From Bolinopsis microptera (Eukaryota > Ctenophora > Tentaculata > Lobata > Bolinopsidae): 60,000 nt of DNA. The notes under the pieces were generated by a model. That model worked only from the letters and a program-made list of their open reading frames with translations. It searched no databases and had not been told where the DNA came from. Location of the stretch: the NCBI RefSeq assembly GCF_026151205.1, contig NC_087073.1:13165837-13225836 (forward strand), read 5' to 3'. Positions 1-60,000 of the stretch are shown here, in pieces. The translations under genes and the position numbers were made by a program. The first letter of the stretch is position 1; every line of letters starts with the position of its first letter.

Positions 1-125
1 TTCGAGTACCTCAATCGTATTGTGCTATCCTGATCAGTGACCCTGTAAAATGGTCATTCAAGAAAATTTCAGTCAAAACATTGAAATTTGGGTCGCGGAG
101 AGCCTGGAAGGTGCCTCATTAAGTA

Positions 126-1026
126 CAGGGTGTCCCAAAAAACACTACCCAGTGAGAAATCCTCCTAATTTTCTCAATTGTCTTTAATTGTACTCATGTC
201 TTATGTCTTAGTATGTTTACATAAAGGGTTGGGAGATTTGTTTGAGACTTCTGAAAACTTAAGCAAACTATTTTAAGTCCTCATTTTAAAATGTCAAAAA
301 TTGTCCGGAATAGTCCTCAAATTATGGGCTCGTCCACCATTTGGAGCGCTGAGCCAAGAGGAAAAAAACTTTTGTCATGAATTTGATTGCAAACTGTTCC
401 TTTTTGTCTCATCTAACTAATGCTAAAAGTCCCAAGAGGTGCTCAAAAATGGTCATTTCCCAGCTGGCCTGGAACCGAAAAATGGACGATGGGCCGAATT
501 TGCATAAATTATGCATTTTTTTATGCGAAAGTCGCTAATTTTCTAGCTTTAATGGTTGCATATGTTTTTTGGTAAGTGTACTGACAGATCAAAGTAGCCA
601 AAAATTTTAAATAATATGAAAATAGGGCAAAATTACGCAGTTAAAGGTAAAAAAGGGTGTGGCCCGAAAATGCTCCCAAAACATGCTGGACCATATCAAA
701 AACCTCCATTTCAGTTCTCATTGTGAAGAATACTTTCCATTGTGTCTGTATATGCCTGGTTTACAACTTGGGACAGTCTAAACGTTTCAAAACTAGGATT
801 CTATGGATGGACGAAAACTATCACCTATTCTGGGATCATACCAAGATTTCTTCGCTATCTTTAACATCGAAAAAATGTTGCCCATCAAGTTCATATGAGA
901 CTCCCAATGGTCCTTAAATAGTCTCCTAACCCTCTAGAAAATCATACTAAGAGATCAAAACCAATGAGTTCAAACTGAGAAAATTAAGAGGGTTTCTTAT
1001 TGGGTAGTGTTTTTTGGGACACCCTG
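126..1026. mobile_element. 901-bp TA-flanked DNA element with CAGGGTGTCCC inverted ends
   Basis: The left end (CAGGGTGTCCCAAAAAACAC) is repeated in inverse orientation at 972-1026, and the inverted match runs for about 55 bp. Both ends abut a TA dinucleotide (124-125 and 1027-1028), as expected for a Tc1/mariner-type insertion. No transposase motif is visible inside; the 86-codon open frame at 657-917 resembles nothing I know. It is best read as a non-autonomous MITE. Partial ends of related type appear near 45089 (+) and 51431-51437 (-). Confidence 0.7.
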
Positions 1027-1028
1027 TA

Positions 1029-1572
1029 TTCTTTAACTTCTTCAGCTTTCCACCATGACTTTGTTCTTCACAAAACCTCATTTGAAGCAATATGGAAATA
1101 AAATGGAACACTTTGGTTTTGCTTCTGTGGGTGAATATCAGTTTGATAAATTCAGTGGACAATCCTATAAATGCATACAGGTAAGTTTTAATGCCCCCCA
1201 GGAAATGTAATATGCAACATTTCATTTACATTGACTTCCGAAGTCTACGTGCTTTCAATTTCAGCTGTCGTGGTCCTTAAGTACACGATTGTATATTGTC
1301 AATTCAACAATTTCCTTTTGTGATTTCATTTAGTTGGTCACCATCAAACGATAAGGTAAGGATCCAATAATAATAATATGCTAATCTAAAATCATTGATC
1401 CGGCCGAAACTTATTATCATAACATTAACCCACCAACCTTTTAGTGATAATTCCCAAAAAATTTTAGTCAAAATAATTTTTATCTTTTCGTTCTTCTTTT
1501 TGATAATGATTTTTCTAGATAAAAAACCCAAAAGCTTCAATGTTAATGCCAATGGCTAATGTGGTACAGAAA
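1029..1572. other. Non-coding stretch, no feature recognised
   Basis: AT-rich sequence between two MITE-like elements. Both strands are broken by frequent stops, and I see no domain motif, RNA gene or tandem repeat. Confidence 0.5.
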
Positions 1573-1725
1573 CAGTAAAACCCTGATATGTTGCACCCCG
1601 ATTTAACGCGTATGTTACCTTAGGCTTAACATATTCATAATCATAGGCTGATTTCCTTATCAAAACCCAATTTACGGCAGCTGTATCTCCTTTCTCCAAA
1701 TTACGCGGTAAATCGGGGTTTTACT
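1573..1725. mobile_element. Short Tigger/pogo-type MITE
   Basis: The left end reads CAGTAAAACCCTGAT, followed by a second near-match, ACCCCGATTTAACGCG. The right end in reverse complement reads AGTAAAACCCCGATTTACCG. Inverted ends of the form CAGTAAAACCCCGATTTA are typical of pogo/Tigger-type elements. The element is about 150 bp with no coding capacity. A clean TA duplication is not obvious on the left, so the exact edge is uncertain. Confidence 0.5.
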
Positions 1726-2216
1726 ATAATTAGAAATATCATGGTCAATTTTCTTAACTCCACTATAAACATCATATTTCAGGTATGATGAACTTTGCAG
1801 TAACGTTTCTGAGGCTATCTTTATATCAGGCTATCTCGTGAGAATCTTAAAATGGATTTGGAAACCTTCAGTTTTACCAGACTACAATATTCATATAATT
1901 ACAAACAACTTTAACTCGTTCATTTTCGGTTTTATGGATTCATTTTGTTTCGACTTTCGCTTTCTTTCTAACCGTAGGTTATAATTATATTTTGATACCT
2001 CAATATCAATATCATTGGTACATTTCTTTGACTTTTCTTCAGAGAAGATTGTAATAAATTTACATTGATAACGAGGCCTCTGATCGTCATCTTCTTACAG
2101 CGTTCGATGTCTGTGTGAAAGGTAAAATGGTGACATCCTCTGGATCAGGCAGAGGTCGAGTGTTATCGGAATTACATCAAGTCTTGAAAATTATTCGAGA
2201 AGAATCTCGAATAATT
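1726..2216. other. Non-coding stretch, no feature recognised
   Basis: AT-rich sequence with no convincing open frame or repeat up to the TA that marks the pogo/Jerky-like element. Confidence 0.5.
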
Positions 2217-2423
2217 TACCTTATTGGACCTTATTTGGACGGACATTAATTGAACGCTGGAGGCCCTAACGTTCATTTTAATGTCTGTTCAAATAAAGTC
2301 CGTTCATTTAAGGTCCGTCCAAGTTAAAGTCCGTTGATTTTTTTCAAAAATTTTTCCACTTCGAACTTTTTGTCATAAGAATATGACAACTATGAGAACT
2401 TTATTGTGCCGTAAGTTAACGAC

Positions 2424-2722
2424 GGAAAGGTTCTCCTTGGTCTGCCGGAGGCACAGAAAACTCTACTAGTGTATGATGTTTTCAAGGGTCACTTGGCGGA
2501 AAAAGTCAACGAAATTATGGCACTCAACAACATAGTTCATGAGCTAGTCCCCGCCAACATGACAAACTTGTTCCAGCTTCTAGATATTACGGTAAATCGT
2601 GTTGCCAAGGACATTGTCCGACGTTGTTATAGTTCATATTACTCAGGGGAGGTAATGAAACAGTGCTAGGAAAGCTCCACGTGATGTTAAGGATAACCTA
2701 AAGTTGTCTAAGATAAAACCAC
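2424..2722 (+). pseudogene. pogo/Jerky-like DDE transposase, C-terminal fragment (5' part)
   Basis: DNA transposases of this family cut and rejoin element ends through a DDE catalytic core. The translation contains LLVYDVFKGHL and LVPANMTNLFQLLDITVNRV, the conserved late part of the DDE_1 domain that carries the last catalytic acidic residue region. The first frame ends at a stop at 2667-2669. Homology resumes in another frame at 2674 (DVKDNLKLSKIKP), so there is a frameshift near 2670. The frame is cut at 2722 by the MULE insertion and continues at 4688 with PLHAEWF. No N-terminal HTH/CENP-B part is visible in the remaining 200 bp. This is dead coding sequence. Confidence 0.75.
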
Positions 2723-3152
2723 GGGAACCGGTCACTGCGGTGGAAGTCACTGCGGCGGTGTACAGTCCGGCGGAGGACGGTACAGCGGAGGTCGGTACGG
2801 CAGTAGTTTCCAAAAAGGTTGGACGGTACGGCGGATCACAAGACACCCACTTTACTGTTTACTTTGGACAGTACGGCGGTACTACTACTACTAGAAACTG
2901 TACCTAAGACTTACACATTCAACTAAGTTTTGTTCTAGATTCGCATTATAAGTTTTTTTTCTTTTCTCTTTATCATTTTGTATAATTCTTGTTAGTTTAG
3001 TTGTTCATTTTTTTATTCAGGGCTTTGCAGACAATGTAAATCGAGAATATTGAGTTGTTGAAAATCAAAAAGTTGATATAACTTGACACACTCAATAGCA
3101 ATAATATCTAAATCCCACAAATCATTATCAAGAAGTTACAGCAATCAATAAT

Positions 3153-4027
3153 TCACATAACACTTCTGAGCAGATCCAGGTAAGTCAAGACATCATCTTC
3201 GTAAGAGTGGTAGTTCTGCACGATGCGGTCAATCCTCCTGTCCTTGTCGATGTGAGCTTTCTTCCTCTTCGGTGGGTTCTCTCCGACCAGGTAGGCTGCG
3301 TGCTTCCCATCTGTTCTTCTGAGCAGATCCAGGTAAGTCAAGACATCATCTTCGTAAGAGTGGTAGTTCTGCACGATGCGGTCAATCCTCCTGTCCTTGT
3401 CGCTGTGAGCTTTCTTCCTCTTCGGTGGGTTCTCTCCGACCAGGTAGGCTGCGTGCTTCCCATCTGTTGAACTCTGCTCCATCTGAAGTGCTGTGATGAA
3501 GTTGTAGATGGTGGGGTTGGAGTGTCCAAGGATAACGGAGAACTTCTTGTTCCAGGACTCCACGAAGTTGTTCGTTCTGTTCATGTGGAAGTGGGTCCGA
3601 TCGTAAGCGTTCAAGGAGAGTGGAGGGAACTTGGCTAGTCCAGTACCAGAGGAGGTGGTGAGTCCCTGGATCCATATCGTCTGGAAGTAGGCGAGGAGGT
3701 CGTCGATGTCCAAGGTCGGTGGCATCTGGTCCAAGATACTGAAGAAGGCGTCCGGGACGTCCGCTTTAGGAATGTAGGCGAGGATCATCAGTCTGCGTAT
3801 CCAGATCCGGGTAGGAGTGTAGGTTTTCTGACCAGTAGTGGAATCCGTCGTAACTCGCTCGTACTGCTCCTTGTAGCCAAGTCACTGTACAGCCCGCATC
3901 ACCGCTTGACACAGATGGAAGTAGCAGACGGCTTTCCATCTTTGGAGTAGCGGAAACCACGGTGTAGAAGGTTCTGACTCTTAGCAGTTCTCCCTCTGAC
4001 CACCTTCACCGTATCTTCATCGAACAT
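3153..4027 (-). pseudogene. FLYWCH-MULE transposase remnant
   Basis: Read on the minus strand, an ATG at 4027 opens a frame with LLHRGFRYSKDGK, like the start of a FLYWCH zinc-finger domain. The sequence then jumps to WKAVCYFHLCQAVMRAVQ near 3940-3880, part of the MULE transposase core. After another frame change it continues from 3788 with YFQTIWIQG, RTNNFVESWNKKF and HSNPTIYNFITALQMEQ, the conserved C-terminal block of MULE transposases. A 51-codon block at the end is tandemly duplicated. The missing middle and the frame changes make it inactive; it would once have catalysed mobilisation of the surrounding MULE. Confidence 0.75.
3164..3469 (-). repeat. 153-bp in-frame tandem duplication inside the MULE transposase
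   Basis: The sequence GAGCAGATCCAGGTAAGTCA recurs exactly 153 bp later (3168 and 3321). The intervening segments differ by only one noticed substitution, giving H-S-D versus H-I-D in translation. The encoded block begins TDGKHAAYLVGENPP and ends LTYLDLLR. It duplicates the C-terminus without breaking the frame. Confidence 0.85.
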
Positions 4028-4687
4028 CGTTGTAGCTGTTGTACTCAATTTGTAGTGTTGCAGTACTGGAGAGTGGAGATGGTAGTGCTAATGAGATAAT
4101 CTCCTCAACTTTGATCCGCTTTATATACTGTTTGCCTCTATCATTATCTACGTTTTACTGAGCAACCTCTCTTCTTGGCTACGGTTGATCAGATTCCTGG
4201 ATGCGATCCCTCGTGACGTGTTCTCATGCCCTTGTTATTACCCATTGCATCTCGGCGCAGTGATATGAGATCTCACCGTAACAAGCTCATCATACACTCG
4301 CTTAACCACCGTTGTGCAGACCGGACGCGATCTGATACGAACCAGAAAGTGGAACAAGAACTGTTCTTAGCAATCAAAATGTATATGTTAAACTTTATCC
4401 AATTTAATTTTAATTAAAATTAATTTCAAAGTAACAAAGAGGAAAATACAACTTTTTAAAGCTAATCGATTTTGTTATATTAGCAGTGCTAGGTCTATCT
4501 TATAGGTACAGTTTCTAGTAGTAGAAGTACCGCCGTACTGTCCAAAGTAAAGTGGGTGTCATGTGATCCGCCGTACCGTCCAACCTTTTTGGAAACTACC
4601 GCCGTACCGACCTCCGCTGTACCGTCCTCCGCAGGACTGTACACCGCCGCAGTGACTTCCGCCGCTGCGTCCTATACCCAAAACCAC

Positions 4688-4728
4688 TTCACGCCGAATG
4701 GTTTGTAAAAGTTAACACTGAAATGCAG
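4688..4728 (+). pseudogene. pogo/Jerky-like transposase, final fragment after the MULE
   Basis: Immediately after the second copy of the 8-bp target duplication the translation reads LHAEWFVKVN, which completes the KPLHAEW motif begun at 2713-2722. Taking out the MULE and one target copy joins the two parts in frame. This shows that the MULE inserted into an existing transposase gene. Confidence 0.75.
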
Positions 4729-4826
4729 TTAACGGGTGATACTCGTAAAATATTTGTTTCAAATATTAGGACCGTCGACGAGTACTCCAACTCGGCGCGC
4801 GTCCTGCAGGTAGGTTATAAACCTAC
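4729..4826 (+). mobile_element. Three-hairpin short mobile unit, copy 1
   Basis: The 98-bp unit begins TTAACGGGTGATACTCG and ends GGTTATAAACCTAC. It can fold into three consecutive hairpins: AATATTTG/CAAATATT at about 4750-4770; AGGAC...CGAGT paired with ACTCG...GTCCT around a large internal loop; and GTAGGTT/AACCTAC. It sits inside the tail of the dead pogo-like transposase. The flanks AAATGCAG (left) and AAATTCAG (right) could be a decayed target duplication. See copies at 7923 and 12040. Confidence 0.65.
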
Positions 4827-5178
4827 AAAAATTCAGGACCGCCACCGGGGTAGTTTGATAAAAAAAGGTTTCCATAAAGTTAGAAATCACTGATGCTTTA
4901 AGCATGGACTATTTCATGCACGAAAACCAATTTGATGAAGATGATATGTAATATTAAACACTGATCATGTTGATGTACACATATTTTAACATTTTTTACT
5001 CCTTAATGACTGCTTTTCTTACTTACTGTATAAAAAATGGATTTAAAAATCATTTTCTGAAATTAAATTTTTGATCGTTTTTAATGCCTTCTACTTCTAG
5101 CGTTCATATCAATGTCTGTTCATAATTATGTCCGTTCATGTAATGTACGTCCAAATAAGGTCCGATACGGATAAGGTA

Positions 5179-6048
5179 GTTGCAGCGTACCACATTGCTA
5201 TCTAAACTGCAAACCCTACCCATTGCTGAACAAGGCCTTTTTCTTCTCCGTCAAGCGGGATCATCAATAACGAGGTCTGATCGTCATCATCTTACGGCCA
5301 AGACTTGATGTCAATTTATTATCGGGGAAAAATACGATTTATGAAGGAGCAACCTTACATTCTACCTACTAGTACTACTCATTTCTCAAGATGTCCACTA
5401 CATGATGTTGCTTTACTACTTTGACTTATGTCCCTTAAGCGCTTTTACCTACCGTTCACTGAACCTTGACTGCGGCTTTGTTAACAAGGTTTGGCCGGTA
5501 GAGGGCCCGCAGTAGTCCCATTACCTTAGTATTGCTGTACAACTACTACAAATTTACATCGCGTTGTTAGTTGTTACTCTGGAGAACGTGAATCCTAAAT
5601 TTACTACCCTGCTTATGTAAAACTGAAGTAAGTTTGGAATTTAATAGCTTGAAATCGGGGGTTATGGCCGTGGTGGCCTTTTACATTTTTATCTTGCACT
5701 AGCTCAACCCTTAAAACTTTATCAAAATGAATTAATTTTTGTTCATTTCTAAAATTTGACTTTTTCCACAAAACTAAGTTTCTAGGAGAATCGATCGAAC
5801 GCTTAAAGTTATACAAAGGTTGACAACAATTTTATTTTTACTCGAACTTAATTAGCTATTGCCAGTGGAGCCATAAGGGCATAAGCAAATTAACCAAAAA
5901 ATTTGCTTATATAACAAACCTTGTATTGTCAGCTCAAAACGTCCAGAGAAAAAATTCCGAAGAAGATATATATATATATAATAACGAAACTACTTAGAAA
6001 ATAACTTCACTTTCAGCTTCACCCACTGTTATATTATAAAAAATGCTG
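5179..6048. other. Non-coding stretch with a short (TA)n tract
   Basis: No coding region is supported. A short alternating TA run lies near 5968-5981. The 67-codon minus-strand frame at 5613-5816 shows no recognisable motif. Confidence 0.5.
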
Positions 6049-6052
6049 TTAA

Positions 6053-6536
6053 GGGGGCCGGGGGGGGGGGGGGGTCTTCGTCAAAATTCTCTCGAGTTTA
6101 TAGTTGTTTTTTATAGAAGGGAGTGTTATCTATCAGCTGCTTTTGTTCCAATGGAAAAATATTGCTCTTAGCCGAAATTATCACCAGTCCGTCAAAGGTC
6201 AGCGCTTATGTGTAATCGTATTGCGCGAGCGATTTTCAATCGCGCGTTCTGAAAATCGAGTCTAAAAATCTTCTCCTACATTTTTAGAGCAATCACCCTC
6301 AAACTTTCAGGATATGTTCTTAGGATCAGTTAGAAGAGAACTCTCAAGCCAGAACTTTGAGATAGGCCTTTAAAGATTTTTAATTCGATTTTAAAAATCT
6401 TGGACCTTTAAAATTCGAGGTATATTTTTCCATGGGACCAAAAGCAGCTGATAGATGTCACTCCCTTCTATCAATAACAACTATAAGTATAAACTCGATT
6501 TCGAGAGAATTGGGATGAAGACCCCCTCCGGCCTTC
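6053..6536. mobile_element. piggyBac-type MITE with about 105-bp inverted arms
   Basis: Arms at about 6053-6165 and 6420-6536 are inverted copies sharing GATAGAAGGGAGTG and CTATCAGCTGCTTTTG. Both outer edges abut TTAA (6049-6052 and 6537-6540), the target duplication of piggyBac-type transposons. A poly-G run lies just inside the left end, with a matching shorter G-rich motif on the right. It is 484 bp with no transposase, so it is non-autonomous. Confidence 0.75.
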
Positions 6537-6540
6537 TTAA

Positions 6541-7050
6541 AATTAAATACGTAGCGTTTCAAGCAAACGTCTGCATACGCAAAGGTATTTGTCGCCGAAA
6601 ACTAGCGTATTTCGATTTCCACTGTGGAGTAAGAACGATTTTGTACAATAAATATTTCACAATAATATGCACAATTCTTCCATCCGTCACAAATCAGCGT
6701 GGACGGTTTGCGGTCTAAAGTAGAATTAGCGAACATAGTCGCTACTTCATGATACTTCTGATCAGTGGTGGCTAGAGTTTGCCTTACCGGAACTAAGACT
6801 CCTCTCCCCATAGTGGAGAGGGATTGGACCATATTAAGGAAGTACGGGCTCTCGCGATTATAGGTTTAAACATTTCGGACAAATTTTAGACGTATTCCGG
6901 ACAAAATTTAACAGCGTCTAAATTTATTTTTTTTTTTCGGGCTTAATCAGAATCTTATTGATTGGAAGCTTCACATATTCTTACGTATTTTTCTTATTAT
7001 TATATAACTTTATTCAAATCAAAAATAGAACATAAAGAACATCTTGATGA
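6541..7050. other. Non-coding stretch
   Basis: AT-rich with a short T-tract near 6929-6938. A 76-codon minus-strand frame at 6602-6832 has no recognisable motif. The left edge of the LINE remnant probably falls within the last 100 bp. Confidence 0.4.
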
Positions 7051-7088
7051 CCTGATAAGTCACCAAGAGAAAAATAGCACAGAATAAA

Positions 7089-7905
7089 CTAAATCATGCT
7101 TAACTCTCTCCATGCTTTTCTATCTGTCGCTAAAAATCTTAAATGGTATAAATCGTCTGTATTTACAAGTCTAAAGTTTCTATCACTTAAATCGTTCAAA
7201 ATAGTTTTTAACAAGTTTGACTGGTGTCGTCCGACTCTACCTCTCATCAAACTCTGACTCTCTACAGCAAAATGTAAGGCAAGCTGGGCAGGTGAGTTAT
7301 TATCACTGCGGAGGATGTGACCGAGCATTCTCCACCGTGCACGAGCAACACGCTCACTTAGTGGTACAACTTCGCAGCGTTTGTATAGAGTCACATTTCG
7401 TATGACATTAGGGTAGGTCATGCCGATGATCGTACGGAGATGATTCCTGTGGCAGACATCACGTTTTTGAAGGAGTTGTTTAGATGTTGCCCAACTGTTG
7501 CAATTATACATTAGTATTGAAACAACTTGTGCTTCATATATCTTGAGTCGAATCTTCAAGGGTATACGTCTACCTTGTTCCCAGACTTTTTTGTAGTTCT
7601 GAAAAGCAATGTTAGCAAGTATACATCGTCTCTTGACATCTTCGATGCTACACAACTTAGAGCCTAAAGAGATAGATGACCTCCAAGGTTCTCTACCTCT
7701 GAGTGTTTCTCCTTTGTTATCAACCTCGTTCTTGCCGGCCAGATAGAAATGGGTGAACTCGGTTTTTGACTCATTGACAAAAAGATTCCACTCTTCCAAT
7801 ATCTCTTTACATATTGGCAACAAAGACTCCAAATTTCTTTTATCCTCATCAGTAAAATCAACATCATCTGCGTACTCCAAGTAACAGATTCTCAGCTATG
7901 GGATT
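7089..7905 (-). pseudogene. Non-LTR retrotransposon (LINE) reverse transcriptase, 3' part of ORF2
   Basis: The frame begins just before YLEYADDVDF, the reverse-transcriptase catalytic YADD box (two metal-binding aspartates). It runs through the thumb and the post-RT region, with YEAQVVSILMYNCNSW and RARWRMLGHILRSDNNSPAQ. That last block is a signature of the C-terminus of many animal LINE polyproteins of the RTE/CR1-like range. About 265 residues survive; the fingers/palm and endonuclease are missing, so this is a 5'-truncated insertion. The frame is intact to its stop at 7089, suggesting modest age. The short three-hairpin unit at 7923 lies directly at its 5' truncation side. Confidence 0.85.
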
Positions 7906-7922
7906 TTTCTAAAACATTGAAT

Positions 7923-8014
7923 TTAACGGGCGATAATCGTAAAATATTTGTTCCAAATATTAGGACCGTCGACGAGTCCAACTCGGCGGCCGTCCTGGTA
8001 GGTTATAAACCTAC
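7923..8014 (+). mobile_element. Three-hairpin short mobile unit, copy 2 with 10-bp target duplication
   Basis: This 92-bp unit is closely similar to 4729-4826, with the same three hairpins and ends (TTAACGGG at the start, AACCTAC at the end). It is bounded by the direct repeat AACATTGAAT (7913-7922 and 8015-8024), a convincing target-site duplication. The unit as delimited is therefore mobile by itself. Confidence 0.75.
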
Positions 8015-8024
8015 AACATTGAAT

Positions 8025-9356
8025 ACGCCGTATTTTGAGCCGATTTTTTTACGTATTTAACAACAATGATATCATAAAGTTATAATTAATAAAGCCTACA
8101 CGACGCTATAAAAATGCTGCTACTACAGGTCAAATATTGCTGAAGGATGGATCCAAGGTTTCCATTTCATGGCTTTTATTAATTCCTTGACCACTATCAC
8201 GTGTTTAGCTGGGGACTCCCTATACTTTATAAGCTATAAGTATAACGTTCATAAACAATTAGATTCGGCGGAATGACAGGCTGAGGCCGCTGAGCGCCAC
8301 CCAATAATTACGTGTCTGTAACACTAACTGAACACAGCGGTTGTACCTGAGCTGTATCCCCAAATCTAATCGTAACCCTGATTAAAACCCTAACCTTAAG
8401 TATTTAAATTTACGTTTATCTAGCCTGTCACGTGACCTTGTGTCATGGCCGGAGATTATATTTATACTAAACTGTAAGTGCAAAGTGTAAGGCCGGGTTT
8501 GGGAACCCTTACTTTTTAGTTTGTAAAGATCAGAGCCTGCAAAGTACATGAAAAGTACAATTTTTGTTGGTGATACTGATATTTTTTAAATTTGAGTTAT
8601 TGTTAATAATTAGTCCCATAAACAATAAAGTAAAAGCAATAGCAAGAATATTTATTTAACCCCGAATATATCATCTCCGGGCTAAAGTCGTAAAGAGTGG
8701 ATAGATTTTTATTAAAGTCGAGCATTCTCTGACGCGGAGCAGCCATATGCCCGAGCGCGAGCTGAGAGAAATATTGAAATTATACTCACGCGTCTTTAAT
8801 TCAAATTGTACAGCTTCTTTTTGTTATCCTGATGGCCATTTACATATTTACCAAGTTTTATTAACTTTTAAGGAAGTCTGATAAAGCTCAGCTGCGTAAG
8901 GTTTTTTAGCGCCCATAAAAGTTTATGAGTTTAGCAAAATTGCATGATAGCTCCAAAAGGGTTTTCAAAAACCAAACTCTACTTTATCTTGAGTAGGCCA
9001 AAAATTTGGCAGCACCTGACCTCGTTAACTTTAAGTTTAATGAGGAGGGAATGACATGACGTCAAGATGCCTCACATGATGTTATTGTTAATAATTGTGG
9101 CGACAATAAGTGCAAAGAATTTTAAAAGTATTAAACTAAATATGCGATGCTATCAGCGGCTATTTAGGATTTTAAATTCTAAAGTCAACACTTCTATATA
9201 AAATTTCTACAGAATCTAAATTTTAGAATTCAGTTATTTCCGTTATAGAAACAACTAAATTGATAATTTTGTAATCGGTAAGCTAGGTAAACACTCGAAT
9301 TCATCAACTGTAAAATAGAATTTCAAACCATTATGTACAACATGAATAGATTATAT
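8025..9356. other. Intergenic stretch; one dispersed 20-bp motif
   Basis: No coding region is supported. The motif CGGAATGACAGGCTGAG at 8269-8285 recurs at 34377 and 41539. The remainder is unremarkable AT-rich DNA. A possible ATTAAA polyadenylation signal for the minus-strand gene lies at 9357-9362. Confidence 0.4.
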
Positions 9357-9369
9357 TTTAATTTACAAT

Positions 9370-10122
9370 CTACAATCTAGTAAAAACAAAATTATCTTTA
9401 ATATAAGTCTGAACCAAAACACCGCTTAACATTTCACTCTTCGTTTTGTTTCTTTTCCTGAAAGATCTGAAAAGTCGTCTTGTCAACCGAATGAGAGGAG
9501 TGAAGCAGGAAACTCTGTGAGGTACCGTGTAGAAAGTGGGTGCGGAGTGAGGTGAAGTATGAAGTACAGGATCGTCCTCCTCAAATCCCATCAGGTTATC
9601 CTCGTAGTCGGGTGGTGGCAGTAAGTGGTCAGGTATGAGCTGTAGCCGAGAGGTAACCATGGTGTGGTTGAGAGTCAGATAAGTGGGGTCGCAGAGCACA
9701 GGATCTTGTAGAGTGGACATTGCTACGGGGACAGGGTGACCAGGAGGGGTAAGTGGAGGAGAGGAGATAGATGAGGGAGGAGGGGAGTGTGAGAGAGGAG
9801 GAGGGGAGTGTGGAGAGGGAGGAGGGGTCAGGAGACCAGTAACGTTAACGTAGGTGTGGTCCACGAAGTCCGGGTTATTCAGCTGCAGGTTAACGTAGTT
9901 ACTATCACTAGGACGGGATGAGAGTGAGAGGTGGGACTTTCTCCGGGTTTGTAGGTTTTCGTAAGGCGAGGGATGATGAACAGAGTGATTGAGGAAAGGA
10001 GAGGTGTCGTGCAGAGGAAGGGTTCTATCGGAAGGATTCCTCATTATCGCAGCTTTAGTATAAAGATCCCCCGATGTAGAATACATGTGGTTCACAAGAA
10101 TAGTTGAGTTAATTCCGCTCAT
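9370..10122 (-). CDS. Predicted 250-residue tyrosine-motif, proline-rich adaptor-like protein
   Basis: I do not recognise an orthologue. The single-exon frame from the ATG at 10122 encodes 250 residues rich in short linear motifs. These include PYENLQ (Y54), NYVNLQ (Y76) and TYVNVT (Y91), all of the YxN type bound by Grb2-like SH2 domains once phosphorylated, plus TYLTL (Y148) and FYTV (Y198). A proline/serine-rich tract spans residues 100-130, a PPxY-type WW ligand is PPPDY (169-173), and a basic patch LTRRLFRSFRKRNK lies at 213-226. There is no signal peptide or membrane span after this start, so a cytoplasmic scaffold or adaptor is inferred. The frame stays open 72 codons upstream, but I chose this ATG because it has a good context (CAACATGA) and lies about 85 bp downstream of TATATAAG. 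It could also be a terminal exon of a larger gene. Confidence 0.6.
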   Translation of the reverse strand: MSGINSTILVNHMYSTSGDLYTKAAIMRNPSDRTLPLHDTSPFLNHSVHHPSPYENLQTRRKSHLSLSSRPSDSNYVNLQLNNPDFVDHTYVNVTGLLTPPPSPHSPPPLSHSPPPSSISSPPLTPPGHPVPVAMSTLQDPVLCDPTYLTLNHTMVTSRLQLIPDHLLPPPDYEDNLMGFEEDDPVLHTSPHSAPTFYTVPHRVSCFTPLIRLTRRLFRSFRKRNKTKSEMLSGVLVQTYIKDNFVFTRL

Positions 10123-10203
10123 GTTGAGGTTTGGTGGAATAGCAGCTGAATATAAGTAGTGGACAAGCAAAATATAGATATATGTATAACGTATAATGGA
10201 GCG

Positions 10204-10211
10204 CTTATATA
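10204..10211 (-). promoter_or_regulatory. Candidate TATA box for the 9370-10122 gene
   Basis: TATATAAG on the minus strand, about 82 bp before the chosen ATG at 10122. This would place transcription start near 10175-10180 and give a 5' leader of roughly 55 nt. In AT-rich DNA such a match can occur by chance. Confidence 0.4.
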
Positions 10212-10339
10212 CATAATCTGAGCTCGCTAAGCGACCCCATGGATTTGTCATAACAAGATAAGTCATATGACCCACCTGATCCGCAAGGAGGGTCTCAATA
10301 CATACGGTGATATGGTGGGCTGTTACCTGATCCCACAAT

Positions 10340-12030
10340 ACGTGACAACACGGTGCAGAGATCGGGTGACATGATATAATTATAAGGTCTCATAGGATCC
10401 ACTGTATGATCCTTGCATGGATCAGATCATGTGTGAAGATGTGAACCCGAAATAATATGATCTGATATCTGGATCTATGAGAGGTGAACGTAAACACATT
10501 TCATATAAACTGGAAGAACATTTTAAATCAGATATGTATTTATTTTAATTTAACTGAAGAGTTGGATCTATCGCATGATGTGGATAAGGATTACGTTTCT
10601 GCAGTGCTATATTTATATTTAACGAGGGTTGCAAGTGCTTACTATAGCCAAATTATTGAACATTTCTCACTTAATATAGGAATATCCCTCCTATAACTGG
10701 CGAACTTGTCACATATATTTCCCTTTTACCTGACACGTATCACAGGAATGTATGGTATCTGTCGTTGACATGGTATCTATCGTTGCTGGTGCATGCTCCA
10801 AATACTAAATCATAGCTGTTTTCAGCGTAACCAGCTTCGTAACACTCATAACAGACTGCATTATATTTATGTGACAAGCTGAATTACGAAGATTTCGTTT
10901 TTAATATCAGTTGAAATAATTGCACTGATCGAAAAGCGAATGAAGATTCGTTGACGCAATGAAAGCATTACCAATTACCATTCAATCTGATCGAAAAATC
11001 AACTACTGATCAATAATTTGATAAACAAGAGCCAGCAACGAAGAAAGTTCGATGTTTTTAGAAATATCTACTTACGAGCTCATGTTTTAACGTACGTTTG
11101 GTACCCACTTAACTGTGGACCGGAGTCTGCATTGCAGACACACGTTGCAACCCCTTTTCGCGCAGTATACAACGTGTAGCGCGGTTTACATCGTGTAGCA
11201 ACAACATCGAACAGCGCATATTGATTGATCGTGGAGAAGAATCTATGCAGTTTCATAATTACCTCACCTCGGAAATGTAAATAACAAACTTATTAATTTG
11301 TTACTACTTTAATATTAGCATTATAAATAATAGAGCTCAGCCGATAGCTCTTTGAAGTTTAGTTTTCTTTGAAATTTCCTTAGAGTTAGACTCAGAGTCC
11401 AGTACAAAAAGCCAAAGCTATCTATTCCTTATATCCTTTTTCTCGGAACTGGTCGTTATATAATACATTTCGAGTGAAGGCTAAGAGGAGATGATTTTCA
11501 ATGAACTTCATGATTTTATAAATATTGTTTATTATAATTGTATTTTATAGTGTTACCTGGCTTGCCAATTTTTATTAATAGTCAACATTCATCATGTGCG
11601 GTGTGCGCGCAACAGTATTTGTCGTTCCATTTTTATTTAAAGAGGAGAGCAAGAGATCAGAAACTGAAAGCCAATCAATATATATTCAAATTTGGGCAAT
11701 TGAATTCTTAACGTCGTTTGAGTGTGTGAAACAGTGTTCGTTTGTAATTAAAAGAAGTGTTTATTACAAAACTTCTAAAATCTTTGTGTCCTTTAAAAAA
11801 AAAAAAACTGTAACTATAAAATTTGAATTTAAATTATAAATATAATCATTTCGATTTTTTGAATAATTTTCTGACACATGGTTTGGCACAGTAAAACGAA
11901 ATAGTGGCTAATATTGGTTATTGAGTGGACAATAGTGAATAAACTTATAGTGATATTATAAAATGATGGAATCGAACTTCGAGTTTTTTGTTTAAGTAAG
12001 TGAATTAAGTCACGTGTAGAGTGATTAGTC
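10340..12030. other. Intergenic stretch, no gene recognised
   Basis: Scattered short frames (10484-10696, 11594-11839, 11829-12032) lack motifs, and some lack an ATG. A run of A occurs near 11796-11807. No repeat family was identified. Confidence 0.4.
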
Positions 12031-12039
12031 ATCAGCCTT

Positions 12040-12130
12040 GTAGGTTTATAAACCTTATACTTACCTGCGTACCGAGCAGCGTCTTGTTAAAACAATTATT
12101 GAAACAAATATTTACGGGTACCATTGGTAA
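12040..12130 (-). mobile_element. Three-hairpin short mobile unit, copy 3 (diverged, inverted)
   Basis: The ends match the unit in reverse orientation: GTAGGTTTATAAACC at 12040-12054, and GAAACAAATATTTACGGGTA at about 12099-12118 followed by GGTAA. The central hairpin region has diverged. At 91 bp its length agrees with the other two copies. No target duplication is clear. Confidence 0.45.
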
Positions 12131-13437
12131 ACTTGAGGCTTGGATTATACGAAGACTCGCTAATAGAACTCGCCAGGAAAGTAGCAAGGAACAGTCAATA
12201 GTGCGATTGTTCTTGGACGATTCTGCCAACAGATATTTTCATCACTTCTATTTCTCGAAGACTTGTTGGTTTTTGATAATTGATTCATGTTAAATTCGGT
12301 GCCGTGTTCAATTGGCCTTTATATAGCTGAGCAAAGGTTGATGTAACAAATCTTGGATCCAATGACAGGCGCGACCATTAAGGTACTGGTTGCGTGACTA
12401 GTGAGTTTAAGGTACTGGTCACGGTCACGGTTTCATAGGTATCTGGTATTCTAGATGGCCATGGAAGCAGCAAAAACGTTTAAAAAAATTGAGACAAGTT
12501 AATGATTACAGATGCAAGGCCTCAGCGATTTGGTTTTTCCTTTGATGTAAAAATAAAAGGCTTCCTCTCATTCCATTTCCACCCTAAAATAGAATTGCTT
12601 TGGGCTACGAACCTTTACCTTGCATTTTGAGGTGATCTGCAATACAAAAGTTGTAAGTTACAACCTGCTAGTCTGAGTCATATATAGGGTGCCCGGAATA
12701 TGGCTAGCAAGCATACATGGGCCCTAGGGCACAAAAGAAGAGACTGCGCCAACACGATTTTAGGCCCAACTGTACAGACGGATTTTTGAGCTTGAAGAAA
12801 GAAGCCCTCCTGAACCAATCAAAATGGGCTCATGGGCGCTTGTCATTGACCGTACTTGTTCAAAATTGCAAGCTTTACAACGCTGTTTCATTGGTTTGAA
12901 CCAAAAATAGTTTTATCGACACTAAAAAGACCCTTGAAAAAAGTCTCATTTTTTAGTCATCACCCGTTATTGGGTGATCACGTAATCTAACCGTTAAAGA
13001 AGTTTAATACCATTTGATCTAAAGTTCGCCTCCCCTAACATTAGCTGTAAGACGTGTATTTGTTTAGCAGCACTTCACAGTTTTGCAAAGAACTGATACC
13101 ATAGTGCTCAGAAGGGCGATACCCTTCCGTAGAATTAAAGTTACAGCATCATTTACAGTACTCTCCTTACGAAGGCGGTTCTACTGTAGTGAGCGGATTA
13201 TTAGAACCGAAGTTTTTGCTACCTCTATGGATTCAGAGCGAAGGTGAAGTTGTGGATTTCTTTGCAGCAACTGCAGGGGGGTTGGGCGGCGGGGGATGGA
13301 AATGGAGTCCTCACAATCTGTTGGTGGATTATTGGGTTCCTTTAAGTTTAACAAAGCACGTTGCCCGGACCACCACTATATTACAGTTGAATGGTATGCA
13401 CGATGTAGGCTATAGCGCCTATATTACAAGGACAGTA
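12131..13437. other. Intergenic stretch
   Basis: A short imperfect direct repeat (TTAAGGTACTGGT at about 12379 and 12408) and otherwise nothing recognised. A 120-codon frame at 13189-13551 lacks an ATG and runs into a transposon end, so it is not called. Confidence 0.4.
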
Positions 13438-13439
13438 TA

Positions 13440-13859
13440 CCTTATCGGACATAATTGTCACGGACAAGTTTTTCACGGACCAAATTTTTCACAGACATAT
13501 TTATTCACACTCATGCATCATGACCGCCCAAAAATTTCCAAAAAATTGTGAAATTTTAAAGTGTTTTACTCTTTTTCTGAACTCTAGATTCAAAGTCATA
13601 GTGATTATGATGTTATAACTTAAGTACTTTAACTTACTGTTATGTAAATTTAATGCGGAGTGAATTTTACTGAGGAGTGATTATATTTGTCCTAGTAGTA
13701 GTACTCTAGTATACTAATATTAATAAGCTAATATGGTAATCGGCTATATGCACATATATACGCAGTACGCACATGTAGGGACACACACTAAAATTAATGT
13801 AAATAATTACCGTACTTTATTCACGGACCTTAATGCCACAGACATTATGTCCGATAAGG
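13440..13859. mobile_element. 420-bp MITE related to the pogo/Jerky-like element
   Basis: Inverted ends CCTTATCGGACATAAT (13440) and the reverse complement of ATTATGTCCGATAAGG (13844-13859) are flanked by TA on both sides (13438-13439 and 13860-13861). Subterminal CACGGAC motifs repeat. The ends resemble those at 2219 and 5176, so it is probably mobilised by the same transposase type. No coding region. Confidence 0.7.
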
Positions 13860-13861
13860 TA

Positions 13862-15224
13862 ACCCTATACATACTTGAGTACTTGAGGTATAGTGTTAAC
13901 CCCAATTTATCGTGTCGTACTTCTCTCTCATTAATATCCATTAACAGGAGCACAGTGTGAATAGAAACCTTGTAGGTTTACAACTAACAACTCCGTGTGC
14001 CGACCTGTGTCGAGTCTAGTTTAGAAACAAATCAAAGGAAGGTAATCGGTATTCTCAATTTGCTGCTGAAATTAGCGAATCATTTTATTTTTAAATCTTT
14101 AACAACCCCAATTAATCGGGTGTTGACTGTTGTCCGTTAAACTTCTCTTGGGTAGATTAAATAAAGAAAATATTGTGACCTGGTTTACCAATATATATTG
14201 TACTGCAATTGTGAATATCTTCTAATTGTTCATTGTAACTCATTTCTGATTGTAGACAATTTTTATTACAAATGACACTTTGAAGAGGAACTTGGATTTT
14301 AAATCTGTTGAGCGGTCAGAAATGGGTCTTTGATGATTGATCTCCATTGCTGTACGCTGAAATTGTTGTAGCGCCAGTATTTTTGTAGTTTTATTTACAT
14401 ATTATACCCTTCTTTTCGAATTGACAGAGGGCGAGGTTCAGTTACTGATTTATTAAACGGAACTTGGACCATTAAACTATTTAATTCACTGAAATCAGCG
14501 TCAGCCTCAGATTGAAGTTTCTTCACGAGAAGGCTTTCGAACAATAACTGTTCCCAATCCTATGATCCGTTCTTATGGTTAACTTATAATTATATTAATT
14601 AAATATTATTTATTCAAATATTATTGATGCTCTGAACCGCAAGAAAAGATGACCGGTCGTAATTTGCTAATATTGTCCATGTCCAAACATAAAAAATCCC
14701 AAAATGTTTGCATTCCGATAAAATCTGATGTTTTATATTTGCGCAGTTTTATACTTCTCATTCACAGGATGATTATAGTTCATCTACAAAAAGACATAAA
14801 GTTAATTTCAACTTGTATTGATTTCAGTTCAACTTATATTGATTCAAAAATTCAGCATTCTGTAGTATAGACTGAGAGATTAGCAACATGAAAATATTTC
14901 GAACAGAAGTGTATCCAAAAATGTAACAAGCTATTGATAGGCGGATTACAATATTGTCAAAGAATAATGGACACACATTTGCGAGTTTATAATTACTCGA
15001 CGATTTTCCTTAATTTGGGAAAATTCCACCTCCTTGTTCAATTCCACAAAAATAAACTGGTCGCCTGGTATCTGCAACTAGTTTAAGCACTAATCGCTCT
15101 GCAACACGTGTGTAGGAACAACTTGACACGGTAGTAAGAGCCACTGTTAGTTATTCTCCGCCAGACTCATGTTATCCAGGACGCAGCTGACAGGTTTGCT
15201 AATAGCCAGTTAGTTCGGGATGAG
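13862..15224. other. Intergenic stretch; possible fourth relic of the hairpin unit
   Basis: At about 13971-14030 the sequence GTAGGTTTACAAC is followed 45 bp later by AGAAACAAAT, resembling the ends of the three-hairpin unit in reverse orientation but too diverged to be sure. No coding region is recognised. Confidence 0.35.
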
Positions 15225-15835
15225 TCGCTCAGATTAGGGGAATAAACTTTAGATTCTGTTCAGGAATAAGAAGATTAACTCAGTTCTGCGGAATAAATAT
15301 AATAAAGAATATGTTCAGATCGTAGGAATAAACCTCGGATTCTGTTCAAGGCTGAGAAGAGTTATTCATATCGAGGGAATAAACCTCCAATTCTGTTCAA
15401 GGCTGAGAAGAGTTGGTCAGATCGTAGGAAATATAAACCTCCAATTCTGATCAAGGCTGAGAAGAGTTGTCCAGATATAGGGCTGTTTGATTGGGGATTG
15501 GCCCGTAGAACCAAACATTGTTTAGTGTTTATTAATTTGATTCGCTCTGGTAAATTGTATACCCTGTTCAGAGTTGAGCAGAGTTGTTCAGATTGAGGGA
15601 ATAAATCTCAAATACTGTTTAGAGCTGTCAACTGAGTTTCTTACATGAGGGAAAATATTCTTCAAAAACATGTCAGGGATGAGCTGAGTTGTCCAAATCG
15701 TGGGAATAGATTCAGGATTCGGTTTAGGACTAAGATGAGTTGCTCAGATAGTTGGAAAATATCCCAGAGTTTTATTTAGGACTGAACTGAGTTGCAGAGA
15801 TCGTTAGCATAGACCTACAATTCAGGGCTGTCGAC
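15225..15835. repeat. Degenerate tandem array, unit about 50 bp
   Basis: Roughly ten to twelve diverged units of a pattern containing AATAAACCTCCAATTCTGTT, followed by CAAGGCTGAGAAGAGTTG and a CAGAT(C/A)GTAGG link. The central units (15325-15475) are most alike, and the flanks decay strongly. One unit is interrupted near 15485-15560 by unrelated sequence. It has no coding character. Confidence 0.65.
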
Positions 15836-16983
15836 TTAGAGCTCGATAAACGGAACATCACATTCCTAACAACCAAAAGTAAGGAGCTCGGTGTTTATTG
15901 GGCCTCTATCTGGACAAATGACGCTAAGTGGGTGAGGGGGTAACATTCAACCCGAGCATACTCTCGCCCTATTCGCTCTGTCCTGCTCAATACGATGTTG
16001 CAACGTTCTCCGATCAAAGTATTCCTGGTATTTACAGTGTTCAGGATTGCATCTGTCAGCTTGCAGGATAATCTGCAAGTCGTGCCGGTTTTGTTCCCGC
16101 CTTGTACCATTTTCGCTGATGATTACCGGGTAAGAGTTTCACTTTTCTAAGATCTCCGCCAACTTTCGCACGTTCCGAGCCCTCTAACCCATGCACAGAG
16201 TTCTGAATTATTGGTGGCAATGGGTTTGCCGATATAGTGAACTCAGCTTGCGCGCGATTGGCCGTGCTCCTCCAGGTATTTCTCCTAACTAGAAAACTAT
16301 TTGTTGACAGATACTGTTAACGCTGGCCCCTCTCCACTTTGTCGCGGAGACGGGAACATGCCCCAATCCAGACCGAGAGAGATTACTTTTAATGCTTTCG
16401 GCCATGAAATATCTGCAATTTTCAAACCTTTCATCATTATCGCACTTGCCTTATGCAGATTGTTTCCCTTGGACTATGCTCGCATAATATGAGTAGTTAA
16501 ACTTGGATAAGTCCTATAATCCTTAGCCGCAGAGAAACTCGAAACATTGTAGCAATAAGTGGTATTTAATTAAACGTCAAACTCACGCAGTATCGTTCTC
16601 ATTAACATAGACTTTATCAAACAATATATAAATATATTATAAAGGAGATTTGACAGCTCTAACAGCAAACAGGACACTCCTCTCCCATTGGCATTACTGG
16701 CCTTACAGCAATTTTATCACACTTTCTCTCATTTTGGAGCTCTTTACTCTCTTTTTTTCATCATAAATAATTTGTCTTATTTCCGTTTGTCCGCTACGAC
16801 TATATGGTTAATATTTACTTTTCATTCAACTTAATATTTGTGAGTTTTTACCATTAATAGATATTATTGTTAATGTTTGACACTTACATCTCATGAGGAA
16901 TATAATAAGTATTTTGTAGAGATAAACAATTGGTGCTTATCCTCAAGTGTGGCTAGTACCCTAATTGACATTCCATGTTTCCA
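15836..16983. other. Intergenic stretch, no gene recognised
   Basis: A 71-codon minus-strand frame at 15895-16110 has slightly higher GC than its surroundings but no domain I know. The rest is AT-rich and featureless. Confidence 0.4.
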
Positions 16984-18001
16984 GCCTCAAAAAGGCAACT
17001 TGGTCGTTTAGCTCCGGACAGTCTATGCAACGTCTATGCAACGTCCATGCAACAACAAAAGAACCGTCTATGCAACGTCTATGCAACGTCCCTGCACAAT
17101 GAACACTCTATGCACACTCCCTGCACGGTCAGTCTATGCAACGTCTATGCAACGTCTATGCAACGTCTATGCAACGTCCCTGCACAGTACCATATGAACA
17201 CCGGCTACTAGCCGGCTAGTAGCCACTTTTGTAATAACAGCTCCTCAACTTCACATTACCAACTGGCTACTAACCGGCACTTGAAAAGTGGTCACTAGCC
17301 GGCTACTAACCGGCTACTAGCCGGCTAGTGACCACAAAGTGGCTACTAACCGGCTACTAAGCGGTCACTAGCCGGCTATTAGCCGAGCTCTAAAGCAGAC
17401 CTACTAGTAGCCGGTTCCAAACCGGCTACTAGCCGGCACTTAGAAAGCGGTCACTAGCCGGCTACTAACCGGTTAGTAGCCGGTTAGTAGCCGGCTAGTG
17501 ACCGGTTAGTAGCCGGTTAGTAGCCGGTTAGTAGCCGGCTAGTGACCGCTTTTCAAGTGCCGGCTAGTAGCCGGTTTAGAACCGGCTACTAATAGGTCTG
17601 CTTTAGAGCTCGGCTAATAGCCGGCTAGTGACCGCTTAGTAGCCGGTTAGTAGCCACTTTGTGGTCACTAGCCGGCTAGTAGCCACTTTTCAAGTGCCGG
17701 TTAGTAGCCGGTTGGTAATGTGAAGTTGAGGAGCTGTTATTACAAAAGTGGCTACTAGCCGGCTAGTAGCCGGCTAGTAGCCGGCTAGTAGCCGGTGTTC
17801 ATATGGTACTGTGCAGGGACGTTGCATAGACGTTGCATAGACGTTGCATAGACTGAACGTGCAGGGAGTGTGCATAGAGTGTTCATTGTGCAGGGACGTT
17901 GCATAGACGTTGCATAGACGGTTCTTTTGTTGTTGCACGGACGTTGCATAGACGTTGCATAGACTGTCCGGAGCTAAACGACCAACTTCCCACTTGAGCC
18001 T
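16984..18001. repeat. About 1-kb palindrome (foldback-like element)
   Basis: The two halves are near-perfect inverted copies about an axis near 17492. The outer arms (16998-17190 and 17793-17987) hold head-to-tail copies of an 11-bp unit, GTCTATGCAAC, plus matching CTCCGGACAG and CATATGAACACCGG blocks. The inner arms are built almost wholly of short self-complementary blocks such as CGGCTACTAGCCGGCTAGTAG. Flanking similarity (GCCTCAA...GGCAACTTGG against the reverse complement of the right edge) extends the arms to 16984 and 18001. Frames read from the arms (repeated LCNVYATS) are artefacts. Confidence 0.9.
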
Positions 18002-19720
18002 GTCAGTAACCTTTTGCGAGAACATTTTTTGACGTCAAAATTGCGTTAATAAGATGTGCCCACGGAGCGGAAACACCTATGGCTATAGAAATTCGAGTTA
18101 TTTTAGTCGTGCTTCACGGCTATTTCCATAACCTGAGCGAGCTTTTAATTGATTAGATTTCTAATTCAAGTGAATATTTGGTTTTGAGTTCGTTTCAAAG
18201 GGAAACGGACAATAAGAAATCATTACAGTTTTACGTCAGGAACAGTGTTTAGCGATTAATTTCATTATATTAATTAACGCTGCCCGCATTCTGGCAGGAG
18301 AAGCCCCGTCCAGTTAGTCACATGACACATGACCATACCAGCTGCAATTATATGTAAATACAAAATTAATTTATCCGCTTTAAAGGGCCAATAAGAGACG
18401 TTTCTGGTTCAATTTTTCGCCGGGGCATATTTTTCCGTTTATAAAAGTATAAAGAGTGTGGCATTTCTAATTCTTTGCGACAGTTTTGCGACGGTGGATG
18501 TTTAGAAATTAAACTTTCAAGAGCTTCATGACGGGGTTTTAGTTTTGTTTTTCGTGGTAGCTTTTTCACGAGAAGAAGGCTTTCCCTTTGATTACATCTA
18601 CTCTCAGATAGTGACTGACAACCGTACCCCTAAAAACTGTAACCCACAATATCAGCATCAATAACTGACAGTGAGTGCTAAATAAATGTACTCGACACTG
18701 TATGATACCAGACCTTGAGCTCATGAAGGTTATAGTGGAGTTATCTACTCTCACCTGTTGTGGAACAGTTGAGCATGCGCCTCTCGTCCGTAACCGCGGA
18801 GAGCTCTGGAGCTAGTACATGACGTGTAATTCGTGTAAGTCTGATAAATGGTGCTGCTTTTTACGGGTTTGACACTATAACATACTAAATAAAACCACTG
18901 TAACTAATAGTCGTGTACGGTCATCATGCTCGGATGGTTGTTCTACGAACGTGAAGGTTTTTACTTTATAATATTAACTGAACATTATTTTCCTTAACAT
19001 AAACCAAAGATTGTTAACCAAACTTAATTTAAGCCTCCATTCTATACATTCGTTCAATATTTTAGCTTCTCACAGTTTTAGTGTTTAAATTAACACTTAT
19101 AATAGTTAGTATTCGCAGGTTGGCCGGCTTCGAGCCTGGAAGCCGACTTCTAAAACTTAGTTCTGCTATAGTCGACCAATCACAATCTTGCTTTTCATAT
19201 TTATTCGGTAAATAACGGAGAATGAATTTAAAGTAAAGGGTGACACCTTCAACAAAGTGTTTATAAACGATGAATTAGCTATCGTCACGTATTCAAAAAG
19301 CGCAGCTCCGTCTACATGGGCGTTGCTACGGCCATAGTATAACTATCAACAACACCTTATAAAGCATATATAAAGGTGAAATGAAATCTTAAGATAAAGG
19401 TTAAAAACGCTCTAGATTCTGCATAGGTACCAGAAACCAATGAAATATAACATTAAGCCACTGAAATTTAAACATTATACTAAATATAGAGCTGAAAACG
19501 GTTGTGTTTGAAATAAATAAGTAAATTAGATGATTGCATCATTCCAAAGTATCCGGCTAGTAGTTGAATCTTTGGTTACCAGGGAGGTCACCTTGCCTAC
19601 CAAGCAGGCCATATTTATTACCAATATAACCTGTTACTTGTTAGAAAGTTAGAACTTATATCCGATCATTTGTCTATTATTAGAAAACAGGATTCTCAAG
19701 AACAATAAGATTTTCAACAG
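18002..19720. other. Intergenic stretch
   Basis: A 67-codon minus-strand frame at 18366-18569 is protein-like and basic but has no ATG and no recognisable family. No repeat family is evident. Confidence 0.4.
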
Positions 19721-19724
19721 TATG

Positions 19725-20223
19725 CGACGACCGAAATTTTGGCGGTCCGAAAATATGGCGAAATTGAACAAAAACCGTCACATTTCGGACGTCACAGAAA
19801 ATAAGGGAATTTTTCATCATTTTGTTTTCTGACACAAAGGAAATTCAAAATTTTCTAAAAATCGGTAAAATCATGTTGAAACAAAATGAAACTTATAAAT
19901 CGATTTCTTCATCTTCCTCTAAGGGGTCCGGCTCGACTCTTTCAGTTTCACTTATTGAGTTTGGTATTAAATTGTTTATCTTGACTTAGTCTCTTATAAG
20001 ACGTTTATGTTAGCACATAAATGTAATTTATTGTAAATTTAAAACGTATTACTTGACATCAAATTCATCATGGAATATTGTGTTTATTTGTCCCACCATC
20101 ATATCACTAACTTTTCAAGAACAAAATGAATCGATGAAGCCACAATTATTGGAATAAGCTAAAAATAATGCGACGGATTCTATTACGACGACCGAAATTT
20201 TGGCGGTCCGAAAATATGGCGAA
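19725..20223 (+). repeat. Two 38-bp direct repeats 461 bp apart
   Basis: A perfect repeat beginning CGACGACCGAAATTTTGGCG and ending AAAATATGGCGAA occurs at 19725-19762 and 20186-20223. Similar blocks around GGCCATATTTATT and AACCTGTTACT also recur near 19607-19640 and 20385-20428, so a larger decayed duplication or a pair of related elements is likely. Confidence 0.6.
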
Positions 20224-20850
20224 TATGAGATGTGGGCGCCACAACGACCGGCTAGACTCAGCTCAGGAATCTCAAAATTCACATTGTTTTAACTTTGGAG
20301 GGATCATGATTTACAAATGTAGCTCACTACCAATTTTAACAGTGCGCAAAATGGCCGGCTGTTGGATATAAAAGTTATCGTGAAGGCCATATTTATTCCC
20401 ATATTTTCCATCACAACCTGTTACTGTTAAATTCCTATGTTTGTCTACGATTTTCGTTTTTTTAATGCGAAAGCCGTTAGAGATCTGAGTAAGTGTATTT
20501 AAATTTTATGTCCTTATTATCTTATCAACACGAATCAAAAAAGTGAGATATTCTTATTTTTAAATGCTTTAGAACAAGTTCCGACTAATTGTAGCTGTAC
20601 TACAATTAGAATTAGCTCTAAAACATTTAAGTATAGAATCAGATAGTTCTCTGTAATTGTAGGCACTACAATCAGAATAAATTAATAATAAACACCCATT
20701 TCTTACGTTTTTCCATTGATATTAATAGGCGAATAGTAACTCAGATATCATAATGCCAGGATTCTTGATATTGAGTATAAACGATTACGTTATTGAATTT
20801 CGATGATTTCATGACTGCTCAAGATGACTGGTGTTAGGTGACATGAATAC
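20224..20850. other. Intergenic stretch with a small hairpin pair
   Basis: CTAATTGTAG and CTACAATTAG form a short hairpin at about 20585-20610, and a similar one, GTAATTGTAG/CTACAATC, follows near 20653. No coding region. Confidence 0.4.
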
Positions 20851-21162
20851 CTAACATTTTAAATCTTTGAACTTTATTTGCAATTTACTCGCTCCACCGG
20901 GTTTCTTGAGAATATGTAGAAGATCGTTTCGCCAACCGAACTCAAATGAAATTTCGTGGATGATAGCCTTCTTCTTTCTTCGAATTTGAAGCTTTTCACA
21001 TACGGTGCAGGTTAAACTTTTGTAGAAACTACAAAATGTGTCTGTCGGAGTGCTTGTTGTCGAAGTTTTACATGATTCTTTAGATTCTGATGATTGTTTA
21101 TCAATGCTTGTTGATTTGGAAGTGGCGAATTTTTTGACAAAACGTTCAATGTGTGCAAGCAT
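20851..21162 (-). CDS. Hypothetical 103-residue open frame
   Basis: The frame from the ATG at 21162 encodes a serine/threonine/lysine-rich N-terminal half and a C-terminal half containing CTVCEKLQIRRKKK and FGWRNDLLHILKK. I recognise no family. It has no signal peptide or membrane span and no detectable neighbouring exon. It may be a chance frame or part of an unknown transposon. Confidence 0.2.
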   Translation of the reverse strand: MLAHIERFVKKFATSKSTSIDKQSSESKESCKTSTTSTPTDTFCSFYKSLTCTVCEKLQIRRKKKAIIHEISFEFGWRNDLLHILKKPGGASKLQIKFKDLKC

Positions 21163-22521
21163 TTAAGATCCGTCAAAAAATTGTGGAGTTGATAATGGTC
21201 AGAGTTCTGAAATAGGCATAATTTCAAGGTCTTGAGTTTAGACTAATTCACGAAATTAGGAGAGTTGATGAACAGTTATTTGTTAAATTGATTTCGGTCA
21301 ACTCACAGTACTCGCTCGTCTCTGTTCTAAGTTCCATTACGTTGAAAAATACAGGAAGATATCCAGGGCGGAAACCTTTGAGACGCCCAAAAGTTTGACT
21401 TTTTTCTGCAGAAACATCGAACTTTAAACTTTTCAATCATAAAAGTGCAATATTCGATGTTTGATGATTCATATTGTCACCATGTACATAATTGAAACTC
21501 TAGGCAAAAGTTAATCCGAGATTAGCAGGTTGCTAAAAAAATACAAATTTAGTAGGTATGTTTAGGCCTCTTTTCTTGAATGAAGGAATTGTAAGGGCCT
21601 GTATAAAGCATAAGCAAATTTAATATTGTCCGGAAAACTTAGGTTCGATAAGGTGTGTCGGTTGCTGCCACTCATTATGCTCAGAACCTACTAAACTTAG
21701 ACATAAATCTTAACTCCCTTATAATCTGATAGTGATAGTCTCCTAGGGTCCTAAGGTCGTAAACAAGAACTTCTTGAAGAAGTTTTTCAAGTGCTTGTAA
21801 TTTTCAACATTTTTTGTGAACGTGTGAATGAATCTCGTGTCAGGAATTTAATAAATTAGCTTAGGTTCAACCTGTTAAAATTTAAGTAAGTTCAACGAGT
21901 TCCACAATCAAGCCACAAAACCTGGGCTTGCGGGATTTATGATTTTTACGTGAAAATATTTCACTAATTTCCCCAAAATTCCTCAATATTCCGCTGTTTG
22001 ATGTGTTAACAGGGGCTGTATCTGATGACACATGTCTCCTGCACTGCTTCTCTGCTGTACAGTCACTACTCCCACTATCCAGCCGCCTTTAAGATATGTT
22101 AAAATCTCCAGGAATTTGATCAGCGTGGTCGCAGTATCACGCCAAATATTGACAGCTCACGCATGATATAGCAAGTCATGTCCATATACGGTGCATTCTG
22201 GCGTATCCACCAAATATGATGTCAAAACTGTTGTCAAGCCTGTGAGTTGATGATGGCATGTTTCAGCAGAGAGTTAATATAATTAGCAGTTGCTAAATTT
22301 AAGCGACACATTGAGGCTTGAAGCGTGTAGTATGGATCACTTTATTACGTTCAACCTATTCGTTGTTGCTTAAATATTTATTACTTTTATATTATTTTCA
22401 TAATTTATTTTTCTAATTTTATTTGTGCTATTTTGTTTCCTGTAAGTCAGATGCAACATGGGTGAGACCGATTGATTTAAGTCCTCGCCCAGTCCTAACT
22501 CTCCGTTACCTGACTTTATTT
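21163..22521. other. Intergenic stretch upstream of the SINE
   Basis: No feature recognised; only short frames without motifs. Confidence 0.4.
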
Positions 22522-22543
22522 ATAATACTACTTTATCTATTCC

Positions 22544-22937
22544 TATTTTATTCTATTGTCGGCTATTTTATCGGCTTAGTGGCTCAGTTGGTAAATCGAC
22601 CTGGCATTTCTCGAGGTACCAGGTTCGATTCCCGACTCTGTCACTAGCCGTGGTAGAGCATCGTCGACGCTCAGCTTAGGATCCTGAGTGGTCTATGCAG
22701 CCCCCCGGTCGACTCAGCCGAATACTCGAGAAATCGGGTGTGAGGGTTAAATGAGGAGCTGCCCATTGCAGCAAAGTCTCGGGCGAAGAAAGTATGGTAC
22801 ACACTACCTTAACCGTCACTGGCTTAATGTATAATTGAATCCTTCGGCTTCCTGTAATTGGCTGGTTACACTTGTGTAACTATGTGGCTGTTGGAATGTC
22901 CGCAGTAAAATAAGTGTTGAAATTATTAAAAAAATTG
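22544..22937 (+). mobile_element. tRNA-derived SINE, copy A, with 22-bp target duplication
   Basis: A tRNA-like head begins near 22573 (GGCTCAGTTGGTAAATCGAC as A-box region, GGTTCGATTCCCGAC as B box at about 22622-22636). A body of about 300 bp follows, with AGGAGCTGCCCATTGCAGC and TGGCTGGTTACACTTGTGTA, and a short A-rich tail. A perfect 22-bp direct repeat starting ATAATACTACTTTATC flanks it (22522-22543 and 22938-22959), as expected for LINE-dependent retroposition. A second copy is at 55028-55384 on the other strand. It lies 220 bp upstream of the first exon of the calponin-like gene. Confidence 0.85.
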
Positions 22938-23179
22938 ATAATACTACTTTATCTATTCCGGCCCTTGATCGTAATTCTATTGTGGCTAGCCTCTACTCTT
23001 ATAGTTATACTTCAACTAGAATTTTAATTCTATTGTGGTTAAATTCTACTCTTATACTTTTAAAGTTCTCGGAATTTATTTGCTTCTTTACTTTTCTGCG
23101 TAATTTACTCGAATTGTTAATAAAGATAATGAGATTATGTTTTATTTACTATTTCTACCGTCTAGCTACTCGCACAAAC

Positions 23180-23236
23180 ATGTCTCAAAACGTAAGAGCA
23201 AAGAAGTCCGGACTTAGCGCTGATATCCAGAAGAAG
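23180..23236 (+). CDS. Transgelin/calponin-like gene: alternative first coding exon 1a
   Basis: Encodes the N-terminal 19 residues, MSQNVRAKKSGLSADIQKK, ending in phase 0 at AAG|GTAAGC. The ending GLSADIQKK joins LEAKYS of exon 2 to give the usual start of a transgelin-type CH domain. Exon 1b offers a near-identical alternative, so 1a is best explained as an alternative promoter/first exon. The intron to exon 2 is 2,838 bp. The start is the only ATG in the segment and has an A at -3 (AACATGT). Promoter elements could not be identified. Confidence 0.8.
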
Positions 23237-25780
23237 GTAAGCTCATTATCAGTAATTTAATACAGTTTCCATACATCCTTCTCAAATTTAAATCACTCTC
23301 TTCTATATAAGTAAATACAAAAGTGGGCCAAAAGTCATTGGGCATACGTTGGCCTTAATAGCTTCGCCGTGTTTTATATTTGAGAGCTGTTGCTTTGCAG
23401 ATAGCATACTGTACCTTCTGGTTCGAGGATTTTGTCGTCAAAATTTGAAAATTCGAATATTTTAGACCACGCCCATTCATTATTAAAACACCTATATTGT
23501 TCTCTCTGAACATGCTGTTCAGAGAGAATTTTTTCAGAGACGGTAGATTATTACATGTTGCATCTGATCAGAAAAAATGACGTGAAACGGATTTGAAATG
23601 AATGAGTTATCAAGCATTTAGTTAGTTTATCTTGTTAGCAAAATTAATTGGGTGATATAGTAGAATTAGAGGTTAGAACTGTTTTTATTAGGAAATATCA
23701 ACTGATACGCTATGTTAGGTGTCTGAACCTCGATTAAAACTTTACTTAGAAGTAGCCGAAATTATCACTCGATTTCAACTGGTCAAAATCATACCAAACA
23801 ATTCTGCAACAATCATTTGAACTGGTTCAAATCACAGGAGATAATTATACCTCTAAAGACTTTGAAATATCACCACGCACTTTGAGACATAAAGTTAGCC
23901 GATGAGCTCATGGGGGGGTTATTAAATATTCTCAAGTGCTGTAAATGATAAAACTAAATGCCACATTATGATATCCTACACTCTTATTTACCGGTTCGGA
24001 CAGATTTATAGCATATTATATGCACCAGTTTCGAGTAGTCATGAAATATGAAATACCAAAGTATGCCTCAGATTGTAACCATGACTTCATGGTGTGTGTC
24101 AGTAGCTCGATAATGAAGTAGAATGTTCTAGAGGTCTAGACTTTGGTAGCTGTTCTGTAAGCTCCGTTGTGTCTACTTTATAGAATCTACTACATTCTCC
24201 ATGTCTAGTCTCAAAATGAGTTTTATGTCCTCTGTTAGAAGACTCCACAATTGAATATATTGATCAGGAATCATCCTCCAAATCACTAGGCAACCATAAA
24301 GGGTCGAGGGAGGGGTAATTTACTGACAAATTTTCTATTTGTCAAATTTCCACATGCAATGTTGAGGATCGCAGAGAATCCTCCGAAAGTTCGCTAAAAA
24401 TATAGCGAGGACTGAGGAGGCCATTTAATCTCCAATCTGTTCACTTAATCCTCTCCGAAGTGCGAGAAAGTAAAAGTGCAACATATTTCGCATTCCTATA
24501 CGCACGTTTAAGATGGTGGATGTTAGTGGGTCGACATGCAGGACGGATCCAAATGTTTGCTGAGTACTGAGTAGGAGAGCAAAGTACTTATGAGCTGATG
24601 TTGGTGGAGTGAGAGAGTATTAAAGGATGTCTGGTTGTAACTGGTAAAGACTAGCCTTGTCTCATCTACCAAGTTGGGTGTCAACTTTATAGATACCTCC
24701 TACTGATTGAAAGGTTTAGTATTGTTATTGGCTATTGCTCGTAATGACTACTAGGTCATAGAGTGCCTATAGTATCATGAAAAGTAAAGTTATATAATTA
24801 GCTGCACGAGCTGTGGCTGGATTAACTCATTAATAGAGTAGAAGTGAGTAGTAGCTGGATTAACACATTATTAGAGTAGAAGTGAGTAGAAGTGAGCTTC
24901 ACAGTTCGCAGAACTCTTGTCCTGTACTTATACCCATTTTGCGAGATGTAACAATCTGATTTCTGAATGCGCTCATGACCTACTCAAGGAAATATTAGGG
25001 AACGTTAGTATGTAAGAAGTGTCAGCTGGTGGGCGAGTTCATCTTAAGAGAGGGTAGCCAATGATACTTTTAATCCTTCCTAATGAGCCATGTATGTATC
25101 GTGTACTGACGATGTTAGACAAATAGCACAATAGTTAAGCACCAGCCGCCCCTGGGAGAAAGTACCTATAACTTACTTATTACAATTTACATCACTTAAT
25201 AATATACATTTACAGAGGAAAATAATATTGTAATATTCGATGTGGGGTGTACTCTTCACTAATAATAATGTACTTATGTCCGTGTACACTGTATACACTT
25301 GACTAGCCCCAGCCCCCATTGTCAGAACGATAACAAATGAGTTATTGTTAAGAAGTTCGCGTGCTGACGATCCTATGTGAGTTGTGACCTTGCCCTCCTT
25401 TTAAATCAAAACTGAAGCAGTCATTAAATCATTGAGATAGCAGCAAGCTAATTAGAGTAATAATCCTGTAGAACACATCAAATATACATGACAACATAAT
25501 GGACTGGAGTAGAGGTTCATGATGAAATGATTGGAGGACTGAGCTTCTATTTCCTGGCGAGGTTACATCATCACAGTGTCACAGCTGAGAGCTCGGGCCC
25601 TCCTGTGGAAGAGGGTGCGCGGTGTAGCAGAAGAGTGGGGGTTCTGTGGATGAGGCGGATCGTTTCGCGTTATCTTCAATATTACATTGCGGGACACTAT
25701 TATATTACCTTCAGTGTGTGCTGTTGCTTTCTTCCTCTCGCCTAATATCGTCTTATTCGTGTGTAATCTTTGTTCTAAAT
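23237..25780 (+). other. Intron/5' region between alternative exons 1a and 1b
   Basis: Holds a perfect 12-bp-stem hairpin (TTCTCTCTGAAC, 23500-23528) and an imperfect direct repeat of GCTGGATTAAC...AGAGTAGAAGTGAGTAG at 24814-24896. The last few hundred bases must contain the exon 1b promoter, but no clear TATA element is seen. Confidence 0.5.
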
Positions 25781-25834
25781 ATGTCGTCTAACCGTGCAGA
25801 GAAATCCGGCCTTTCCAGAGATATCCAGAAAAAG
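25781..25834 (+). CDS. Transgelin/calponin-like gene: alternative first coding exon 1b
   Basis: Encodes 18 residues, MSSNRAEKSGLSRDIQKK, ending in phase 0 at AAG|GTTGCT, a weaker donor than that of 1a. It differs from 1a in the variable N-terminal residues but keeps KSGLS-DIQKK. It lies only 240 bp before exon 2. Being non-repetitive, in phase and a close paralogue of 1a, it is a real alternative start rather than chance. Confidence 0.8.
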
Positions 25835-26074
25835 GTTGCTTAACTATAAAATATTCTTCATTCTATTCGTTGGGAAATTAATTTGCTGGGTTCTGTAGCA
25901 CGTTTAATGTCAATCGTTGTCGGGGTCCCCATAACCCACTGCCAAGCCACATAATAATCACCACCTTACCACTGCCCCTTAAATTTTCAAAAATTAGATT
26001 AACCACGAACTAAACACTGCCTCATTTCAACTTAAAGGTATGATTAACCACCAACTAACCACTGTTTGTTTCAG

Positions 26075-26214
26075 CTTGAAGCTAAGTACAGCCAGGATCA
26101 GGAGGCACAGTGCCGAGCATGGATTGAGGAAGTCCTCGGAGAGAAACTGTCCAACTCGGAATTGGGAATGCACAACTTCCAACAGTGCCTCAGGGACGGA
26201 CAAATCCTTTGCAA
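26075..26214 (+). CDS. Transgelin/calponin-like gene: shared exon 2 (CH domain, first part)
   Basis: After TTTCAG the exon encodes LEAKYSQDQEAQCRAWIEEV, then the segment ending FQQCLRDGQILC, and ends in phase 2 before GTAAGT. These are diagnostic of the type-3 calponin-homology domain of transgelin, calponin and Mp20: the AKY...E...WIE helix and the F...L.DG..LCKL helix. The CH domain in these proteins supports association with the actin cytoskeleton and signalling partners. The gene as a whole encodes about 195 residues, matching the 184-201 usual for the family. Confidence 0.92.
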
Positions 26215-27172
26215 GTAAGTTCCTAACCAGCGTCTATTTTACCATGTTTGTGAGGTTGTTTTAGGCATGATTGGGAATATATTTCAATTCATAGCAATTT
26301 AGAGGTTCTTTAGTTTGTTATGTTTTCCACCTGAACCCTTCCCGCAATCTTTACAACATGAATTATAAGTATCCTGTAGTCTGACTACGTTACTAATTGC
26401 TATCGGTCAGTTTGTGATTGGTTTTAAATTTACCTTTAGGGCTTGATCTTATTTTTAGAAACAACACCAGTCTGTACCAAGGAAATTTAAGCTCACATAA
26501 ATCAAATTATTGAAGCCCTAACTTTTAGAACTAGAAACCACCAATCAGTTGGTCTATAATTGTAGAATTTCAGACCTGCCGAGGCCTAAGTAGTGAGCCC
26601 TTGAAATTAAAAATACGGACAATGACATATGCTCCGCCCGAAACCTCACATGTTTAATGTTTTAATAAATTCGAACACTTTTATAAGTGCCCACATTACT
26701 TTAACAGGTCTGGTTACTTAGTTAATTAATATAAGTAATAGTTAAAGTGCAAGTTACTTCGTTCATAAACGAAGTTATAGTTCGAGTTCTACCTGAAATA
26801 TAATACGGGTGATAAAGTCTCCTCGGTACTGTGAAATTCTGCCCTGCTCACTCAAGGGGCACCTGGCACCTGGCTTCAACGGCTCTATTCTACATTATAA
26901 AAGCATAAAATCTAATTTATTCTTGAAGAATCATTACTTTGCGGTGGCCTAGGCCCTTCTACATTAACATTCCATCAAAATTATTTTAACTTTGACACCA
27001 ATATTCTCGTACAAAAGCCCATCTCAGAATTTAATAAGTTGGCTAGGAATTTATGTAACAAAATATTCTTCTCTGTTCTACCAAGAGTTAGTGTTGTAAC
27101 ACGAGCACATATTATGTTGGTGAGTAACTAATGAATTAATATATTCCCCTTGTAACGGAGTTATGATTACAG

Positions 27173-27242
27173 GCTCCTCAACACTCTCAACGGAGAGCCC
27201 CTCGTCAAGAAGATTAACCAACAGAAGATGGCCTTCAAACAG
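27173..27242 (+). CDS. Transgelin/calponin-like gene: shared exon 3 (CH domain, middle)
   Basis: After TTACAG the exon completes the lysine codon split from exon 2 and encodes LLNTLNGEPLVKKINQQKMA followed by FKQ, ending in phase 0 at CAG|GTTAGA. INQQKMAFKQMEN across the next junction is the classic KI...K.AFKQMENI motif of the CH domain. Confidence 0.9.
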
Positions 27243-28753
27243 GTTAGAGTCAATTCATTACTAATATAATACAATATAACGTAATATGATATAATATTAT
27301 ATTGTAATACTTTCAACACTACTATATAACAAATAATTTGAGTGCTATGTAACCTGGCAGTAACGTTGAATAGGACTTTGAGGGGGTCTGTAGTCCCCCC
27401 GCATAGTATGTTTGTGTTTCACTGATTTGTAAACTGAAGACGTAAATATAGTATAATCGTTATTATATGGTGGATGTTGATGGGATGCGGCGAGCTTTTG
27501 TAATCAAGGATTCTGTAGGAAGTGCAAATTTTTCAAATCATATCAACTTGAACCTAGAAGTTGTGTTGCGTTTGTCTATTGATCGTGTTTTCATTCTGAC
27601 TCAATAAATCTGTGGCATAAAAGCTATGATCTTCACAAAGTGTCATTAGTATTAATCATTTAGATTTGTCTAATTAAACCTGTAATTTCTACACGCGCTA
27701 CACACTTGCAATATGTTAGAGCCCTAAACAACAGTTAATATGTCCAAATTTAAGAATTAATATCAAATTTCTGCTCCCCACTAAATGAAAACTGTGGTGT
27801 GCTAAATTATATCCCCTGGTCTCGTCTCAGAATCGCTTATTCTAAATAATTACAGCCCCGATGAAGTCAAGAGGTACAACTGTCGTATTTTAGGCTGAAA
27901 TGCTTGCTGTAAGTTGTTAGATGCACAAATAGAAGGAGTGCAACGTGCACACATACCACTCCGCACACATTCTTAGCAAAGCTTATTGATAATAGATGAA
28001 GCCTCCGATTAGTACATGTCCACACTCCACCAATAGTTAAGCGGCATTTCATCACATGATCGAGCAGAATTATTTGTGTACCAATAGCTGAGCCGTGTTT
28101 GATCACGTGATCCGACAGAAGTGTCACGTGACCCGACCAGACATTATCTGGGTCCTTGTAGGGTTTCCCCATATTTAATACTCTCACTCACATAATTATA
28201 CTCCAGCTATTATGCTGCTAACTAATCGCACTTCTGACAGCGTGATCATCTCCTAGTCCTACACAAGCACGAATAACTCCTCAAAATAGGCTTCCACACA
28301 GGATTTCTAACAAGCGGCTATGAAGTCGTTTACCAGTATTACCTTTTACAAAATTTAGTTGATGTCTGCGGCTTTGGAGGGTAAAAGTCCAAACATTTAT
28401 TCCTCACCTCTAACATACTACCAACAAGCTATGCGTGCCGAAATGAAGTTATTTAGATTTTACAGTCCACTTTCTCATAAAATGTTTATTGTCAGTGGCA
28501 CGAGTACCCGCTACTCTAATCGAGAAATGCCTGAAAACTTTGCTGAGTCTAAACTCTAATGGGACAAAATGATTTAGCAAATAACTATAGGTGCTAGACC
28601 TTAGAGCTTAGACATGGTCTATTTGTTAGTACATAAATCAAGAACATGCGGATCGTCAATGTCTAGATAGATTATACTATGTACTGTTATTGTTTTTTTT
28701 ACTGCATTTTAATTGTAAAATATTATTAAAGATATTAACAAGAATATTTTCAG

Positions 28754-28858
28754 ATGGAGAACATCGAACAGTTCATCAAGGGATGCAAGATCTTTGGACT
28801 CAAGGACGGAGATATCTTCCAGACTGCTGATTTGTACGAGTGCCAAAACATGAGCCAG
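28754..28858 (+). CDS. Transgelin/calponin-like gene: shared exon 4 (CH domain, last part)
   Basis: 35 codons beginning MENIEQFIKGCKIFGLKDGD and ending FQTADLYECQNMSQ, ending in phase 0 at CAG|GTAAGA. Family members have MENI..F......G....D.FQTVDL.E..NM.QV here, so exon 4 completes the helix before the last CH strand. The V after NMSQ is supplied by the first codon of most terminal exons (GTN, or ATC in 5d). Exon 4 is the common splice donor for all six tails. Confidence 0.92.
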
Positions 28859-29156
28859 GTAAGAAAACTGTCACTAATTTCACTCATTTCAATTTCACTC
28901 ATTTCACTTTCACTAGCTTCTCTATTTCCCATATCTTCTGCTGAAATGTACCCTCGCTCCATAATCCTAGATATAGAATCACGTCATAAACGCCTGACCC
29001 TTCCCTGGATCGCATTTCCGGAGATATAATCATATATTCACACCGAAAATAGGCATTAGGTATATGTTCCCTGTAACCAGATAACCAATTCTCACCGGAT
29101 GACAATCTTGCCCTCTTTACAATGGTACGATAAGTAAACCTGCAATCCTGACCGCA

Positions 29157-29190
29157 TGACGTCACCGCATGACGTCACCACATAACGTCA
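29157..29190 (+). promoter_or_regulatory. Three tandem CRE-like sites
   Basis: TGACGTCA at 29157-29164 and 29170-29177, and TAACGTCA at 29183-29190, in a 13-bp tandem repeat (GCATGACGTCACC type). TGACGTCA is the consensus CREB/ATF palindrome. Whether it acts as an intronic enhancer cannot be told from sequence. Confidence 0.35.
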
Positions 29191-30263
29191 CCACATACCA
29201 ATCATTCCACCTCCACCATTCCTCTCATCAACTCTACTAATTCAGTTAACAGCACACTCACTATGTCACTTAACTATGCACCGATAATGTTTCTCTTGGG
29301 CGAGACAGAATATTCCAGAAATGAATTCGCAAAAACGAGGCTCCGTCGCCTTTTCTTAATTTTTAAAAAGAGAAGTAAAGAAGCTTTAAAAGATAGTAAA
29401 ATGTAGGGTTTATGAAAGATTACACCCTGCTAAAGAAGTCAGAGTATCGTATTACTTATTATCATTCAACATCCCTCTCCACAAGAGAGGGATGTGAGTG
29501 ATAGTTTATAGTTAATATACACTCAGTAAACCCTGGGATATTCTGTCCACCTAAACTCACCCCTCATTAATTGATATAATTACTTAATTAATCACTTAAT
29601 TACTGAACAGTTGTGAAGCATTCTATGTGTTGTGTTTTCCGTGAAACGTGTGACAAGCGAGTGTGACATGCCAATTTTTATCAAAAACTTTCGTGAAGCA
29701 GTGCGAGTGCGAGTGCGTACAAAGCCTCCAGTGCAAAGTTGGCTATTTGCCAACACGTTTGATTAAATCCCGCGAATTAAAACGAAGCCTTTAATTTTAT
29801 TTCGAAAGTTTAAATTCAAATTTGTTAGTGAAGCATGAATTGTGGTGCGAAGCATCATCTTGAGAAAGATAAGACGAATCAGCGACTTATGGATTATTGT
29901 GGAGAAAGGTGAGAGAGAAATACTGTGCGATGTGATAATATATAGTGAAACAAAATACGAAGCACTTTCGAAGCATCTGATAATGTGATATAAGCACTGT
30001 AATAAATATTAAGGAACTTATTGTTATCGAGCTGATAATAAGCACCCTAAAGATCTGATATGTCTGATAATGAGACTATAATTAATAATTAATTAAATAC
30101 GACCTAAGATTATAGAATATAATACAAATCTAGCTAAGATTACACAAAGCACGTTCTAATAACTCCTGGTTGTGCCAATACAACTTAACCTTATAAAACA
30201 GCCGATAAGAAAGTACCTCGCACCCTGTTAACGGTGCTTAATCATTGGAGTCATATGGTATTT

Positions 30264-30771
30264 ACCGCTGCAGTCCAGGCGTCAGTTCTCATCTGGTATT
30301 ATTACCGCTGCAGTCCAGGCGTCAGTTCTCATCTGGTATTATTACCGCTGCAGTCCAGGCGTCAGTTCTCATCTGGTATTATTACCGCTGCAGTCCAGGC
30401 GTCAGTTCTCATCTGGTATTATTACCGCTGCAGTCCAGGCGTCAGTTCTCATTTGGTATTTACCGCTGCAGTCCAGGCGTCAGTTCTCATCTGGTATTTA
30501 CCGCTGCAGTCCAGGCGTCAGTTCTCATCTGGTATTATTACCGCTGCAGTCCAGGCGTCAGTTCTCACCTGGTATTATTACCGCTGCAGTCCAGGCGACA
30601 GTTCTCATCTGGTATTTACCGCTGCAGTCCAGGCGTCAGTTCTCATCTGGTATTTACCGCTGTAGTCCAGGCGTCAATTCTCATCTAGTATTATTACCGC
30701 TGCAGTCCAGGCGTCAGTTCTCATCTGGTATTATTACCGCTGCAGCCAGGCGTCAGTTCTCATCTGACGTG
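30264..30771 (+). repeat. Minisatellite, 13 units of 38 or 40 bp
   Basis: Units begin ACCGCTGCAGTCCAGGCGTC, continue AGTTCTCATCTGG, and differ in the linker TATTATT (40 bp) or TATTT (38 bp). Starts are at 30264, 30304, 30344, 30384, 30424, 30462, 30500, 30540, 30580, 30618, 30656, 30696 and 30736. Very few substitutions separate units, so the array is young. Every complete unit but two keeps a CTGCAG core. The long frames running through it are artefacts of a stop-free unit. Confidence 0.95.
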
Positions 30772-31464
30772 GTGGATCAAGAAGTCAGCTCCTAAAATCA
30801 CGTACCTGTCTCTGCGAATAGTCAACATCTTGCATTTGACCTGCGTACAACTTTACAGTTATTAGCCCATTCCCGTGTGAATATATCACTCAAGGTACTT
30901 GAAATAGGCTCAAGGTACTTGCAACTAGCAGTATTAATGCTATTATGGTACTCCAGGCTTTTGATATTACTCAATATGATACTTGAATCCTATTTATTCG
31001 TTAGTCTAAAAAGAGCTTGTAAGATTGTTAAAGATGGTCAAAGATGCGCAGTGTGATGAAGGTTGTTAGTAAAGAATGTACCTTCAGAAACAAACTATTG
31101 AGGTGCTCCAGATTACCGTGTCTAGGATTCCGAGATTCCAGTAGTTTTAGCCTATAAATGTGATATTATATTTAATCGGTCTGCTCCGTTGGCAAACTCA
31201 TTAATAAGTTTGAATATTGACAGAAGTGTGTCCGATTAGTGTTTCTTTATAAAACTCCCTGACTTTCGTTTTAATCCGTCCACCCTAGCCGGTCCGTTGA
31301 ATTGTTAGTTAACACTCGTGAATATTGTGTGAACTCTCTGAATCCCATGTTATTCTGTCCTTGAGACCCGGTTTATAATTATACACTGTTACTCTCTGTG
31401 TGAAAGCTGAGTATTAGATCGTGTCATTTGTAATATAGAGTGTGCTTAATAAATAAAGAGCTTT

Positions 31465-31599
31465 ATTTGTGTGCTATGCTGAAGTGTGCGATATATGGAG
31501 CTATATTTGTGCGCGGTATGGAGCTACTGTGTGCTATGCTGAAGTATGCGATATATGGAGCTATATTTGTGTGCGGTATGGAGCTACTGTGTGCTATAA
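31465..31599 (+). repeat. 60-bp tandem duplication upstream of exon 5a
   Basis: Two full copies and a partial third of a 60-bp unit containing GTGCTATGCTGAAGT and CGATATATGGAGCTATATTT, starting at 31471, 31531 and 31591. It lies 85 bp before the exon 5a acceptor. Confidence 0.85.
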
Positions 31600-31683
31600 C
31601 GGAAGGATTGAGCATGATAGTGAGGAATAAAGAGTGAGAAGTGGTAGAAGTGCACTGTCTCCCTCATCCTACTATCTCTCCAG

Positions 31684-31899
31684 GTTAATGTCGCTCTTTA
31701 CGCTGTAAGTGCCGTCTCCATTAAGAACGGCTGGACAGGGCCCTCTATCGGGGTAAAGCTGTCACAGAAGAACGAGAGAACGTTCACAGAGCAACAGATG
31801 AATGACGGCAAGACGGTGATAGGTCTTCAGTACGGCACTAACAAGGGGGCCAGCCAAGCGGGCATGAATATCGGCAAAACTAGGCACATCATGGACTAG
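31684..31899 (+). CDS. Transgelin/calponin-like gene: alternative terminal exon 5a
   Basis: Begins V-N-V-A-L-Y-A-V-S-A-V in phase 0 after CTCTCCAG and ends in TAG, 71 residues. It completes the CH domain and then carries one calponin-like repeat: VIGLQYGTNKGASQAGM followed by NIGKTRHIMD. The canonical repeat is IGLQMGTNKGASQAGM, an actin-contact element. This exon is the closest of the six to that consensus and keeps the NKGASQ core, so it is predicted to bind actin. It is the first tail reached from exon 4. Confidence 0.9.
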   Translation, partial: VNVALYAVSAVSIKNGWTGPSIGVKLSQKNERTFTEQQMNDGKTVIGLQYGTNKGASQAGMNIGKTRHIMD

Positions 31900-32416
31900 T
31901 GTAGTCACTAGTGTAGGACCGCCAGATAATATTCATATTGAACTGTTTACATTCATGATTATACTATGAGGACTTTTAGGTTTTTGCTTTGATTACATTT
32001 ATTAAGATTAAACTAATTGTGGCATTTTTCAAGTTTTTTTCAATTTTTCAGATTTTCATGATCATAGCCCAACGATTTAAGATATTTTTCGAAATGTCAG
32101 TGAAATCTGGAAATTACAGCAAAAGATTATTGGCCATAAGATTATTCCAACTGGTGCCTGTGGCTGATGGCAACGGCACAATGATTAACATGACTAGTAT
32201 TACGATGTAAACAATTACTTGATTCTCCAACGGCACCACATGATCCACCAAGATATCCAGAGCAACACTATCCGGGCTCCAAAGCAAGATTCTAGAACTC
32301 CATAGCAACACCCCTAATCTCCATAGCAACACGCTGATCTCCATGGCAACACCCTAAATCCTGATCTCCATAGCAACCCTAGTATAAGCGCAGCAGCTAA
32401 CCCTCGTATGTATCAG
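31900..32416 (+). promoter_or_regulatory. 3' UTR of 5a, then tandem CCATAGCAAC motifs before exon 5b
   Basis: A possible ATTAAA polyadenylation signal is at 32007-32012. Before exon 5b, CCATAGCAAC occurs at 32300, 32321 and 32368 and CCATGGCAAC at 32341, with degenerate versions at 32257 and near 32278, spaced about 20-27 bp. The same motif (CTCCATAGCAACACCCTG) precedes exon 5c but no other tail that I could find. It is a candidate splice-selection or RFX-like element, or a relic of the duplication that made 5b and 5c. Confidence 0.45.
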
Positions 32417-32632
32417 GTTCTATGCACCCTATACGCTGTGGGCTCTGTGGCCAGTAAGAACGGTTACACTGGAGCCTCTATTGGAGCGACGATATCTGAA
32501 GCTAACCCTAGAGAGTTCAGTGACGAGCAGCTTAAGCAGGGTGACACTATGATAGGCCTGCAAATGGGGAGTCATAAGGGGGCCAGTCAATCTGGCATGA
32601 ACATTGGCAAATCTAGGAGTATCATGGATTAA
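32417..32632 (+). CDS. Transgelin/calponin-like gene: alternative terminal exon 5b
   Basis: 71 residues in phase 0 after TATCAG: VLCTLYAVGSVASKNGYTG, then EFSDEQLKQGDTMIGLQMG and SHKGASQSGMNIGKSRSIMD, ending TAA. The repeat is canonical (IGLQMGSHKGASQSGM). It shares the 216-bp size and reading phase of 5a, so it can replace 5a exactly. It can only be used if 5a is skipped, because 5a carries a stop. Confidence 0.92.
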   Translation, partial: VLCTLYAVGSVASKNGYTGASIGATISEANPREFSDEQLKQGDTMIGLQMGSHKGASQSGMNIGKSRSIMD

Positions 32633-34998
32633 TACTCTCATTCTATAAATTGCCATATTTGATTCGAAAAATAGTCAATTTGTAAAATTTTGACGGATGA
32701 AGGCCGAAAGGCCGATGAATTTTAAAGTTATTTCGAATTACTTGATTTTTGGAAGTTAAAAAGATGTCAATGTCCTTTAATGTTTAAAGTATAATTGTTT
32801 AGAAATTATTTTTAAACTCAAAATGACTGACTTTACATTTATACAGTTGAAATCAGCTATTAGCAAGTATATTTCTAAGAAACCTCGTAATACTTATAGT
32901 AGCGTAATAACAGTTTCTTTCTTCAACTCTGTTTTAGCATATGCATTATGCAACCATAATATGACGGTATGGTATCCGTTCTGATATGTCTACACATACG
33001 CCCATGTCTCCTAAAGAGTGAACCATAGGTTTATCTTCTTGTATTTTAGAACTGCAGAGAAAGTGAGCTCTTAGTTGACACCTAGAAATGCTCGCATATG
33101 TCTTTCTGAAGTATTACGGAGACACGACTGTTTTCTTGATGTCTCAGAGAGACAAGTTTTAAGGAGACAAGTTTAAGGAGTCTTATAATAACACACCATC
33201 CTAAAGTTTTAAAGGGATCACGTGATGTATTTCTGAGCCGTTATGAAATTCCACTTTCTGCCTTCAGTCTTTAGTAGAAACGTCTGTATCCTTCTATTCT
33301 AAAGGAGATAGGTAATATATCAGTTCTCTTTAAGGTTTAAGAGTATTCGTATGTAAATGCAATGAGGAAATAATTTGTATAATTATTTTCTTACATCAGA
33401 CATGAGAAGTAGGACCTTGTTATGTGAAGTTCATGTCAGCATATCTTCCTTGATATCTTGTGAAGGAGTTCCCCTCCCTGGTTGAGATCGAGCCTCTCTC
33501 TAAAGCCTCTCTAAAAGAGATCATCCTCGAAATATGTACTTTACGCCATCTCCTGCAGGGATCATCGATTTTACTTGCCACTCATTTAGGGCTTTAACTT
33601 TCCTTTGTTAATAATTATTCCTCTCAGTCGTTTCTTTCGTAAAATATAATGAGTAGCTAAAAAAGTTGATAGAAAGTTATTTAGGGCGCTTCATCTCTAA
33701 CCAAGATTTGAATACTCCATAATTTGTTAAGTGTCTACAAGTTTGCCTGGTCTGAACTTGGTCGCCTCTTTGCATCGCTCACAATCCTTTGAGAACCTCC
33801 TGACAATTTGAAGTACTGTAACTGTAAAACTAAACACATTCTAGCTATCCGAGCTGCTCAACGTCACATAGCCGGCACTCCTCAAAGACCCTGTTCGAGA
33901 AAGTTGTAAATATACAATCGTAATTGGCTATGGTAAATATATTGCGGTATACATTCCAAACTATCAATCATGAAAAAACTGGTCCTTCTGTGCCAACTGA
34001 TGGCGATTATTACATAGACTATTCTGAGGACTTGTATAACTATAATGCTAACAGTGGAAAGTTAAGGCTTACTCCAGTTCTAGAACACAAAAGCCCCTAG
34101 GGTGAGACTTTCAGTTTCGGTAAAGTAAAAAGCTTTTTCATTGAAAACATGACCGAGCTGCTCCTAGATTGGAACTCAGAATCTTCAAGAGCATTTCCTC
34201 GAAGGAGCTTCCTGATCTTGCGATGGACGATGTGTTGGGTTAAGAGCTTCCTCCTGGTTTCTGATCGTACTCCGAGCTGTATTTCATGTGTTGCTGTGTC
34301 TGAGTTCCTCTTACTAGGTTATTATATTTATGTTCATAATCATAGTATAGATAATAATCATAGTATAGATATTTGGCGGAATGACAGGCTGGGCGCCCTC
34401 AATAAAGTTCCTCCTGAGTTAAATGGTTGTTCTTGATTTGCTAGTTGTTGATGCTATTCGTGTCCTGTACATGGTGGAAAGTAGCTGTTACCTTATCAAC
34501 GTCTATAGCCTATTCGAACTTTTATTCACAAGGGATTGGTATAAGTTTGGTCACAAAAATGTATTTTTACCAGTATCAATCACTATGATAAAATAACGTG
34601 AATGGATTTATTTCATAAATTCCAACAGCACAGACGATGAATCTTCTTGATTGATGATATCATTTTTATTCTGTGACTATAAGTATAACTATAAGTATTG
34701 GATATTGTGTAATGTTTTAGAATACTTCGCTTCTCGTAACATGACCTCGACTGGAGCCGTGTTATTCTTGAATGCTGTAAGTGTCAATAATATTTGTAAT
34801 CTGATATGGCACTCAATGGTTCTTGGAATGGAAAGTCTAATCTTGTCTTTTAAAAATCGTACCTACGCCACTCCTCTCTTGTGTCTCTTTTGTGAAGCGA
34901 AGCAGCAAATGTCAGTGACAGGGAAAATTGCTAAATATCTCCATAGCAACACCCTGTCTTCCATAACAACACCCCTGATTGCAATCTGCGTCTGGCAG
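32633..34998 (+). other. Region between terminal exons 5b and 5c
   Basis: Intron 4 extension for distal tails and the 3' UTR of 5b. A 95-codon frame at 34149-34436 is not convincing. It overlaps the dispersed GCGGAATGACAGGCTG motif (34377). CCATAGCAAC at 34941 and CCATAACAAC at 34961 precede exon 5c. Confidence 0.5.
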
Positions 34999-35214
34999 GT
35001 ACAGACGTGCATGTTTGCAGTGGGTACAGTTTCCCAAAAGAACGGGTACCAAGGACCAACTATTGGAACAAAGATCTCCAAACCGAATCCCCGTGATTGG
35101 AGCGAGGAGCAGCTTAAAGCGGGAGACACTATTATAGGCCAGCAGATGAGTTGTTACAAAGGAGCGACCCAGGCTGGCATGAACATAGGAAAAAATAGAA
35201 ACATTATTGATTAG
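34999..35214 (+). CDS. Transgelin/calponin-like gene: alternative terminal exon 5c
   Basis: 71 residues in phase 0 after TGGCAG: VQTCMFAVGTVSQKNGYQG, then DWSEEQLKAGDTIIGQQMS and CYKGATQAGMNIGKNRNIID, ending TAG. The repeat keeps KGATQAGM but has Q for L in IGLQ (IGQQ) and SC in place of the usual GT/GS, so it may bind actin more weakly. An upstream open frame continues through the acceptor to about 34651, but homology begins exactly at the CAG, which fixes the exon start. Confidence 0.9.
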   Translation, partial: VQTCMFAVGTVSQKNGYQGPTIGTKISKPNPRDWSEEQLKAGDTIIGQQMSCYKGATQAGMNIGKNRNIID

Positions 35215-35555
35215 AAACGTTAAGGACCATCATCGTGTGGTGTTGGTGCTGGACAGTTAGAGTGATGAGAAATTAACTAAATGTTGATGTTTAGTTGATT
35301 AGTTTTCCGTTATTGCCGCGGTTGCTTTCAAGTTTTTTTGGAAAAAAAAAAAACATTTGGAAAACCAAGTAAATCATATCACTCTGAACTATAATATTAA
35401 TTTAGACTTGTACTTGTAATTTTTATATTTTAATTCTTCTTATGGTATTTGAAAAGCGTCTTCATCTGTTGGTACGGTATAAACTTTCCCGTGGCCATTT
35501 GTGTCCAAAGATGCTGAAAACTGATCATCGGAAAAAACATTAGAATTGTACTAGA

Positions 35556-35561
35556 AATAAA
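35556..35561 (+). terminator. Candidate polyadenylation signal for exon 5c
   Basis: AATAAA about 340 bases after the 5c stop and before exon 5d. It is the first canonical hexamer I noticed in that interval; chance matches are common in AT-rich DNA. Confidence 0.35.
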
Positions 35562-35809
35562 CCAGTTCACCAAATTCGTTTTGGTAAGGTTGGTTTCAGA
35601 TAACTAACACTAACACTGGCAAACTTACCGTGGAATTTTTCTAGTTTAATTTTGGAACAAATTTTGAAACGACCGCGCGCATAAAATTGAAATAGAAGAG
35701 ATCTGAAATCTCTAAGGTGTCAGGATTAACAATTAAGTTCCTGCCACCTAAGCCACTTCGCTAGTCACACTGTTCACGTCCTTAAAATAAACCCACTCTA
35801 ACCAATCAG

Positions 35810-36028
35810 ATCATTTCTACAATTTACGCTGTAAGCTCCTTTGCAAGCTCCAAGGGATATGCAGGTCCTTGCATCGGTACCAAAATAGCTGAGAAAAACG
35901 AGAGAGATTTCGATGAAGCTACACTTAACGCTGGAAAGTTCGTGTTGGGAGGCCAGATGGGCTTCACTGAGGGAGACAGCCAAACTGGAATGAGCATGGG
36001 CAAGACAAGGAAGGTCGTCGATATGTAA
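35810..36028 (+). CDS. Transgelin/calponin-like gene: alternative terminal exon 5d
   Basis: 72 residues in phase 0 after CCAATCAG: IISTIYAVSSFASSKGYAG, then DEATLNAGKFVLGGQMGF, then TEGDSQTGMSMGKTRKVVDM, ending TAA. It has no ATG-started frame of its own and is recognisable only by alignment with the other tails. The repeat is altered: LGGQ replaces IGLQ and TEGDSQ replaces NKGASQ, losing the conserved lysine for an acidic residue. Reduced or different actin binding is inferred. It is closest to 5e, sharing the SMGKTRKVVDM end. Confidence 0.9.
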   Translation: MISTIYAVSSFASSKGYAGPCIGTKIAEKNERDFDEATLNAGKFVLGGQMGFTEGDSQTGMSMGKTRKVVDM

Positions 36029-36514
36029 ATTGGAGAGGAATTAGGATGAGGACTATAATTTGTGATTAGGAATTTAATTTATTCCGCGTTCGTTGCATTT
36101 TATCTCTACGGCTGAAGCATCCCTGCTTTATTGTACTATGTATAGTTCTTTGTTCTTATTAATATTTGCATTGTTTTTCAAGAAAATTGTGCTAAAACAT
36201 AAAATCAGGTGACATTTTTAGATTTGATATCCAAGTTTCATTTTTTGTATTGGTTGGACTAAATTAGATTAAGACAAATCGAATCTTATTAATATTAGAT
36301 TCTCATTTAAACATAGTATTAACTAAAATTGGGTACGGGGTGGAGTTTAAGTAAGCAAGTGTTTGTCGTCATACATATTTTCCATTGCTCAAACTGAATA
36401 TTGTGACTAGAAATGCACTGCACAAATTATAATTTGTATTATTATAAATGGTTTAGTTTTACTTTTTTATTTTCAATTCTGTAAGTGTTAACCTTTGAGA
36501 TATAAATATTGTGA

Positions 36515-36520
36515 AATAAA
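36515..36520 (+). terminator. Candidate polyadenylation signal for exon 5d
   Basis: AATAAA followed by a T-rich stretch, about 490 bases after the 5d stop. Confidence 0.4.
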
Positions 36521-38821
36521 TTTGTGAGTTTTACAGATAATTTTGTTTCAATCTTTAACGAAAATTTGTTCATAGTCCATAAGTACACTTTACAATGCTA
36601 TCCTCTAATGCTATCCTGTAGGTATCACACAGCTTTTCGGGCCCCTCAGCATAGCCTTCCTGCCTTCCTCTTTAAGGCAGCCTATTTTGTTTTTAACATT
36701 TAACAGACGTCAACCTGAACCAGATAAAATGTAGTTACAGTGATTTTGGGCCCAATTTAGCGCGATCATTTTTAAATGTTCATAAGATTAGCACAAATAC
36801 AGCTTACGGTCATACTGCATAAAAATGTTTGATAGGCACGTGCTTTGATATCTGAATATCCAAATAATCTTATTTATCGGCAAAAGTGAAATAAGTAGCG
36901 TTTACTTATACTACAATTACAAAGTGCTTAATGATTTGGTTAATTATATTTATAATAGTCGTGGTATTCGGTAAGCCAATATATTATTCAATTTGTTAAA
37001 AAATGTTGTAAAACAATATTGTTAACAAAATGTTATTAACATTTAAAAAATCTACCAAAAAAAATATAACTGACTCAATGCAGTCTTAGATACGAGAAAA
37101 ACAAAAATGAAAAAGCATTTTCGGTACCATAGTATCAACTCTAATGCATGAAATCTTTCAAAAACTATTTATCTCAAAAATATTGAACCTTCTTGGAGGG
37201 TGATCCTGATTCCTGAACTGCATCAAGCCCACTGCCCAGCAAATTTTCCAAAGATAACCAATCGGCAATCATTCTCATATTTACTTCCAATCAAACATTA
37301 TCATTATCATTATTATATCACGCTCAAGAAAAAATAACAGCTGAAAATGCTTTCATTCCATTACGTACCAACTTAAAAAGGCCTTTTTTACAATTCACCA
37401 ATATGTTTCATGTCATAATTAGTTCTTATCAATTAGTTAAAATGCAGACTCAATTACTTCACCGACAGTTTCTTGCTTAACTTTAACTCATTGACCTTTA
37501 AATAACAATAACATCCGCGTCGTCAGCGAAAAATCATACAGAAAATTAAATTAAACCTATTCTTAATGGAACAATCCAATCAGTAATCATAAACATAAAA
37601 AAGTTAAACACTTGCAGAAACCCCCAAAATTCCTTTTAGTTTTACGTCCACCTTTATTTTTTGCGGTTTTGTTCACTCTCCAATCAAATGCATACAGTGG
37701 CCACTCCGTCACGTAAGTAACGAGGGATCATGCATCAATTCTCAAATAACCTTAATAAGGTTCATGAAGATGGCTCAGATGCATTGCAGCAAAGTCGTGT
37801 AGCCAAAAGCTGAACATTATGAATTTCATTACAGATCCTTTGGCTTTAATTCGGAACCCGGTCGAGTGGACGTAAAACGTCGCCCCTGCACAGTGTTCCT
37901 CGAATACCTGGCTTCCCAGCATACAGCTATCAGCCCTTTATAGCTTTTGTGCCTTGAATCTTGCAACTAGAACCACTGCCATAGTGCCAATGCCATGATC
38001 TTCAAATTTGAAAGAAAGTTACCTTAGCTAGTTCTATGGTTAGCCTTGTCATACGTTGTAAGACCCGCCGCGCACGAGTGCGCGGCGCGGCTCCCAGTCC
38101 CCCTGTATCGTAGAAACTTATACAGTGAAACTCTACTAAAGTGAAACGACAGTTGCAGTGGGGGTCACGAAGTGATACAAGGTTAGCCTACTACTACTTA
38201 TAGTACTACTATACCATTACCCCTCGTGCAGCTAAATTTAAAAGACTTATTCTACTCAAAACATAGCGGCATCACTGCATCTCCAAGCTTAAAGCTTATG
38301 TCGCAGACACATAGCATAACTAATTGAGATTGAAACGACTTTAAGTCTAACTCTAACCCTATTAGTATTCCATCTTTCTTTGAAGTTGAACCCCACACCC
38401 GTGTGATTGCCGGCGCATTCTATCATCTATTTCTAACAAAAAGACGTTTTCTAATAGTATTACTAATAGTAATACTATTACTGTTAGTTATATAAGTATA
38501 ATGAGAGACATTTTCCATACTTTATTCTTTTCCATAACTCCCCAACCTATGGCTATTCTGTGAAGTGTGAACCTAAACCAAAAAACGTCCCGCCTCCTCT
38601 TTCACACGTGCCCTAACGATTCCACGGACAAATGATCAGTTTAAACTTAAAGCTTTAAAGGAATTGAAACTCTCCAAAGACCAAACAGAAAAACACATAA
38701 TAAGGTCGGTTCAAAACATTATTTGAAGCTGGGCTCCCCTAATCTGAGACAATCTAGGTAAACTATAGGTAAAAATATAATATTAATCATAAGCTAAAAT
38801 GTACTAATCTTTGTATTCTAA
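36521..38821 (+). other. Region between tails 5d and 5e, first half
   Basis: AT-rich non-coding sequence with a GC-rich hairpin in strong contrast to its surroundings (GCCGCGCAC/GTGCGCGGC, 38067-38086) and a hairpin near 38449-38478 (TAATAGTATTAC/GTAATACTATTA). No gene recognised. Confidence 0.5.
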
Positions 38822-39088
38822 ATGGGGAAAAAGAAGAAACATTGTCAGTCAGTCGAGAAAATTGTCAGTCAGGCTATATGGCAGCTTTGTAGATGTTGTG
38901 ACTATGCTAGTAGTGGTCACAGGCTTGCGACTGGAATTGCGGTGTTAAATCGATTTAATGGTATACCAACGATCCACCTCCCACTTGTTGTTTGGTACTT
39001 AGCATTAATAGTGTTAGCTGTAGCCATTTATAGCAAGAATCTTAAAACTAAAGGGGATGACAAGGAAAAGAGGAAGGAAAAAGAATAA
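38822..39088 (+). CDS. Hypothetical 88-residue single-span membrane protein
   Basis: The ATG-started frame encodes a basic N-terminus (MGKKKKH), a hydrophobic span near residues 55-73 (LPLVVWYLALIVLAVAIY) and a highly charged Lys/Glu tail. I recognise no family. It lies in the long intron of the calponin-like gene next to a reverse-transcriptase fragment on the other strand, so it may be a chance frame. Confidence 0.25.
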   Translation: MGKKKKHCQSVEKIVSQAIWQLCRCCDYASSGHRLATGIAVLNRFNGIPTIHLPLVVWYLALIVLAVAIYSKNLKTKGDDKEKRKEKE

Positions 39089-39320
39089 CGGGACAAACAA
39101 TTAATTAAAGTATTTATAGGAGCATTAGATATTGTAATTACAAGCTTCAATAATAAATCACTAACTAAAACTTCTAATTAAAATGACACTTGGTACGCTC
39201 GCCCATTTTCACTGGTCAGTCTGAACTTCGGTTTAGCACGTTGTACACTTATTCACCTAAGTTTCAGAATTTGTTCAGTTTAGCAGAGTTAGTACCCGTG
39301 TTTCAATAAATCAAAAGATA

Positions 39321-40133
39321 TCAGGGGAGTTCTTTAATAATGTTACGGTCATCTAGAATACCGAACTTCCTGAAAACGTTATCATATTTCCTCAGACAAC
39401 GTTTAATGCCTTTAATCAGTCTATCACGGCTATATCCTCTATCAATTAGAATTTTGAATATTTTGTGAAGATGGGAGGTAAAGATATCCAATCTAGTGCA
39501 AACATTACCATATCTAAGAACTTGACTTGAAAAAACGTTGTAGCCAACCTCGGTTGGGATGTTACTGTGAGGAAATGTAAGGGATACAACATGAAAATTA
39601 AAATCATCAGTTTTGTTATACACTGATATTTCTAGTCCTTCTGTGGAAATATTGATATTTAAATCAAGGTAGTTAATGATTTTATTATTGGAACCAGCTC
39701 GCTCCATCTCCAATGAATTAGGATGAATATCTTTGATCAATTTATGAAAGTAAAGGTAGTTAATAATAGATAAATCGTCAACATATCGTTTATTATTGGA
39801 TAATATCTTTGCTAATCCCATTTTCTTTTCCTGAAGTAAACGTTTCATATAATTAAATTCCTTTTTGCCAACAGTGAGATCAGCTATAGGGGAACTTGAA
39901 TTTCCACCCATAGGAATACCCTTGGTTTGTATGAATACAATCCCACCGAAGACGACATAAGTGTTATAAATAATAAATTTAACAGCCTCTTTTAGGTCAT
40001 CTTGACTAAAGCAGGCATGAGAATCATAGGTTTTATTGGAAAAGAAACATGTATTACTGTCTCTTTTAGAAATACAAATATATCTATTACGGTCAACAAA
40101 TTCATAAACCATAATACACCTTACACTCACCAT
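39321..40133 (-). pseudogene. Penelope-like-type reverse transcriptase fragment
   Basis: 270 residues with FIQTKGIPMGGNSSSPIADL, NKRYVDDLSIIN (catalytic D-D pair in YVDD) and FSSQVLRYGNVCTRLDIF, then RGYSRDRLIKGIKRCLRKYD. The Q..GIPMG.N...P..ADL plus R-Y-V-D-D arrangement and the late SQ..RY.R.C block are typical of Penelope-like and related animal reverse transcriptases, not of LINE or LTR elements. An in-frame TGA sits just before the first ATG, so it is truncated at the 5' side. No GIY-YIG endonuclease follows the stop at 39321. It is antisense to the calponin-like gene, inside its intron. Confidence 0.75.
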
Positions 40134-40863
40134 ATTAATTCAGTTATGACTTACAGTCTTACACAAGCATTACTAATACTATATCTTATTTAGCTAGATT
40201 TTCTGATATCTTATTCAGTATTCGTTAATTTCACTACACATAGACCATAGCAAAACTATTGCGCCAATCAAGATAATCCTGAGCTATCAGTATCAAACCC
40301 TTATTACTTTGAACTAAATATTGTAAGTTAAATCTCTATTCCGAGGACTTTCAAGTTTGGAAAATTTGTCTTTGGCCATGCAATTTATCGCCATCAGAAA
40401 TTTAATCTATTTATATTTATATTACTCTGAGCAATCCTTAGCAAAGTTTAATATATGCTAACACCCGCGTACGACATACGTTGCTGCACCTTCCTCCATC
40501 GGTGTGGTTATAAAGATCTAATCCTAACTGAAATATGAATATGCCATTGCCACCGTTCAAAACATCAATGCGTCAAATATATGACCGACCCAGCGCGCTG
40601 CGAACAAAATTATGATAATGATATGATCACAAATAAAAAGGACGAAATGGAAATAAAAAGTCCTCAAATTGTTTGCTATTCACAGAGTTTTAAAAATAAA
40701 AACGAGCTTCAGTCAAAAGAAAGTTATAAAATTTGGCTACCGCGCAATTGCCGTAAATTGCGATCCATGGTCGCATTCGACAGTCGCACTCGACTCATCA
40801 CAACAATACCAGTCTGTAAAAGTAAACTCAAATTCTGCTAAACCTACTAACCCGTCCGACCAG
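40134..40863 (+). other. Intron sequence up to exon 5e
   Basis: AT-rich, ending in CCGACCAG. Two overlapping frames (40581-40841 and 40669-41085) exist; the second is only the upstream extension of exon 5e and is not a separate gene. Confidence 0.5.
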
Positions 40864-41085
40864 GTCCTTGCAAATATCGCTGCTGTCAGCTCGGTTGCTA
40901 GTTCATCAAAGGGATACCAAGGTAGTTGCATCGGTACCAAAATAGCTGACCATAACGAGAGAGACTTCGACGAGGCCACTCTGAACGCCGGAAAGTTCGT
41001 CTTGGGAGGCCAGATGGGCTTCACTGAGGGAGAAAACCAAAGCGGTATGAGCATGGGTAAAACCAGAAAGGTTGTTGATATGTAA
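40864..41085 (+). CDS. Transgelin/calponin-like gene: alternative terminal exon 5e
   Basis: 73 residues in phase 0 after GACCAG: VLANIAAVSSVASSSKGYQG, then DEATLNAGKFVLGGQMGF, then TEGENQSGMSMGKTRKVVDM, ending TAA. It has one more residue than 5d in the S-S-S-K turn. The repeat is of the LGGQ/TEGENQ kind without the canonical lysine. The similarity to 5d continues about 70 bases past the stop (shared TTATTTATTCCGCGTTCGTT), showing that exon and proximal 3' UTR were duplicated together. Confidence 0.92.
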   Translation, partial: VLANIAAVSSVASSSKGYQGSCIGTKIADHNERDFDEATLNAGKFVLGGQMGFTEGENQSGMSMGKTRKVVDM

Positions 41086-41439
41086 ATATTGGAGTTAGAT
41101 GAAGACTGATAATTGCGATTAATATGGATTAGGAATTTTATTTATTCCGCGTTCGTTACACTTAATCGTGAAGTTAGTTGAGGCTGTTTCGTGGAATTTT
41201 AATAATTCCACCTTGATACTTAGATTATTAATATATGTATTACAAGACTTTACTTGGTAAGATATTTAATATCCGCCTTAAATTATTGTTTAATTCTTTT
41301 TGTTGTTTTGGCCAACTATTTTTGAACTGTGCTGTGTGAAAATATAAAGCATGGTTACTGTTTAGCAATTTTATGTGTCGTATGTTGATGTACAGCTTTT
41401 CATTAGGATACGATGTTCTTTTGATAATATTATCTGTTA

Positions 41440-41445
41440 AATAAA
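41440..41445 (+). terminator. Candidate polyadenylation signal for exon 5e
   Basis: AATAAA about 355 bases after the 5e stop. No stronger signal was seen nearer the stop. Confidence 0.35.
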
Positions 41446-43400
41446 TTACTGAGTTTAACTGAATAAAAAGTAATTCAAAAATCGCTATAATGTTCATAAA
41501 CATATTATTATTAATTCGCCGAGCCCGAATATAGAGATTCGACGGAATGACAGGCTGAGCGCCGCCCAGTAACGAATTTAATATTTTGTGAATATTTGAT
41601 CTTAAATGTTACTCCTAAAGATTCAACAAAATATGTCAAAAATGTCCATATAAATGTTAAATATAAAAGAATAAATAACTTAAATACTGACCTGTCAGGA
41701 GTCCTAACCGAGGATAGTAAATTGGCTAAAAATTACTAGTATGTACCTACCTATTATGTATTAGAAAATAAAATGTTCAAACAAACGTGTTGATTAAAAT
41801 TTAAATCTACCAAAGAAATTGAGGAAACAATTTTATTTCAACTGATTCTAATTTGAGCATGGTCTATTTAGTTTTAGATAAAAGTCAGAGTCGAAAAAAT
41901 CAGCTAAATATTTGTTGACCACAAGATTTCAGTACAGAAGCACGAGTGACTACTACTATTGTGATGACGAAACGTGCAGAAGCCAAATAACTTCGTTAGC
42001 CATATCCCATTACGAGTGAAGCACTTTAAGTTTAAGTTATTTATTTTTCGACTGTTGGCAAAAATTATGGGGAAGTGGTTCAAGTTTGTTTTCGCAATTT
42101 TGGATTTGAATTTTAACTGGCAATGCAGTAAGCTTATCAGACTGGTTAAGTGAGAAATTAGCCACAAGTAAGCTGATCAGACTGGTTAAGTGAGAAATTA
42201 GCCACAAGTGAAAACAAACTTGCGTCGGCCTTCCCAGAACATTGTGCCACATTGACAGTGGGCTCCAAGATTATCTTCAGCCACATGACCTTGAGCCTAA
42301 CTGTCCCAGCAGTTCCTCTGCAACCAACTTTGTGACTGCTTTCAGTAGTCTTCCCTATTTTACCGCATTGCAACGGTTTCAACTTGGCACACTCGAAATT
42401 AAGGGAAAAACGGTGAAAGCAAAGATTGTAATCAAGTAACAATGGATCGAGGCCGCTGTGATCAGGCACAAACTCACAAAGTTTGGGACAATCTGCTTTT
42501 TTTAACATCCAATCAGGTCGTGTATCAGTGTATGTATTTCAATTTATTGATCATGGATAATGATCTATAAAAGCAAATGAGATTTGAGTGCTTATGTCTT
42601 TGGGAAATATTTAAATATGTGGGGGCATAAATTCTGGGGCCAAAAGTTAAGAGTAAGAAATAACGTCTAATTGTTTAGACTGAAGACTTGTGTGACTTGT
42701 GCCCTAATTAGTTCGCGGGGCGAGAAAATGTCAGAACACGAGTTTGCCGGGGTATGAAGAACATGCAAATGCCCTGGGACACGATTTTACCTTGACCATT
42801 GTTGATGGTCTGGCCCGGCGCGGCGCGCGCTACTTCGTAGCACTTGCCGTCGGGCCATTTCGAGAAGAAAGCGGCGCGCGCTACTTCGAAGAAATTTAGA
42901 CGAGTAGCATCCGTCAAGATTTTACCGAAACCCATACTTTTGTGTAATATATCACTGGGGCTGAAATTCTGGGGAATGACATAGGTTTAAAATCATACTC
43001 CTCCACTGTTTTGATCACGTGACATGACATATAAGCAAGTTGGTTTATTTTTCGTAAGGGTTAGGGTTTTAGCATATGCTACAAATAGGGGTTGGGTTAT
43101 TATATTGTTGGGTATGGTTGGGGTCGGGTCAGAGTATAGGGTTATAAGGGTTTTCAATATTCCCATCTAGAGAACGTATTTAAACTTTAAGTAAGTCACG
43201 TGATATTCGAGTGTAGAGTGATTAATAATCATTAAGTCCAGCGGTTGTTGCATGTTGGGGACAGAGGTCTCCAGGTGCTGAACGAGGTTATTAGGCGAGA
43301 TGATGTTAATCAAAATATAAGATATTAAGAATACTGTGCTTGGAGGAGCTAGGGTAGAATGCTTGGTAATCGTAATAATATAATTATCAATAAGTCAATA
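41446..43400. other. Intron between tails 5e and 5f, first part; small repeats
   Basis: Holds a third copy of CGGAATGACAGGCTGAG (41539-41555), a 40-bp tandem duplication at 42127-42209 (unit starts AGTAAGCT), and a GC-rich patch at about 42815-42890 where GCGGCGCGCGCTACTTCG occurs twice, 50 bp apart. The 75-codon minus-strand frame over that patch (42708-42935) looks like translated repeat rather than a gene. Confidence 0.45.
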
Positions 43401-43401
43401 C

Positions 43402-44015
43402 TATAATTCAAAGAATTATAAGAATTCCCTTTGTACGTACACTGTACAATGTACGACCGCCCACGTGTAAATCAGACGAGAAATAGGAAGTTGCGTAGTT
43501 ACCATGGTAACAAGGATTGTTACACGCACGTGCACGTGCAATGATTGTTTTAACGTCATTTTGATCGGTTTTGTTGATACTACGCTGTGTTTATTACGAG
43601 CAACATTTTAATTTTTAATTGGCTGTATTTTCGGTTGTGTAGAATATTTTTTGACGCGATTTAAACTTACTAACAAAAAATACTATTAGCTTTCCCCTGT
43701 GACCACGGGTTTTCTAGTTCTGTATAATGTATGTCTGTACGACCGCCCACGTGCAAATAAGATGAAAAAATAAGAAGTTGCAAAGTTACCACGGTGAGGG
43801 TTGTTACACGCACGTGTACGTGCAAAGATTTGCGAGCGACATTTTGATCGGTTTTGACTTTTGTTGTCATACTCATATTACGTTGTGTTCAGTGCGAGCT
43901 ACATTTTAATGGGCTGTATCTTCGGTGGAGATGAATACTTTTTGATGCGATTAAAACTTACTATCAAAAAATGCTATTAGCTGGCCCATGGTATCATGGT
44001 TTTATGGTATGAAAT
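43402..44015 (+). mobile_element. Helitron/Helentron-like dimer, copies A and B
   Basis: Two head-to-tail units of about 300 bp (A 43402-43717, B 43718 to about 44015). Each holds TACGACCGCCCACGTG near the start, a CACGTGCACGTG-like palindrome in the middle, and a GCGAGCTACATTTTAAT-type block. Unit A ends in a G/C-rich hairpin followed by TTTTCTAGT. A CTAG terminus just after a short hairpin and head-to-tail arrays without target duplications fit Helitron-derived non-autonomous elements. B ends differently (CATGGTATCATGGTTTTATG), a block also found alone at 47108-47127. Confidence 0.55.
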
Positions 44016-45296
44016 TGAATGAATTGCAAGAAAAATCTCTTTCGCCAACCCTAGTCCTTGACACTTTTGTTCCTACGCGCGGCACAATTAGAGTCGTGAA
44101 AATTTAAATATTGACATTGTCGAACAAGAACTGAGCACATCTTGCAAAGACCGATTAAGACCGTGCATCTAAAAAATCAGGCTCGCTAAAAGTAAACAGT
44201 AAACAATTTATCGCATTGTATTGGAAGCATTCCAGCACGATAGTTAACCAATTGGAGGACTTCGCCGCTTCGACGCAACGATCTGGAAGGGTTGACATCG
44301 TCAATCAAGTTAACCAAATATCAAGAGTTAATCAATCAGCAGTTATTCGTTAACCTTGGTTATTCTGAAAGTCTACTACAGCTCACTTTTAAAAGTTTTA
44401 AAAGTGAGCTGTTCAGAATTTCGACATTGAATTTTCGGCAAGATGTTTCTACTCGAAACCGAAAAAACAATTTTCTAAGACAAATGCTATAAATTTCGGT
44501 CCTGGAGGAGGAAAATTAATAGCGTCAGTTGTCAGCTCTCGTAACTGTAATTGCAGTTACCGATTGACCCTCTGTGAGGCAAATAAAGGGCATCGACTAT
44601 CTGTTTATTATATTTCATTCAAAGAACGTATGGAGTATCAATTGTTTGTCATAACTCGAGAGACTGTGGGATACTGAAGGGATTAGGGAAAGGAAGCAGT
44701 TCTAACGAGCGCTTCTCAAACACAAGGATATATCTTGTGAACTTGGCTAGTATATATGAAACATTTGATATGGAGTTGTAGGGTGAGTTATGTGCCTCGC
44801 CGGGCTTAAGTAGTGGATGTCCTTGCTGTACGGCAAGTTAAACAAGGAACTGAAACTACTAGGTTCCGTACAGACTCAACTCTGCACCCATGTCAATATG
44901 TTCATTATATGCAAGCCTCTTGATTTATAATGAGAGGCGGTAAAACTCCTGAGCTGTGATGAATCTTGAATGGTGACAATTTGGCCACCCCATGGTAACA
45001 TTAAAACATATCGACTCAGTTACAATTACATCGCGATCGCTTCCTCGAACCATTTTTTAAATATTTGTAGTACATAGTAGTAGTAGTACAGGGTGTTTCA
45101 AGAATCGTGTCCAAATTTTTAATTTTAATTTTTAATTTCATCAAGGAGCAAAATTAGATACAATCGGTTTTAAAATGCTGGTTATACCTTAAATTTTAGT
45201 TATCTCAAAAATCGTTTCAAAACTCATTTATTCGCAAATTTTTATCCTTTCGAAATTTTCTTCGAAAAATGCAGTCAAAAGCTGGTATATCAGACG
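44016..45296. other. Intron sequence with a perfect 31-bp palindrome
   Basis: AGCTCACTTTTAAAA and its exact complement flank a single G at 44380-44410. A lone CAGGGTGTTTC end, like that of the first element of the window, is at 45089. No coding region. Confidence 0.5.
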
Positions 45297-45456
45297 AGAT
45301 GAGATAGAGGCGTGAGCTAACCGGCTAAGCCGATTGAAATTGCCGGCTTAGCCAGCCCATTGTCATCGGCTAGCCGATCGGCTAACACATTTTCAGCAGT
45401 TATCACTTATCTCTACTTCAGGCCGGGAATCTAGACGGCATGTAACAAATTATACC

Positions 45457-45600
45457 ATGATCGACTTTAGAGATAAATTTCATAAATTTCAGAACCGTCA
45501 GACGGATCGTCTTAAAGACGAAATTAAAGTATATGAGGCCTTGCAGTGCCCTAAAAACTTTCTGTCCAAGATGGACACTCTTAGATTTTGGAAATGTCGT
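45457..45600 (+). pseudogene. hAT transposase C-terminal region, part 1
   Basis: From an ATG at 45457 the frame reads through KDEIKVYEALQCPKNFLSK and MDTLRFWKCR, the region just before the hAT dimerisation domain (D.L.FW). It is cut at TA 45600-45601 by the MITE. Joining 45601 to 46458 restores the frame. The N-terminal zinc finger and catalytic core are absent. Confidence 0.8.
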
Positions 45601-45601
45601 A

Positions 45602-46455
45602 CCGTAGAATGGGGGAACTTCGCCATGTTTTACAGCTATTTCATGTTATTTAGAAAATACGACACGAGTACTTGAAAAAGTTTATAGCTCATATGAACAG
45701 GATTGGTAAAGCAAATGTTTTCGTATGAACCACATCAGCCAGGCATAAATAGTCAGCTAGATTGGTGCCACTGAAATCAGGGCGAAGTTACCCTGCAATA
45801 TGGGGTAACTTCGCCATTCTGAAACTATACCATATTCGGTGCTAAGCACCATACCACTCGAAACTCAATTATATTTCCTTGATATACCTGCCAATTTTAC
45901 TTAACTAGCTCTAGCCTGCGTGTTACAATGGGCAATTTGGTCGCCGGGGTAACATCGCCATGCTGCGGGTAACATCGCCGGGATGAAGTAGAAATGTAGT
46001 CGAACTTCGCCAATACACGTGCGTGACTTTGCCAGCCGCGCGCGAATTTCGCGCCAAACTTCGCCGAACAGATGGGATCAGAAGAGGGTAACTTCGCCAC
46101 ACACAAATTTGAAAACTTTATAATATCAGTTGTGTGCATCATGGCTAACTAAATTTGCCCTTAAATGAACAGGACATATGCTAATGATGTCACACAGAAT
46201 TAATAAAGGATATAATTGTAAAATATGGGAAATGTGCAAGCAGGAAATTTTAGCCACTTTATAGCAATATTTCATGTTGCCTGAGTTTAATTAACATAGT
46301 AAACGTTTATTTTTGAATAGGAATACCTTTATAACCATTTGTTCAACACAATACTATACAAAAACTCGATCTCCTAACAATTCAAAACAGTAAAATGATT
46401 ATTTGAAAAATAGTGGCGAAGTTCCCCGACACGGCGATTTTACCCCAATCTACGG
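45602..46455. mobile_element. 854-bp mariner-type MITE, copy 1 (inside hAT)
   Basis: Ends CCGTAGAATGGGG and CCGTAGATTGGGG (reverse complement) are flanked by TA (45600-45601 and 46456-46457). The interior repeats the motif TTCGCC with AAC/TAAC in front in both orientations about ten times (for example GGTAACTTCGCC). An 81-codon minus-strand frame (45897-46142) is present in both copies but has no known domain. Near-identity with 49318-50171 shows recent movement. Confidence 0.9.
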
Positions 46456-46457
46456 TA

Positions 46458-46678
46458 GTGATACATTGCCCCTTTTTTCAAAATTAGAATGCTCTATATT
46501 TTCGGTTCCTGCATCCGCTGCTGATGTGGAAAGAACATGGTCAGCAGCAGGGCTGACTGTAAACAAGAGGAGATCAAAGATCTCATCAGAAAATTTAAAA
46601 GCCATTATGCTCATTAATCGTAACAGAGATCTTTTGTTAAGTTTTATAAGTAAATTAGAGATTGACTCTGACCAGTGA
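46458..46678 (+). pseudogene. hAT transposase C-terminal dimerisation domain, part 2
   Basis: Reads SDTLPLFSKLECSIFSVPAS, then ADVERTWSAAGLTVNKRRSK, then LKAIMLINRNRDLL, ending TGA at 46676-46678. This is the hAT family dimerisation domain (IPASSA.VER.FS.AG....KRR..L....L..L..N.). It is the best-preserved part of the remnant. Confidence 0.88.
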
Positions 46679-46986
46679 GAATTTCCTAACTTATTATTGA
46701 CTAACTTATTATTATTGAAGTTCTGAAATTGTATCACTTGTTACCTTCCATTTCAAGTTTTGCCCTTAAAATCGACATAAAGTATAAAGAAAACATAAAG
46801 TATAAGCCAATCAATTTTAATACAAAATAGTAATATTAGTAAAATAAAATTTTTGGTACAATATCTGATATTAGGATCTGGTAATCCCATTCCCAGTTTT
46901 AGCCGGCTTAGCCGGCTAGCCAGCCGATTTTTTCTCTTAGTCAGCCGATTGCCGTCGGCTAGCCGGCTCACGGCTCTAAGATGAGA

Positions 46987-47502
46987 GTAGACATGGTCAA
47001 GCTTTTCTACGTCAACGGAAGTAGTTGAACTTCTGCTAGCTTGCTAGGAGAAAAAAAAATACTTGAATGCTGGATATTGGTATGTAATCCCTGGTCCGGT
47101 ATTCTTGGTATCATGGTTTTATGGTATGAACTTATGAATGAACTAATGAATTAAACTTTTTATGCTGAATTTTGTTTTCACAAATCATGCAGTAGTTATT
47201 TACTAATCACTCCTAAACTGAGCGTTTCGAATATATAATGTGCACGAGTCGGCAATTGCAAACAATTTGATGTTAGCAAAAGACCCTTTGACCTTATGAA
47301 ACCGACATTTTGAATTAAGTAAGACGAATACGTGCTGTGGGCCTGGCCCATTAACAGAAATTGAGATGCCCATTCAATTGGATCATTCTCCAACTTTTTA
47401 AGTTTTTAGGTGTTTCTGGACACAAAGTAAGTCATCTTGTATCTTGGAACAAATGCTATGTTGCTCTATGAGGCTTTATATTAGGACCTTTCTAGTCTTT
47501 AC
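46987..47502. other. Intron sequence with relic repeat ends
   Basis: Contains a lone block matching the end of Helitron-like unit B (GGTATCATGGTTTTATGGTA, about 47108) and a CTTTCTAGTC end fragment at about 47487-47496 directly before unit C. No coding region. Confidence 0.45.
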
Positions 47503-48413
47503 TATAATTCAAAGAGTTATGTTTGTCTCTTTGTCTGTACGGCCGCCCACGTGCAAATTAGACGAGAAATAGGTAGTTGCAAAGTAACCATGGTAAAGGT
47601 GTTAAAAGTGCACTTGCACGTGCAAGGATTTGAGAGGGTCATTTTGATCGTGTTTTTTTTGTTATTAGGTGGTGTTCAGTGCGAGCTATATTTCAATTGG
47701 CTGTATCTTCGCCCTTCGGTTGTGATGGATATTTGTTGATGCTATAAAAGTATAAAAACTACCAACGAATAGTGAATACTATTAGCTTCCTCCATGTGAC
47801 CACGGGCTTTCTAGTCTTACTTATAATTCAAAGAATTATGTTTGTTTGTCTGTACTGTACGACCACCCACGTGCAAATTAGGTAAACAAATAAAGGTTGC
47901 ATAGTGACCATGGTAACGGTGTTGAACGTGCACGTGCAAAGATTGGCGAGCGAAATTTTGATCGGTTTTATGGTAATTACGTAACTGTGTTCAGTGCGAT
48001 CCAGTGGCGTAACAAAGGGCCCTGCTGACCCCGCTGTGCAGGGGGGCGCCGTCTTAGGGGGGCGCCAAATTGTCGTTTGAATGTGGGACAATTTCGAAAA
48101 CTTAACTAAAGTACTAGCAAAACTGCGCGTTTTGCTCTAGATACACACTTTTTTAGAAATTTTACCGGCGTATCCTCTAAAATCACCTAATTTGTTCAAT
48201 TTTAGGGAGGGGCACCAAAAGGGGAGGGGGCGCCAACAGGGGGGCGCCTTTTCGGCAGGGGGGCGCCAACAGGCAACGTTACGCCATTGGTGCGATCTAC
48301 ATTTAAATCGGCTGTTTCTTCGGTGGGGATGAATACTTTTTGATACGATTAAAACTCACTGCCAAAGAAATAGAAAAGCACTAGCTTCATCACTGTAACC
48401 ACGGGTTTTCTAG
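47503..48413 (+). mobile_element. Helitron/Helentron-like dimer, copies C and D
   Basis: Two further head-to-tail units (C 47503-47814, D 47815-48413), each starting with the near-palindrome ATAATTCAAAGAATTAT (ATAATTCAAAGAGTTAT in C) and ending CCACGGG...TTTCTAGT. D is interrupted by the 288-bp hAT MITE. Units C and D both share GTACGACC-type starts, CACGTG palindromes and GCGAGCTA/GCGATC blocks with copies A, B, E and F. Confidence 0.6.
48002..48289. mobile_element. 288-bp hAT-type MITE in Helitron-like copy D
   Basis: Ends CAGTGGCGTAAC and GTTACGCCATTG form the inverted repeats. The 8-bp direct repeat GTGCGATC flanks it (47994-48001 and 48290-48297). The interior is unusually G-rich, with repeated GGGGGCGCC. 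CAGTGGCGTA ends with 8-bp duplications are typical of hAT MITEs. A decayed relative starts at 55999. Confidence 0.9.
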
Positions 48414-48794
48414 TGTAATTATAAAGTTATAAGCGTTACAAAGTAATCGACGTTATTGTCCAACTGAAAGTTTCTTTGCAACGTTTATAAAAAGCTCCTA
48501 TTTGTTGGTAGAGCACTTTGTCGAACAACGAAAAACGAACACGTTTGTAATTATGTAATTAAATAATTAGTATTCGTCATTAGATAATAAGTATCTGTAA
48601 TTAATTAATTGTCATTTTGGATGAATCAAATGGATTTTAAATTTAATGTTATTGGAGATTTAAATGTTTTTTAACCACATTTTAAACCACTTTTGAAACC
48701 ATTTTCGAACTTTGAAAGCATTTGATTTCATTTAATTCTTTCAAAATAACAAATAACTAAAATCATTCCGTCACTCATATTGCCTGTCATTCAG
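48414..48794 (+). other. Intron sequence before exon 5f
   Basis: AT-rich, no repeats recognised, ending in GTCATTCAG at the 5f acceptor. Confidence 0.5.
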
Positions 48795-49010
48795 GTGCTG
48801 GGAACTCTGTACGGAGTAAGCTCAGTGGCAGGATCAAACGGTTACACGGGGCCTAACATCGGTGTAAAGATGGCGGAAGAAAACGTAAGAGAGTTTGATC
48901 AGGAGACCATAGATGCTGGAAAGAATGTGTTGGGAGGACAAACTGGGTGGAATCAGGGCGCCAATCAGTCCGGTATGAACATCGGCAACTGTCGTCATAT
49001 TACTGACTAA
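48795..49010 (+). CDS. Transgelin/calponin-like gene: alternative terminal exon 5f
   Basis: 71 residues in phase 0 after CATTCAG: VLGTLYGVSSVAGSNGYTG, then FDQETIDAGKNVLGGQTGW, then NQGANQSGMNIGNCRHITD, ending TAA. It mixes features of both groups: LGGQ as in 5d/5e, NIG at the end as in 5a-5c, and NQGANQ in place of NKGASQ. It is the most distal tail, requiring a 19.9-kb splice from exon 4. Several transposons separate it from 5e, yet the frame is intact, which argues that it is used. Confidence 0.9.
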   Translation: MLGTLYGVSSVAGSNGYTGPNIGVKMAEENVREFDQETIDAGKNVLGGQTGWNQGANQSGMNIGNCRHITD

Positions 49011-49215
49011 AGTGGACCAACTGTCGTCATATTAGTATTAGTATTACCGACTAAAGTGGACCAACTGTCGTCAATGTCATATTACTGACTAAGGTGGACC
49101 AACTGTCGTCATATTACTGACTAAGGTGGACCAACTGTCGTCATATTACTGACTAAAGTGGACCAACTGTCGTCATATTACTGACTAAGGTGGACCAACT
49201 GTCGTCATATTATTA
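48986..49215 (+). repeat. 32-bp tandem repeats grown from the end of exon 5f
   Basis: The last codons of 5f plus following bases (AACTGTCGTCATATTACTGA then CTAAAGTGGACC) are repeated six to seven times immediately downstream, with small insertions in the first two copies. The first copy lies in the coding sequence, including the stop. The rest would form the proximal 3' UTR. Confidence 0.9.
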
Positions 49216-49317
49216 CTAATAGCCTCAAGTCTACAACCTGGACATTTTCTGTTTTGGTAAATATTTACTGATTTATTTTTTCTTATCTGAAAACATTTTA
49301 ATGTGATATATAATGTA

Positions 49318-50171
49318 CCGTAGAATGGGGGAACTTCGCCATGTTTTACAGCTATTTCATGTTATTTAGAAAATACGACACGAGTACTTGAAAAAGTTTA
49401 TAGCTCATATGAACAGGATTGGTAAAGCAAATGTTTTCGTATGAACCACATCAGCCAGGCATAAATAGTCAGCTAGATTGGTGCCACTGAAATCAGGGCG
49501 AAGTTACCCTGCAATATGGGGTAACTTCGCCATTCTGAAACTATACCATATTCGGTGCTAAGCACCATACCACTCGAAAATCAATTATATTTCCTTGATA
49601 TACCTGCCAATTTTACTTATCTAGCTCTAGCCTGCGTGTTACAATGGGCAATTTGGTCGCCGGGGTAACATCGCCATGCTGCGGGTAACATCGCCGGGAT
49701 GAAGTAGAAATGTAGTCGAACTTCGCCAATACACGTGCGTGACTTTGCCAGCCGCGCGCGAATTTCGCGCCAAACTTCGCCGAACAGATGGGATCAGAAG
49801 AGGGTAACTTCGCCACACACAAATTTGAAAACTTTATAATATCAGTTGTGTGCATCATGGCTAACTAAATTTGCCCTTAAATGAACAGGACATATGCTAA
49901 TGATGTCACACAGAATTAATTAAGGATATAATTGTAAAATATGGGAAATATGCAAGCAGGAAATTTTAGCCACTTTATAGCAATATTTCATGTTGCCTGA
50001 GTTTAATTGACATAGTAAACGTTTATTTTTGAATAGGAATACCTTTATAACCATTTGTTCAACACAATACTATACAAAAACTCGATCTCCTAACAATTCA
50101 AAACAGTAAAATGATTATTTGAAAAATAGTGGCGAAGTTCCCCGACACGGCGATTTTACCCCAATCTACGG
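49318..50171. mobile_element. 854-bp mariner-type MITE, copy 2
   Basis: Same length and ends as copy 1 (45602-46455), flanked by TA (49316-49317 and 50172-50173). I found only about five base differences by eye. It lies about 300 bp after the 5f stop, so it may form part of the 5f 3' UTR or its flank. Confidence 0.92.
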
Positions 50172-50173
50172 TA

Positions 50174-50875
50174 AATGATATTATGCAGAAATCCTAACCA
50201 TACATGATGTATTTAAGCGGTAGGAATCCAATTTTTATTGGGAATTCTTTTTGTGTGTTTGTCTTATGTTTTGAATAATTTATGATTTGTGACTGTTTAA
50301 GTTGTTTTTTTTTTCATTCTCATATGATCAGAAACACATAATTTTATAGAGTTATACTGGAATGAATTTTTGAAGTTTACCAAGATTTAGATCTGTCTAC
50401 CAAATCACAAAATTATTTCCAGTCAGAAATAAGTTTTTGACTATTCTGGCCATCAAAACTGGCCACCAAAACGGCTTCCGGTAACTTTTGTTAATAACTC
50501 GTCCCAGATTTAATCTAATAACTTGAACTGTTAAATTCATGTGCTTTGAAATTGATGCGATGATCAGAATATGTGTTCAAAATTACAGAGCAAAGCTCTA
50601 TCAATAACTTGTGCATTTGGCTCATTCATGATTCTACTAAAATTGGCACTGATGTGACAATTGTATAATGTATAATTTATAATGTATACATTATACAATT
50701 GAATCAGTGATAGGATCTCATAAAGACACACATCTTACCGTTTAAATGTTGTGCATTGTGTTCCGAATCTAAAACTGAATGGGCAAGCCAGGATTTGCGG
50801 GACGAGCATGTGATCCACCCTGCATCAATAGGATCCAGTTAGCTCGTGGGATCAACTGATCAACCTCATCTTACT
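50174..50875. other. Downstream flank, with a 16-bp-stem hairpin
   Basis: CAATTGTATAATGTAT and its exact inverse at 50658-50673/50686-50701 can form a hairpin with a 12-base loop. No coding region. Confidence 0.5.
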
Positions 50876-51280
50876 TACAATTCGAAAGATTATCTCTGTA
50901 CGACCGCCCATGTGCAAATCAGATAAGAATAAGAAGTTGCATAGTAACCATGGTAACGGTGTTGAAGGCGCGTCGCGCACGTGCAAATATTTGCGAACGA
51001 CATTTTGATCGGTTCCGTTATTATTATGTTGTGTTCAGTGCGAGCTACATTTGAATTGGCTGTATATTCGGTTGTGACGGATATTTTTTGATTCGATAAA
51101 AACTGACTACCAAAGAGTACTATTATTTTCCTCCCTGAGATCACTGGCTTTCTAGTTTACTGTATAAAATGAAAAGTTATGTCCGTACGACCGCCCACGT
51201 GCAAATCAGATGAGAAATAGGAAGCTGCACAGTAACAATGGTAACGGTGTTCAAAAGCGCACGTGCAAAGATTTGCATTG
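50876..51280 (+). mobile_element. Helitron/Helentron-like dimer, copies E and F (F truncated)
   Basis: Unit E (50876-51155) has the CGACCGCCCATGTG start, the central ACGTGC motif and a TTTCTAGT end. Unit F follows at once and stops matching near 51280, after GCGCACGTGCAAAGATTTGC. The head-to-tail arrangement is the same as in A-B and C-D. Confidence 0.55.
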
Positions 51281-52411
51281 TATGCACTCGATAGACTGGA
51301 TATCTGAACTTCTGAATATGGTTTCGCGGATTTCGGAGGTCATACTCTACAACCCTTGTAAATTATAAATGACATTTTTATAAACTGTTATTGAAAGTTT
51401 AGCACTGATCACTATGCACTAGGTCGCTTTTTTGGGATACCCTGTATTTTTAACAAGTCATCTACTAATATTAATATCGTGTGGTTAACGTTTTTCAGTT
51501 TCAGACCTTTCCAGGCCACTGAGTAATTCCTGATTACTAAAATCTGCCGCGATTTACTGAACTCCAATTCAGTCTCGAAGAATTGAAAAAAAGTAAGTGA
51601 AAATGTTCAAAGTTTTTCTAAAACTATTTTTCTTTGTGTAATTTAAGCTATTCTGATCATTTTGAAACAATAATTTTTTTGCTTATTAGCTTATTGATAA
51701 TTATCCAATTAACTAATTGTCCGACGTAAAAATTGCATTTACAAAAATTTTTTCCTTCTGATAAGATGAACACCCTCGATTAATCTGCAACCTGTTACGA
51801 TGTTCTCAACTAAAGATGTTCGACAAACAAGAAAGGTGGTAAAAAGTGGTAAAAGTGGCAAAAAGTGGCCTTAAGACAAGTGGAAAAGTTTGGAAAAGTT
51901 GGTCAGCCAACGAAAATAAATTGCATTTGTAAAATGCACCCGATCAAAATATATATCTGAAGATTAACAGTTTTATATGTATTGAAAATTATCGACATTT
52001 CGCAAACCTTCTTCTCCACAAAACATTTAGAAGCTGAAAACTGTGACGGAACCAGACAGTTTAAAAAATGAACCGTCTCTTATCTAGTTCTTCAGTCTTC
52101 TTTCTTTTGAGTTCATTCACAAGTTCTCGTTGCTCTGCAGACCGATCTGAGCATATCTTTGAACCGATCACAATGACGAATATTTCTCGTTTGGCTTCAA
52201 CTCCGTTGCACGAGGATTGATCTCGTAATACTAATGGAAACCTTGATGTGGTATGTTTTTTACTTCGACTATAAGTTCTTTAAATACCAATTTCACCATC
52301 GCGATACAGGTATTAAGCTATTCTGCCGTAAGCTCTATCGTCAACTGGGATGTCAATATAGAGAAAGCTTCTTATTGTTATTTTACTTTGTTATATTCCT
52401 GTTAAAAAATG
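51281..52411. other. Intergenic stretch
   Basis: Contains an end-like GGGATACCCTGTA at about 51425-51437, resembling the right end of the 126-1026 element. No gene recognised. Confidence 0.45.
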
Positions 52412-52736
52412 TTTACCAAAACCCATAATCATCGGTAGAGTGAACCGCTGCCAGTGTCTCTCTTTTCCGAACAAAAGGAAATGATATTAATTTGAGGAAC
52501 CGTCCGCAAATGCAAATTGATACCGTGAATGAAATCGGTCGCTCGCTTTTCCCATTCAATAAGCTTTATTACAATTCGTAAGCCGTAAATGAATGGGAAA
52601 AGCGAGCGACCGATTTCATTCTCGGTATCAATTTGCATTTGCGGACGGTTCCTCAAATTAATATCATTTCCTTTTTTTTGGAAAAGAGAGACACTGGCAG
52701 CGGTTCACTCTACCCATGATTATGGGTTTTGGTAAA
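52412..52736. mobile_element. 325-bp foldback hairpin (MITE-like)
   Basis: Arms of about 140-145 bp (52412-52555 and 52591-52736) are near-perfect inverted copies around a loop of about 35 bases. They start TTTACCAAAACCCATAATCA and share GGTCGCTCGCTTTTCCC near the loop. No target duplication could be assigned. A transcript would form one long double-stranded stem. Confidence 0.85.
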
Positions 52737-55027
52737 ATATCATCTCTTTTTAATTATAATGTCACAGTCGAAACTTCATTATTCATTAATAAGGAGGTAA
52801 TTTCAACGATTTCGAAATTTTAAAAACATTTCCTTGTGTTTAGGTAGGTATATCTGTCAATAACAGACTGAATATGGCACTTTTTACTCATTCAAGTTGG
52901 CGTTTAATTCATATATAATGCCATTTAAATATCGTGGGAAAGCAGAATATATTCGAAATCACGAATGAGCAAAATTCTCACCTTTCGCACGTGCAAACTT
53001 TGAGCGGACGTTGCGTGCGCATACAATATTGAATCACCGTAAATTTTTGCATAGTGGTATTTAATATATAGTTTGATAAGCATGCAAAGTTTCAGAAGAT
53101 TTCAAAAAGAACTTGAATCACAACGGGACTCCAAAGTTGATAAAAATCGTGAAAATAACAATTTTCAGTGATATGAGCCTATTACACAATTTAGACCTTT
53201 AAGAAGCAAAATTGAGCTCCACAACCAAAGGGATGGTCCAACACCAGAGAATACTAATTCACAACTTTTGTGTTTTTATAAAATTATTCTTCAAAAAAGC
53301 ACTATACTAACTTCAACAGCGAATATATTTATCAAGGAGTAAGGTAGGAAACTTTTCCGGTAGATTTTCAGAATGCTTGAACAATTATCTAAGGTGAAAA
53401 TGTCCTCAGATTTTGAATAAAAGTACTCCTTAATGGTTTAAAATCGATTTGAAAAGTTATTATTTTAAAAACACTTAAATTGATGACGTCATCAAGTGAT
53501 GATGATGACGATAAATTATTTTTCGATATAATGTAAACTAAAGTATAAACAATTATCTTAAAAACCTGTGGTTCGAAATGACTGTATCTTTTATACTTTT
53601 GAATCTACAGACACTTAAATGTAGGCTACAATTGACTGCCAAAGCGTCTATACATACATATACTTCACGACAATCTGTTGTAAAACAGGGGTTCCAGAAA
53701 ACCCACTTCCTGATACTCCTGAAACATGAAATTTTTCTAACAGTCGATTTGGACAATTTCTAGACGCCCTGCAAAGTTTCAGATCTCTAACTCAATTTTA
53801 ACATGGTTTTTAAGGCACCTGAATATGGCGATTTTGGAATTTTTGTCTAATTTCGTATAATAATTTCGTATAACATGCTGGCGCGTATTTTGCGCAAATT
53901 TCTTAAAAACCTCCACATAACTATTTCTTATTCCTGTCATCTTTAACATTGAATAAGAATGTTTTGAACTTAAATATAATTATACCTGCTGAACTACTTT
54001 CGATGAATCTTAATGCCTGGAAAACAATAAAGGGGATATAATAGTATAGGGGGTAAATAGTGTTGTGAATATAAGGGCAACGGTTATGCTTGCCAGCATT
54101 GTGATTCAAATCGTGAAAATGAAAAAAAATCGTGCAGCTTCCCCGAAATAATGGATATTTTACCTCTCTAATCTCTAATCGTACTTCCAATAACTGGGTG
54201 TCCCCCCCCCCCCCCCCTTCTCGAAGGGGGGGAGTATTCTAATAAAGCCTAAAGGCATGGCTGCATTACCTTATCGGTCATAATTATCACGGACAACTTT
54301 TTCACGGACTAAATTTTGACCATTAATAATAATAATGATAAAAACAAAGTATTTATATCCCGCTCATATTAGCAACTACTAACCAAGAATGTACTAGCTA
54401 CTAATGTCAGAGCGGCTCTCCTAACAAAGAGAAAACTATAATAATTTAGAATTCTCCAACAAAAAATTCTCATTTTCCTTTAAACTGCTTATTAGTAACA
54501 CTAACGTCTAAAAACTATATACGACAGACATGGTGGTACAATCAGACATCAGATGGAATAAACTATAAGAGAAAAATAATAATCTCGACACATATTGGTT
54601 ACCTTTATTTATTCAAAAGAATTTAATTAATTGAACTTCATTATACACTCTTCTTTATTTATAGATCAAAACAACAAACACAAACTGTGGCCTGCATCCC
54701 CGTCAATACCACACAATCATTTAATGAGTTGCTCAAAGTTAGTAGACCAGGCCAACGGATCCCCAGTCCGATTTCCCCGAGTATTGTCGCACCCAATTAA
54801 CTTTAAGGGAACTCGCACACTACATCACCCTATACCCAACAGCTTGCAAGCAAGCTGCCGTTCACCCACCGGTTCACTGAGGTACAGGTAGATTGCCGAA
54901 GCATGTGCTACCAACTCTGCAATCATGTGGTACCGGCCAAGGATACAGGTTATAAAAATAAAAAATAAAAACAAGCCAGGGTATGGCAAATGGCAGTCTA
55001 GTCTCTCCGGACTCCATTAAAAAAAGT
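52737..55027. other. Intergenic stretch; CRE palindrome, C-run and a lone pogo-like end
   Basis: TGATGACGTCATCA is at about 53482-53495. A run of 17-18 C followed by a G-rich inverse is at about 54203-54232. A lone CCTTATCGGTCATAATTATC end at about 54271 resembles the ends of the 13440-13859 element. A weak tRNA-like A box (GTTGGTAGC, minus strand, near 54925) may belong to a decayed SINE. No gene recognised. Confidence 0.4.
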
Positions 55028-55384
55028 TTATCTCACACTTATTTTACTTCGGAGTATTCCAACAGCCACATTGTTACACAAGTGTAACCAGCCAATTACA
55101 GGAAGCCGAAAGATTCATTTGGCCAGTGACGGTTTAGGTAGTGTGTACCATATTTCCTTCGCCCGAGACTTTGCTGCAATGGGCAGCTCCTCATTTAACC
55201 CTTACAACCGATTTCTCGAGTATTCGGCTGAGTAGACCGGGGGCTGCATATAGTATACCACTCAGGATCCTTAGCTGAACGTCAACGACGCTCACCCCAC
55301 GACCAGGCAGACAGCGGGATTCGAACTCGCAACCTCACGATTGCAAAGCTGGCGTTCTAACCAACTGCGCTACCTGGCCGTCAC
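55028..55384 (-). mobile_element. tRNA-derived SINE, copy B
   Basis: On the minus strand the tRNA-like head starts at 55384 (GGCCAGGTAGCGCAGTTGGT; B box GAGTTCGAATCCCGC). The body matches copy A: CTCAGGATCC, AATACTCGAGAAATCGG, AGGAGCTGCCCATTGCAGC and TGGCTGGTTACACTTGTGTA. The head is much more tRNA-like than in copy A, while the bodies are close. Confidence 0.85.
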
Positions 55385-55998
55385 ATAAGGTATGTCCATA
55401 TATCGGTAAATCACAACAACTACAAGATATTGCCAACTATGAAGTTGAACAATGGGAATTTTAAAAACGACGGTCGTGTTGTGAATGATTTAGATTTTGA
55501 GATTTTGGTTCATCCTCATTATAATTACATCGTTTTAGAATGCAGATCACTCTACAATACTGTAATTGCACGTTTATCATTGTTTTTTTTTGCATATTCA
55601 TGAACGATGTTCACGGCTTAAACACCTCTGATCGATCGGTCAAACTTGTTCCTACAACGTAAAAGTACGATTCAAAACAGACAATTAAACCTACTTAACC
55701 CTATAAGCCGCAAAAAATGGCCACAGCCGAACATCTACATTATACCGTGTCTCTAAACCGGGTATCTCGACATACCGGGCGTTTTCTTTTCCACCAAACG
55801 TTAAGTTAATTATAACTATAAGCTCGTTTTTTGTAAGATCAAATGTGATTCATTATAGCCCATGTCGCATTTAGTGGTGATTTGAGTACTGATCGAGCTG
55901 TATCCCATCAGAATACGACACAGTACGTACATATCATAACTATAAGACCATAATGGGGTATATGAGATTCGCTTGCAGGTTATTTGAGAGGCTACAGA
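55385..55998. other. Intergenic stretch
   Basis: No gene or repeat recognised. Confidence 0.45.
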
Positions 55999-56270
55999 CA
56001 GTGGTGTAATAAGGGTACCCGCAGACCCCAATCTATGCGGGAGGTGACGATCAGAGCTTGCTTTTCCCGAATTTTAGGTATATTTTACGAAAAAATCGTC
56101 CGATTTGGCCGAAAAATGAACCACATCCCGGACACTTTTTATTGGGGGGGGGGGGAGGGGGCTTTTTTATTGACGTGCAAACCTATTGTTTTCTGCAGTT
56201 ATTTAACAAGTACAACTATAAACTTTCAACCTACATTACTGCAAAAAATGTGACAAATGGCCCCCTGACT
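55999..56270. mobile_element. Decayed hAT-type MITE, related to 48002-48289
   Basis: Starts CAGTGGTGTAATAAGGGTAC and continues with CGCAGACCCC and a short run of G further in, matching the order CAGTGGCGTAAC...GGGCCCTGCTGACCCC of the intact copy. The right end could not be recognised, so the limits are approximate. Confidence 0.4.
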
Positions 56271-59200
56271 GTGGTTCAATTGAAATTTGAATAACCGCAC
56301 ATATTATAATAATCATATAATTATACATATAGTTATAGATTATACATGATATTATAGGGACTACAGTTATCTTTCAAGTCAGCTTTTGATACAGCTGATT
56401 TGGATTCACTATATCTAGATATCAGAACATCATATTTTTCAATTCAGTTTTTAGAACAACCGATTTGTCAATTTGTGTTCACTTTTTCATTACATATTTC
56501 AAAATATCAGAACACCATAGTATCTTTCGATTCAGTTTTTAGAACAGCCGATTCGCGGGTTCACTATTTCAAGATATCCTAACTCCTGTCACCGCTACTG
56601 AAGACAATTAACACGAATCCTCTCAACCTCCCCTAAAACTGTCGCAGTTACTCAAATAACCGTGTCTGCACTTACAGACATGTTTTAACTCGACTAACTT
56701 AAACTAACTGACAAAAACTCCACAATCCAGCTCCCAAACCCAACCAAGTAAGGCGATAATTGTGTTATTTCAAGCTCTATGCCACGAGATCCCATCTACT
56801 GTAAATACTGGTGGGGTTGAAGAAGAGAGCTGGTTCGAAGCTGTGCTACCCTGGACATAGTTTGACAGGGAAGTCCACTTGACGTGATTATGACGTCATG
56901 GTTCGTTTATAACTCTCATGTGACGTCATAGGGCACTATTCTAAATGCTTTTAAAGCAAATCGGGCGGATCTGTTCACTTCAGCCCACGCACTTCACCAA
57001 TTCCGTGACCTATATTTGCCGTTAAAAAAGCTTTTGCCTTCGTTATAGTTTGTTACTGTCAATAGCATTTTACTGACCTATTACTCAGAAAACTAATGCA
57101 TACTGATATATCTTATGTTATCAATAATTTCTTTTGGTTGAATCTTTTCAATTCTGGTCATGCATGTTCAAACGAAACGTCAAATTATTACACTGATTTC
57201 CACTTCTTCAGCAAACGAAGATTTATATCTCTAGGCCTCATCAATAAATCATACAGTTAATAAAAACCCCATTAGATCTGCTTACTGTCTGTAGAATGGT
57301 CGCATTTCTAAACTTTAACCACCCTTACCTATTCTGTCCATCCTGTTCGACATTTCACCCCTAAAACTGAGGCTTAATTAAACACCCACACATAACTTTA
57401 TCCCGAACCTTAACCCTTAACAAAACCGTAACACTATAACGATGGGTTGGTTAGATTCAGTATATAGAAATTCGGAAAACGCCTGTAAAGACTGTGATGA
57501 AACATTTTTTATTGAAACCCCTTTAGAAAATATGTAAATCACTAGTCAAGTGTCCAGTGCAGTTCGAGTATCACACAAAGACAAGTTGATGACAATAGAC
57601 GAATGAAAACCACACTAGTAATTGAACTACAAACTAACCCTGAAGAGTGCGGACAGACCCGGAGAGAGTGTGAAGTTACCGTCCTCACACTCACTTCCCA
57701 TCAACGTGACTTATTGAATTATTGTTTCCACAAATTCGTTCAGTCAACATCTCACCCCTCTCCTTCGCGACATTCTCTCCAAATCTAGCATCACTTTCAC
57801 ACTGTGCTTTCACGACTCCTTCTTTTCCTCGTTGTTTCCGTTCAGGTTCCGTCCAATAAACGAGCAATTTCTCGGCCATTAGTGGAATTAAACAGGAATT
57901 AAACAGGAATTAAACAGTAATTAAACAGGAGTTAAACATGAAAGTGTGCTGCTTCTCACTTTCTTATTTCGTATGCAATAGTACGGTCTTTGACTTGGAA
58001 CTAGTTCATGAACAGACCTTACCTGTCGTCAACAAGCAGCATATTTCGCGGTACATTTTATAAACCTATCCTTACCACTTACCAGCATGTTCATAATATG
58101 ATGATCAATTAACTTCCATCACTACTTCAGTACTTTTGGATGAACGTCTCAAAATCATGGACGAGACGATTTTGTTTCCTTTTTCAGCCTAACGATACGT
58201 ATAGATTTTCGAGGTACGCTCAAATGCTATATTTTAGAGGTGGCTTACAAACTTGTTTTACAATTTCGGCTCTTCACAAAAGTAACGATGTCCGATGTTA
58301 AGACTCTTGTTTTACTAATGCCTCTTTGTAAGTATAACGAAATGAAATAAAATCTAATATGCGGGCCTCAAGGCGGTATTAATTCACAAAGTACAACACA
58401 TAAGTTATGTTTCCTAACTAGTTCTGTGAAAATCCTTGTGTTCAATCTAAGGAGCGGGGTCTTTTTTTGGGAGTCCGCCAGTAACGCATACCAACTCCGC
58501 TATTTTAATGATTCAGCAGTAGCTTTTCTACATAAAATTAGTTTCGAAATCATCATCTCTCCAAAGAAATATATTCAAGACGTTATATTGTAAGGTTGAG
58601 GAGCATTTTGATTATCGAACTTTTCTAATTTTTGCAGAAGATATTTTTTTACACAGTTAATACTTGATATGAAGAGTCGTAGGTTTGAAGAATTGCACCG
58701 GTATAGCTCAATGTAATTGTGGGTTTGACGTTTGTGGAAGTTTAATCTCACGCTACAATCCAACATTCAACGTCACTTCTCCTTTCCAAAAAACAGATGG
58801 GTGTTTTTTGCATTGAAAATTCCTTTAATTTATCGTCGAAAAATTTGGTGCCTGGACGTTCCTGCCAATTTATCTTCTAGAGTGACGCATCAAAAAGAAT
58901 TCCTCAATTAACGGATAATAAATAAATTTGTGATTTGTGTCATAATCTAGCCGTGTGCAAATGCTTTGCAGGGCGACTTGGAATACATGCTAATATGGTA
59001 TTAATTCCATTCTGTTTACGGTATAATATAAGGTTATTTTGTTACCGAGATATTCGAACTTTACATTCATTGCATATCTTAATCTGGATAGTTTTGAAGA
59101 TTTATTCGTTTTTGACAGATATCGCCAGGAAGTAAAAACTAATATAAGGATATAAATACTTGGATTGTAATGGTGGAAATTCTTGTTAGCCCACGTGTGG

Positions 59201-60000
59201 AAGATAGATCACACAGAAACTAAGTAGAATCTAAAATCTGTTTAAACTATTTTTGTAGGCAAAGCATAATTATATGACACATGTTGGAAGTTTTCATATG
59301 TTAAAAGACACTGACAGAAAGAACACATTCGCTTCTAAAATCGTGCTTTATGTTTTGAAAAACCACCAAGGTGTGCAATGAGAACTTTTGGCCTTCAAAG
59401 CCGCATATATTGACTTTGTTACACTGCAGTTGGCGTAAGTATATGCTGTTGGCATCTAATGATGGTCCTAACAGACCTTGTTTTAACCTGAATTCGTTTT
59501 GTCTGGAGAACGTGACGGTTCAGTGCACGTAGTTTTCACAACAACATGTTCTGACATGATCAAATTATGAATAATTCAAGTCTGTTTTCGGGCCACCAGT
59601 TCCCTTGCGAGCTCACTTTCGTCTTTGCAGGTGTCTGCTTATTCATTCAGCTGTGTTGACAGCATGTTACAAATATCATACTCTTTATACTTTTATACGG
59701 ATATGATAACATTTTTATAGGACAAATTTGATTTAGATCAGATAAAAGGATGATTTGGAAAATGAAATGTTCATATTTTACCAACGACATTGTGTTTAGA
59801 GATAAGTAGGAAGCAATCCTTATAACGGAATGAAATACCTCATAATTAAATTAAAGTAAGTTTGGCACGAGTTTCAACTTTTCTCCTGGCCAAAGCAGGA
59901 AAAGAGACAAATTTTAGCATTCATGACATAACTTGATGTCGTAACTAGATGACTACCATCAATTATTAAAAAATGAACCGGAAAATTCGCTGAATAGCTA
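56271..60000. other. Intergenic stretch to the window end; small 11-bp repeat
   Basis: Five head-to-tail copies of GGAATTAAACA (with small changes) occur at 57884-57938. Short frames (for example 57603-57788 and 58935-59135) have no recognisable motifs. I see no gene, RNA gene or intact transposon. Confidence 0.45.

Follow-up and report, generated by a model that had tools for sequence, protein, structure and literature searches.

A Putative Ctenophore Transgelin-Like Gene with a Predicted Array of Six Alternative Last Exons

Introduction

Dscam carries many paralogous cassettes, one of which is used per transcript; these are internal exons whose choice involves docking and selector RNA pairing. 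Like lola, mod(mdg4) is a constant/variable locus. At lola, a shared group of amino-terminal exons is reported to be joined to any of a large number of unique carboxy-terminal exons, giving at least 20 isoforms (PMC1947980). Constant/variable last-exon loci of this kind are thus already known, as are clustered exons in muscle genes; for the ctenophore Mnemiopsis, a mutually exclusive exon pair has been predicted in the muscle gene Mhc2 (PMC3912159). Muscle myosin heavy chain clusters offer a parallel of a contractile protein tuned by paralogous exons; they are mostly internal, and six paralogous last exons each encoding a whole repeat are not described in the extracts of that literature drawn on here.

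Within the calponin/transgelin family, a review (PMC10285543) assigns transgelins a single CH domain and a single CLIK motif, and mammals and Drosophila are each credited with three transgelin genes (PMC8311604). Calponin has three or more CLIK repeats in series. An alternatively spliced exon of mouse h1-calponin is named in the reference list of the same review (PMC10285543), and among the matches listed, no open-access title or abstract describes an array of six tails in this family.

Here, we describe a locus of a host that is probably Bolinopsis microptera, a ctenophore. Three of 12 glutamate receptor loci were compared with solved structures; for two of them the ML032222a receptor of Mnemiopsis was the top match (E 1.9e-88 and 7e-66) and 4zdm, from Pleurobrachia, came fourth, and for the third no ctenophore entry stood among the 60 listed of 387 matches. 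We consider it likely that these 60 kb hold a single transgelin-like gene, in which constant CH body exons 2–4 are followed by six alternative last exons (tails t1 to t6). The gene resembles lola in that a constant 5′ exon set precedes several 3′ exons of the same phase with their own stops. In contrast, lola encodes a BTB transcription factor and uses both cis- and trans-splicing, whereas the present gene is known from DNA sequence alone and would encode an actin-binding protein; its variable exons, unlike those of lola, are clear paralogues that encode one kind of domain and share a strand. In Dscam the cassettes are internal exons with donors, whereas the tails end in stops, with weak in-frame GTs near the ends of t4 and t5 only. 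Calponin repeats follow one another in series, whereas each tail of the present gene has one repeat followed by a stop of its own.

Results and Discussion

Gene Outline

We analyzed a window of 60 kb, that is, the whole stretch of DNA under study (C2:13165837-13225836), and extended searches to the 264.65 Mb assembly (table 1). By their sequences, the two alternative first coding exons are plainly paralogous copies of one another, scoring 57 and 58 in a scan of both strands of the 60 kb window in which the next matches reached 25 and 24 and no third first exon was found. A genome search also recovers exon 1b (E 0.17), the use of which is less sure than that of exon 1a because its donor is weak (table 1). 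Each constant exon has one clear copy in the 60 kb by tblastn of exon queries, and exon 2 carries a PF00307 match (26096-26218, 26.4 bits). The single upstream set of CH exons proposed in the initial annotation is upheld, at 26075-28858, with the amendment that two first exons precede it.

Table 1. Predicted exons and other features of the six-tail locus, in window coordinates.
Feature	Position	Strand	Remarks
Alternative first coding exon 1a	23180..23236	+	MSQNVRAKKSGLSADIQKK; donor gtaagc, phase 0
Alternative first coding exon 1b	25781..25834	+	MSSNRAEKSGLSRDIQKK; weak donor gttgct, phase 0
Constant CH exon 2	26075..26214	+	Ends in phase 2; located by window and genome searches
Constant CH exon 3	27173..27242	+	Sequence reading, window and genome searches
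Constant CH exon 4	28754..28858	+	MENIEQF...NMSQ; strong donor gtaaga, phase 0
Tail t1	31684..31899	+	Calponin 50.2 bits; 71 codons, 216 bp with stop
ATCTCCATRGCAAC, three copies	32317..32377	+	Candidate regulatory element, 40-100 nt upstream of t2
Tail t2	32417..32632	+	Calponin 39.9 bits; 71 codons, 216 bp with stop
ATCTCCATRGCAAC, fourth copy	34937-34950		Upstream of t3
Tail t3	34999..35214	+	Calponin 18.3 bits, under Pfam cut-off; 71 codons, 216 bp
Tail t4	35810..36028	+	Calponin 18.9 bits, under Pfam cut-off; 72 codons, 219 bp
Start of t4 3′ flank	36029..36118	+	Conserved with 41086-41175 after t5
Tail t5	40864..41085	+	Calponin 22.8 bits; 73 codons, 222 bp with stop
Tail t6	48795..49010	+	Calponin 30.3 bits; 71 codons, 216 bp with stop

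Exons 1b, 2, 3, 4, and t2, joined conceptually, encode a product of 194 aa in which Pfam finds a CH domain (PF00307, 74.5 bits, E 9e-21) and one Calponin repeat (38.7 bits); depending on exon choice, product length ranges from 194 to 197 aa, and the domain order is CH followed by one CLIK repeat. The best solved relative of the 194-aa product is transgelin-2 (1wym, E 7e-23). The features by which we assessed membership of the transgelin family, a single N-terminal CH domain and one C-terminal CLIK repeat, were both found, the latter above the Pfam cut-off in four of the six tails, and domain order and length are the same as in the Transgelin/Mp20 family. The predicted protein appears to be small, muscle-type, and transgelin-like, and would bind F-actin. 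Two first exons and six tails could yield up to 12 predicted products of this one gene, as against the three transgelin genes of mammals and of Drosophila.

Anatomy and Homology of the Tail Exons

The six exons begin where the initial annotation placed them, each after a CAG, are 216-222 bp long, and are open in phase 0 to their own stops (6/6); all six acceptor AGs are intact. At least 71 open codons also follow 39 of the 720 other plus-strand CAGs in the window, and because chance open frames are this common the case for the tails rests on their homology to one another instead of on their being open. The Pfam Calponin model (PF00402, curated cut-off 21.1 bits) matches all of them, t1, t2, t5, and t6 above the cut-off and t3 and t4 just under it. 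Protein identity between tails ranged from 41.8 to 80.8%, with E values of 2.6e-15 to 1.7e-35 in all 30 directed tblastn comparisons, t4 and t5 being 81% identical, and 17 of the 73 columns of the tail alignment are invariant. Net charge (K+R-D-E) runs from +4 in t1 to -3 in t6.

The tails had been described as whole calponin-like repeats; the repeat stands, but the exon also carries what we take to be the last helix of the CH fold. The tail starts at residue 124 of the 194-aa product, the transgelin-2 CH alignment extends 13 residues into it, and five solved transgelin/calponin CH domains align with the product as far as residues 135-155. A structure predicted from the tail alignment has a helix at residues 2-14, which fits a CH helix, although at low confidence (mean pLDDT 48.7, pTM 0.20) that is no proof. 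As read from these alignments, the content of a tail exon is the last CH helix, a linker, one CLIK repeat, and a stop. The paralogue on C3 has continuous sequence across the Q|V position at which the six-tail gene has its intron, so the phase-0 intron before the last helix belongs to the six-tail gene and not to the paralogue. Such an intron would make helix, repeat, and stop a portable cassette.

Selection on the Tails

Judged by their substitutions, the tails are old and under long-term purifying selection. NG86 silent sites are saturated in 10 of the 15 tail pairs (pS 0.55-1.00 over all). The tree-wide one-ratio omega was 0.125 under our own codon model (2dlnL 138 vs. omega = 1) and 0.128 under the IQ-TREE codon model, and the six terminal branches taken jointly gave 0.12 (2dlnL 68 against neutrality). 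Pairwise omega ranged from 0.012 to 0.21. Each of the 15 pairs rejected neutrality (omega = 1, p <= 1.1e-5) as well as an omega of 0.5 (p <= 0.018), which is about the level expected if one member of a pair had been neutral since the split. The pairs are non-independent, four of them have lengths that reach or approach the bound (t 14-20), and for t3-t4 the fit at omega = 0.5 seems not to have converged. The initial annotation had named a dN/dS near 1 for most copies as a sign against its reading, and these ratios lie far below it.

It seems unlikely to us that only one to three tails are in use, the others being formerly used duplicates that are now unused or decaying, and the evidence bearing on this falls on both sides. 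Taken singly, two terminal branches reject neutrality (t3, p 0.003; t6, p 0.00025) and that of t5 nearly does (p 0.067), whereas those of t1 (p 0.41), t2 (p 0.61), and t4 (p 0.41) are compatible with omega = 1, as decay would have it. Grouped branches reject neutrality for t4+t5 (p 3e-8) and t2+t3 (p 6e-9) but not for t1+t2 (p 0.13) or t1+t2+t4 (p 0.22). When substitutions alone are simulated, a frame of tail length under neutrality survives in 5-11% of cases at these divergences, so that short open frames could persist in unused copies. Four of the six tails, but neither t2 nor t6, have a standard poly(A) hexamer (AATAAA/ATTAAA) within 1.5 kb, which also suits decay, although such hexamers are common in AT-rich DNA and their distribution is compatible with chance. 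Against decay, all six frames and acceptor AGs are intact, every pair that includes t1, t2, or t4 rejects omega = 0.5, and t4-t5, the youngest pair, has an omega of 0.12 (p 2e-4). On these grounds, free drift of any tail for most of its history is unlikely; recent loss of use of some tails is possible.

The intact frames had also been put forward as evidence of use on the grounds that transposons have inserted between the tails. We do not retain this argument, which carries little weight: a single insertion between tails was checked, and it belongs to a young family, with 39 other scored copies at 99-100% identity.

CH Exons and Tails across the Genome

If the six tails belong to the one gene, they would all draw on the CH exons upstream of t1. 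That the distal tails instead form genes of their own, or are trans-spliced to CH exons from another place, strikes us as very improbable. Such an arrangement has a precedent in lola, which is reported to trans-splice onto alternative last exons (PMC1947980), and would account for a t6 that sits 20 kb from the CH exons; the genome also holds many other CH matches (64 rows of profile matches at E <= 1) from which a partner might be drawn. We looked for separate CH exons feeding the distal tails, an eventuality raised in the earlier reading, but neither the 60 kb window nor the genome search yielded a convincing second set of them. When the full product is the query, the other CH matches in the genome resolve into the C3 paralogue, which is 38% identical and has its own tail, and matches at 30-31% identity. 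One stretch of the window considered as an extra CH exon, 33669-33740, comprises 24 residues with an internal stop (E 0.031) and was taken as a chance match.

Genome queries with the full product, t6, and the C3 tail each returned the same seven tails, namely the six described here and the one on C3, and none beyond these seven was found in the three protein-query searches, which work exon by exon with a loose initial step and so may overlook highly diverged tails. The Pfam Calponin model by itself recovers four of the seven. On C3, the paralogue is equipped with CH exons of its own and a single tail within the 17.5 kb read; multiple tails were sought there and rejected over that stretch.

Splicing and Mutual Exclusion

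In the favored reading of a single gene with alternative last exons, the exon 4 donor at 28858 would serve as the common donor for all tails and would be spliced to a single tail acceptor, the six lying between 2.8 and 19.9 kb further downstream. Each choice of tail would bring its own stop and 3′ end and hence one tail per protein. Choice would come about by competition between splicing and 3′-end formation at a tail on the one hand and continued transcription to the next tail on the other, and the two first exons, presumably with separate promoters, would add a second choice. The most distal tail, t6, lies ~20 kb from the exon 4 donor. The pyrimidine tracts of the tails are modest: compared with the 90th percentile of window CAGs, those of t1 and t6 are above, those of t2 and t5 equal, and those of t3 and t4 below.

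No GTRA-type donor in phase 0 was found at the end of any of the six tails. GTAAAT overlaps the stops of t4 and t5 in phase 2, and in both tails weak GTs in frame occur 15 and 12 nt short of the end (AAG|GTCGTC and AAG|GTTGTT at 15), gtt donors being apparently used by exons 1b and 3. Onward splicing from t4 or t5 nevertheless appears unlikely. The 3′ flanks of these two tails are 91% identical over aligned columns for ~90 nt past the stop, with a score of 96, where 1000 random stretches of the window averaged 37 and reached 58 at most. The resemblance suggests a conserved 3′ untranslated region. The 80 nt upstream of t4 and t5 are not clearly similar (score 42, mean 32, reached by 56 of 1000).

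It is very unlikely that some of the repeats are read in series as in calponin, for example as t4-t5-t6. Several serial CLIK repeats are reported in calponins and invertebrate relatives (PMC10285543), and the AAG|GTTGTT among the weak in-frame GTs of t4 and t5 resembles the exon 1b donor AAG|gttgct. Yet every tail has its own stop and lacks a frame-keeping GTRA-type donor at its end, and the final 45 nt of t1, t2, t3, and t6 contain no GT in frame. In addition, the last CH helix would recur inside the chain with each tail, and the 3′ flanks conserved between t4 and t5 suit terminal exons.

Docking-type pairing between the sequence upstream of each tail and the first 1200 nt of the exon 4 intron did not beat shuffled sequence for any of the six tails, duplex z values running from -0.82 to +2.13 (40 shuffles each; negative values denote stronger pairing). 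With tails that end in stops and no such pairing found in the first 1200 nt of the intron, the Dscam-like solution proposed in the initial annotation is not supported.

Predicted Function of the Tails

Each tail would contribute both the helix that completes the CH fold and a CLIK actin-binding repeat of its own, so isoforms are predicted to differ in actin binding or affinity and in its kinase control. At the residue that, on our placement, corresponds to calponin Ser175, t1, t2, and t4 have Ser, t3 has Thr, and t5, t6, and the C3 tail have Asn. The alignment of calponin Thr184 is ambiguous by one gap, and for that reason only the Ser175 position was used. Ser175, in the first CLIK motif, is given in the family review as the main PKC/CaM-kinase site of calponin, controlling actin binding (PMC10285543), and the tails may accordingly differ in kinase control.

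We put forward only tentatively, as possible but doubtful, the wider proposal that exon choice in one ctenophore transgelin gene does the work of the calponin/transgelin gene families of other animals, providing up to twelve cross-linkers, with t1-t4 kinase-regulated and t5 and t6 not, allotted among muscle and ciliated cell types.

Confirmation of the array would mean that a smooth-muscle-type actin regulator has been diversified by a bank of last exons instead of by gene duplication, in a lineage that branches at or close to the root of the animal tree and in a genome where only one other calponin-tail gene was detected. It would then bear on how contractile cell types diversified before the bilaterian gene families arose. 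Six paralogous CLIK tails on one CH domain are in addition a natural set for probing the role of the repeat.

The Ser175-aligned residue differs between t4 and t5 despite their 81% identity.

Candidate Regulatory Elements

The motif ATCTCCATRGCAAC, which we take to resemble the RFX X-box consensus, is found upstream of t2 and t3 (table 1). It has 49 matches genome-wide, 4 at this locus, 24 in one satellite on C10, and 21 scattered, and was rejected as a tail-wide upstream signal since it precedes t2 and t3 only and occurs elsewhere. We regard its copies upstream of these two tails as a candidate element and a lead only. The exact 15-mer CTCCATAGCAACACC has just two copies in the assembly, one upstream of t2 and the other upstream of t3.

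Proposed alternative exons of the transgelin-like gene

The gene has two paralogous first coding exons, a pair absent from the initial annotation, and its possible products are thereby doubled. The CCATAGCAAC elements next to t2 and t3, two of the six putative alternative tail exons (t1-t6), are RFX X-box-like, and the exact 15-mer CTCCATAGCAACACC was found, assembly-wide, only upstream of these two exons. Tail exons t4 (to 36028) and t5 (to 41085) contain weak in-frame GTs within their last 15 nt, and a GTAAAT in phase 2 overlaps the stop of each; splicing onward from these ends is unlikely, though conceivable. The end of the t6 peptide, NCRHITD, is repeated past the stop because a minisatellite starts in the final codons of that exon.

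Features in the window and elsewhere in the assembly (C3, C10 and C12, other chromosomes or contigs; plain coordinates, window positions)
Feature	Position	Strand	Remarks
Weak reverse-transcriptase match	7089-7895	-	25.6 bits vs cut-off 29.6
Near-palindrome, kilobase-long	16980-17990		11-bp CCGGCTAGTAG-type repeats
First coding exons	23180-23236; 25781-25834		paralogous pair
Minisatellite	30251-30766		40-bp unit, 13 copies; intron between exon 4 and t1
Tandem CCATAGCAAC elements	32256-32380; 34937-34973		immediately 5' of t2 and t3
Open frame of young dispersed repeat	39321-40139	-	between t4 and t5
Minisatellite	48994-49219		unit ~32 bp; from last t6 codons across 3' flank
Satellite	C10:4119515-4120909		chiefly 35-bp period; 24 ATCTCCATAGCAAC copies
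Ionotropic glutamate receptor match clusters	C3:15860547-15936263; C12:11782391-11809362

Repeats and other loci

The repeat between t4 and t5 has at least 39 further copies with 99-100% identity, and its open frame, which returned no match in a Pfam search, resembles a reverse transcriptase as judged by eye. The weak reverse-transcriptase match is probably a retroelement remnant. The near-palindrome was likewise recognized by eye, its tandem units having been found in a separate repeat analysis. Elsewhere in the assembly, the ionotropic glutamate receptor matches on C3 and C12 are carried by single long open reading frames, 433-949 codons in length.
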